DNA from: Acidobacteriota bacterium
GTDB taxonomy: Bacteria; Acidobacteriota; Thermoanaerobaculia; Multivoradales; JAGPDF01
Reading direction: 5' to 3'
Assembly: GCA_017860005.1 (NCBI GenBank)
Contig: JAFNAE010000013.1
Location: 1-42,451, forward strand
Length of the DNA stretch: 42,451 bases
Numbering within the stretch: the first letter of the stretch is position 1; each line of letters opens with the position of its first letter. Both the position numbers and the translations under genes were made by a program. Shown here piece by piece: positions 1-42,451 of the stretch. The notes below the pieces were generated by a model. That model had not been told where the DNA came from. It ran no database searches and was given only the letters and a program-made list of their open reading frames with translations.

Positions 1-282
1 GGGCTCGCCGGCGGCGGAGAAGCGCCGGCCCTGCACGCTCAGTCCTTCGACGTCCGTGCCGCTCGAGCCCAGGCTCTCCCAGACCACGACGAAGTCGCCC
101 GCGTCGTTGCGGGCGACTCTCGGCCGGGCCTGCGAGCTCGTCGTGTAGGAGTTGACCTGGAGCTCGGGGCCGCTGGCGCCGCCCTGGGCGCCGGCGCCGC
201 CGGCGGATCCGAGCGCCGCGACGAGCCCGACCGCGAGCGCGAATCGAGCGCTGCCGCCGAGACGGGATGGAAAGGGGCTCAT
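1..282 (-). CDS. Secreted protein of the 'VVVWES' repeat type (N-terminal part only)
   Basis: The first 94 codons of a minus-strand gene that runs off the left edge. The start is the ATG at 282, with a GAGGAAG purine stretch about 10 nt upstream and a good promoter further up (320-349). Residues 1-33 look like a signal peptide: a basic start, a hydrophobic Ala/Leu/Val core, then Ala-Gly-Ala-Gln. The mature part opens with VNSYTTSSQARPRVARN, followed by a DFVVVWES motif. This motif recurs in large secreted bacterial proteins built from beta-propeller-like repeats, many with no known function. The rest is outside the window, so size and role cannot be judged. The protein is probably exported to the periplasm or cell surface. 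Confidence 0.75.
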   Translation of the reverse strand, partial: MSPFPSRLGGSARFALAVGLVAALGSAGGAGAQGGASGPELQVNSYTTSSQARPRVARNDAGDFVVVWESLGSSGTDVEGLSVQGRRFSAAGEP

Positions 283-319
283 GAAAGCGCGCTTCCTCGG
301 GGTGTTCCCTGCGCCCTTC

Positions 320-349
320 AGTATGCGCGCCTCGGTCGAGGGACGTCAA
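320..349 (-). promoter_or_regulatory. Sigma-70-like promoter of the VVVWES-type secreted protein
   Basis: On the minus strand TTGACG (344-349) lies 18 nt upstream of CATACT (320-325). That is five of six matches to the -35 consensus and four of six to the -10 consensus. Transcription would start near 313, leaving about 30 nt of leader before the ATG at 282. It is the best conventional promoter I see in the window. Confidence 0.55.
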
Positions 350-382
350 CGACGCGGCACGGCGAGACGGTTCATTCCCGGC

Positions 383-466
383 TCATCGCGCGTACACCCC
401 GCACACCTCGTAGCGCTTGTCGTCGCAGTCGTCACCGCGGCATTCGATGCCGTCGTCGGCTGGCGC
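383..466 (-). other. Coding-like tail in frame after the TGA of the clan CD peptidase
   Basis: Directly after the TGA stop at 467-469 the same frame stays open for 27 codons to a second TGA at 383-385. It reads like real protein: DDGIECRGDDC, then DDKRYEVCGVYAR. Third positions are G or C in about 23 of 27 codons and there are three Cys. There is no ATG, GTG or TTG start in the stretch. It could be the eroded end of another gene, a C-terminal extension cut off by a recent stop, or a read-through product. The peptidase already ends naturally after a membrane helix and an Arg cluster, so a gene remnant is my first guess. Confidence 0.35.
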
Positions 467-1795
467 TCAGTGCGCCGGGGAGAGTCTCCGGCGGCGCAGG
501 ACCCACCAGATCGGGATGAAGACGACGACGGCGATCACCAGCCACCAGGGCCACCAGAAGAGCCAGCGGCAGCAGCGGCCGATCAGGACGTCGCCCAGAC
601 CCGGGGTGCCCTCGGCCATGCCCGGGGTGGAGTTGAGGTTGCCGTTGGCGACCACGTCGTCGTGCATGTCGTTGATCTCGGTGGTGGTCGCGTCGTTGTC
701 CTCCCAGCGGTCCAGGTACTCGCGGCCCCAGCTCACCTCGGTGGCGCTCGCCGCGGCGTAGACCGCCAGGTTGGCGTGCTGGCCGTCGCCCGCCATCGGC
801 AGGAAGTCGCCGGCGAAGCACTGGTCGTGGATCATGAAGTGGCGGCAGACCGCGCAGTCGGCGGTGTCGGCGGCGAGCTCGGCCGGGGAGTAGAGCTCGC
901 CGGCCTGCAGGCCGTTGTTGTTGCCGTCCCACAGACAGACGCCATCGTCGTCGGCGCCGTGGTTCGAGAAGTAGGTGAACAGGATGTCGCGGCGCGGGTC
1001 GAGGTCGTCGCACAGCTGCTGGATGCGCGCGCGGATCGTGCCCTCGTCGGCGCCGGCGGTGACGTCGTTGCCGGTGGCGTCGCTGTTGTCGCCGTCGGCG
1101 TTGTCGAGGTCGAGCGAGGCGCCGTCCGCGTAGTAGACGGAGATCTGCGCCTTCGGGTAGCCGGCACCGCGCAGGATCTGGTACATGCTGCGCAGGTTCT
1201 GCCGGTAGCGGTCGTAGTTGGAGCCCGAGCTGATGCCGCCCGACACCAGCACCGCGTGGAGGCACGAGCGCGGCCGGGTGACGTCCACGAGCTTGCCGAT
1301 CGGGATGCGCACGGCGAGCTCGGGACAGGCCTTGGCGGTCAGCGCCCGGCAGCGGAACTCGACCGCCGGGCCGTTGCCGCCTTGCGAGAGCACCACCGGC
1401 GGGAAGTCGCGGACGATCGCCGGGCCCGTCTCGCCCGTGTCGGCGTCGACGAACAGCCAGCGCACCGGGTGGCCGAAGTTGGCGTCCGGCTGGTCGTCGA
1501 TCATCACCAGCCAGGTGCGTGGATAGGGGAAGGGGAGGTCGGGGCTGCGTCCGGCGACCAGGTCGCGCGCGACATGGGTCGGATCGAGCGGACGCTCGGT
1601 CGTCCACAACGTGCGCTCACCGAACTCGCCGCCGAGGACGCGCTCGCGCACCAGCTCGGCGACCTGCTTGGGGTCGGCGTAGCGCGGCTCCCCCCTCTCC
1701 TGGCAGATCGCCGGCGCGGGGCCGAGCAGCGAGAGGATGGCCAGCAGGAGCGCCGGCAGGACGATCCAGGAGCCGTGGCGGGTCGGGACTCTCAT
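467..1795 (-). CDS. Clan CD cysteine peptidase (legumain/caspase-like) with signal peptide and C-terminal membrane anchor
   Basis: Codes for 442 residues. The start is the ATG at 1795, with GGAGGAG 3 nt upstream; an in-frame ATG at 1864 lacks this site. Residues 8-31 form a signal peptide. The core near residues 178-360 shows the clan CD layout: a strand (HAVLVSGG), then FTYFSNHGADDD with catalytic His279, then MIHDQCFAG with catalytic Cys326. These resemble the legumain (C13) and caspase SHG and QxC motifs. An Asp/Asn-rich loop at 229-245 could bind calcium. Residues 411-432 are a Trp-rich membrane helix followed by RRRR, so the catalytic domain should face the periplasm. The substrate is unknown. 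Family assignment rests on the His/Cys motifs and their order; a close match to legumain itself is not claimed. Confidence 0.75.
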   Translation of the reverse strand: MRVPTRHGSWIVLPALLLAILSLLGPAPAICQERGEPRYADPKQVAELVRERVLGGEFGERTLWTTERPLDPTHVARDLVAGRSPDLPFPYPRTWLVMIDDQPDANFGHPVRWLFVDADTGETGPAIVRDFPPVVLSQGGNGPAVEFRCRALTAKACPELAVRIPIGKLVDVTRPRSCLHAVLVSGGISSGSNYDRYRQNLRSMYQILRGAGYPKAQISVYYADGASLDLDNADGDNSDATGNDVTAGADEGTIRARIQQLCDDLDPRRDILFTYFSNHGADDDGVCLWDGNNNGLQAGELYSPAELAADTADCAVCRHFMIHDQCFAGDFLPMAGDGQHANLAVYAAASATEVSWGREYLDRWEDNDATTTEINDMHDDVVANGNLNSTPGMAEGTPGLGDVLIGRCCRWLFWWPWWLVIAVVVFIPIWWVLRRRRLSPAH

Positions 1796-2007
1796 CGTCT
1801 CCTCCTTCCCGGGCGTCGCCGGACGAAGGTCGCTCCGGGCGCGACATTCGGGGGTTCCAACCACTTCAGACGAACCAGCGGGCCGGACCGGACGGCGGGA
1901 GCCCCGCCCGGGTGGCTCGAGGCGCTTCGTCGGGGTCGGACGATCGCCGATCCAGGGAGGACGCGGGCCGGGCCTCGATATGCTCCGAACGCTGCGGAGG
2001 TGCTCCG

Positions 2008-2400
2008 ATGTCTCCTCGATCGCTCCGGTTCGCGCTCGTCCTCGCCGCCGCCGGCACGCTCGCCGCGTGTGGGGGCGGACAGGGGGCGCGCTCCGCGCCG
2101 GGCGAGGTCCCGGCCGCGGAGGTTGCGCGCGGGGGGACGCTCTACCTGCGCTCGTGCGCGGCTTGCCACGGGCGGACGGGGCAGGGGATCCGCGGGCTGG
2201 GGCCCGACCTGCGCGGCAACGCGTTCGTCGCCTCGCGCCCGGACCCGGAGGTCGTGGCGTTCCTCAAGGTCGGCCGGCGCGCGGGCGATCCCGCGAACAA
2301 GACGCGCATCGACATGCCGCCGCGCGGTGGCAACCCGGGATTCACCGACGCCGATCTGGCCGCGATCACGGCCTGGATGCGCACGCTCGGGCCGCCCTGA
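2008..2400 (+). CDS. Small lipoprotein c-type cytochrome
   Basis: Codes for 130 residues from the ATG at 2008, with GGAGG 6 nt upstream. Residues 1-20 are a lipoprotein signal ending LAA, with Cys21 as the lipidation site, so the protein should be membrane-tethered in the periplasm. It binds one haem: C50-AA-C53-H54, with Met103 in IDMPPRG as the likely sixth ligand. The size and fold match class I monohaem cytochromes. It lies convergent to the haem-copper operon and could feed electrons to the CuA site of that enzyme, but only proximity supports this. Confidence 0.85.
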   Translation: MSPRSLRFALVLAAAGTLAACGGGQGARSAPGEVPAAEVARGGTLYLRSCAACHGRTGQGIRGLGPDLRGNAFVASRPDPEVVAFLKVGRRAGDPANKTRIDMPPRGGNPGFTDADLAAITAWMRTLGPP

Positions 2401-2403
2401 TCT

Positions 2404-2417
2404 CCGCCGCGCGGCGG
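2404..2417. terminator. GC palindrome between convergent genes
   Basis: CCGCCGCGCGGCGG is a perfect 14-base palindrome in the 31-nt gap between the stop codons of the cytochrome c gene and the facing operon. Flanking CTCC and GGAG could lengthen the stem with a small bulge. There is no T-tract, so it may only pause transcription from both sides. Confidence 0.3.
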
Positions 2418-2431
2418 CCGGAGGCGCGCGC

Positions 2432-2959
2432 TCAGCCCGGGTCGACGATCCGCAGCGAAGCCGCGTCGTCGGCGAGCGCCATCACCCGTACCCGGCCGGC
2501 GTCGAAGCGGAGCGTGCCCGCGAAGGCGGGACGCGGCAGCTCCCCGGCGCCCGGCGGCGGATCGACGGGCAGGAAACGGACCTCCACGCGGCGCTCGCCG
2601 GGGGCCACCAGCACGAGCTCCTCGACCACCAGCGGCCGGGTGCGGCGCAGGCCCCGGTGGACGATGCGCCGGTCCACGCGCGGGCGGCCGTCCACGGCCA
2701 CCTCGAGCCGGTAGTCGACCGCGGTCTCCTCGCAGGTGCGCGCCTGCCGCATGTGCGCGGGCAGGGCGGCGAGCTCCCCGGCGCTGCGCTCGCGGCAGAT
2801 CTCGACGCGCGCGCGCGCGGTGCGCAGCGACAGGCGGAGCGCGCCGTCCGGGCTCGCCGCGCCGACCGGCAGGTGCGCCAGCGCCGAGATGGCGGCCAGC
2901 ACCGCCAGCGCCAGCGCCAGGCCGGCCGCGCCGCGCGCGAGCGGGCGCAGGTCAGGCAT
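2432..2959 (-). CDS. Membrane-anchored hypothetical protein, last gene of the haem-copper operon
   Basis: Codes for 175 residues from the ATG at 2959, overlapping the end of the upstream gene by 8 nt, so translation is probably coupled. Residues 8-32 form one hydrophobic segment that serves as a signal anchor. The rest is a soluble domain rich in beta-strand patterns (VDYRLEVAVDG, LVVEELVLVAPG, RVEVRFLPV) with two Cys (residues 55 and 76). I do not recognise a family. Its position at the end of a respiratory-complex operon, and its predicted location outside the membrane, suggest an accessory or assembly subunit. The reading frame is well supported by the overlap and high GC third positions. 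Confidence 0.7.
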   Translation of the reverse strand: MPDLRPLARGAAGLALALAVLAAISALAHLPVGAASPDGALRLSLRTARARVEICRERSAGELAALPAHMRQARTCEETAVDYRLEVAVDGRPRVDRRIVHRGLRRTRPLVVEELVLVAPGERRVEVRFLPVDPPPGAGELPRPAFAGTLRFDAGRVRVMALADDAASLRIVDPG

Positions 2960-4481
2960 CGGCGACCTCCACGAGCTGGTCGGTCGCCGCGCACTCCGGC
3001 TCGACCACGACGCCGGACTCGGGCCGGGCCTCGAGCGCGGCGACCGCGCCGCGCAGCGCCGCGATCTCCCGCCGTGCGGCCGCGAGCTCGCCCGGGGAGA
3101 ACGCGCCGAGCGCGACCCGGCGCCGGTCGACGCGCTCGCGCAGCTCCGCCTCGCGGCCGTGGAAGAGCCGCTCGGCGAGCCACTTCGGCCCCTCGCGGAA
3201 GCTGCAGCCGACCAGGTGGAGCTCGGCGGCCGCGACGTCGAGCTCCGCAGCGCGCCCGGCGATCGCATTGCGGCAGCCGATCACCACCACCTCGCGCCCA
3301 CTGGGCGGATGGGCGAGCAGCCAGCCGCGCGCCTCGGCGAGTTGGTCGCGCCCGGTGCGCCCGGCCGGGCCGACCCCCATCGGTGCGCACGAGCCGGCGC
3401 AGATGCCGCAGCCGACGCAGCGCTCCGGGTCGACGCGCGCGACCAGCTCCGAGCTCTGGCGGCCACGCGCGCGGGGCACCATGGCGATCGCCTCGTACGG
3501 GCAGTCCTGGTAGCAGGTCGTGCAGCCGGTGCACAGGTCCTCGTCCACCGCGGAGGGCCGGATCGGACGGCGCGGCCGCCAGTAGAGCGGCGCCGCGGCG
3601 GCGAGCGCGAGCACGGCCGCCCAGAGGCCGACCAGCGCGAGGGGCGGCAGCCGCTTCGCGGCCGGCAGCCAGAAGGCGTAGAAGAGGTCGAGGTGCATCG
3701 CGCCGGGCAGCGCGAGCAGGTCGGCGGCCGGCGCCAGCGCCACCGGCCAGAGCGCGGCGAAGAGCGCGAGCAGCGCGAGCGTCGCCCGGCGGACCCGGCG
3801 CGGCGGCAGCAGCACCGGACGGGCCACCTGCGAGACGTGCAGCCAGAGGCCGGCCGCCAGCCCGAGCGGCGCCGCGACGTGCAGGAAGAGGTTCATGAAG
3901 AAGAACGACGACGGCACCGGCTCGACGCCGTCGAAGGCGCGCCGGATGGGCAGCGAGAAGATGGGCAGCAGGTCGAGCAGGCGCGCGCCCTGATCGGCGA
4001 TCTGGAGCCCCTGCGCGTCCCAGACCAGGACCAGCCCGGTCCAGCCGCAGAACATCACCACGCCGAGCAGGGCGAGGCCGGAGATCCAGGCGAGCGTGCG
4101 CGGGCCCCAGGTCTGCCCGGCGGCGAGCTTGCGCAGCAGGTGGAGGACCGTGGCTGCCATTGCGAGGTCGGCGGCATAGCGGTGGAGCGAGCGCGCCCAG
4201 GAGCCCAGGAAGACCTCGTCCTGGATGTGCGCGACCGAGGCGTGGGGCTCCGCGATGCGGTAGAAGAGGAAGAGGTAGAGGCCGCTCGCGAGGGTGACCA
4301 GGAAGCAGAGCACCGCCAGGTTGCCGCTCTGCAGGAGCGGGTTGAAGCGCGAGCCGTAGACGCGCTCGAACAGCCGGTCGAGCGGCGCCAGGAGCGCCGT
4401 CACGCCGCGCGCGGCGCGCGGCGGGCCCGCGGGACCCGGTTCGGGATGCGGGGGCGCGCTCGGCGCGGCCGGGGCGGTCAC
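2952..4481 (-). CDS. Cytochrome b / two [4Fe-4S] ferredoxin / MvhD-like fusion protein
   Basis: Codes for 509 residues from a GTG at 4481 that overlaps the upstream stop as GTGA. Residues 45-220 are a cytochrome b core: two His pairs spaced 13 residues apart, H100/H114 and H201/H215, should hold two b haems. Further membrane helices lie near 232-252 and 278-300. A soluble part follows with two [4Fe-4S] motifs: C317-C320-C323-C327 and C355-C358-C361-C365. Residues 397-455 (VVVIGCRNA, then LHLVGCSFREG) resemble the MvhD/FrhD iron-sulfur domain of hydrogenase-heterodisulfide reductase systems, but keep only two cysteines (403 and 426). The end is a short coiled coil. It probably moves electrons between a quinone pool, a ferredoxin-type carrier and the CuA/haem-copper unit of this operon. 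The direction is unknown. Confidence 0.85.
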   Translation of the reverse strand: MTAPAAPSAPPHPEPGPAGPPRAARGVTALLAPLDRLFERVYGSRFNPLLQSGNLAVLCFLVTLASGLYLFLFYRIAEPHASVAHIQDEVFLGSWARSLHRYAADLAMAATVLHLLRKLAAGQTWGPRTLAWISGLALLGVVMFCGWTGLVLVWDAQGLQIADQGARLLDLLPIFSLPIRRAFDGVEPVPSSFFFMNLFLHVAAPLGLAAGLWLHVSQVARPVLLPPRRVRRATLALLALFAALWPVALAPAADLLALPGAMHLDLFYAFWLPAAKRLPPLALVGLWAAVLALAAAAPLYWRPRRPIRPSAVDEDLCTGCTTCYQDCPYEAIAMVPRARGRQSSELVARVDPERCVGCGICAGSCAPMGVGPAGRTGRDQLAEARGWLLAHPPSGREVVVIGCRNAIAGRAAELDVAAAELHLVGCSFREGPKWLAERLFHGREAELRERVDRRRVALGAFSPGELAAARREIAALRGAVAALEARPESGVVVEPECAATDQLVEVADA

Positions 4482-5398
4482 GAAGCGGTGCGCTCCACCC
4501 GGAGCGCGGCCTCGACCAGCCACGCGACCGGCGGATCGAGGAAGCGGTAGGCGATGCGCCCCTCGCCGTCGAGCACGTAGATCAGGCCCGGGTGCGAGAT
4601 GTCGCCGGTCTTCTCGTCGCGCGCGAAGCCGATGCCGTAGGCCTCGAGCGCGGCGAGCACGTCGGGCACCGGCCCGGACAGGACGCGCGCGCCGGGGAGC
4701 CCTTCGAGCTGCCAGGCGCGCGCCACGCCGGCGAGCGCCGCGGGCGTGTCGCGCCAGGGATCGAGGGTGACCACCACGAGCGGCGGCGGCGGCCCGGGAT
4801 AGGAGGCGAGCGCCGCGCGCAGGCGGTGGACGAGCGCGGGGCAGACGATCTGGCAGTGGCCGTAGGCGAAGGTCATGAGCACCGGCCGGCCGCCGAGCGC
4901 CGCGAGGTCGAAGGCGGCGCCGTGCTGGTCGACGAGCGCGAGCGGTGGCGCCGGGTCGGTGGTGCGGGGGTAGGCCTCGGGGAGAGGCTCGGCGGCCTCC
5001 TCGAGCGCGGGTGCGGCGGCACGCGCGGCGGCGCCGACACGGCCCGCCACCCAGACCCCGCCGAGCAGCAGGGTGGCGGCCACCGGGGCGAGCAGCAGCC
5101 AGCCCGCGGCGCGGCGGGCGAGCGCGGCCAGCGCGTCGGCCAGATCGCGCCCCCAGACCACGGCCAGGAAGGTGAGCATCGAGAGCGGCCCGAGCAGCAG
5201 GAGCATCCAGCCCCAGGTGTCGGGCAGGCCGTTGGGCAGCGTCCCGAAGCAGACCGAGCGCGTGCGCTCGAACCACGCGGGCGGCGCCGGCAGGGGGGCG
5301 AAGGCGAGCGTCCACCAGCCGACCGTGATCGCGAACCAGCCCAGGAAGGCGCCGAGCGCGAAGCGCGGCGCGTGCACGGCCCGCTCGGCATTCGCCAT
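4478..5398 (-). CDS. Sco/SenC copper chaperone fused to an N-terminal membrane domain
   Basis: Codes for 306 residues from the ATG at 5398. The N-terminal 120 residues hold about three membrane helices (13-35, 62-82, 98-120), unlike typical Sco proteins, which have one. Residues 140-300 are the thioredoxin-like Sco domain. The copper-binding CxxxC is C182-QIV-C186 in AYGHCQIVCPAL, and the third ligand is His269 in DISHPG. Sco proteins deliver copper to, or reduce, the CuA centre of subunit II, which is encoded two genes upstream, so the pairing fits. The stop overlaps the next start by 4 nt. The role of the extra membrane domain is unknown. Confidence 0.88.
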   Translation of the reverse strand: MANAERAVHAPRFALGAFLGWFAITVGWWTLAFAPLPAPPAWFERTRSVCFGTLPNGLPDTWGWMLLLLGPLSMLTFLAVVWGRDLADALAALARRAAGWLLLAPVAATLLLGGVWVAGRVGAAARAAAPALEEAAEPLPEAYPRTTDPAPPLALVDQHGAAFDLAALGGRPVLMTFAYGHCQIVCPALVHRLRAALASYPGPPPPLVVVTLDPWRDTPAALAGVARAWQLEGLPGARVLSGPVPDVLAALEAYGIGFARDEKTGDISHPGLIYVLDGEGRIAYRFLDPPVAWLVEAALRVERTAS

Positions 5399-5418
5399 GG
5401 CGGTCTCCCCGGCCCCCC

Positions 5419-7170
5419 TCAGCCCATCTTCCAGATCATCGAGAGCACCTTCCAGTTCGTGAAGTAGTAGAGGATGAAGACGGCGAGGAAGACGAACACC
5501 AGCACCAGGGTGCCCGGCGTGCCCGCCTCGTGGGCGGCCGCCGACGCCTCCGCCGAATGGGTCTGCGGCGGCAGGCGCAGGATGCCCTGGGGGATGCCGC
5601 GCGCGTCCGGTCCGGGCGCGGCCAGGTCGACCTTCTCGCCGAAGAAGACCGAGCCGACGGCGATCGCCACGAACATCAGCACCGCGATCGCGGCGAGCGT
5701 GCCGCCGATGCCGATGCCCGCCATCAGCACGTCCACCACGGGCGGGAACTCGAGCGTGAACGGCGCCTCCGGAAACGTGATGTCGGCGTGCCGGCGCGGC
5801 ACCCCGAAGCTGCCCGCGAAGGTCATGCTCATCGACAGCAGTGAGATGCCCGCCGCGAACAGGTAGGGCTGCCACTTGGCCATCGCCCAGAAGCGCACCC
5901 TGCGCTGGAAGACGAGCGGGATCAGGTAGTAGGTGACGGCCATGAACGCCAGCGCGGTGCCGCCCACCACCGTGACGTGGAAGTGCCCGGGCACGCGCAG
6001 CGTGTTGTGGACGATGATGTTGATCTGCTCGGTGCCCTGGGTGACGCCGGTGATGCCGCCCATGAAGCCGAAGATGACCAGCGAGAGCCAGAAGCCGGAG
6101 AAACCGGGGTCCGACCAGGGCGCGCGGCGCAGCCACTCGAAGCGTCCCTTGACGAAACCGCGCAGGCGCATGCCCATCTCGACACCGGCCGGCACCGTGA
6201 AGCCGTGGATCATCGAGGCCAGCACCGCGAGGTACATGGCGTAGCTGGTGTTCCAGATCTTCCAGGCCGGGCCCATGCCGGGGTCGACCAGCAGGTGGTG
6301 CGCGGAGGCCATCGAGATGAACAGCACGTAGAGCGTGAACGCCCAGCGGCTGACCTTCTGGTTGACCACCACCGCGCCCACGGTGAGGCCGCCCAGCAGG
6401 TACCAGATCGACACCATGGCGGCGACGTTGATCTGCTGCGAGGAGTGGCCGAGGCCCCAGAAGATCATGCGATAGACCTGGGGATCGACGGTGCCGATGT
6501 CGAGCGACCAGAGGAAGGTCGGGATGTAGATGGCGGCGCCGTGCAGGAGCGTGATGATCGCGATGATCGCCGCGGTCAGCGCGCCGTAGGTGACCAGCGG
6601 CACCGAGCCCTCGTAGCTGCGCTCGCGCCTGGCGACCACCATGGCGGCGAAGAAGAGAGAGGTGGCGATCAGGGCGCCGACCGCGAACAGGATAATGCCG
6701 AGGTAGAACGCCGGGTGGGCGCGCAGCGGCACGTAGGAGGTGAAGAGCACGTCGGCGCGGCCCATGAAGATCACCGCGTTGACGGTCAGCGCCCCGGCCA
6801 CCATGAGCCAGAAGCCGAGCCAGGCGGTCTTCGGCGCGGGCTGGCGCGCGCCGAGCATCACCGGGCCGGCGAAGTAGAGCACCGCCATCTCGAAGAAGAT
6901 GATGAAGAAGATCAGCATGTTGAGGCCGTGGAGAGTGAGGATCCGGTAGTACCAGACCGGTTCCAGCAGGTGCACCGCCTGCCAGCGCGTGAGCGCGAGC
7001 AGCAGGGCGGCGACGACACCGACCAGGAAGAAGACGACCGCGGCGACCGCGTTCCAGCGCACCAGGCGCTCGGAGTCTCGATTCAGGGTCAGCCCGGTCA
7101 CCGGGCAGACGCGCGCGGCGAGGCGCCAGAGGGCGCCGCCGGCGGGGACGGCGGGGGCGGCGGTGGTCAT
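5419..7170 (-). CDS. Haem-copper oxidoreductase subunit I lacking the active-site Tyr; probable eNOR-type NO reductase
   Basis: Codes for 583 residues with 12 or more membrane helices, from the ATG at 7170, which overlaps the upstream stop (ATGA). All metal ligands are visible: His81 and His398 for the low-spin haem, His396 for the active-site haem, and His242, His291 and His292 for CuB. In A-family oxidases the helix VI motif is HPEVY, with Tyr cross-linked to His. Here it is HSSQQ, placing Gln246 at the Tyr position, and the nearby Glu is also gone. Loss of this Tyr is a mark of NO-reducing haem-copper families; from memory, eNOR has Gln there. A C-terminal helix (553-572) follows a linker. 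An O2 reductase of unusual type is the alternative. Confidence 0.88.
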   Translation of the reverse strand: MTTAAPAVPAGGALWRLAARVCPVTGLTLNRDSERLVRWNAVAAVVFFLVGVVAALLLALTRWQAVHLLEPVWYYRILTLHGLNMLIFFIIFFEMAVLYFAGPVMLGARQPAPKTAWLGFWLMVAGALTVNAVIFMGRADVLFTSYVPLRAHPAFYLGIILFAVGALIATSLFFAAMVVARRERSYEGSVPLVTYGALTAAIIAIITLLHGAAIYIPTFLWSLDIGTVDPQVYRMIFWGLGHSSQQINVAAMVSIWYLLGGLTVGAVVVNQKVSRWAFTLYVLFISMASAHHLLVDPGMGPAWKIWNTSYAMYLAVLASMIHGFTVPAGVEMGMRLRGFVKGRFEWLRRAPWSDPGFSGFWLSLVIFGFMGGITGVTQGTEQINIIVHNTLRVPGHFHVTVVGGTALAFMAVTYYLIPLVFQRRVRFWAMAKWQPYLFAAGISLLSMSMTFAGSFGVPRRHADITFPEAPFTLEFPPVVDVLMAGIGIGGTLAAIAVLMFVAIAVGSVFFGEKVDLAAPGPDARGIPQGILRLPPQTHSAEASAAAHEAGTPGTLVLVFVFLAVFILYYFTNWKVLSMIWKMG

Positions 7171-7757
7171 CGGGTCTCCTCCCCGGGCGCGGTCGCGGCC
7201 GCCGCGACCTTGGTGCCGGCCGGCACGACGACGATGCGGCCGAGCATGTTGTGGTGTCCGACGCCGCAGAACTCGTTGCACACGACGCGGTATTCGCCGG
7301 CTTTGTTGGGCGTGATGCGCAGGCCGTAGTCGTAGCCCGGCACGACCTGCAGGTTGAGGTTCGCCGGGTAGAGGCTGAAGCCGTGGTTGACGTCGAGCGC
7401 CGAGAGGTGGAGGGTGTAGGTGACACCCTCCTCGAGCTGGAGCGCCGGGTACCAGCGCCACATCTGGCCGAGCAGGTAGACCTCGGCGCCGGGCGGCGGC
7501 GCCACCAGCGGGACACCGTGGTCGTCGCCGATGCCGTACTCCTCGGCGAAGCGCAGCGTGCGCTCCGCGAAAGCGGCGGGATCGACCCTGCTGCGGATGC
7601 CGGTCGGGTTCTGGCCCCCCTTCAGGTGCCAGAAGGGCATCATCGCGAACAGGACCAGGCACCAGACGAAGGCGATCGCGATCCAGAGGCGTTCCTGGCG
7701 GTTGGCCGGGCGCCACCAGACGCCGCGGGCCGGGACGAGGCCGGAGATCAGTTCCAT
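7167..7757 (-). CDS. Haem-copper oxidoreductase subunit II with intact CuA site
   Basis: Codes for 196 residues from the ATG at 7757. One membrane helix (22-42) anchors a periplasmic cupredoxin domain; subunit II of classical aa3 oxidases usually has two helices. The CuA ligands are all present: His125 in DVNHGF, Cys160, Glu162, Cys164, His168 and Met171 in CNEFCGVGHHNM. The aromatic stretch MWRWYP (99-104) is where cytochrome c usually hands over electrons. The enzyme should therefore take electrons from a c-type cytochrome or another small carrier and pass them to subunit I. The gene overlaps subunit I by 4 nt. Confidence 0.92.
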   Translation of the reverse strand: MELISGLVPARGVWWRPANRQERLWIAIAFVWCLVLFAMMPFWHLKGGQNPTGIRSRVDPAAFAERTLRFAEEYGIGDDHGVPLVAPPPGAEVYLLGQMWRWYPALQLEEGVTYTLHLSALDVNHGFSLYPANLNLQVVPGYDYGLRITPNKAGEYRVVCNEFCGVGHHNMLGRIVVVPAGTKVAAAATAPGEETR

Positions 7758-7767
7758 GGCGGGGTCC

Positions 7768-7932
7768 TCAGGGCAGGTTGCCGGCCGGGAGCGAGAGGAT
7801 CTCGTACATCCCCCAGCCGGTGTAGAAGAGGAACATCACCAGCAGTCCGGCGAGGAGCAGCAGAAACGGGCGGTCGAACAGCCGCTGCCCGAGCGGAACT
7901 GCCTCTTCGGCGTCGTCGGCGGGATGGGGCAT
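7768..7932 (-). CDS. Small single-helix subunit at the head of the haem-copper operon
   Basis: Codes for 54 residues from the ATG at 7932, with AGGAGG 5 nt upstream. A charged N-terminus (DDAEEA) is followed by one membrane helix (residues 20-42) and a short tail with YTGWGMYEI. It ends 10 nt before subunit II, so it is the first gene of the operon. Small one-helix proteins of this kind accompany several haem-copper enzymes, such as subunit IIa of ba3 oxidase. I infer a structural or assembly role and see no metal ligand. Confidence 0.7.
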   Translation of the reverse strand: MPHPADDAEEAVPLGQRLFDRPFLLLLAGLLVMFLFYTGWGMYEILSLPAGNLP

Positions 7933-8089
7933 GGACCCTCCTGGTCGTCGGTCGCGTCCTGGACGCGGACCCTGACGCCTGGGGGGGTGGGGCGTCTTTG
8001 CGGAGCGGCAAACCGCCGCAGTGGGGCCGGGAGCGCGGGCCGGAGGGCGGTCCGGGACGACCGGGGGTCGCTGGGAGCCGGAGGGGAGG

Positions 8090-8123
8090 TCGACGCCGGG
8101 TGGCGGGTGCCACCCGGCGTCGA
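8090..8123. promoter_or_regulatory. Perfect 15-bp inverted repeat upstream of the haem-copper operon
   Basis: The left arm TCGACGCCGGGTGGC (8090-8104) and right arm GCCACCCGGCGTCGA (8109-8123) are exact reverse complements around GGGT. The repeat lies about 160 nt before the first start codon of the haem-copper operon. No T-tract follows on either strand, so an operator or a leader hairpin is as likely as a terminator. Confidence 0.45.
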
Positions 8124-8149
8124 TTAATGCCAACTGGGCCGCCCCGGTT

Positions 8150-8186
8150 CCGCCATCTCCCCGAGAGTGCTAGCCGGGGAGGCGGC
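8150..8186. repeat. Second imperfect inverted repeat upstream of the haem-copper operon
   Basis: CTCCCCG (8157-8163) pairs with CGGGGAG (8175-8181) around an 11-nt loop. CCGCC (8150-8154) and GGCGG (8182-8186) extend the stem after a two-base bulge. It lies 27 nt from the 15-bp inverted repeat, so the two may form one structured leader or a double operator. Confidence 0.35.
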
Positions 8187-8420
8187 GGTGGGGGGTATCG
8201 ACCCGTGGAGCCAGCGAGGCGGGAGCGGGAAGGAGGGCTCTCTCCTCGCTGCTTCAGGACTCTCGCCACCGCGGTCTGGGATCTCCCTTTGCAGGGGAAA
8301 CGGACCGAGCAGGCTTGTCACGGGTCGGCGGCAGGGTGCTTTATCGCAGGTTCCGAGCTCCTCTGTCGCCGCCTCATGGGACGGAATTCGAGCCGCGCGG
8401 GCGGGTAGGGTGGTGGGGTC

Positions 8421-8439
8421 CGCCGCGGATCCCGCGGCG
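8421..8439 (-). terminator. GC hairpin after the hydrogenase operon
   Basis: CGCCGCGG (8421-8428) and CCGCGGCG (8432-8439) form an 8-bp perfect stem with a 3-nt loop, 27 nt after the stop codon of the hydrogenase protease. It has no T-tract, so it would be a weak or Rho-assisted terminator. Confidence 0.35.
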
Positions 8440-8465
8440 CCCGGCAGCGCCGGAGGCGCGCGGGA

Positions 8466-8942
8466 TCAGGGGGCCGGGAGGGCCGGCGCCGGCACCGCCA
8501 GCAGCTCGCGGACCCGTTCGATCACCTCCGGCAGGGCGGCGCCGACCGCCGGCGAGAGCTCCATGCCCAGCGCGAGCGGCGGCTGGACCGAGACGGTGAC
8601 CAGCTCCGTGGGCGGCATCCTGCCGAGCAGCGTGGCGGTCTCGAGCAGGTCGCGCAGACCGATCTCGTGGGCCGAGAGCGCGCGCGGGAACTCGCTCAGG
8701 AAGCGGGGACGAAGGACGCGCACGGTGCCCGCCGGGAAGCCGTCGAGCGCGGCGTCGATCAGGATCAGGCGTTCGACCGCGTCGAGGTGGGAGAGGAGGT
8801 GGAAACCGCCGGTGCCGCCGTCGAGCACGGCGACGTGCTCGCCGAGCGGCGTCTCCGCCAGGCGCTGCGCGGCGCGCACCCCGACCCCCTCGTCTCCCAT
8901 CAGGACGTTGCCGATGCCGAGGACGAGCGTCCCGGTGCCGAT
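8466..8942 (-). CDS. hyaD: [NiFe] hydrogenase maturation endopeptidase; apparent ATC start
   Basis: This protease removes the C-terminal tail of the hydrogenase large subunit after nickel insertion. Conserved features are TLVLGIGNVLMGDEGVG at the N-terminus and the nickel-sensing residues: Glu in GDEG, Asp in LILIDAAL and His in SAHEIG. The reading frame clearly continues upstream of the first ATG (8900), because the GIGN strand is encoded there, but no ATG, GTG or TTG exists before the preceding gene. The best position is the ATC at 8942, 6 nt after GGGGAGG; starting there gives 158 residues. Either a rare ATC start or a single-base change is involved; an ATG-8900 start would lack the first strand. 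It is the last gene of the hydrogenase operon. Confidence 0.85.
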   Translation of the reverse strand: MGTGTLVLGIGNVLMGDEGVGVRAAQRLAETPLGEHVAVLDGGTGGFHLLSHLDAVERLILIDAALDGFPAGTVRVLRPRFLSEFPRALSAHEIGLRDLLETATLLGRMPPTELVTVSVQPPLALGMELSPAVGAALPEVIERVRELLAVPAPALPAP

Positions 8943-8973
8943 CGCGGACCTCCCCGCGCGCTTCGTTGCGCGC

Positions 8974-9654
8974 CTACGGTTTCGGCTTCTCGACGAACTT
9001 CCAGCCCCCGGCCATGGACGAGATCACGCCCCGCCCCTCGACGTAGTCGTGGTAGAAGACCAGGTAGACGTGCACCATCGAGAAGACGACGAAGAACCAC
9101 ATGAAGACGTGGTGCCACTGGCGGACGGCGAAGTCCCCGCCCATCAGCGGCACGATCCAGGCGAACAGTCTCGGCAGCTTGGCGTCGCTCATCGCCGCGT
9201 ACATGCCGAAGCCGGTCAGGGACTGGAACAGGAAGACGAGGAAGGTCGCGAAGTAGGTCACGCCGGCCAGGGCGTTGTGGCCGACCGACTCGATCGACTC
9301 GTCTTTGGCGAGCAGGACGTCGACGCGGAGGACCTGGCCGATCTCCTTCGCCTGGCGGCGCAACCGGCCCTTGCCGAAGGGCAGGAACTGGTGCCAGCGG
9401 GCGTGCTCGTTGCCGACGAAGCCCCAGTAGATGCGGCCCAGGAAGTTGAAGAAGAAGACGAACGCGGCGGTGAAGTGCACGAAGCGCACCCAGCCGAAGG
9501 AGTAGTTCTGCCAGGCCTCGCCGCCGATGTGCGGGAAGAACGGGCGGCCGATCATGAAGCCGGTGACCGCGAGCACGGTGACGCACAGGGCGTTGACCCA
9601 GTGGTAGAGCCGCACCGGCAGCTCCCAGACGTAGACGCGCTGGAGGTTCGCCAC
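8974..9654 (-). CDS. hyaC: Hydrogenase b-type cytochrome subunit
   Basis: Codes for 226 residues from the ATG at 9654, 10 nt after the large-subunit stop. There are four membrane helices with the pattern of Ni/Fe-hydrogenase b-type cytochromes. Candidate haem ligands are His18 in LYHWVN, His60, the pair H181/H182 in RQWHHVF, and His195 in MVHVYLVFYHDY. The protein ties the hydrogenase dimer to the membrane and passes electrons from H2 to the quinone pool. Near its end is the family's usual EGRGVISSM segment. Confidence 0.93.
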   Translation of the reverse strand: MANLQRVYVWELPVRLYHWVNALCVTVLAVTGFMIGRPFFPHIGGEAWQNYSFGWVRFVHFTAAFVFFFNFLGRIYWGFVGNEHARWHQFLPFGKGRLRRQAKEIGQVLRVDVLLAKDESIESVGHNALAGVTYFATFLVFLFQSLTGFGMYAAMSDAKLPRLFAWIVPLMGGDFAVRQWHHVFMWFFVVFSMVHVYLVFYHDYVEGRGVISSMAGGWKFVEKPKP

Positions 9655-9664
9655 GGCCGCCTCC

Positions 9665-11383
<1,719 letters not shown>

Positions 11384-11395
11384 GGCCGCCTCCTC

Positions 11396-12514
11396 CTACC
11401 TCTTCTCGCCCGCCGAAGGGGCGGGGCCGGCTGGCTCGTTGCGCACCTCGAGCAGCTTCCGTTTGCGGATGTTGGTGGTCACGGCGTGGACCGCGATGCC
11501 CGCCGCGGTCGCCGCGCCGACCGCGACGCCGATGTCGTCGGCGGTCGTCTCGATACCGAAGCCGGGGAAGCCCGCGAGGTGCTGGTAGAAGGGGCCGTTG
11601 TCCCAGAAGTTCGCCTCGCTGCAGCCGATGCAGCCGTGTCCCGACTGGATCGGATAGGAGACGCCGGCGTTCCAGCGCATGACGCCGCAGGCGTTGTAGG
11701 TGACCGGTCCCCGGCAGCCGACCTTGTACAGGCAGTAACCGCGCTTCGCGTTCTCGTCGTCGAACGACTCGACGAACAGGCCGGCGTCGTAGTTGGGACG
11801 GCGGTAGCAGGTGTCGTGGACGCGCCGGGAGTAGAAGGCCAGCGGCCGCCCGAGCCCGTCGAGCTGGGGAATGCGGCCGAAGGTGAGCAGGTGCACGATG
11901 GTGCCCGCCATCACCTCGCCGATCGGCGGGCAGCCCGGGACGTTGATGATCGGCTTGCCCGAGACGAGCTCGTGGATCGGCGTGGCGTCGGTCGGGTTCG
12001 GCCGGGCGGCCTGGATGCAGCCGTTGGAGGCGCAGCTTCCCCAGGCGACGATCGCCTTCGCACCCGCGGCCGCCTCGACGAGGATGTCGCGCGCCGTGCG
12101 GCCGCCGATGCAGCAGTAGACGCCGCCGTCGGCGGTCGGGACCGAGCCCTCCACCAGCATCAGGTACTCGCCCTGGTGCTTCGTCATCGACTCGTGGAGG
12201 GCCGCCTCGGCCTGGTGTCCCGACGCGGCCATCAGGGTCTCCGTGTAGTCGAGCGAGATCAGGTCGATGAGGATGTCGGCGACGATCGGGTGCGAGGAGC
12301 GGATGAACGATTCGCTACAGCAGGTGCACTCCTGGAAGTGGAACCAGACCACGGGCACCCGGGCCTTGGTCTCGAGGGCATGGACGACCTGGCCGACCGC
12401 GGACGCCTCGATGCCGGCCGCGGCGGCGAGCCAGGTGCAGAACTGCACGAACTCGCGCCGCGAGTAGCCCTTCAGTTGCGCGTGTTCCCAGACGCTCAGC
12501 GGTCTCTTCGTCAT
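11396..12514 (-). CDS. hyaA: [NiFe] hydrogenase small subunit with six-Cys oxygen-tolerant proximal cluster
   Basis: Codes for 372 residues from the ATG at 12514, with AAGGGGAG upstream. A Tat signal (SRREFVQF, residues 18-25) directs export. Cys63, Cys65, Cys66, Cys161, Cys166 and Cys195 line up, with a constant offset of 46, with residues 17, 19, 20, 115, 120 and 149 of the known oxygen-tolerant MBH. All six ligands of its [4Fe-3S] cluster are therefore present. The distal cluster has His233, Cys236, Cys261 and Cys267; the medial cluster has Cys276, Cys295 and Cys298. A C-terminal helix (326-346) anchors the protein. An additional Cys pair, 134-135, has no assigned role. Confidence 0.95.
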   Translation of the reverse strand: MTKRPLSVWEHAQLKGYSRREFVQFCTWLAAAAGIEASAVGQVVHALETKARVPVVWFHFQECTCCSESFIRSSHPIVADILIDLISLDYTETLMAASGHQAEAALHESMTKHQGEYLMLVEGSVPTADGGVYCCIGGRTARDILVEAAAGAKAIVAWGSCASNGCIQAARPNPTDATPIHELVSGKPIINVPGCPPIGEVMAGTIVHLLTFGRIPQLDGLGRPLAFYSRRVHDTCYRRPNYDAGLFVESFDDENAKRGYCLYKVGCRGPVTYNACGVMRWNAGVSYPIQSGHGCIGCSEANFWDNGPFYQHLAGFPGFGIETTADDIGVAVGAATAAGIAVHAVTTNIRKRKLLEVRNEPAGPAPSAGEKR

Positions 12515-12755
12515 GTCGCTCCCCTTCGTCGATCGACCGGCAACATGTACGCCGCGAGGGCCGTTCCGGCAGGACGGGACGGGTCGCGACGGCTGGAGAC
12601 ACGTTTGAGCTGAGGCGTTGATACCACCCGCGGCCCGTGCCGCATGCCCTCTGGGCGGGCAGCGGGGACGTGCGTGCGCGGGTGGCGCACGCGCCCCTCC
12701 GGGAGGGTGGGCGGCGCGCCGAGCGGCGGATGCGACAATCGGGGCGGACCTCGAA
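12515..12755. promoter_or_regulatory. Divergent control region between the hydrogenase and hypA operons
   Basis: A 241-nt region must hold promoters for both operons. GACAAT (12734-12739) is a plausible -10 for hypA. A hairpin with an 8-bp stem, GCGTGCGC (12672-12679) with GCGCACGC (12685-12692), lies upstream of it. I did not find a convincing sigma-54 element or a -35 for the hydrogenase side. Confidence 0.35.
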
Positions 12756-13097
12756 ATGCACGAGATGTCGATCGTCCAGGCGCTCCTCGACCGTGTCGAG
12801 GCGGAGGCCGAGGCGCACGCGGCGAGCGCCGTCGTGGTCGTGCGGGTGGCGATCGGTACGCAGTCGGGCGTCGAGCCCGATCTGGTGCGCTCCGCCTTCG
12901 ATCTGGCGCGAGCCGGAACCCGCTGCGCGGAGGCCGAGCTCGTCATCCGGAGCGTGGAGGCGGTGTGGGCCTGCGTGGCGTGCGCGCGTCCGCTGGCGGC
13001 AGGCGAGCGACTCCGCTGTCCGCGCTGCGGCGCGCCGGCGCGTCTCGCGAGCGGCGACGAGATCCTGCTCGAGCGGCTCGAGCTGGAGGTGGCCTGA
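12756..13097 (+). CDS. hypA: Hydrogenase nickel incorporation protein HypA
   Basis: Codes for 113 residues from the ATG at 12756. The N-terminus MHEMSIV includes His2, the nickel ligand of the family. A zinc finger is formed by Cys73-VA-Cys76 and Cys88-PR-Cys91. HypA receives nickel and works with HypB to insert it into the large subunit. Its stop overlaps the hypB start (TGATG), so the two are translationally coupled. Confidence 0.95.
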   Translation: MHEMSIVQALLDRVEAEAEAHAASAVVVVRVAIGTQSGVEPDLVRSAFDLARAGTRCAEAELVIRSVEAVWACVACARPLAAGERLRCPRCGAPARLASGDEILLERLELEVA

Positions 13098-13807
13098 TGT
13101 GCGAGGACTGCGGCTGCGGCGACCCGGCCCTGGTGCCGGTGGAGGTCCAGGAGAGTCTGCTCGCCGGCAACGACCGCGTGGCACGCCACAATCGTGAGCA
13201 CTTCCTCGAGCACGGCGTGCTCGCTCTCAATCTGATGGGCTCGCCCGGCTCCGGCAAGACAGCGCTGCTCGAAGCCACCGCGCGCGCGCACACCGGCCTG
13301 CGCATCGCCGCGGTGTCGGGCGATCTGGCCACCGACCGCGACGCGCGGCGCCTCGAGGCCGCGGGCATTCCGGCGCGCTCGATCACCACCGGCTCGGCCT
13401 GCCACCTCGATGCCGAGATGGTGCACCACGCGCTCCACCACCAGGCGCTGGCGGGGCTCGACGTATTCGTGGTCGAGAACGTCGGCAACCTGGTCTGCCC
13501 GGCGGTCTACGACCTCGGGCAGAACGCCAACGTGGTGGTGCTCTCGGTCACCGAGGGCGAGGACAAGCCGCTCAAGTACCCGGTCATGTTCCGCAAGGCC
13601 GACCTGGTGGTGCTCACCAAGATCGACCTGCTGCCGCACCTGGACGTCTCGCGCGCCGCGATCGAGGACGCGCTCGCCCGCACCATGCCCGAGCCGGCGG
13701 TGATCGCGCTCTCGGCGAAGACCGGCGAGGGCGTCGAGCGCTGGGTCGCCTGGCTGGCGGCGCGGCATGCCGGGCTCGCCGCCGGGACGGCGGCGGCAGG
13801 GAGTTGA
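13097..13807 (+). CDS. hypB: Hydrogenase nickel incorporation GTPase HypB
   Basis: Codes for 236 residues from the ATG at 13097. Residues 2-7 (CEDCGC) form the N-terminal high-affinity metal site. The P-loop is GSPGSGKT (48-55), and the internal metal site is in TTGSACHLD. Later motifs (VVENVGNLVCP, TKIDLLP) are typical of HypB/UreG GTPases. GTP hydrolysis drives nickel transfer from HypA to the hydrogenase. There is no long poly-His stretch; a His-rich loop occurs instead in the next gene. Confidence 0.95.
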   Translation: MCEDCGCGDPALVPVEVQESLLAGNDRVARHNREHFLEHGVLALNLMGSPGSGKTALLEATARAHTGLRIAAVSGDLATDRDARRLEAAGIPARSITTGSACHLDAEMVHHALHHQALAGLDVFVVENVGNLVCPAVYDLGQNANVVVLSVTEGEDKPLKYPVMFRKADLVVLTKIDLLPHLDVSRAAIEDALARTMPEPAVIALSAKTGEGVERWVAWLAARHAGLAAGTAAAGS

Positions 13808-13808
13808 C

Positions 13809-14543
13809 GTGGACGCCGGCGGGACGTTCGCCCTGCTCACCACTGCGGCTTCGATCGGCGTCGTCCACACGCTGCTCGGCCCCGATCACTACCTGCCGTT
13901 CGTGGCGCTCGGCCGCGCGCGCTCGTGGCCGCTGTCGCGCACGCTGGCGCTGACCGCGTGGTGCGGCGTCGGCCACGTCGCCGGCTCGATCGCTCTCGGC
14001 GCGCTCGGCGTCGCTTTCGGCTGGGCGCTCTCCGGGCTGGTCGCGGTCGAGGAGCTCCGGGGCCGCCTCGCCGGCTGGCTGCTGCTCGCCTTCGGGCTCG
14101 CCTACCTGGCCTGGGGCGTGCGCCGGGGGCTGCGCGAACGGCCGCACCGGCACGCGCACGCCCACGGCGACGGCACCGTCCACGCCCACGGCCACGACCA
14201 TCTGGGAGAGCACGCGCACCCCCACGACGCCGCGCAGGCGTGGGGAGATGGGCCTCTGCGCCGGTGGCTGGGGCCGTGGACCGTCTTCGTGGTCTTCGTT
14301 CTGGGGCCGTGCGAGCCGCTCATCCCGGTACTGATGTACCCGGCCGCCGGCGGCGACTGGGGATCGGTGGCCGCCGTCGCCGCGATCTTCGCGACGGCCA
14401 CGATCTCCACCATGCTGGTGCTGGTCGGCGCCGCATCGCTCGGTCTCGCCCGCCTCTCGGCCGCTCCACTCGAGCGCTGGTCGCACGCGGCGGCCGGCGC
14501 CGCGCTCGCCGCCTGCGGCCTGGCGGTCACGCTCGGGCTCTGA
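13809..14543 (+). CDS. Membrane metal (probably nickel) transporter with a His-rich loop
   Basis: Codes for 244 residues from a GTG at 13809, 1 nt after the hypB stop. About six membrane helices are visible. The first carries VVHTLLGPDHYLPF, a His/Asp motif like that of the UreH/NicO/RcnA group of nickel and cobalt permeases; the second carries CGVGHVAGS. A cytoplasmic loop near residues 119-150 is very rich in His (HRHAHAHGDG, HAHGHDHLGEHAHPH) and could gather nickel. The hyp context points to nickel supply for the hydrogenase. Export, as in RcnA, cannot be excluded from sequence alone. Confidence 0.75.
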   Translation: MDAGGTFALLTTAASIGVVHTLLGPDHYLPFVALGRARSWPLSRTLALTAWCGVGHVAGSIALGALGVAFGWALSGLVAVEELRGRLAGWLLLAFGLAYLAWGVRRGLRERPHRHAHAHGDGTVHAHGHDHLGEHAHPHDAAQAWGDGPLRRWLGPWTVFVVFVLGPCEPLIPVLMYPAAGGDWGSVAAVAAIFATATISTMLVLVGAASLGLARLSAAPLERWSHAAAGAALAACGLAVTLGL

Positions 14544-14592
14544 CCCGGCGGGCCGGCGCCGCGCCCGTCCCGGCGGCGAAGCTCCGCCTGTC

Positions 14593-15663
14593 TCAGCAGA
14601 TGCGCGGCAGCTGCTCGCCGGAGAGCATGTCGACGACGCGCAGGCCTCCGATCGAGCTGCGCAGGGTCACCCGGCCCGGCACGTCCTCGATCACTTCGCC
14701 CACGATCGCGGCGTCGCGCCCGAGCGGATGCGAGCGCAGGGCGTCGAGCGCGGTCTCCGCCGCCTCGCGCGCGACGATGGCGAGGAGCTTGCCCTCGTTG
14801 GCGACGTAGAGCGGGTCGAGCCCGAGCAGCTCGCAGACCGCCCGCACCGGCTCGATGACCGGGATCGAGGTCTCCTCGAGCCGCACGCCGAAGCCGGCGC
14901 GCAGGGCGATCTCGTTGAGGGCGCTCGCCACGCCGCCGCGCGTCGGGTCGCGCAGGACGTGGAGGTCGGTGCCGAGGCGCGCGACCAGGGTCGCAACCAG
15001 GCCGTGGAGGGGAGCCGAGTCGCTCTCGATCGCGCTCTCGAACTCCAGCCCCTCGCGCACCGAGAGGATCGCGGCACCGTGCTCCGCGATCGAGCCGGAG
15101 AGCAGCACCGCGTCGCCCGGGCGCGCGCGGCGCGGGTCGATCACCAGTCCCGGCTCGACCAGGCCGATGCCGGCGGTGTTGACGTAGACGCCGTCGCCCT
15201 TGCCGCGGTCGACCACCTTGGTGTCGCCGGTGACCACGGGCACGCCGGCGGCCGCGGCCGCGGCACGCATCGAGGTCACCACGCGCGCCAGGGTCTCCAT
15301 CGCCAGCCCCTCCTCGAGGATCAGGGCGCAGGAGAGCGCGAGCGGGCGCGCACCGCACATGGCGAGGTCGTTGACGGTGCCGTGCACGGCGAGCGAGCCG
15401 ATGTCGCCGCCGGGGAAGAAGAGCGGCCGCACCACGTAGGAGTCGGTGGTGAAGGCGAGCCGGGCGCCGCCGGTGTCGAGCACGGCGCCGTCGTGGAGGA
15501 CGGCGAGCGCGGCGTTGTCGAAAGCGGGCACGAGCAGGCCCTCGATCAGCTGCTGGGACAGCCGGCCGCCGCCGCCGTGCGCCATCTGAACGGTGGGGTA
15601 GTCGGAGAGCGGCAGCGGGCAGGAGCCGCCGAAGGCGGGGTCGGCGATCGGTTCGTCGCTCAT
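14593..15663 (-). CDS. hypE: Hydrogenase maturation protein HypE (thiocyanate-forming dehydratase)
   Basis: Codes for 356 residues from the ATG at 15663, overlapping the hypD stop as ATGA. It has the AIR-synthase/PurM fold: [14 protein letters not shown] at the N-terminus, then [17 protein letters not shown]. The protein ends in PRIC; the terminal Cys356 is the residue that HypF carbamoylates and HypE dehydrates to thiocyanate, the source of the cyanide ligands. It is last in the hypFCDE unit and faces the permease gene across a 49-nt GC-rich gap with no clear terminator. Confidence 0.95.
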
Positions 15664-16748
15664 GCGCTCCTCGCGTAGCGGTAGTAGGCGGAGCAGGCGC
15701 CTTCGGCCGAGACCATGGGTGCGCCGAGCGGGCGCTCGGGCGTGCACTGGCGGCCGAAGGCGGAGCACTGGTGCGGTTTGCGCAGGCCCTGCAGGATCTC
15801 CCCGGCGATGCACAGCGGCGACTCCTCCGCCTCGAGACCGGAGACCTCGAAGCGGCGCTCGGCGTCGAAGGCCGCGTACTCCTCGCGCAGGCGCAGTCCC
15901 GAGGCGGGGATGGGGCCGATGCCGCGCCACTTGCGGTCGCAGACCTCGAGCACCCGCGCGACCAGGTCCTGGGCGGGGCGATTGCCGTCGCGGGTGACCG
16001 CGCGCGCGTACTGGTTCTCGACGCCGTGGCGGCCCTGCTCGAGCGCGCGCACCGCGAGGTGGATGCCCTGCAGCAGGTCGAGGGGCTCGAAGCCGGTGAC
16101 CACGACCGGGATCCGGTAGCGCTCGGCGATCGGCTCGTACTCCCAGTAACCCATCACGGCGCAGACGTGACCGGCAGCGAGGAAGCCCTGCACCCGGCAG
16201 TGCGGCGAGCCGAGGATGGCCGCCATGGCGGGCGGCACCAGGACGTGGGAGACGACCACCGAGAAGTTCGCGAGCCCGAGCCGCGCGGCCTGCCAGACCG
16301 CCATCGCGTTGGCGGGCGCGGTGGTCTCGAAGCCGACTGCGAAGAAGACCACCTGCCGGTCCGGGTGCCGCTGCGCCAGCTTCACGGCGTCGAGCGGCGA
16401 GTAGACGATGCGCACGTCGCCACCCTCGGACTTCACCGCCAGCAGGTCGGTGGCCGAGCCCGGCACGCGCAGCATGTCGCCGAAGGAGGCGAAGATCACC
16501 CCCGGCCGGCGCGCGATCGCGATCGCGCGGTCGATCTGCTCGAGCGGCGTGACGCAGACCGGGCAGCCGGGGCCGTGCACGAGCGTGATCGTCTCCGGCA
16601 GCATGCGGTCGATGCCCGAGCGCAGCAGGGTGTGGGTCTGGCCGCCGCAGATCTCCATCAGCGTCCACGGGTGGCGGGCGTCGCGCGCGATGGCGGCGAG
16701 CAGGCGGCGCGCCGCCGACTCGTCGCGGTATTCGTCGACGTAGCGCAT
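15660..16748 (-). CDS. hypD: Hydrogenase formation protein HypD
   Basis: Codes for 362 residues from the ATG at 16748. HypD holds a [4Fe-4S] cluster and builds the Fe(CN)2CO unit with HypC. Visible motifs are [10 protein letters not shown] (Cys34), [10 protein letters not shown] (Cys62 and Cys65), [12 protein letters not shown] and, near the end, [20 protein letters not shown], with the cysteines expected for the cluster. It lies 4 nt after hypC and overlaps hypE by 4 nt. Confidence 0.96.
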
Positions 16749-16752
16749 CGCC

Positions 16753-17037
16753 TCAGTCTCCCCGGGCGCGCGCGCCGCCCGCGCCGGTGTCCCGCCCGAG
16801 CTCGGCGTCGAGCTCGCCGGTGCCGGTCAGGTACTCGAACATCCGCCGCGCCTCCTGCTCGTCGACCTTCGAGATCGCGAAGCCGACGTGCACGATGACG
16901 TACTCGCCGACCTCGACCTCCGGCGTGTAGGCGAAGCAGACCTCCTTGACGACGCCGCCGAAGTCGACGCGTCCGGTGGAGATGCCGATGGCGCTGGGCA
17001 CGATCTCGAGCACGCGGCCGGGGACTCCGAGGCACAT
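16753..17037 (-). CDS. hypC: Hydrogenase assembly chaperone HypC
   Basis: Codes for 94 residues from the ATG at 17037. The N-terminus MCLGVPGRV has the essential Cys2 that binds the iron centre, followed by the OB-fold pattern [16 protein letters not shown] and [14 protein letters not shown]. HypC shuttles the Fe(CN)2CO unit from HypD to the large subunit. It lies 12 nt after hypF. The C-terminal 15 residues are Gly/Ala/Arg-rich and look unstructured. Confidence 0.95.
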
Positions 17038-17049
17038 GGCGAACTCCTT

Positions 17050-19449
17050 TCAGCTTCCGGCGCGCACCCGCGCGCGGGCGACGGCGACCTGGCCGAGGGC
17101 GATGCCACCGTCGTTGGCCGGGATGGAGCGGTGGAGCAGGACGTCGTGGCCGTCTGCGCGCAGGAGGCCGGCGAGCTCGAGCGTGAGCCGGCGGTTCTGG
17201 AAGCAGCCGCCGGTGAGGGCGACGCGCGCCGCGCCGACCCGGCGCGCCACCTCGAGCGCGGCGGCGGCGAGCGCGGCGTGGAAGCGGCCGGCGATGCGCG
17301 CCACGGTCGCGCCGCGCGACCGCTCCTCGAGCACCGCCGCCACGAGCGGGCGCCAGTCGAGCTCGAGCAGGGTGGCGCGGCGGCGCTCGCCGGGCGAGTC
17401 GAGCTCGAGCAGCGTGGCGCGGCGGCGCTCGCCGGGCGCGAGCGCCTGCGGGGCGGGCGCCTCGGCGAGCGGGAACGGATAGGGGTCGATCCGCGCCGGC
17501 CCGGCGGCGAACTCGAGCGCCATGGCGGCCTCGCCCTCGAAGCTGACTCGCCCCGCGAGACCGGCGAGCGCCGCCACGCCGTCGAACAGGCGGCCGGCGC
17601 TCGACGTCCAGGGCGAGGCGAAGCCGCCGGCGAGCAGACGGCCCAGTGCCCCGAGCTCGCGCGCAGTGAAGCCGAGCTGCGCGCCGAGGGAGGTCAGGGC
17701 CTCGGCGTCCTCGACCTCGGCGGCGAGCGCGAGGGCGACGCGGCGCGGCTCGCGCACCGCCGCCTCGCCGCCGAGCAGGCGGAACGGGCGCAGCCGGGCG
17801 ACGCGCTCGAAGGCGGTCGCGTCGCCGAGCAGGAACTCGCCGCCCCAGACCGTCCCGTCGGCGCCGTAGCCGGTGCCGTCCCAGGTCACGCCCAGGGCGA
17901 CGCCCGGCGCGCCGTGCTCGGCGAGCGCGGCGGCGAGGTGGGCGTGGTGGTGCTGGACGGCCAGCGCCGGCAGCGCGGCGGCCGGCCGGCCGCAGCGCTC
18001 GAGCAGGCCGCCCTCGGCGCGGGCGGCCGCGAGCGCCCAGCGCGTGGTCGGATAATCGGGGTGGAGGTCGTGGGCGACGAGCGCCGGCGGGGCGTCGTAG
18101 ACGCGCACGAAATCGAGGATCACGCGCTCGAAGGCGGCCAGCGCCTGCGGCGTCTCCATGTCGCCGATGTGCTGCGACAGGAAGACCTGCCGGCCGACCG
18201 CCAGCGCCACCGCGTCCTTCTGGTGGGCGCCGGCCGCCAGCACCGTGGGCCCGTCGTCACCCACCAGCACCGGCAGCGGCGCGTAGCCGCGCGCCCGGCG
18301 CAGGAGCTGGGGCGCGCCGTCGAGGATCCAGGCCACGCTGTCGTCGACGTGCCTCGCCACCGGCCGGTCGTGGCCGAGGAAGAGGTCGGCGATGCCGCCG
18401 AGACGGGCCGCCGCCTCCAGGTCTTCGATGGCGATCGGCTCGTCGGTGAGGTTGCCCGAGGTGGCGATCACCGGGAAGTCGAGCGCCGCCAGGAGCAGAT
18501 GGTGCAGGGGCGTGGTGGGCAGCATGACGCCCAGGTTGGGATTGCCCGGCGCCACGCCGTCGGCGAGGCCGGAGTCGTGCCGCCGTTCGAGCAGCACGAT
18601 CGGGGCCTCGCGGGCGCCGAGCAGCGCGGCCTCGGCCTCCGGCACGTGCGCCACGCGCCGCGCGGCGTCGAGGTCGCGCACCATGATCGCGAGCGGCTTG
18701 GCCGGGCGGCGCTTGCGCGCGCGCAGCCGGGCGACCGCGCGCGGGTCGCGGGCGTCGACCAGGAGCTGGAAGCCGCCGAGGCCCTTGAGCGCCAGCACGG
18801 CGCCCGCGGCCAGCGCCGCGGCCGCGCGCGCGAGCGCCTCGCCGCCCTCGGCCAGGCGCTCGCCCCGCCCGTCGGAGAGGGCGATCCGCGGCCCGCATCG
18901 GGGACAGGCATTGGGCTGGGCGTGGAAGCGCCGGTCGAGCGGGTCCTCGTACTCGCGGCGGCACTCCGGGCACATGGCGAAGCCGCTCATCGTGGTGCGC
19001 GCGCGGTCGTAGGGGAGGTCGGAGAGGATGGTGAAGCGGGGCCCGCAGTTCGTGCAGTTGGTGAACGGGTATCCGAAGCGCCGGTCGGCGGGCGCGAAGA
19101 TCTCGCGCCGGCAGTCGGGGCAGGTCGCGAGGTCGGGCAGGATGACCGCGCTCGGGGCGGCCGCGGCGTCGCTCGCGGCGATCCGGAAGACGCGCTCTCC
19201 GGCCGCGGCGATCGCCCGCGTTTCCACCGCCTGCACGACCGCCGGGGCGGGGCGCTCGGCGACCAGCCGGACGCTGAAGCTCTCGACCGCGGCGGGAGTC
19301 CCTTCGACCTCGAGGATCACGCCGCGCCCGTCGTTGGCGACCCAGCCCCCGAGCTCGAGCTCGCGCGCCAGCCGGTAGACGAACGGCCGGAAGCCGACAC
19401 CCTGGACGGCGCCGCGAACCTCGACGTGGAGTCGCGCTCGAGCGGGCAT
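17050..19449 (-). CDS. hypF: Carbamoyltransferase HypF
   Basis: Codes for 799 residues from the ATG at 19449. Domains in order: acylphosphatase (GAVQGVGFRPFVYRL, 13-27); two zinc motifs (C110/C113 with C132/C135, and C160/C163 with C182/C185); a YrdC-like domain (about 200-385); and a Kae1-like domain with QHHHAH near residue 505. HypF makes carbamoyl-adenylate from carbamoyl phosphate and ATP and passes it to HypE. Residues 670-697 are a 14-residue segment repeated twice (PGERRRATLLELD pattern), encoded by a 42-bp tandem duplication, between the Kae1-like core and its last part. The start has a TAGCTT hexamer 7 nt upstream and no Shine-Dalgarno. Confidence 0.95.
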   Translation of the reverse strand: MPARARLHVEVRGAVQGVGFRPFVYRLARELELGGWVANDGRGVILEVEGTPAAVESFSVRLVAERPAPAVVQAVETRAIAAAGERVFRIAASDAAAAPSAVILPDLATCPDCRREIFAPADRRFGYPFTNCTNCGPRFTILSDLPYDRARTTMSGFAMCPECRREYEDPLDRRFHAQPNACPRCGPRIALSDGRGERLAEGGEALARAAAALAAGAVLALKGLGGFQLLVDARDPRAVARLRARKRRPAKPLAIMVRDLDAARRVAHVPEAEAALLGAREAPIVLLERRHDSGLADGVAPGNPNLGVMLPTTPLHHLLLAALDFPVIATSGNLTDEPIAIEDLEAAARLGGIADLFLGHDRPVARHVDDSVAWILDGAPQLLRRARGYAPLPVLVGDDGPTVLAAGAHQKDAVALAVGRQVFLSQHIGDMETPQALAAFERVILDFVRVYDAPPALVAHDLHPDYPTTRWALAAARAEGGLLERCGRPAAALPALAVQHHHAHLAAALAEHGAPGVALGVTWDGTGYGADGTVWGGEFLLGDATAFERVARLRPFRLLGGEAAVREPRRVALALAAEVEDAEALTSLGAQLGFTARELGALGRLLAGGFASPWTSSAGRLFDGVAALAGLAGRVSFEGEAAMALEFAAGPARIDPYPFPLAEAPAPQALAPGERRRATLLELDSPGERRRATLLELDWRPLVAAVLEERSRGATVARIAGRFHAALAAAALEVARRVGAARVALTGGCFQNRRLTLELAGLLRADGHDVLLHRSIPANDGGIALGQVAVARARVRAGS
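17356..17439. repeat. 42-bp tandem duplication inside hypF
   Basis: Unit one (17356-17397) and unit two (17398-17439) are adjacent direct repeats that differ at two positions. The unit is 14 codons, so the frame is kept. It adds one extra copy of a short charged segment to HypF. Confidence 0.85.
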
Positions 19450-19456
19450 TGCGGCG

Positions 19457-19462
19457 AAGCTA
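19457..19462 (-). promoter_or_regulatory. -10-like TAGCTT of a probable leaderless hypF transcript
   Basis: TAGCTT ends 7 nt before the hypF ATG (19449). The 12 nt before the ATG contain no GGAGG-like site, so transcription probably starts at or next to the ATG. Confidence 0.4.
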
Positions 19463-19527
19463 GCCCCCTACCCGGGGGGACTGCCACGTCCGCGGGGGTG
19501 GGCCCCGCCTGCGCTAGAGTGCCGCCC

Positions 19528-19731
19528 GTGCGACGCTCGCCTGCGCCCGGACGACCCGATGGATCCGCCCTCGCCGCGGCGCGCGGCCGGCGCGCGCGCC
19601 GATTCGCGATTCGCCTGCTCCACGCCCGGCAACAGCGCCAGGGTCAGCTGCTCCGCCGGCTGCTCGGCCCCTCCTCCTGGCGCTGCCACCCGCACGCCGC
19701 ATCCCACCCCGAGCGCGAGCCCGGGGACTGA
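19528..19731 (+). CDS. Candidate small Arg-rich protein (doubtful)
   Basis: An open frame of 67 residues from GTG at 19528 to TGA at 19731, in an otherwise empty gap of 322 nt between hypF and the DinB-like gene. A TAGAGT hexamer (19515-19520) lies 7 nt before the GTG, the same layout as the other apparent leaderless starts here. The product is basic (RGRRARRFAIRLLHARQQR) with no recognised domain. About 84 percent of third codon positions are G or C, which is high but also expected by chance in this DNA. Frames on the other strand look no better. It may equally be a decayed gene or non-coding sequence. Confidence 0.25.
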   Translation: MRRSPAPGRPDGSALAAARGRRARRFAIRLLHARQQRQGQLLRRLLGPSSWRCHPHAASHPEREPGD

Positions 19732-19739
19732 CCTGCCCC

Positions 19740-19760
19740 CTGCGGCGCCGGAGGCCGCAG
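19740..19760 (-). terminator. Hairpin after the acyltransferase operon
   Basis: CTGCGGC (19740-19746) and GCCGCAG (19754-19760) form a 7-bp stem with a 7-nt loop, 11 nt past the DinB-like stop codon. It lacks a T-tract but sits where the six-gene minus-strand operon should end. Confidence 0.35.
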
Positions 19761-19771
19761 CGCGGTTCCGG

Positions 19772-20302
19772 TCACCAGCCGCGCGCGAGGCGCAGCGCCC
19801 CCACCTGCGCCGTGTGGTGGCGGCCGTGCCAGGCGTAGTGGTGGACGCTCCGGCCGAGCGTCCACGGCGCGTCCGGCCACTCGGGATGGAGGAACTGGCG
19901 CTCGAGCTCGGCGCTCGTCAGCGCGCGCAGCAGGGCCACCCAGCGCCCGTGGAGCGCGGCCAGGAGATCGAGGGAGACGGCGACCGGCAGCGTGCGCGCG
20001 TCGGGCAGCTCGGCCCAGCGCTCCTGCTGGTAGGGCCGGATGGTGGGCCGCTCCTCGGCAAGCGCGAGCCGGTGCCGGCAGTAGGCGTTGATGTGGCTGT
20101 CGGCGACATGGTGGACGAGCTGGCGCACCGTCCAGCCGCCCTCCCGGTAGGGCGTGTCGAGCTGGGCGTCGCCGAGCCCGGCGACCGCAGCGGCGAGAGC
20201 GGCGGGAAGGGTGGCGATGTCCGCGATGGCGGCCGCGAGGGCTTGGGCGTCGAGCAGCTCCGGCGCGCGCCACGGTCCGATCGGATAGCTGGGGGCGGTC
20301 AT
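19772..20302 (-). CDS. DinB/YfiT-like metal-dependent protein
   Basis: Codes for 176 residues from the ATG at 20302, overlapping the upstream stop by 4 nt. It is a four-helix-bundle protein of the DinB superfamily, closest in motif style to YfiT/BstA: QLVHHVADSHINAY near residue 62 and HHYAWHGRHHTAQV near 157 supply the metal-binding His residues, with PTIRPYQQERWAEL between. YfiT-type proteins include thiol transferases and putative hydrolases. The link to the acyltransferase operon is only positional, and the substrate is unknown. Confidence 0.85.
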   Translation of the reverse strand: MTAPSYPIGPWRAPELLDAQALAAAIADIATLPAALAAAVAGLGDAQLDTPYREGGWTVRQLVHHVADSHINAYCRHRLALAEERPTIRPYQQERWAELPDARTLPVAVSLDLLAALHGRWVALLRALTSAELERQFLHPEWPDAPWTLGRSVHHYAWHGRHHTAQVGALRLARGW

Positions 20303-21645
20303 GGGGAGGCTCGCGAAGGGGCCGGTCGTCGGTGGCGCCCGCCCGGCGGCCCGAGTCCGGCGGACTTCCAGTCGTAGGTGCCGAGGCCCCGGGTCGCCAC
20401 CTCGTAGATGACCAGGCGCGCGGCCTTGAGCACGGCCGGGTGCCGCCGGAGCAACGAGATGCGATCGTCGAGCTCGGTTTCGAGCGGGCTCGCCAGCTGG
20501 CTGACGCGCCGGCCGGTGCGCAGGGCGAGATGCTCCGCCAGGCCCGCGCCGAAGGTCCCGTCTTCCTTACCCTGGAAGACGAGCGAGTAGCTGTCGCCGA
20601 GGAGCAGGATGGGCGCCGCCGTCGCGGCCGCGAGGTACGGCCTTCCGTCGGGGCCGAGGACCTCGGTGGCTTCGAACTGGAAGCCGTTCGGCGGCCGGTC
20701 GCCGGCGGCGAGGCCCAGCATGCCCAGCAGGTCGCCGCGCAACCGATGCCGGATCGGCCGGCGCCCGAAGCGAACCGGTTCGCCGGGCAGCGTCCCGAAG
20801 CGCTGGCTCAGGAACTCGGCCACGGCCGCCGCCGTGAGCTCCATTCCCGCCGGCGTCCAGTGCGTGTCCTGTGTCGCCCACAGGTCGTCGCGCGAGCGAG
20901 CGGCCCGAAAGAGCAGTCGCGGCGCATCGAAGACCGCGACCCCGCCCGCCTCCAGCCTCGCCACGAGCTCGTCGAAGTCGGGGTTGACGGGGGCCTCGCG
21001 CCAGGCTCGAGGTCGCAACCGCTCCGGGTAGACCTGTTCCTTCTCCGGGATCGGCAGGAAGACCAGACGGGTGCCGCGTCGCTCCAGCGCCCGTCCCAGC
21101 CGGAGCAGGCCCGGCACCGGATCGGGCGATCGCGCCGGGTAACGCGTCCATCCGGGACGGGCCCGCCGCTCGAGGACCTCGGGCGCGAGGAACGGCGGGG
21201 CGACGACCTGATCGAAGGGGTGCTTGTAGAAGAGCCAGCCCTGCTCGCCCGGCAGGACCTGGGAGTTGCCGTAGCGCAGCTCGTGCAGGAAGAACGACTG
21301 CAGGTGCGGGCGGACGAGGCGCGAGAAGGCACTGTCGCGCTCGGCTCGTTCCCGCACCGAGGTGAGCAGCAGGCGGATGCGGTACTGGACGCCCTTGAAG
21401 CCGGCGACGCGCCAGGAGTAGGTGATGTGTCCCCAGGAGATGGGGACGATCGGGCCGCGGATTCGGGGCGAGACCTTCCGTCCCTTGAGCGGGACGAGCT
21501 CGCTCGCCGCGCCGAGGAAGATGACGAGCACGAAGAACAGGCACGCGCTCCACGCCGCTCGCCGCGAGATGCGGGTGGCCGCGATCTCGGCCAGGGCCTC
21601 GGCCTCGCGATCGGCGATGCGGGACGTCCGGTCGGGCTCGGCCAT
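20299..21645 (-). CDS. AlgX/AlgJ-like SGNH acyltransferase partner, copy 1
   Basis: Codes for 448 residues from the ATG at 21645, 3 nt after the MBOAT stop. One N-terminal membrane helix (31-48) anchors a large periplasmic domain. SGNH-type motifs are in place: LLLGDSYSLVF near residue 349 (nucleophile Ser) and TQDTHWTPAGM near 258 (Asp and His). AlgX/AlgJ-like proteins take acetyl groups from an MBOAT membrane protein and place them on a secreted polysaccharide. GWLFYKHPFDQ is a further family-like segment. It pairs with the MBOAT gene just upstream. Confidence 0.85.
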   Translation of the reverse strand: MAEPDRTSRIADREAEALAEIAATRISRRAAWSACLFFVLVIFLGAASELVPLKGRKVSPRIRGPIVPISWGHITYSWRVAGFKGVQYRIRLLLTSVRERAERDSAFSRLVRPHLQSFFLHELRYGNSQVLPGEQGWLFYKHPFDQVVAPPFLAPEVLERRARPGWTRYPARSPDPVPGLLRLGRALERRGTRLVFLPIPEKEQVYPERLRPRAWREAPVNPDFDELVARLEAGGVAVFDAPRLLFRAARSRDDLWATQDTHWTPAGMELTAAAVAEFLSQRFGTLPGEPVRFGRRPIRHRLRGDLLGMLGLAAGDRPPNGFQFEATEVLGPDGRPYLAAATAAPILLLGDSYSLVFQGKEDGTFGAGLAEHLALRTGRRVSQLASPLETELDDRISLLRRHPAVLKAARLVIYEVATRGLGTYDWKSAGLGPPGGRHRRPAPSRASP

Positions 21646-21648
21646 CGC

Positions 21649-23076
21649 TCAGAAGATGAAGTAGATGAAGGGGTTGTAGTCCTGGGTGGCGAGCATGGCG
21701 AGGACCAGCAGGAGCAGGCCGCCGGCGGTCGCGAGGCGAGTCGTGCCGAGTGAGCGCGTCCAGGTCCAGGTCTGGGGGGCGCCCCACGTCACGACCGCCG
21801 CCAGGACGAGCGTCGCGACCAGGTAGGGCGAGCGCACGAGGGCGGGCAGGAGCGCCGCCGGAGGGAGGACCGGGGCGAGCCCGAGCAGGCGTGCGAAGTA
21901 GTCGAGAGCGGAGGTGAGGTCGGCCGCCCGGAACAGCACCCAGGAGAAGAGGACCAGGACGAAGACGACCGCGATGCGCAGGGGACGGGGCAGCCACGAG
22001 TAGAGGCGCTCCTCGCCGACCCGGCGCTCGAGCGCGAGCAGGGCGCCGTGGTAGGCGCCCCAGGCTACGAAGTTCCAGGCCGCTCCGTGCCAGAGGCCGC
22101 CCAGCAGCATGGTGATCGCGAGGTTGACGTAGGTGCGACCCGGCCCGCGGCGATTGCCACCGAGTGGAATGTAGAGGTAGTCGCGCAGCCAGGTCGAGAG
22201 CGAGATGTGCCAGCGCCGCCAGAAGTCCGTCATCGACGTGGCCCGGTAGGGCGAATCGAAGTTCTTCGGGAAGACGAAGCCGAGCATGAGACCGAGACCG
22301 ATCGCCATGTCGGAGTAGCCGGAGAAGTCGAAGTAGATCTGGAAGGCGTAGGCGACCAGGCCCTGCCAGGCGTCGAGCACGGACGCCGAGCCGGCGTCGA
22401 ACACGGCGTCCGCGACGCGCGCGCACGGATTGGCGAGGAGCACCTTCTTGGCCAGCCCCACCGTTAGGAACGCGGCGCCGCGCGCGAACTTCGCGAGGGT
22501 GTGGCTCCGGTTCCGCAGCTGGTCCGCGACCTCCGCGAAGCGGACGATCGGCCCGGCCACCAGCTGCGGGAACATCGACACGAAGCAGGCGAAATCGACG
22601 AAGCTCCGGATCGCGCGCACCCGCCCCCGGTAGACGTCGATCGAGTAGCTCATCGACTGGAACGTGTAGAAGCTGATGCCGAGCGGCAAGGTCACCCGCA
22701 GCGCGGTCTCGATCGCGGCTCCCTCGAGTCCGGCCGCGCGCACCAGACCGTTCCAGCTCTCGAGGCCGAAGTTGAAGTACTTGAAGAACCCGAGCAGGCC
22801 GAGGTTCGTGACCAGCGAGAAGAGCAACCAACGGCGCCGTGCGCTCGGCCTCGGCGCGGCGTCCCCGCCGGCCGCCGCGTCCATGCGCAGGCCGGCGAGG
22901 TAGTCGACCGCGGTGGAGAAGAGCAGCAGGACGCAGAAGGCCGGGTTCTCCCAGCCGTAGAAGACGTAGGAGAGGAGCGTGAGAACGAGGTGCCGGGTGC
23001 GCCGGGGCGAGACGTAGTAGAGGCCGAGCGCGATCGGCAGGAACCAGAACAGGAAGAGATGGGAGCTGAAGACCAA
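21649..23076 (-). CDS. MBOAT-family O-acyltransferase (AlgI-like), copy 1
   Basis: Codes for 475 residues. The start is taken as the TTG at 23076 because MVFSSHLFLFWFLP matches copy 2, where the same codon is GTG. There are about 11 membrane helices. The MBOAT active-site His is in GGLWHGAAWNF near residue 329; RRWHISLSTWLRDYLYIPLG and YFDFSGYSDMAIGLGLMLG are AlgI-family signatures. The protein should move acyl groups across the membrane for extracellular O-acylation. It follows copy 2 of the AlgX-like gene after a 45-nt gap, the widest in this operon. Confidence 0.9.
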   Translation of the reverse strand: MVFSSHLFLFWFLPIALGLYYVSPRRTRHLVLTLLSYVFYGWENPAFCVLLLFSTAVDYLAGLRMDAAAGGDAAPRPSARRRWLLFSLVTNLGLLGFFKYFNFGLESWNGLVRAAGLEGAAIETALRVTLPLGISFYTFQSMSYSIDVYRGRVRAIRSFVDFACFVSMFPQLVAGPIVRFAEVADQLRNRSHTLAKFARGAAFLTVGLAKKVLLANPCARVADAVFDAGSASVLDAWQGLVAYAFQIYFDFSGYSDMAIGLGLMLGFVFPKNFDSPYRATSMTDFWRRWHISLSTWLRDYLYIPLGGNRRGPGRTYVNLAITMLLGGLWHGAAWNFVAWGAYHGALLALERRVGEERLYSWLPRPLRIAVVFVLVLFSWVLFRAADLTSALDYFARLLGLAPVLPPAALLPALVRSPYLVATLVLAAVVTWGAPQTWTWTRSLGTTRLATAGGLLLLVLAMLATQDYNPFIYFIF

Positions 23077-23121
23077 GCTCGAGTCCGGGGGCAGCGGTCG
23101 TCCGTCTGGCGGCGCGCGACC

Positions 23122-24318
23122 CTACCACACGGTCCGCGTCCATTCCCCCTGCGTGATCTCGCGCGCGGCGAGCTGCCAGACCACCACGAGCACGCCGTCG
23201 AGCCGCGCCGGGTCGCGCGCGAGCTCGTCGGCGAGCGCCGCGCGCGTCGCCGAGGCGCCGCCCGCGTTGCGCAGGATGCGGTCCACGGGCAGGCCGAGGT
23301 GGAAGGCGAGGCGTTCGCCCAGGCCGCCGCCCGCGCCCCAGCCGAGGTCGGACTGCGAGAAGACGGCGGAGAAGCTGTCGCCCAGCAACAGCACGGGGGC
23401 GCCGCGGGTGGGCCGGAACGGGGCGCCGTCGGGGGCCGACACCGGACGGATCTCGACGCGCTCGCGCGCCAGGCCGCCTCGCCCGGCGGGAAGGCCGAGC
23501 AGTGCGGCGGTGTCGCCGGCGCCCTCGACCGCCAAAGCGCGTTCGAGGTGGCGGCCGGCCTCGCCGGGCGGCAGCGCGGCGACGCCGCGCAGGACCACCG
23601 CGAGCTCGCGCGCCACTTCGTCCATGGCCTCGGGCCGCCAGTGGGTGTCGCGGGCGAGGTAGGCGGCGCGCCCGGAGCGAGCGATGCGCGCGAGCCTGGG
23701 CGCAGGATCGAGCACCTCGACGCCGGCGCGGTCGAGCGCGGCGCGCCAGGCCGCTTCCGCCGCGGGCCGCAGCGGAGGCACCGGCGCGCCGGCGACGAAG
23801 CGCTCCGGCTCGATCGCGAGCTTGACCGGGGCCGGCACCACGACCAGGGCGACGCCCGCCGCCGCGAGCCGGTCCCGGAAGTCGATCACCGCCGCGGCGG
23901 CCGCCTCGAGCTCGCCGCTGCGCGCGGGCGAGGTCAGGTGGTCGAAGTCGGGGCGGAAGAAGAGCCAGCCGTCGCGGCCCACGTAGGCGCGCTCGTTGCC
24001 GTAGTGGAGCGCGGCCAGGAGCAGCTCCTGCGCCGGCGGGCGCACGCGACGCACGAGCTCCGAGCGGTGGTCGAAGCGCGCCTCCAGCTCCGCGATGATC
24101 GCGCGCGCGTGGGCGAGGGTACCGCCGTCCGAGTGGGGGAGCTCGGTCCAGATCTCGGAGCCCTCCCCGAGCGCGGCGACGGTCTCGAGCGCCGGCCCGC
24201 TGGCGAGCAGGGCGAGGAAGAAGGCGAGGAGCGTCGCCGCCAGCGGGCGCGCCACGCGCGTCGCGGCGATCTCCTCCCGGGCTTCTTCCTCGCGGCTCGA
24301 CGGATCGAAATGGGCCAT
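23122..24318 (-). CDS. AlgX/AlgJ-like SGNH acyltransferase partner, copy 2
   Basis: Codes for 398 residues from the ATG at 24318, 4 nt after the copy-2 MBOAT gene. It has an N-terminal membrane helix (about 26-45), then a periplasmic SGNH-like domain with LLLGDSFSAVFSQ near residue 313 and LARDTHWRPEAMDE near 221. It shares its opening (EEIAATRVARP versus AEIAATRISRR) and overall order with copy 1 but is 50 residues shorter and clearly diverged. The two pairs probably act on different sites, sugars or acyl groups. Confidence 0.85.
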   Translation of the reverse strand: MAHFDPSSREEEAREEIAATRVARPLAATLLAFFLALLASGPALETVAALGEGSEIWTELPHSDGGTLAHARAIIAELEARFDHRSELVRRVRPPAQELLLAALHYGNERAYVGRDGWLFFRPDFDHLTSPARSGELEAAAAAVIDFRDRLAAAGVALVVVPAPVKLAIEPERFVAGAPVPPLRPAAEAAWRAALDRAGVEVLDPAPRLARIARSGRAAYLARDTHWRPEAMDEVARELAVVLRGVAALPPGEAGRHLERALAVEGAGDTAALLGLPAGRGGLARERVEIRPVSAPDGAPFRPTRGAPVLLLGDSFSAVFSQSDLGWGAGGGLGERLAFHLGLPVDRILRNAGGASATRAALADELARDPARLDGVLVVVWQLAAREITQGEWTRTVW

Positions 24319-24322
24319 GGGC

Positions 24323-25777
24323 TCAGAAGAGGAAGTAGAGGAAGGGGTTGAACTCCTGCGTCGCGAGCGCGACCACGGCCAAGGCCAGGCCGGCGGCAGC
24401 GAGCACCGCCTTGCCGGGTCCGATCCGCCGCGTCCAGGTCCAGCTCTGGGGCGCGGCCCAGACGACGAGCGCCGAGATCGCGAAAGTGAGCAGCAGATAG
24501 GGGCTCGCGGTCAGGCCGGCGAGCAGGCCGGCCTCGGGTCCGGGGCGGGCGAGGCCGAACAGGCGGGCGTAGTACTGGCCCGTGGCGGCGAGGTCGGCGG
24601 CCCGGAACGGCACCCAGGTGAGGAGCACGACCAGGAAGGTCGCCGCGGTGCGGCCGGCGGCCGGCAGCCGGCGCCAGAGCCGCTCGGGACCGAACGCGCG
24701 CTCGAAGGCGAGCAGGGCGCCGTGCAGCCCGCCCCAGAGCACGAAGTTCCAGGCCGCGCCGTGCCAGAGCCCGCCCAGGAGCATGACCAACGCCAGGTTG
24801 ACGTAGGTGCGCCGCACACCCCTGCGGTTGCCGCCGAGCGGCACGTAGAGGTAGTCGCGCAGCCAGGTCGAGAGCGAGAGGTGCCAGCGCCACCAGAATT
24901 CGGTGATCGAGCGCGACTTGTACGGCGAGGAGAAGTTCTTCGGGAACACGAAGCCGAGCATGAGGCCGAGACCGATCGCCATGTCCGAGTAGCCGGAGAA
25001 ATCGAAGTAGATCTGGAAGGCGTAGGCGGCGAGCCCGTACCAGGCGTCGAGCGCGGAGGAGCTGGCGGCGTCGAACACCGTGTCGGCGATCTTGCCGCAG
25101 GGATTCGCGAGCAGGACCTTCTTCGACAGGCCGACCGAGAGGAAGGCGACGCCGCGCGCGAATTTCGCGAGCGTCGTCTCGCGGCTCGCGAGCTGATCGG
25201 CGACCTCCGAGAAGCGGATGATCGGTCCCGCGACCAGCTGCGGGAACATCGACACGAAGCAGGCGAAGTCGACGAAGCTGCGCATCGGCGCGGCGCGGCC
25301 GCGCCAGACGTCGATCGAGTAGCTCATCGACTGGAAGGTGTAGAAGCTGATGCCGAGCGGGAGCACCACCGAGAGGGTGGTCGCGACGGTCGCGGCGTCG
25401 AGGCCGAGCGCCGTCGCGGCGGCGTTCCAGCTCGCCACCGCGAAGCCGAAGTACTTGAAGAAGCCGAGCAGCGAGAGGTTGGAGACGATCGAGAGCACCA
25501 GCGCGGTGCGTTGGGTCCGTGTGCGCGGGCCGCCGGGCTCGAGCGCGGCGAGCGCGCCCCGGGGCCACCAGTGGCCGGTGCCCTGGACGAGGCCCGCGTA
25601 CCAGTCGATCGCGGTGGAGAGCAGGAGGAGCGCGACGTAGGCCGGGTTCGTCCAGCCGTAGAAGACGTAGGAGGCGAGCGTCAGGACCAGGTTCCGCCAC
25701 CGCAGCGGCGCGGTGAAGTAGAGCGCGAGCGCGAGCGGGAGGAAGCCGAACAGGAAGAGGTGGGAGCTGAAGACCAC
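24323..25777 (-). CDS. MBOAT-family O-acyltransferase (AlgI-like), copy 2
   Basis: Codes for 484 residues from a GTG at 25777, 3 nt after the propeller/LamG gene. The same signatures as copy 1 appear: GGLWHGAAWNFVLWG with the catalytic His near residue 339, WHLSLSTWLRDYLYVPLGGNRRG, and YFDFSGYSDMAIGLGLMLG. The two MBOAT proteins are very similar along their whole length, which shows a tandem duplication of the MBOAT-AlgX pair. Confidence 0.9.
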   Translation of the reverse strand: MVFSSHLFLFGFLPLALALYFTAPLRWRNLVLTLASYVFYGWTNPAYVALLLLSTAIDWYAGLVQGTGHWWPRGALAALEPGGPRTRTQRTALVLSIVSNLSLLGFFKYFGFAVASWNAAATALGLDAATVATTLSVVLPLGISFYTFQSMSYSIDVWRGRAAPMRSFVDFACFVSMFPQLVAGPIIRFSEVADQLASRETTLAKFARGVAFLSVGLSKKVLLANPCGKIADTVFDAASSSALDAWYGLAAYAFQIYFDFSGYSDMAIGLGLMLGFVFPKNFSSPYKSRSITEFWWRWHLSLSTWLRDYLYVPLGGNRRGVRRTYVNLALVMLLGGLWHGAAWNFVLWGGLHGALLAFERAFGPERLWRRLPAAGRTAATFLVVLLTWVPFRAADLAATGQYYARLFGLARPGPEAGLLAGLTASPYLLLTFAISALVVWAAPQSWTWTRRIGPGKAVLAAAGLALAVVALATQEFNPFLYFLF

Positions 25778-25780
25778 CGG

Positions 25781-27865
25781 CTAGGGCTCCGCGCCGGCGC
25801 CCGCGTCGAACCAGAGCCGCGACGCGGCCTCCGGCGGCAGCGTGTCGGAAAGGAAGACGCTGGCCAGCTGCGGCTGGGCGTCCCAGGGCTCGAGGCGGAG
25901 ACGGCGGCGCGCGCCGATCGGCAGCGCAGCCGCGGCCGCGGGGCGGCCGTCGAGCAGCGCCCAGCGCGCCACGCGCACGGAGCCGGCGCCGGACTGCGGG
26001 GCGCCCTCGACCTGCCAGTGCTCGGTCACCAGCGCGCGCCGGTACGGAGAGATCTCGTCGAGCGTGGGCAGGCGCGAGCGCGCGCGCAGGGTGGCTTCGA
26101 CCTCCAGCGTCTCGACGCGCGGTGCGCCGGCGATCTCCTCGAGCACGCGCGCGGCCTCCGCTGCGACCTCCTCGGCGGTGAGCTCGCGGGCGTGGATCGC
26201 CAGGTGAGAGAGCCGTCCGCGGAACGACCCCGCCAGGCCGGGCTCGGCGCCGAAGGTGAGCTCGCGCGCCCGCCAGGGGAAGAAGTCCCCGCGCCAGGCC
26301 GGCGCGCCCGCCGGCGCGCCGTCGAGGAAGATGCGCAAGCGCCCGGGCGAGTAGGTGAACGCGACGTGGTGGAGTCCGCTCCCGGGCGGCAGGGCGAGCA
26401 CCGCCGGCACGCCCCCGCCGGGGCCGGTCTCGCCGGTGCGCACGCGCAGCTCGAGGCCGGCGCCCGAGTGTCCGACCCAGAGGCCGCGCTGGCGCGGTCC
26501 CGAGCCGAGCGCGAGGACGGGGACGGCGGCGCCCGCTGTCGATCCCGCCGGCTCGACCAGCAGCTCGACCGTCACCGCGTTGGCGGCGCGCAGCGCGTCG
26601 GCGACGCGGGCCGCGCTCGCGGGCGCGGCGGCGGCCGAGCCGCCGGCGAGCACCAGCCGGCCCAGCCGGTCGGTCCAGGTCTCGCCGCGCTCCTCGAGGA
26701 TCTCGCTCGCCGCGCCCTCCTGGTGGCGGTTGGCGCGCTCGGCGGCCTGCCAGACGAAGACCAGGCCCTCGCGCGCCGCGGGCCAGCCGCTCTCGGCGAG
26801 CGGCCGCGCGGCGGGAGCCGGCGGCGCGAGCCGGGGCGGCGCCAGGTGGCCGGCGCGCCAGACGTCCGGGTAGCGGTCGATGGCCGGGTGCGCGGTGACC
26901 CGCACCGCCCGCTCTCGCGGCAGCAGGGAGGCCGGATCGAGGCGCTGCAGGAAGACGTCGTAGTCGGCGCGGAAATGGTCGTGCTCGTCGTTCGAAGCGG
27001 CGAGCGCGAGCAGCGAGCGATCGCGCGAGAGCATCGGGAAGTAGAGGTAGCCGCGGTCGCCCGGCAGCCGGGGGTCGTGCTTGGCGAGCACGGTCCAGGT
27101 GCGCCGCGTGGCGAGCTCGACGCCGTCGATCGGCCCGCCGGCGCCGGCCGACCAGATCCCGACCTCGCCGTCCGGTGCGACCCAGGCCTGGCAGCCGCCG
27201 AGCGGCGTCGAGACGCGCACCTCGCCGGTGGCCGGGTCGCGCGGGGAGAAGTGGGCCGTCGAGGAGGTCGCCCAGCGGCCGGTCGGGTCGATCAGGTAGC
27301 CCTCGCCGCGCGGCGGCCCGCGCGAGAGCAGCCGGTCGGTGCCGGTCGACAGGTCGATCAGGCGGGAGTCGCCGGCGCCGTCGATGAACGAGAGCTCGTC
27401 GTCGCTCCACCAGAGCGCGGCGCGGTGCTCGCCGTAGTGGCGCGCGGAGGCGAGGCGCCGGTCGCGCCGGCCGTCGGTCTCGACCAGGCGGAGCTCGCCG
27501 GCCGTCTCGGGCGGCGCGTACTTGCGGCGGCCGGCGGGCATCGACAGGTAGGCGACGCGCGCTCCGTCGGGGGAGAGGTGCGCGCAACAATGGTCGCGCC
27601 CGGCCTCGTCGGTGGAGAGGCGGCGCGCCGTCCCGCCGTCGAGCGGCCGGATCCAGATCCGGAACTCGCCCTCGCGATTCGACTCCCAGACCACCCAGCC
27701 GGAGCCGAGGCCAGCGGCCGCGAGGTCGCCCTCGAGCGCGGTCTCGCCGCGGGCGGGCGCGGCTTGGCCGGCGGGCACCGGCGCGCAGGCAGGGCAGACT
27801 GCCGCCAGCAGGAGCGCGAGGGGGGGCGCCAGTCGGGCGGCGAGCGGGCGCTGCGGGGTCTCCAC
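25781..27865 (-). CDS. TolB-like beta-propeller plus LamG-domain envelope protein
   Basis: Codes for 694 residues from the GTG at 27865. A signal peptide covers about residues 1-26; Cys27 (in CPACAPV) may be lipidated, though the lipobox is weak. Residues 50-340 carry TolB/WD40-like repeats (LSPDGARVAYLSM, EFRIWIRPLDGG). Residues about 415-590 form a LamG/concanavalin-like domain (GLHHVAFTYSPGRLRIFLDG), a fold that often binds sugars. It heads the operon of two acyltransferase pairs, so it may recognise or monitor the polysaccharide they modify; this is inference. The hexamer TAGAAT ends 6 nt before the GTG. Confidence 0.8.
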   Translation of the reverse strand: METPQRPLAARLAPPLALLLAAVCPACAPVPAGQAAPARGETALEGDLAAAGLGSGWVVWESNREGEFRIWIRPLDGGTARRLSTDEAGRDHCCAHLSPDGARVAYLSMPAGRRKYAPPETAGELRLVETDGRRDRRLASARHYGEHRAALWWSDDELSFIDGAGDSRLIDLSTGTDRLLSRGPPRGEGYLIDPTGRWATSSTAHFSPRDPATGEVRVSTPLGGCQAWVAPDGEVGIWSAGAGGPIDGVELATRRTWTVLAKHDPRLPGDRGYLYFPMLSRDRSLLALAASNDEHDHFRADYDVFLQRLDPASLLPRERAVRVTAHPAIDRYPDVWRAGHLAPPRLAPPAPAARPLAESGWPAAREGLVFVWQAAERANRHQEGAASEILEERGETWTDRLGRLVLAGGSAAAAPASAARVADALRAANAVTVELLVEPAGSTAGAAVPVLALGSGPRQRGLWVGHSGAGLELRVRTGETGPGGGVPAVLALPPGSGLHHVAFTYSPGRLRIFLDGAPAGAPAWRGDFFPWRARELTFGAEPGLAGSFRGRLSHLAIHARELTAEEVAAEAARVLEEIAGAPRVETLEVEATLRARSRLPTLDEISPYRRALVTEHWQVEGAPQSGAGSVRVARWALLDGRPAAAAALPIGARRRLRLEPWDAQPQLASVFLSDTLPPEAASRLWFDAGAGAEP

Positions 27866-27871
27866 CTCCCG

Positions 27872-27877
27872 ATTCTA
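27872..27877 (-). promoter_or_regulatory. -10-like TAGAAT of the acyltransferase operon
   Basis: TAGAAT lies with its first base 12 nt upstream of the GTG start at 27865. GGGAG directly abuts the GTG, too close for a normal ribosome site. A leaderless transcript is the simplest reading. Confidence 0.45.
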
Positions 27878-27891
27878 CGGAGCGCGGGAGC

Positions 27892-29088
27892 TCACCGGGG
27901 CGCGAGGCCGGCGCGGCGCGCCACCGCCTCGCCGAGGCGCTCGTAGTCGGCCTCTTCGTTGTAGATCTGCGCGGAGATGCGCAGGCGCAGCTCGCCGCGC
28001 CAGGCGTGGACCTGGACTTCGATGCCGTCCTCGAACAGGAGCGCGTCGCGCAGGCGCGCGGCGGCTTCGCGGTCGGAGCCGAGCGCGGCGGGCAGGGGCA
28101 CGGTCGCCATCGTGCCGATCATCGACTCGGGCGTCCCGAAGCGGGTCCGCCAGCGCTCGGCCAGGGCGCGCGCGGCGTGCCAGGCGAGGCCGTGGTTCCA
28201 GTCGCGCACCGCCTCGAACCCCATCTCGCGCATCATCGCGAGCGCCGCGGGCGCGGTCAGGTGGGGGGTCGGGTCACGCGTGCCGGGCAGGTCGAACTCG
28301 GCCGTGAAGCCCTGCCCGAGGCCCCACGAGACGACCGCGGGATGCAACCCCTCGCGCGTCTCGGGCGGCGCCCAGAGGAGGCCGGAGCTGCGCGGCGCCC
28401 AGGCCCACTTGTGGAGGTTGCCGACGTACCAGTCGGCGCCCAGCGCCGGCAGGTCGAGAGCGATCGCGCCGGGCCCGTGCGCGCCGTCCACCAGCACGCG
28501 CACGCCGCGCGCGCGACAACGGGCAGCGATCTCGGCGACCGGCACCACCAGCGCGCTCTCGGCGGTGACGTGGTCGACGAGCGCCAGCCGCGTGCGCGGG
28601 CCGAGGCCGGACACCACGGCCGCGACCAGGTCGCCGGGGCCGCGCACCGGGTCGGGCGTCTCGACCACGCGCACGGTCGCGCCGCGCACGCTCGCGGCAT
28701 GGCGCGCGGCCGCCACCACGCCGCCGTAGGCGAGGTCGAGGACCACCATCTCGTCCCCGGGCTCGAAGGGGAACGAGCGCAAGACGGCGTTGGCGCCGGT
28801 GGTGGCGTTGTCGACGAAGACGAGGTCCTCGCCCCGCGCCCCGAAGCACGCGGCGACCTCGTCGGCCGCGGCGCGCAGGCGGGGGGGCTCCGCGCGCGGC
28901 CCGCCGACGCGCACCGCGGTGAGCTCGCGCAGCAGGAAGCGGGCGGGTTGGCGCTCGACCTCGTCGCGCAGCGCCTGCTGGGCGGCCAGCACCCGGCGCG
29001 GAGTCGCCCCGACCGTGCCGTGATTGAGGTAGAGGATCCCGGGCTCGAACGCCCACAGGTCGAGCCGGGCGCGGCCGAAGGTCGTCAT
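27892..29088 (-). CDS. Class V PLP-dependent aminotransferase/epimerase-like enzyme
   Basis: Codes for 398 residues from the ATG at 29088. It has the fold and motifs of the isopenicillin-N-epimerase-like class V group: LYLNHGTVGATPRRV at the start, VFVDNATTGANAVL (phosphate site), VLVDGAHGPGAI (Asp to the PLP nitrogen), and the PLP lysine Lys227 in NLHKWAWAPRSSG. The C-terminal segment LRLRISAQIYNEEADYERL is also typical. The family includes epimerases, cysteine lyases and EgtE-like enzymes, so the substrate cannot be named. It starts 27 nt after the pilB-like stop and could share that transcript. Confidence 0.88.
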   Translation of the reverse strand: MTTFGRARLDLWAFEPGILYLNHGTVGATPRRVLAAQQALRDEVERQPARFLLRELTAVRVGGPRAEPPRLRAAADEVAACFGARGEDLVFVDNATTGANAVLRSFPFEPGDEMVVLDLAYGGVVAAARHAASVRGATVRVVETPDPVRGPGDLVAAVVSGLGPRTRLALVDHVTAESALVVPVAEIAARCRARGVRVLVDGAHGPGAIALDLPALGADWYVGNLHKWAWAPRSSGLLWAPPETREGLHPAVVSWGLGQGFTAEFDLPGTRDPTPHLTAPAALAMMREMGFEAVRDWNHGLAWHAARALAERWRTRFGTPESMIGTMATVPLPAALGSDREAAARLRDALLFEDGIEVQVHAWRGELRLRISAQIYNEEADYERLGEAVARRAGLAPR

Positions 29089-29115
29089 CGCGCGGAGGCG
29101 TTCGAACGCACCGGC

Positions 29116-30882
29116 TCAGAGCAGGCCGGTGACGCGCACCACTTCCTCGAAGCTGGTGATCCCTTCCGCGAGCTTGCGCAGCGCCGACTGGCGCAGGGAG
29201 CGCATGCCGTTCTTGATCGCCTCGCGCTTGATCTCGGGGGCGTCCTTGCCCTCCACGATCAGCGGCTTGATCGCGTCGTCGACGGCGAGGATCTCGAAGA
29301 TGCCGCACCTGCCCAGGTAGCCGGTGCCGCGGCACTCGTGGCAGCCCTGCCCCTCCTTGACCCGCACGCGCTTGCCGGCGGGCACGGTGAGCCGGAGCGA
29401 GGCGGTCTCCTCCGGGTCGAGGCTGCGCTCGGCCGCGCAGTGGGGGCAGATCTTGCGCACCAGACGCTGGGCCATGGCGCCGATCAGCGTCGAGCTGATC
29501 AGGAAGCGCTCGACGCCGAGGTCGGTGAGCCGGGTGATCGAGCTCGCGGCGTCGTTGGTGTGCAGGGTGGAGAGCACGAGATGGCCGGTGAGCGCCGCCT
29601 GCACCGCGTACTGCGCGGTCTCCGGGTCGCGGATCTCGCCCACCATGATCACGTCGGGATCCTGGCGCAGGATGTGGCGCAGTGCGTTCGCGAAGTCGAT
29701 ACCGATCTTGGGCTGGACCGCGGTCTGGTTGAAATCGTCGATCACCATCTCGATCGGATCCTCGATGGTGGTGATGTTGGTCTCGTGGCGGGCAATCGAC
29801 TTGAGCGCCGAGTAGAGAGTGGTGGTCTTGCCGGACCCGGTCGGGCCGGTGACGAGGAGGATGCCGTGCGGCCGGGTGATGAACTCGTTGAAGTGCATCA
29901 TCTCCTCGGGATAGAAGCCGAGCGAGGAGAGGTCCTGGGTGAGCACGTCGGGATCGAAGATGCGCAGCACGATCTTCTCGCCGAAGGCGACCGGCAGCGA
30001 CGAGACGCGCAGCTCGACTTCCTTGCCGCCGCGCATGGTCTTGACGCGGCCGTCCTGCGGGCGCCGCTTCTCGGCGATGTCGAGCCTGGACATCGTCTTG
30101 ATGCGTGAGATCACCGCGTTGTGGACGATCTTCGGCATGGTCTGGATGTCGTGCAGCACGCCGTCGATGCGGAACCGGATCAGCGACGCCTCGCGCTTGG
30201 GCTCGATGTGGATGTCGCTCGCGCGCGAGTCGAAGGCGTGCTGGAGCATGAACTCCACCGCATTGACGATGTGCTGGTCGCTCGACTCGATCTCGGCCTC
30301 GTTCTTCATGCGCACGAGCTGCTCGAGATTGCCGAGGTCGATGCCCGCCGAGAGGTCCTTCTCGGCGCGCTTGACGGAATGCCGGAGGCCGTAGAACTCG
30401 GTGATCGCGCGCAGGATCTCGGGCTCGGACGCGACCTGGAGCTCGATCTCGCGTCCGGCGATGCGGCGGAAGGAGTCGATGCCCTCGATGTCGAACGGGT
30501 TGGCGCAGGCGACGCGCAGCTTCCCGGCCGCCATGTTGATCGGGATCATGCGGTGGCGCTTGGCGAAGGGACGCGAGACGCGCGCCTCGATGAAGTCGGC
30601 GTCGAGCGCGAGCGAGTCGATGCGCACGTACTCGAGCTTGGCCTCGTCGGCGAGCGCGCGTGCGATCTCGGGCTCGCCCACGGCGCCGCCCGGCTCGCGC
30701 AGGTTCGGGAAGCGGAAGCTCGACACCAGGTCGTAGGCGACGGCCTTCTGCTCGTAGGTCATCGCCGTGCGCACGCGGTCGCCCATCTGGCGCGCCTCGC
30801 GCTTGACGTCCTCGGCCTGCTCGCGGGTGATCAGGCCCTGGCGCGCGAGCACGTCGGCCACGAATGCCGGTGACAGCGACAT
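29116..30882 (-). CDS. pilB: Type IV pilus / type II secretion assembly ATPase (PilB/GspE)
   Basis: Codes for 588 residues from the ATG at 30882. The N-terminal domain is of the MshEN/GspE-N type. The ATPase core shows Walker A GPTGSGKTTT near residue 344, an Asp box with ITTIEDPIE, Walker B PDVIMVGEIRD near 410, and the His box TGHLVLSTLHTND. A CxxC zinc site (ICPHC and GCHECRGTGYLGRCG) is present near 480-520, as in PilB and GspE. It powers assembly of pilin or pseudopilin fibres. No other pilus gene is nearby, so the machine must be encoded elsewhere. TACACT (30890-30895) lies 7 nt before the ATG. Confidence 0.95.
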   Translation of the reverse strand: MSLSPAFVADVLARQGLITREQAEDVKREARQMGDRVRTAMTYEQKAVAYDLVSSFRFPNLREPGGAVGEPEIARALADEAKLEYVRIDSLALDADFIEARVSRPFAKRHRMIPINMAAGKLRVACANPFDIEGIDSFRRIAGREIELQVASEPEILRAITEFYGLRHSVKRAEKDLSAGIDLGNLEQLVRMKNEAEIESSDQHIVNAVEFMLQHAFDSRASDIHIEPKREASLIRFRIDGVLHDIQTMPKIVHNAVISRIKTMSRLDIAEKRRPQDGRVKTMRGGKEVELRVSSLPVAFGEKIVLRIFDPDVLTQDLSSLGFYPEEMMHFNEFITRPHGILLVTGPTGSGKTTTLYSALKSIARHETNITTIEDPIEMVIDDFNQTAVQPKIGIDFANALRHILRQDPDVIMVGEIRDPETAQYAVQAALTGHLVLSTLHTNDAASSITRLTDLGVERFLISSTLIGAMAQRLVRKICPHCAAERSLDPEETASLRLTVPAGKRVRVKEGQGCHECRGTGYLGRCGIFEILAVDDAIKPLIVEGKDAPEIKREAIKNGMRSLRQSALRKLAEGITSFEEVVRVTGLL

Positions 30883-30889
30883 CGGCGGG

Positions 30890-30895
30890 AGTGTA
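30890..30895 (-). promoter_or_regulatory. -10-like TACACT of a probable leaderless pilB transcript
   Basis: TACACT ends 7 nt before the pilB ATG and no Shine-Dalgarno lies between them. It belongs to the same start-site pattern as hypF and the TPR regulator. Confidence 0.4.
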
Positions 30896-30995
30896 CCGGA
30901 TGCGGCCGGGTCCGGGGACCGTCCGCGGCGGGCGGGCGGGTGGCGGGCCCGCGCCGGTCGCGGGCCCGCCTGCGCCGCAGCGAGAATCGGCCCGA

Positions 30996-32567
30996 CTACG
31001 GCTCCACCGACGACCAGCGCGCGGCGTCTCCCGACTCGAAGCCGTCGCGCAAGAGCGCGGCGGAGTGGAAGACGTTCACCGCCCCGGCCTCGGCGAAGCC
31101 GGCGAGGGCGTCGTAGGGGGCGCCGATCGCGAGGTCCATCCCGGAGTGCCCCGAGAAGCGCCCGGCCGCGAGGCCGAATCCGAAGCCGTCGTCCTGCTCC
31201 GACGGGTCGAGGGCCTGGAGCCAGATCTGGTCGCGGGCGGCGCTCAGACCGGTGACGGGCTCGCCGTGGACGACGTGCACCAGGCCGGCGTCGACGAGCG
31301 GGCCGAGGTCCTCCTGCGAGACGCCGATCACGAGATCGTCGGCGCCGTCGGCGTCGAAGTCCCCGGTCGCGAGCATGCTGCCGAACCGGTCGTACTCCTC
31401 GGTGTGCTCGGGGTTGAGGTCCTCCTGCAGCCAGAGCTGGTGGGGTCCGCCGTCGAAGTCGAGGACGTTGACGCATCCGACCTGGAGCTCCCCGGCGCCC
31501 TCGTCGTCCTCGTTGGGCACGCCCACCGCCAGCTCGTCGACGCCGTTGCCGTCGAAGTCTCCGGCCGCGAGCGCCCAGCCGAACGCGTCGGAGCCCTCGG
31601 CGACGCCCGGCACGCCCGCGCTGTCCTGGGTGTACTCGGCGGCGAGGATCGCCCCCGCCAGGTTCGAGAGCACGAGCACGCGTCCGCCGTCGGGCGCGCT
31701 CCCCGAGGCCGCCGAGAAGACGGCGCCGACCGCGAGCTCGTCGCCGGAGAAGAGGTAGTTGAAGTTGCCGGCGGCGAGCGAGAAGCCGAGCAGCTCGTCC
31801 TCCTCGGGCGCGCCGGGCAGCCCGTTGCCGCGAAACAGCACGAGGTCGCCGGTGCCGGTCAGGCCCGAGGCCGCGGAGCCGAACAGGACGTGCACCGCGC
31901 CCGCGCCGTCGACCGTGGCGGCCTCGATGTCCTCGCCGGGCGCGCCGATCGCGAGGTCGTCGAAGCCGTCGGCGTCGAAATCGCCGGCGGCCAGGCTCTG
32001 CCCGAAGTAGTCGTAGGGCTCGGGGTTGGCGCTGATCCCACCGGCCCCCTGCCGGAAGAAGGTGTTGCCGGTGGCGGTCAGGCCGCTCGGGCTGCCGTAG
32101 AGGATCTGGATCGCGCCCGCGTTGGTCACCGTTCCGATGTCCTCGCTGGAGATGCCGATGGCGAGGTCGGCGCAACCGTCGCCGTCGAAGTCACCGGTGG
32201 CGAGGGCTTCGCCGAAGCGGTCGCCGGCCTCTTCCTCGGCTGCGGCGAGGGACTGCTGGTCCCAGAGCTGGTGACCGGCGGCGGAGAGGCCGGCCTCGCC
32301 GCCGTAGAGGACCATCACGTAGCCGACGTCCGCGACGGCGCCGAGCTGGTCGTCGTCGTCGGGCACGCCGACGGCGAGGTCGTCGAATCCGTCGCAGTCG
32401 AAGTCGCCGGCGGCGAGCGCCCAGCCGAAATGCGCATCGGCCTGGAGGGAGCTCAGCAGCTCGGGCGAGCCCTCGTTCCAGAGCTGGACGGGGGGCGACT
32501 CGAGCTGGGCTGCGAGCGGCGGGGCGAAAAGCAGGAAGGCGAGGGCGAAGCGCGCGTTGCTCGACAT
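30996..32567 (-). CDS. Secreted seven-bladed FG-GAP (integrin-alpha-like) propeller protein
   Basis: Codes for 523 residues from the ATG at 32567, with AGGAGG 7 nt upstream. Residues 1-20 are a signal peptide ending in AQ. Seven repeats of about 60-70 residues follow the pattern FGWALAAGDFDCDGFDDLAVG. Five carry the calcium loop DxDxDGxDD or a near form; blades four (NFNYLFSGDEL) and seven (RFSGHSGMDL) do not. This is the FG-GAP propeller seen in integrins and many secreted bacterial proteins. The C-terminus LLRDGFESGDAARWSS is a short tail shared in style with the protein at 41322-41930. A surface binding or adhesion role is likely; the ligand is unknown. Confidence 0.88.
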   Translation of the reverse strand: MSSNARFALAFLLFAPPLAAQLESPPVQLWNEGSPELLSSLQADAHFGWALAAGDFDCDGFDDLAVGVPDDDDQLGAVADVGYVMVLYGGEAGLSAAGHQLWDQQSLAAAEEEAGDRFGEALATGDFDGDGCADLAIGISSEDIGTVTNAGAIQILYGSPSGLTATGNTFFRQGAGGISANPEPYDYFGQSLAAGDFDADGFDDLAIGAPGEDIEAATVDGAGAVHVLFGSAASGLTGTGDLVLFRGNGLPGAPEEDELLGFSLAAGNFNYLFSGDELAVGAVFSAASGSAPDGGRVLVLSNLAGAILAAEYTQDSAGVPGVAEGSDAFGWALAAGDFDGNGVDELAVGVPNEDDEGAGELQVGCVNVLDFDGGPHQLWLQEDLNPEHTEEYDRFGSMLATGDFDADGADDLVIGVSQEDLGPLVDAGLVHVVHGEPVTGLSAARDQIWLQALDPSEQDDGFGFGLAAGRFSGHSGMDLAIGAPYDALAGFAEAGAVNVFHSAALLRDGFESGDAARWSSVEP

Positions 32568-32669
32568 GGCAAACCTCCTGGTAGCGGTGACCGCGAATGG
32601 TGGGCGCTCCGGCCGCGCGCGTCTTTCCGCCGCCGTTACCGGACGATTACGGGCCGCTTCCCCTTTCCC

Positions 32670-32675
32670 TAGAAT
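32670..32675 (+). promoter_or_regulatory. -10-like TAGAAT of the TPR regulator gene
   Basis: TAGAAT has its first base 12 nt before the ATG at 32682, separated by GGATAA. The upstream sequence is a pyrimidine run with no ribosome site, pointing to a leaderless mRNA. Confidence 0.45.
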
Positions 32676-32681
32676 GGATAA

Positions 32682-34565
32682 ATGGGAGATCGGGAAGCCC
32701 GGGAGCGCACCTTGGGCGCCTTCGAGGTCGGCCGGTGGCGGGCCGAGCCGGGTCTCAATCTCCTGCGCGACGCGGCCGAGGAGCGCCCGGTCGAGCCGCG
32801 CGCGATGGACGTGCTGGTCTGCCTCGCGCGACACGCCGGCGAGACGGTCTCCAAGGAGACCCTTCTCGCAGAGGTCTGGGGTGGCGCCTTCGTCGTCGAG
32901 GGCGTGGTCGCCAAGACCGTCTTCGCGCTCCGCCAGGCGCTGGGCGACGACGCCGACGAACCGCGCTTCATCCTGACCGTGCCGCGGCGGGGCTACCGGT
33001 TGATCGCGCCGGTGCGCACGACGGCGGTGAGCGCCGACGCCGACCTGGCGTCCGAGCCGGTGCCCGTCCCGGCGCGGGCCGGAGGACGTCGCGCGCTCGC
33101 CGCCCTGGCGCTGCTGCTCGTCGTCGGCGGCGCGGGCGCGGTGGGGCTCCTCCGCGCGCGTCGCGCAACCCCGGAGCCCGCCGGTCCCGCGCGCTTCGAG
33201 CGGCTGGCCGTGGCGCCGTTCGAGGCGCTCGGCAGCCCGGCCGAGAGCGAGGCGCTGGCCGCCGCGTTGCGCGCCGAGTTGGTCGCGGAGCTCGTCCGCT
33301 TCCCGCGCCCGCGCGTCCACCTGCTCGAGGCGAGCCAGGTCGCCGGCAGCGGCGCGCTCGTCCTGGCGCGCGCGATCGGGTCCGACGGCATGCTGCGCGG
33401 CAGCGTCGCGGTCCTGCCCGGGCGCGTGCGGGTCGACCTCCAGCTGATCGACGCCGGCACCGAGGAGGTGCGCTGGACGACCAGCGTCGAGCGGCCGCCG
33501 AACGAGCTCTACGCGCTCGGGCGGAGGCTGGCGGCGGCGGTGGCGGAGCGCGTGGAGGCGGCGGGCGCGGAGAGGCGCCTGCTGCCGGTCGAGGGACGGC
33601 CGCCGATCCCTCCCGAGACGTACCGGAGCTTCCTCGAGGCGCGCTTCCTCTGGTCCCGGCGCGGTATCGAGGACCTCCAGCGCGCGCGCGAGCTGTTCCG
33701 GCGCATCACCGACGAGGCGCCCGCCTTCGCCGCCGGATTCGCGTGGCTGGCGCTCGCCGAAGTCACCAACGTCAACTACCGCGGCGGAGATGCTCGGGCG
33801 GGCCTGAGCCGCGCCGAGGCGGCGGCCGGGCGCGCCCTCGAGCTCGATGCGGAGGAGCCGGTCGCCCACGTGGCGGCGGGGCTGGTGTCGATGAACCTCC
33901 GCATGGCCCCCGAGGAGGCGGTCGCCTCCTACCGGCGTGCCACCGAGCTGGCACCTAGCTTCGCTCCGGCCCACCAGCTCCTGGCCGAAGCCTGCTCGGC
34001 CGCGGAGCGTCATGAGGAGGCGGTCGCCGCAGCCGGCGAGGCGGTGGCCCTCGAGCCTTTCTCGCCGGTCATGCACGGCGTGCGCGGGCTCGTGCTCCAT
34101 GCGGCCGGCCGGCCCGGCGAGGCCCTCGAAGCGCTCGACCGGGCCCTCGTGCTGGCGCCGCGGTTCGCCTGGCTCCATCGCTACCGCGCCTACGCGCTCG
34201 CCCACCTCGGTCGTCCCGACGACGCGGCGCGGGAGTTCCTCGAGGAGGCGCGTGGCGTCGGCGAGAGCGCCGAGTCGCTGGCGGCGCTCGAGCGCGCGAT
34301 CGCGTCGCAGGGGCTCACGGGCTACTGGCGTTGGCGACTGGACCGGCTGACGGCCCTCGAGCAGCGCGGGATCGTCCTGCGCCCGACCCAGAAGGCCGAA
34401 GCGCTGGCGGCCCTGGGCCGCGGCGAGGAGGCGCTCGCGGCGCTGGCGCGGGCGCCGGCGGCGCTCGACGGCGAGTACTTCGTCCACTACCGGACGAGCC
34501 CCGCTTTCGACGAGCTGCGCAAGGACGTGCGCTTCCGCGCGCTCTACGCGCGCGGCGGCGGATAG
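32682..34565 (+). CDS. CadC-like winged-helix regulator with membrane helix and TPR repeats
   Basis: Codes for 627 residues from the ATG at 32682. Residues 10-107 are an OmpR-type winged helix (VSKETLLAEVWGG, then TVPRRGYRLIAPV) with no receiver domain. A membrane helix follows (134-157). The outer part begins with a TolB-N-like segment (RLAVAPFEALG, 175-185), then TPR repeats from about 320 to 600 (for example EAVASYRRATELAPSFAPAH). This is the one-component membrane sensor design of CadC, where a signal outside changes DNA binding inside. It is divergent from the FG-GAP gene (114 nt apart), which could be a target; that is inference. Confidence 0.88.
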   Translation: MGDREARERTLGAFEVGRWRAEPGLNLLRDAAEERPVEPRAMDVLVCLARHAGETVSKETLLAEVWGGAFVVEGVVAKTVFALRQALGDDADEPRFILTVPRRGYRLIAPVRTTAVSADADLASEPVPVPARAGGRRALAALALLLVVGGAGAVGLLRARRATPEPAGPARFERLAVAPFEALGSPAESEALAAALRAELVAELVRFPRPRVHLLEASQVAGSGALVLARAIGSDGMLRGSVAVLPGRVRVDLQLIDAGTEEVRWTTSVERPPNELYALGRRLAAAVAERVEAAGAERRLLPVEGRPPIPPETYRSFLEARFLWSRRGIEDLQRARELFRRITDEAPAFAAGFAWLALAEVTNVNYRGGDARAGLSRAEAAAGRALELDAEEPVAHVAAGLVSMNLRMAPEEAVASYRRATELAPSFAPAHQLLAEACSAAERHEEAVAAAGEAVALEPFSPVMHGVRGLVLHAAGRPGEALEALDRALVLAPRFAWLHRYRAYALAHLGRPDDAAREFLEEARGVGESAESLAALERAIASQGLTGYWRWRLDRLTALEQRGIVLRPTQKAEALAALGRGEEALAALARAPAALDGEYFVHYRTSPAFDELRKDVRFRALYARGGG

Positions 34566-34568
34566 GCT
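34563..34568 (+). promoter_or_regulatory. -10-like TAGGCT overlapping a stop codon
   Basis: TAGGCT begins with the TAG stop of the TPR regulator and ends 6 nt before the GTG start of the transporter gene. It repeats the leaderless-type spacing. Confidence 0.3.
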
Positions 34569-34574
34569 CGCGCC

Positions 34575-35444
34575 GTGTCGGCGTCCACGGCCATGGCATT
34601 TGCCGTCGCGGCGGCGGTCGGATGGGCCCTCTTCGACCTCGCGCGGCGCGGGCTGGCCGACCGCATGGGCGCCTGGGCGCTGGTGGTCTGGCTGACCCTG
34701 GGCGCGCTGCCGCTGGTCGGCGCCTCGGCGGTCGCGGCCGGTGACTGGCGGGTGACGCCCGGTTACTGGACGCCCGCCGTCGCCTCCGTGCTGCTCAACG
34801 TGGGGGCGAACTTCGGCTACTTCCGTGCCTTCCAGCTCTCGCCGATCTCGGTCACCCTGCCCATGCTGACCTTCACGCCGCTGTTCGCGTCGCTGCTCGG
34901 CGCCGCCTTCCTGGGCGAGCCGCTCGGGCCGCGCGCGACCGCCGGGGCAGCGCTGGTGGTGGCGGGTGGCCTGGCGGTCGGACTGCGCCAGGGGGGGCTG
35001 CGCTTCGAGGCCGGAAGCGCCTGGATGCTCGCGGTCGCCTTCCTCTGGTCGGCGACGCTCCTGCTCGACAAGCGGGCGCTCGCGTTTGCGAGCCCTTATC
35101 TGCACGCCGTCGTGCTCAACGCCGGGGTCGCGTTGGGGGGCGCCGGGGCGCTCGTCCTCGCCGGCGGCGCCCGCCGGGAGCTGGCTTCGGTGCGCGGCAA
35201 CGCGGGCCGGCTCGCGCTGGCGGTGGCGATCGGCGCCGCCGCCCTCGTCGTCCAGCTGCTCGCCCTGCGCGCGCTGCCGATGGGGGGCATCGAGACGCTC
35301 AAGCGCGGCGTGGGGGGGTTCTCGGCGGTCCTGCTCGGCCGTCTCCTCTTCGCCGAGCCGCTCACGCTGCGCAAGGTGGCCGGAGTCGCCCTGATGACGG
35401 CGGGCGTCGCGCTGCTGCTGCTCGACGGGGGCTGGGTTCGATAG
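34575..35444 (+). CDS. EamA/DMT-family transporter
   Basis: Codes for 289 residues from a GTG at 34575, 9 nt after the previous stop. Ten membrane helices in two repeated halves are visible, the typical EamA drug/metabolite transporter layout. Family-like segments are NVGANFGYFRAFQLSPISVTL at the centre of the first half and GIETLKRGVGGFSAVLLG, then LFAEPLTLRKVAGVALMTAGV, in the second. Substrates of this family range from amino acids to nucleotide sugars and cannot be predicted here. Confidence 0.88.
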   Translation: MSASTAMAFAVAAAVGWALFDLARRGLADRMGAWALVVWLTLGALPLVGASAVAAGDWRVTPGYWTPAVASVLLNVGANFGYFRAFQLSPISVTLPMLTFTPLFASLLGAAFLGEPLGPRATAGAALVVAGGLAVGLRQGGLRFEAGSAWMLAVAFLWSATLLLDKRALAFASPYLHAVVLNAGVALGGAGALVLAGGARRELASVRGNAGRLALAVAIGAAALVVQLLALRALPMGGIETLKRGVGGFSAVLLGRLLFAEPLTLRKVAGVALMTAGVALLLLDGGWVR

Positions 35445-35447
35445 AGT
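35442..35447 (+). promoter_or_regulatory. -10-like TAGAGT before the GGDEF sensor gene
   Basis: TAGAGT starts with the TAG stop of the transporter and lies 48 nt before the ATG at 35495. GGAGG at 35475-35479 is 15 nt from the ATG, further than usual, so the exact start is less certain than elsewhere. Confidence 0.25.
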
Positions 35448-35494
35448 AGCCGATCGAGCCTTCGTCCCCGGACCGGAGGCACGGCCCTCGCCCG

Positions 35495-38400
35495 ATGCCC
35501 TTGCGCCCGCCGCGCTGCGCGCGGCTCCTCGTCGTCGCCCCGCTCCTCGTGGCGCTGTGGGCGGGTCACGCCTCGCCGGCCGCAGCGCGGCCACGCGACC
35601 CGTTCGACTCCGGGGTGCCCTTCGTGCGCGCCTTCGAGGTCGCCGACGGCGTGCCGCAGAACACCGTGCACACCCTGCTCCTGGACCGCGAGGGGTTCCT
35701 CTGGGCCGGCACCCAGGACGGCCTGGCGCGATACGACGGGCGGGCGTGGACCGAGCTCGAGCTGCCCAGCCGCGAGCGCTCGAACTTCGTGCGCTTCCTG
35801 CACCAGAGCGCGGACGGCGCGCTCTGGGTGGCGACCCAGGGCGCGGGCCTGTTGCGCTGGTCCGACGGCGCCTGGACCTCGTTCGAGCCCGCCAACGGCT
35901 TCCCGGACGAGCGCGTCAACGCGATCGCGGAGACCGACGGGCCCTCCGGCCACTGGATCTGGGCGGCAACGCACTCGGCGGGCCTCTACGGTTGGGACGG
36001 CCGCGCCTGGCGCGGGTGGACGGTGGCGGAGGGACTGCCCGCCGACCGGATCTGGGATCTCCGCCCGGTCGAGGCCGGCGCGCAGGTGCGCCTGTGGCTG
36101 GCGACCGAGGGAGGGCCGGCCTATCTCGAGCTCCCGGAAGGGCGTGTGGTGGTGCCCGCCGGAGCCCCGGCGTCGAACGCCAGCAGCGTCGAGGCGCTGA
36201 GCGCGCCGGAGGGCGGCGAGCCCGAGATCTGGGTCGGCCTCTACGGCGCCGGCCTGGTGCGCTACCGGGACGGCGCCTGGCAACGGCTGGGCGCGGCGGA
36301 GGGCCTGCCCTCGCCCTTCGTGACCGATCTCGCGACGCGGCCGGGCCGGCCGGGGGAGCTCTGGGTGGCGACCGACGGCGGCGGACTCGCCCGCCTCGCC
36401 GGCGGCGTGCTCGAGCCGGTCGAGCTGGGGCCGAGCCTGTCCTCGCGCGCCGTCTACCGCGTGCTCGAGACGACCGGTGCCCAGGGCGCCGACGCGGTCT
36501 GGGTGGGCACCCGCAACAACGGCCTGCTGCGCCTGATGCGGGGCCACTGGCGCTCGTTCGTGCCCTTCCCGGAGATCCCGCGTTCGACGGTCTCGGCACT
36601 GCTCGTGCGCGACGACGCACCGGACGGGCCGGAGCTCTGGCTGGGCACCGACGGCTACGGCGTGGCGCTCTGGCACGAAGGCAGGTGGCGGCGCTTCAGC
36701 CGGGGCACCGGCGCGCTCGGCCACGACTCCGTGCTGGCGCTGGCCGAGACGCGCGGCATCGGGGGACGCCGGCTGGTGTGGGCCGGCACCCGCAACGGCG
36801 GCCTCTCGGTCTGGGACGGCGCGCGCTGGCGGCGCCACGACCGCGCGAACGGCGCCGGCCTGCCCAGCGACCTCGTGCAGGCGCTGCTCGAGACCCGCGA
36901 CGAGGCCGGCCGGGGGACGCTCTGGGTGGGCACCCGCGAAGGGGTTGCCCGCTACGACGGCGAGCGCTGGCGGAACCTCGCCACGGAGCCCGGCTGGCCG
37001 ACCAGCTCGGTGCTCGCCCTGCTCGAGGACCGTACGCCGGAAGGCCGCATGGCGCTCTGGATCGGGACCTCGACCGGTCTCTACCGATGGAGCGACGGAG
37101 CGATCGCCCACTGGGACGCGGCGGGGGGTCTGCCGAATCCGACCGTGCACGCCCTCTTCCTGCGCCCCGGCGCGGGGGCCCGGCGCGAGCTCTGGATCGG
37201 CACCGACGGCGGAGGCGCCGCCCTGCTCGATCCCGACCGGCCCGCGGCGCCGGTGCGCGCGCTCTCGGAGCTGGGCGTGGCGCGCCTGCCCAACGGCGTC
37301 GTCTACGCGATCGTCGCCGACCGGTCCGGGCGGCTCTACCTGCCGACCAACCGGGGCGTGGTGCGGCTCACCCTGCCGGGCGAACCCGGAGCCGCGGCCG
37401 GCGTGGAGCTGCTCGACTTCGAGCACGGCCTGCCCTCCAGCCAGGCGAGCCGCGGCGCCACGGCGGTCGACCACCTGGGCCGCGTCTGGGTCGGCACGGT
37501 GGGCGGCGCGGCGGCGCTCGACCCGGCCAACGAGCCCGACGACCGCAGCCCGAAACGGATCTCGCTTCTGGCGACGGTCGCGGACGGCTCGGGTCGCCGC
37601 GTCGGTGGCGGCGAGGAGCTGTCGCACCGCGACGGGCGCATCCTGTTCCGCTACGCGCTGCTCTCCTTCTTCGGCGAGCCCGCGACCCGCTACCGCACGC
37701 AGCTCGACGGGCTGGAGGAGATCGCAACCGACTGGACGGCGACCTCCGAGCGCGAGTTCGCCAAGCTGCCGCCGGGCGCCTACGTCTTCCGGGTCTGGGG
37801 ACGTGACGCCCACGATCGTGTGTCGGGACCGGTCGAGCTCGCGTTCACCGTGTTGCCCGCCCCCTGGCAGACGGTCTGGGCGCGCCTCACGGTGCTCGGC
37901 GTCGCGCTGGTCGGGGTCCTGTTCCTGCTGCAGGGGCGGGCGCGCGTCCATGCCCGGCGCGAGCGGGAGCTCGAGGAGCTGGTGGCGGCGCGCACGTCGC
38001 GCCTCCAGCGCGCCAACGCGCTGCTCATCGAGCTCTCCTACGTGGACGCGGTGACCGCGATTCCCAACCGGCGCCGTTTCGACGAGCTGCTGGGCGCGGA
38101 GTGGAAGCGCGCGGTCCGCAGCCACGCTCCGATCGCGGTCGCCATGGTGGACATCGACCGCTTCAAGGCCTTCAACGACAGCCTCGGCCACCCGCGCGGC
38201 GACGACTGCCTGCGCCAGGTGGCGGCGGCGCTGGCCGACGCGCTGTCGCGCGCCGGCGACGCCATCTGCAGGTTCGGTGGCGAGGAGTTCGCGGTGCTGC
38301 TGCCGGTGACCGATCTCGAAGGCGCGGTCAACGTCGCCGAGCACCTGCGGCGCCGGGTGGAGGCGCTGGCGGTTCCGCACCCGGCCTCGGACGCCGCGCC

Positions 38401-38551
38401 GGTGGTCACGGTCAGCCTCGGCGTCGCCGCGGTCACGCCGGAGGTCGGGCTCGACCCCAAGGTCCTGATCCGCGCCGCCGACCGCGCCCTCTACGACGCC
38501 AAGCGGGCGGGCCGCAATCGGGTCGTGGCGAGCTCCGGCGCAGCTTCCTGA
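35495..38551 (+). CDS. Periplasmic two-component-type propeller sensor with diguanylate cyclase output
   Basis: Codes for 1018 residues from the ATG at 35495. A signal peptide (1-32) leads into two beta-propellers made of repeats like REGFLWAGTQDGLARYDGRAW (about 45-690). A Y_Y_Y-type Ig-like domain follows (about 710-785), then a membrane helix (near 797-814), a short coiled coil and a GGDEF domain (845-1015). The active loop is intact, GGEEF at 928-932, with the inhibitory RxxD site (RAGD, 919-922) five residues before it. It should make cyclic di-GMP in response to an outside ligand, probably a saccharide or peptide as in related hybrid sensors. In Bacteroidetes relatives the output is a histidine kinase instead. 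Confidence 0.93.
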   Translation: MPLRPPRCARLLVVAPLLVALWAGHASPAAARPRDPFDSGVPFVRAFEVADGVPQNTVHTLLLDREGFLWAGTQDGLARYDGRAWTELELPSRERSNFVRFLHQSADGALWVATQGAGLLRWSDGAWTSFEPANGFPDERVNAIAETDGPSGHWIWAATHSAGLYGWDGRAWRGWTVAEGLPADRIWDLRPVEAGAQVRLWLATEGGPAYLELPEGRVVVPAGAPASNASSVEALSAPEGGEPEIWVGLYGAGLVRYRDGAWQRLGAAEGLPSPFVTDLATRPGRPGELWVATDGGGLARLAGGVLEPVELGPSLSSRAVYRVLETTGAQGADAVWVGTRNNGLLRLMRGHWRSFVPFPEIPRSTVSALLVRDDAPDGPELWLGTDGYGVALWHEGRWRRFSRGTGALGHDSVLALAETRGIGGRRLVWAGTRNGGLSVWDGARWRRHDRANGAGLPSDLVQALLETRDEAGRGTLWVGTREGVARYDGERWRNLATEPGWPTSSVLALLEDRTPEGRMALWIGTSTGLYRWSDGAIAHWDAAGGLPNPTVHALFLRPGAGARRELWIGTDGGGAALLDPDRPAAPVRALSELGVARLPNGVVYAIVADRSGRLYLPTNRGVVRLTLPGEPGAAAGVELLDFEHGLPSSQASRGATAVDHLGRVWVGTVGGAAALDPANEPDDRSPKRISLLATVADGSGRRVGGGEELSHRDGRILFRYALLSFFGEPATRYRTQLDGLEEIATDWTATSEREFAKLPPGAYVFRVWGRDAHDRVSGPVELAFTVLPAPWQTVWARLTVLGVALVGVLFLLQGRARVHARRERELEELVAARTSRLQRANALLIELSYVDAVTAIPNRRRFDELLGAEWKRAVRSHAPIAVAMVDIDRFKAFNDSLGHPRGDDCLRQVAAALADALSRAGDAICRFGGEEFAVLLPVTDLEGAVNVAEHLRRRVEALAVPHPASDAAPVVTVSLGVAAVTPEVGLDPKVLIRAADRALYDAKRAGRNRVVASSGAAS

Positions 38552-38570
38552 CCGGCGCGCGGACCAGACC

Positions 38571-39758
38571 TCAGCCGCGCGCGGGCCAGGCGCGCTCGAG
38601 GGCGCGACTGGCCTCGAGGTGGGCGAGCAGCTCGGCCATCGAGTCGCCGCCGTACTTCTCGAGCGCGGCGTCGGCGAGCACCAGCGCCAGCATCGCCTCG
38701 GCGATGACCCCCGCGGCCGGCAGCGCGGTGACGTCGCTGCGCTCGTACTGCGCGGCGGCAGGCTCGAGGGTGTCGAGGTCGACCGAGGGCAGGCCGTCGC
38801 GCAGGGTGGAGATCGGCTTCTTGATCAGCGTCACCACGACGTCCTCGCCGTTGGTGATGCCTCCCTCGAGACCGCCGGCGCGATTCGTCGCGCGCCGGAA
38901 ACCGCCCGCCGGGCCGAGCTCGATGGCGTCGTGCGCGACGCTCCCGAAGCCGCGGCTGGCGGCGAGCGCGGCGCCGATCTCGACGCCCTTGACCGCCGGG
39001 ATCGAGAGCATCGCCTGGGCGATGCGGCCGTCGAGCTTCTCGTCCCAGGCGACGTGGGAGCCGAGGCCCACGGGCACGCCGTGAGCGATCACCGTCACCG
39101 CGCCGCCCAGCGTGTCGCCGGCGGCGCGCGCCTCGTCGACGAGCGCCACCATGGCGGGCTCCAGCTCGCGCCGGATCGCGCGCAGCGGGGAGCTGTCGTC
39201 GACCGCCGCGACCTCCGGCCAGGCCGGCACCGGCAGGTCGGCGCCGATCGTGCCGAGCCAGCGCACCCCGCTCGCCAGCTCCACGCCGAGCTCGCGCAGC
39301 AACATCTTGGCGAAGGCCCCGGCGGCCACGCGCGCGGCGCTCTCGCGCGCCGAAGCGCGCTCCAGGATGTCGCGCAGGTCGCGGCGCAGGTACTTGACCC
39401 CGCCCGCCAGGTCGGCGTGTCCCGGGCGCGGGCTCTTCAGGCGCCGTAGCTCGGCGAACGCGGCGTCCACCTCGCGCGCGTCCATCGCTCGCCGCCAGTT
39501 GGGCCAGTCCAGGTTCTCGATCCAGAGCGCGACCGGCGAGCCGAGGGTGGCGCCGCCGCGCACGCCCCCGCGCACTTCGGCGCGGTCGGCCTCGATCTGC
39601 ATCCTGCGCCCGCGCCCGTGCCCGTGCTGCCGGCGGGCGAGCTCGCGCCCGAGCAGCTCGAAGTCGACCGCGAGGCCGGCGGGCAGACCCGAGAGGATCG
39701 CAGTCAGGCCGGGGCCGTGACTCTCGCCGCCGGTGGCCAGGCGCAGCCGTCGGAGCAT
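38571..39758 (-). CDS. aroC: Chorismate synthase
   Basis: Codes for 395 residues from the ATG at 39758. It makes chorismate from EPSP using reduced FMN, the last shared step to aromatic amino acids. Family motifs are LATGGESHGPGLTAIL at the start, RRQHGHGRGRRM (FMN and phosphate contacts), LKSPRPGHADLAGGVKY, and GGLEGGITNGEDVVV. The length is normal. No other shikimate gene is near. TAAGCT lies 6 nt before the ATG, the leaderless layout. Its stop is 19 nt from the stop of the facing GGDEF gene, with no hairpin room between. Confidence 0.97.
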   Translation of the reverse strand: MLRRLRLATGGESHGPGLTAILSGLPAGLAVDFELLGRELARRQHGHGRGRRMQIEADRAEVRGGVRGGATLGSPVALWIENLDWPNWRRAMDAREVDAAFAELRRLKSPRPGHADLAGGVKYLRRDLRDILERASARESAARVAAGAFAKMLLRELGVELASGVRWLGTIGADLPVPAWPEVAAVDDSSPLRAIRRELEPAMVALVDEARAAGDTLGGAVTVIAHGVPVGLGSHVAWDEKLDGRIAQAMLSIPAVKGVEIGAALAASRGFGSVAHDAIELGPAGGFRRATNRAGGLEGGITNGEDVVVTLIKKPISTLRDGLPSVDLDTLEPAAAQYERSDVTALPAAGVIAEAMLALVLADAALEKYGGDSMAELLAHLEASRALERAWPARG

Positions 39759-39764
39759 GGCCGG

Positions 39765-39770
39765 AGCTTA
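39765..39770 (-). promoter_or_regulatory. -10-like TAAGCT of a probable leaderless aroC transcript
   Basis: TAAGCT begins 12 nt before the aroC ATG with no ribosome site between. The thioesterase gene upstream ends at 39796, so the hexamer lies in the 37-nt gap. Confidence 0.4.
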
Positions 39771-39795
39771 CCCGAGGCCGCTCGCGCCCGCTCGC

Positions 39796-40221
39796 TCAGG
39801 CGCCGGGCAGGAATCGCTCGAAGGGGCCCTTGAGCTGCGCGGGGAAACGCACCGGTCGGCGCGTCCCGGCGTCTACCCAGACGTGCTCGGTCGAGCCGGT
39901 GGCGAGCAGCTCGCCGCCGCGCTCGATGCGGTAGGCGAAGGTCACGGCGCGGCTGCCGACCCGCTCCACCCAGCACGCGGCGCGCACCCGCTCGCCGTAG
40001 CGCGCCGGAGCGCGGTAGGAGAGCTCGGCGCCGGTGACGAGCAGGAGGAGTCCGCGCCTCTCGATCTCCGCATAGTGGAATCCGGCCTCGAGGCAGAGAC
40101 GCGTGCGCGCGAGCTCGAACCAGACCAGGTAGTTGGCGTGGTGGACCACGCCCATCTGATCGGTCTCGGCATAGCGGACCTCGATCTCGACGTCGACGTG
40201 GTGGGGCGGCAGGCGGCGCAT
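39796..40221 (-). CDS. YbgC/4HBT-type acyl-CoA thioesterase
   Basis: Codes for 141 residues from the ATG at 40221. It has the hot-dog fold motif of the 4-hydroxybenzoyl-CoA thioesterase group: VRYAETDQMGVVHHANYLVWFELART, where the Asp of ETDQMG is the catalytic residue. ATGSTEHVWVD near residue 107 is the paired strand. It hydrolyses acyl-CoA or acyl-ACP thioesters; the chain length cannot be told from sequence. It is not next to the Tol-Pal genes that often accompany YbgC. Confidence 0.9.
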   Translation of the reverse strand: MRRLPPHHVDVEIEVRYAETDQMGVVHHANYLVWFELARTRLCLEAGFHYAEIERRGLLLLVTGAELSYRAPARYGERVRAACWVERVGSRAVTFAYRIERGGELLATGSTEHVWVDAGTRRPVRFPAQLKGPFERFLPGA

Positions 40222-40229
40222 CGCGCGAC

Positions 40230-40235
40230 AGCTTA
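40230..40235 (-). promoter_or_regulatory. -10-like TAAGCT of the thioesterase gene
   Basis: The same hexamer as for aroC, here ending 8 nt before the ATG at 40221, again with no Shine-Dalgarno. Confidence 0.35.
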
Positions 40236-40291
40236 GCCGACGCGCTCGGCGTCTCCTCCGTTTTCCCGCCCCGTGGGGTAGGGTAGGGGCC

Positions 40292-40297
40292 TATCCT
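40292..40297 (+). promoter_or_regulatory. -10-like TATCCT and strong ribosome site of the 252-residue secreted protein gene
   Basis: TATCCT is followed by GAGGAGGAGGG (40300-40310) just before the ATG at 40313. This gene has a normal leader, in contrast to its minus-strand neighbour. Confidence 0.35.
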
Positions 40298-40312
40298 GAG
40301 GAGGAGGGACTC

Positions 40313-41071
40313 ATGAAGAAGCGCACCCTGTTCGTTGCCGCTGCGGCGCTGCTGGCCTTCGGCCTGCCCGCGCTCGCCCAGAAGAACCCCACCGTCGCCA
40401 GCATCACGGTCTGGAAGACCCAGCCCGGCGCCGGAGCCGCCTTCGCCGAGGGGCGCAAGAAGCACATGGACTTCCACCGGCAGCAGAAGGACGCCTGGGG
40501 CTGGCACACCTGGGAGATCATCGCCGGCGAGCGCGAGGGCCAGTTCCTCACCGGCACCTTCGGCCACTACTGGAAGGACTTCGACGGGCGCGAGGCGTTC
40601 GACGCCCTCGACGGAGCGGACAGCGCCAAGAACCTGATGCCCCACGTCGCCAGCGCCGAGACCTCCTACTGGGCCTACCTGACCGACTCCAGCCGGCCGC
40701 CGGCCGCCGATGCGGCGCCGCCCGCCTTCCTGCAGATCGCGCACTACTACGTCAACGTGGCCGATACGCCGCGCTTCGAGGACGCGCTCGAGGAGGTCAA
40801 GGCCGCGCTCGACAAGGTCGAGTGGCCGGTCCACTCGCGCTGGTACCGGCTGATCAGCGGTGGCCGCGGACCGCAGTACGTGCTCTCCACCGGGCGCGCC
40901 AACTGGGCCGCCTTCGCGCCGCCCGAGAAGACGCTGCTCGAGGGGCTCACCGAGGCGGTGGGGGCTCGGCGCGCCACCGAGCTGCTCGATGCCGTGCGCG
41001 AGAGCACCAAGTACATCGAGACCGAGATCTTCGCCTACCGCGCCGACCTGAGCTACGAGCCGGCGAAGTAA
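40313..41071 (+). CDS. Secreted protein with two similar alpha/beta (NIPSNAP/ABM-like) halves
   Basis: Codes for 252 residues from the ATG at 40313, with a very strong GGAGGAGG ribosome site. Residues 1-22 are a signal peptide ending ALAQ. The mature protein looks like two copies of one unit. WEIIAGEREGQFLTGTFGHY in the first half matches WYRLISGGRGPQYVLSTGRA in the second, each preceded by a helix with F..A..E.K. This resembles tandem dimeric alpha/beta-barrel domains, some of which act on small molecules. I do not recognise a named family, and there is no haem or metal motif. The ribosome site suggests high expression. Confidence 0.75.
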   Translation: MKKRTLFVAAAALLAFGLPALAQKNPTVASITVWKTQPGAGAAFAEGRKKHMDFHRQQKDAWGWHTWEIIAGEREGQFLTGTFGHYWKDFDGREAFDALDGADSAKNLMPHVASAETSYWAYLTDSSRPPAADAAPPAFLQIAHYYVNVADTPRFEDALEEVKAALDKVEWPVHSRWYRLISGGRGPQYVLSTGRANWAAFAPPEKTLLEGLTEAVGARRATELLDAVRESTKYIETEIFAYRADLSYEPAK

Positions 41072-41121
41072 CGCGAGCCGGGCGGGCGAGGTCGCCGCCG
41101 CCGCGCGGCGCAGGGCATCCT

Positions 41122-41146
41122 GGCCGTCGGCCATCGCGCGACGGCC
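41122..41146 (+). terminator. Hairpin after the 252-residue secreted protein gene
   Basis: GGCCGTCG (41122-41129) and CGACGGCC (41139-41146) form a perfect 8-bp stem with a 9-nt loop, 50 nt past the stop codon. There is no T-tract. The rest of the 250-nt gap up to 41321 holds only the promoter of the next gene. Confidence 0.35.
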
Positions 41147-41284
41147 GCAGCCTCGCCGCCCCTCTCCACCGAATTAGAAGAGATGGCTCCAGCCGCCGGG
41201 GAGCGGTACCGCGCGGGCGCTCTCGGGGAATCGAGCCGCGAGGTGGAGACTGGAATCGACGCATCGTGCCGGCCCCACGAAGCG

Positions 41285-41290
41285 TAGAAT
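41285..41290 (+). promoter_or_regulatory. -10-like TAGAAT that sets the start of the 202-residue secreted protein
   Basis: TAGAAT overlaps an in-frame ATG at 41289, so a transcript beginning about 7 nt downstream cannot use that ATG. The next in-frame ATG, 41322, has an AAGAAGGGGG purine stretch 6 nt before it. Confidence 0.4.
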
Positions 41291-41321
41291 GAACTCCGGG
41301 TCTTTGAAGAAGGGGGCCTCC

Positions 41322-41930
41322 ATGCGACGATCGAGCTTGCTCATCTCGCTGGTTGGTGCATTGACCGCGTCCGTGGCCAGCGGGCAGAACCTCCTGGCCA
41401 ATCCGGACTTCGACCAGGACGGAAGTGGCTGGGAGCTCTTCGTCGGTTCGGGTTGGTCCTGGCAGGAGATCGACGAGGGGGCCTGCCCGGCCTCGGGTTC
41501 AGCACAGGTCGCCAGCTCGCCGGATCTCGGCCCGGAGATCGCCAGTCTCCGGCAGTGTGTGCCCGTGGCGCTTCTCCCCGCGGTAACGGCCTCGGTGTCC
41601 TACCGTGGCGGCGGCTCCTGGAATGTGCTGTATGTGATCTTCCATCTCTCTGCGAACTGCTCCGATGCCTCCCCGCCCTTCAGCGGCTCGGACATCGGGG
41701 ACCCGAGTCCGGGCGCTTGGGCCCGACTAGAGGTGCCCCCGTCTGCGGTTCCCGCAGGGACCCTCTCTCTCGAGTTCCGGGTGGGTGGGACCTACGGGGA
41801 TCCATTCGTCGTCGAGGTCGACCGTTCCTATCTGGGCGTCGCGGGCCGGATCTTCGCGGGCGACTTCGAGGCAGACGAGGAGGGCAGCACGCAGCCCTGT
41901 CGTTGGAGCGCGGTCCTGCCTGAGTTCTGA
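41322..41930 (+). CDS. Secreted carbohydrate-binding-like protein with a DFE..RWS tail
   Basis: Codes for 202 residues from the ATG at 41322. A signal peptide (1-22) ends ASGQ. The mature domain, starting NLLANPDFDQDGSGWELF, has the opening typical of secreted jelly-roll domains (CBM4/9-like: N-x-DF--GW). Beta strands ASVSYRGGGSWNVLY and LSLEFRVGG follow, with several Cys that may pair. The C-terminus IFAGDFEADEEG, then CRWSAV, resembles the DGFESGD..RWSS tail of the FG-GAP protein, which suggests a common surface or sorting function. The ligand is unknown. Confidence 0.75.
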   Translation: MRRSSLLISLVGALTASVASGQNLLANPDFDQDGSGWELFVGSGWSWQEIDEGACPASGSAQVASSPDLGPEIASLRQCVPVALLPAVTASVSYRGGGSWNVLYVIFHLSANCSDASPPFSGSDIGDPSPGAWARLEVPPSAVPAGTLSLEFRVGGTYGDPFVVEVDRSYLGVAGRIFAGDFEADEEGSTQPCRWSAVLPEF

Positions 41931-41956
41931 CGCGTTCGAAGGGCGGGAGCCTGGGA

Positions 41957-41962
41957 TATCCT
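41957..41962 (+). promoter_or_regulatory. -10-like TATCCT of the gamma carbonic anhydrase gene
   Basis: TATCCT, the same hexamer as before the 40313 gene, lies 40 nt before the ATG at 42003. No good ribosome site is visible before that ATG. Confidence 0.25.
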
Positions 41963-42002
41963 GCGCCGACCGGACGCGTTGTCGCGAACCCGGGCGCTCG
42001 CC

Positions 42003-42451
42003 ATGCCCCTCCATCCCTATCAGAGCAAGCTCCCGAGGCTGGGGGAGCGGGTCTTCGTGGCGCCCTCGGCGCACCTCGCCGGGGACCTCGAAGCCGGGGA
42101 CGACTGCTCGTTCTGGTTCCACGTCGGCGCGCGCGGCGACGTCCACTGGATCCGGATCGGGGCGCGCACCAGCATCCAGGACGGGACGATCCTGCACGTC
42201 ACCCACGAGTCTCACCCGCTGTCGATCGGCCACGACGTCGTCGTCGCCCACGGCTGCGTGATCCACGGCTGCACGCTCGAGGACGGCTGCCTGGTCGGCA
42301 TCGGCGCGCGCGTGCTCGACGGCGCGCTGGTCGAGCGCGGCGCTCAGGTCGGCGCGGGCGCGGTGGTCACGCCGGGCACGCGCGTGCCGGCGGGGATGCT
42401 CGCGGTGGGCGTGCCGGCCAAGGTGCTGCGCCCGCTCTCCGACGCCGAACG
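42003..42451 (+). CDS. Gamma-class carbonic anhydrase-like protein (3' end outside window)
   Basis: The first 149 codons of a gene that runs off the right edge, from the ATG at 42003. It has the left-handed beta-helix of the gamma carbonic anhydrase/YrdA/PaaY group: FWFHVGARGDVHWIRIG, TSIQDGTILHVTHES, then GHDVVVAHGCVIHGC. The zinc ligands are His65, His83 and His88. Proteins of this family number about 170-200 residues, so most of the protein is here. It may hydrate CO2, but many YrdA-type members show little activity. Confidence 0.92.
   Translation, partial: MPLHPYQSKLPRLGERVFVAPSAHLAGDLEAGDDCSFWFHVGARGDVHWIRIGARTSIQDGTILHVTHESHPLSIGHDVVVAHGCVIHGCTLEDGCLVGIGARVLDGALVERGAQVGAGAVVTPGTRVPAGMLAVGVPAKVLRPLSDAE

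Follow-up and report, generated by a model that had tools for sequence, protein, structure and literature searches.

A Gln-type haem-copper gene block of an Acidobacteriota bacterium that probably encodes an electrogenic NO reductase (eNOR)

The catalytic subunit of haem-copper oxidases carries in helix VI a tyrosine that supplies an electron and a proton in O2 splitting, and a subunit with glutamine at this place raises the question of which gas its enzyme reduces. Such a subunit I is encoded at 5419-7170 on the minus strand of the 42,451-nucleotide stretch of Acidobacteriota DNA analysed here (the window). The gene is open throughout, with zero stops in its 583-amino acid translation, and its product matches Pfam COX1 with an E value of 1.2e-66. 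Alignment with Thermus ba3 and with A- and B-family subunits places His81, His242, His291, His292, His396 and His398 in the six metal-ligand columns, as the first-pass annotation of this DNA had proposed. In helix VI, the window subunit reads GHSSQQIN and ba3 reads GHPIVYFW; the HPxxY motif with its cross-linked Tyr, by which B-family ba3 is recognized, is absent and HSSQQ stands instead. Gln246 occupies the column of the HPxxY tyrosine and Gln245 that of the residue preceding it (CAG codons at 6433-6435 and 6436-6438, respectively, minus strand).

Examination of the aligned columns clearly shows that the substitution noted in the window extends to all of its relatives. Gln245, Gln246 and Asn248 are each found in 102/102 Gln-type subunits, whereas Tyr occupies the 246 column in 21/21 B-family and 4/4 A-family subunits. 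Because the QQ pair recurs in all 102 relatives, which come from many independent assemblies, sequencing error and chance are both ruled out as its source. Glu94, His322, Tyr281 and Tyr310 are likewise invariant over the 102 Gln-type subunits, and neither these letters nor those of Gln245, Gln246 and Asn248 are usual at the same columns in 21 B-family subunits, Tyr281 and Tyr310 being clade specific and absent from the B family. Therefore, the glutamine change is a mark of the family. Nor is a tyrosine supplied from the C-family position in helix VII, six residues before the HH pair, an arrangement that the first-pass annotation had held to speak against its reading: the residue is Ile285 in the window and Ile or Leu in 102/102.

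The helix VI motif had originally been compared with the HPEVY of A-family oxidases. HSSQQ itself was read correctly, but B-family ba3 is the apter reference, since subunit I finds its closest solved relatives in the Thermus B-family ba3 oxidases (E about 1e-43) and in the enzyme of Aquifex, with A-family enzymes matched at only about 1e-9. Descent from an A-family oxidase that had lost its Tyr is rejected by this search and by the tree described below, and assignment to A-family CtaD is at odds both with the TIGR02891 score of subunit I (102.8 bits against a cut-off of 670.75) and with the missing HPEVY-type Tyr. The A-family aa3 of the same genome (L001) shares the fold family and the His ligands, but it reads HPAVY and is distant in tree and search alike.

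A tree of 76 subunits, 49 of them Gln-type, was built with IQ-TREE under a mixture model (support is given as bootstrap/SH-aLRT). All 49 Gln-type subunits, including those of the window and of Rhodothermus marinus DSM 4252, fall into one branch (100/100). Adjoining it is a distinct branch of the Tyr-bearing B-family subunits (100/99), and the A-family, C-family and Asn-type subunits lie outside. The comparison with R. marinus, aa3 and ba3 that had been suggested as a check puts the window in the R. marinus branch and outside every Tyr-bearing oxidase, and the contrary outcome, placement inside an O2-reducing clade, was not seen in the 76-subunit tree. The nearest relative, at 87%, belongs to a Thermoanaerobaculia MAG of the Acidobacteriota. 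The R. marinus genome that was used (G405) encodes an ActC that shows full identity with chain C of the R. marinus alternative complex III (PDB 6f0k), and it holds one Gln-type match only. An eNOR has reportedly been purified from Rhodothermus marinus and shown to reduce NO, in work attributed to Murali et al. 2024. The passage of PMC11388526 that cites Murali et al. 2024 describes eNOR as a biochemically characterized NO reducer related to B-family oxidases, and PMC12569097 cites the same work.

In the literature, eNOR subunit I is told apart by a conserved Gln, where O2 reductases have Tyr and other NORs E, N or D (PMC8756737), in agreement with what the first-pass annotation had said of eNOR. 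The active-site letters tabulated in the same source are E for cNOR and qNOR, N for sNOR and CuANor (bNOR), D for gNOR and Q for eNOR (PMC8756737 Table A4). The features expected of eNOR that were found in the window are Gln at the helix VI Tyr place, a common branch with R. marinus, B-family kinship, and a CuA subunit II directly upstream. The eNORs of Ardenticatena maritima and SURF MAG 42 also have Gln at the Tyr position and a cupredoxin subunit II directly upstream (PMC4653789, PMC8756737). Asn-type subunits I were encountered at L175:5016-6500 (Thermomicrobium roseum) and in L136, with HTLVN/HTIVN at the Tyr position and in a separate branch; the T. roseum gene adjoins a formate/nitrite transporter gene, and both subunits are possibly sNOR-like. 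In the plasmid eNORs of Thermus thermophilus (L030:9983-11665 and L031:9983-11668), HFK replaces HFH in helix X, and Lys would there stand in place of the His ligand of the low-spin haem.

Subunit II (7167-7757, minus strand, 196 amino acids) has a complete CuA site, whose ligands H125, C160, C164, H168 and M171 are each present in 100/100 aligned subunits. Glu22 is equally constant (100/100) and aligns with Glu15 of ba3 subunit II, at the mouth of the ba3 channel. Thermus thermophilus ba3 (PDB 1ehk/1xme) and the window enzyme have in common the His ligands, the CuA subunit and the Y248/S309/T315/E15-type channel positions, and they differ by Tyr237 to Gln246, Tyr244 to Val253 and Thr312 to His322, as well as by falling in separate branches. 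Within the Gln-type subunits, the counterparts of ba3 Tyr248 and Ser309 are kept throughout (Tyr257 and Ser319, 102/102 each) and that of Thr315 mostly (Thr325, 91/102), whereas Tyr244 is replaced by Val or Ile and Thr312 by an invariant His (His322, 102/102). A K-channel-like path appears to be partly kept, and the pattern is compatible with a proton path that was rebuilt to serve a Tyr-less site. One proton channel is predicted for eNOR in the literature (PMC8756737).

Subunits I and II belong to a compact block of six genes that spans 7932 to 2432 on the minus strand. The block starts with a small one-helix protein of 54 amino acids (7768-7932) and ends with a conserved protein of 175 amino acids (2432-2959), and for neither did a Pfam search return a family. 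Downstream of subunit I lies a SCO-family copper chaperone (4478-5398, 306 amino acids, PF02630 E 2.2e-17) that likely loads CuA/CuB; with the CuA ligands found in 100/100 subunits, this bears out the earlier claim of an intact CuA subunit accompanied by a Sco protein. The SCO stop is overlapped by the GTG start of a gene (2952-4481, 509 amino acids, PF00033 and Fer4 families) whose product joins a cytochrome b, with two H-x13-H pairs, to two [4Fe-4S] motifs; this protein is likely an electron-transfer partner of eNOR and is put forward here as a candidate. Directed searches of 101 eNOR loci found homologues of subunit II in 99/101, of the 54-amino acid protein in 83/101, of SCO in 82/101, of the cytochrome b/[4Fe-4S] protein in 80/101 and of the 175-amino acid protein in 55/101, counts that are lower bounds or slightly inflated because contig ends are among the loci and a few genomes occur twice. 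The R. marinus enzyme shares with the window the Gln-Gln-x-Asn of helix VI, the six His, the CuA subunit II with Glu22, the 54-amino acid protein and the branch (100/100); however, its subunit I is 46% identical to that of the window, and SCO or cytochrome b/[4Fe-4S] neighbors are not detectable within the 18 kb examined. We tentatively raise the idea, which we regard as rather unlikely, that the cytochrome b/2[4Fe-4S] protein, the small protein, SCO and subunits I and II make up a dedicated supercomplex that reduces NO with electrons taken straight from quinol (or a ferredoxin-type donor). The recurrence of the cytochrome b/2[4Fe-4S] gene in 80/101 loci fits this idea but does not show it; were it true, many phyla would possess in eNOR a self-contained quinol:NO module that moves protons.

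Just upstream of the block and on the same strand, the window carries a [NiFe] hydrogenase with hyp maturation genes (8466-19449, minus strand), including the large subunit (9665-11383), the small subunit (from 11396) and a cytochrome b561 (8974-9654). The hydrogenase was rejected as a part of the eNOR system, [NiFe] hydrogenase being absent from the other eNOR loci compared. A second COX1-like protein of about 480 amino acids sits right beside eNOR in 22/98 loci (for example, L045:4906-6348, L111:7793-9244 and L104:6367-7851); it keeps the His of helices II, VI and X (VVHVDL, WGGGHVLQ and PAHYHA) but lacks an HH pair in helix VII, so that the haem ligands are kept and the CuB site is apparently lost. 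Elsewhere in the window are a Peptidase C13/caspase-like protein that has a membrane helix at its C terminus (467-1864, minus strand, PF01650 E 2.6e-5) and two tandem pairs of AlgX-like (20299-21645 and 23122-24318) and MBOAT acyltransferase genes (21649-23076 and 24323-25777), which together form a polysaccharide O-acetylation-like cluster in duplicate (20299-25777, minus strand).

If the enzyme reduces NO, is it found together with enzymes that make NO? A nirK or nirS gene lies within about 10 kb of eNOR in about 16/97 loci (nirK-type in about 13, nirS in 3-4); one nirK exceeds the NCBIfam cut-off with 360.8 bits, and the nirS near eNOR in Thermus TF24 has the cytochrome d1 domain. Across the phylum, the Gln-type enzyme occurs in 10/396 genomes. 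NirK-type proteins (E up to 1e-30) or NirS are present in 8/10 of these versus 13/386 others (Fisher p 6e-10), and a strict count of NirK over the curated cut-off plus NirS gives 6/10 versus 8/386 (p 1e-7), p values that ignore shared ancestry, although the ten eNOR genomes span six families. In Ardenticatena, eNOR is in an operon with NirK (PMC4653789), whereas the NirK-like gene of the window's genome is on another contig. That contig (C237) encodes, besides the NirK-like protein, an azurin-like protein, a Crp/Fnr regulator and RIC, an iron-sulphur repair protein that scores over cut-off. The NirK-like protein (L038:5163-6317) has complete type-2 copper ligands and scores 179.8 bits, below the curated cut-off of 296.3; its type-1 copper site reads HVAMGQYG, which suggests that Gln replaces the axial Met. 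The genome holds only three COX1 proteins, namely aa3, cbb3 and eNOR, and the presence of a second eNOR paralogue as a partner was accordingly rejected. Neither NirS, nor NosZ over cut-off, nor another NO reductase was found in this genome, which is about 90% complete, and NosZ or another NOR may have been missed.

Given the six His, the CuA site, Gln246, the placement in the eNOR branch, a gene block shared by most relatives and the link with nitrite reductases, we propose, at a probability of roughly 0.88, that the block at 2432-7932 (minus strand) encodes eNOR, an electrogenic NO reductase making N2O. The first-pass annotation had likewise favored an NO reductase over an oxidase, and the Gln mark, the tree and the nitrite reductase tie now support it; the activity itself we infer from them. 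Could the enzyme nevertheless reduce O2? Haem-copper oxidases and NORs generally show some cross-activity, and a B-family-like O2 reductase might work without the cross-linked Tyr, taking the extra electron from, for example, Tyr310, Tyr281 or a haem, a scheme consistent with the ba3-like fold family, the intact CuA and Sco, and the two clade-specific invariant tyrosines. We consider this improbable given that the Tyr-bearing B-family subunits all fall in their own branch (100/99), that aa3 and cbb3 oxidases are already in the genome, that Ile or Leu takes the C-family helix VII Tyr position in all 102, that the Gln-type enzyme is tied to NirK/NirS, and that the characterized relative reduces NO (PMC11388526). 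Less credible still is that the enzyme belongs to bNOR, sNOR, gNOR, nNOR, cNOR or qNOR, several of which are related to the B family and have a CuA-like subunit (PMC11388526): the published letters of the five families compared, sNOR, bNOR, gNOR, cNOR and qNOR (N, N, D, E and E), do not match Gln246 or the Q of all Gln-type subunits, and the N-type proteins L129 and L136 stand outside the Gln-type branch (100/100).

What the NO reduction is for is a separate matter. The enzyme could serve to detoxify NO coming from neighbors or from outside and not be a respiratory step of the organism's own NirK pathway, which we think somewhat unlikely, though it deserves more weight than the readings just discussed. 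The organism's own NirK scores below cut-off, its genome encodes the RIC repair protein, no nir gene lies beside eNOR within the window, and the genomes G318 (same family as the window's) and G285 have eNOR and no NirK/NirS at 1e-30. Nevertheless, that CuA and the channel residues have been kept suggests that the enzyme conserves energy, and the co-occurrence with NirK/NirS is strong; the chemistry is unchanged under either reading.

As an eNOR, this B-family-derived haem-copper enzyme would catalyze 2 NO + 2 e- + 2 H+ -> N2O + H2O. The electron donor to CuA would be a small copper or c-type protein, and from CuA electrons would pass to the low-spin haem (His81/His398) and then to the high-spin haem (His396)-CuB site (His242, His291 and His292), where two NO are predicted to bind and couple. 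The catalytic Tyr would be dispensable, as NO reduction takes two electrons and both metals can supply them. Protons would be drawn from the cytoplasm through what remains of the ba3 K-channel, via Glu22 of subunit II and Thr325, Tyr257, His322 and Ser319, ending at Gln246; with uptake from that side, NO reduction would be electrogenic. Copper would be loaded by the SCO protein, the cytochrome b/[4Fe-4S] protein would likely pass electrons, and the NirK-like enzyme of the other contig would supply NO. A route from nitrite via NO to N2O is thus likely in this organism as judged from its genes, and N2O would be its end product, since no NosZ was found.

The eNOR family and its wide spread have already been published, and the window almost certainly holds a clear further member and not another kind of enzyme. 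As had been foreseen, automatic annotation turns such proteins into oxidases, and eNOR relatives are labelled 'cbb3-type' or 'b(o/a)3-type cytochrome c oxidase'; as a consequence, organisms capable of making N2O escape gene surveys. N2O is a greenhouse gas, and with the window a Thermoanaerobaculia-like Acidobacteriota genome, by its looks that of a nitrite-to-N2O organism, joins those with eNOR; the value here lies in correct annotation and in the conserved gene block.
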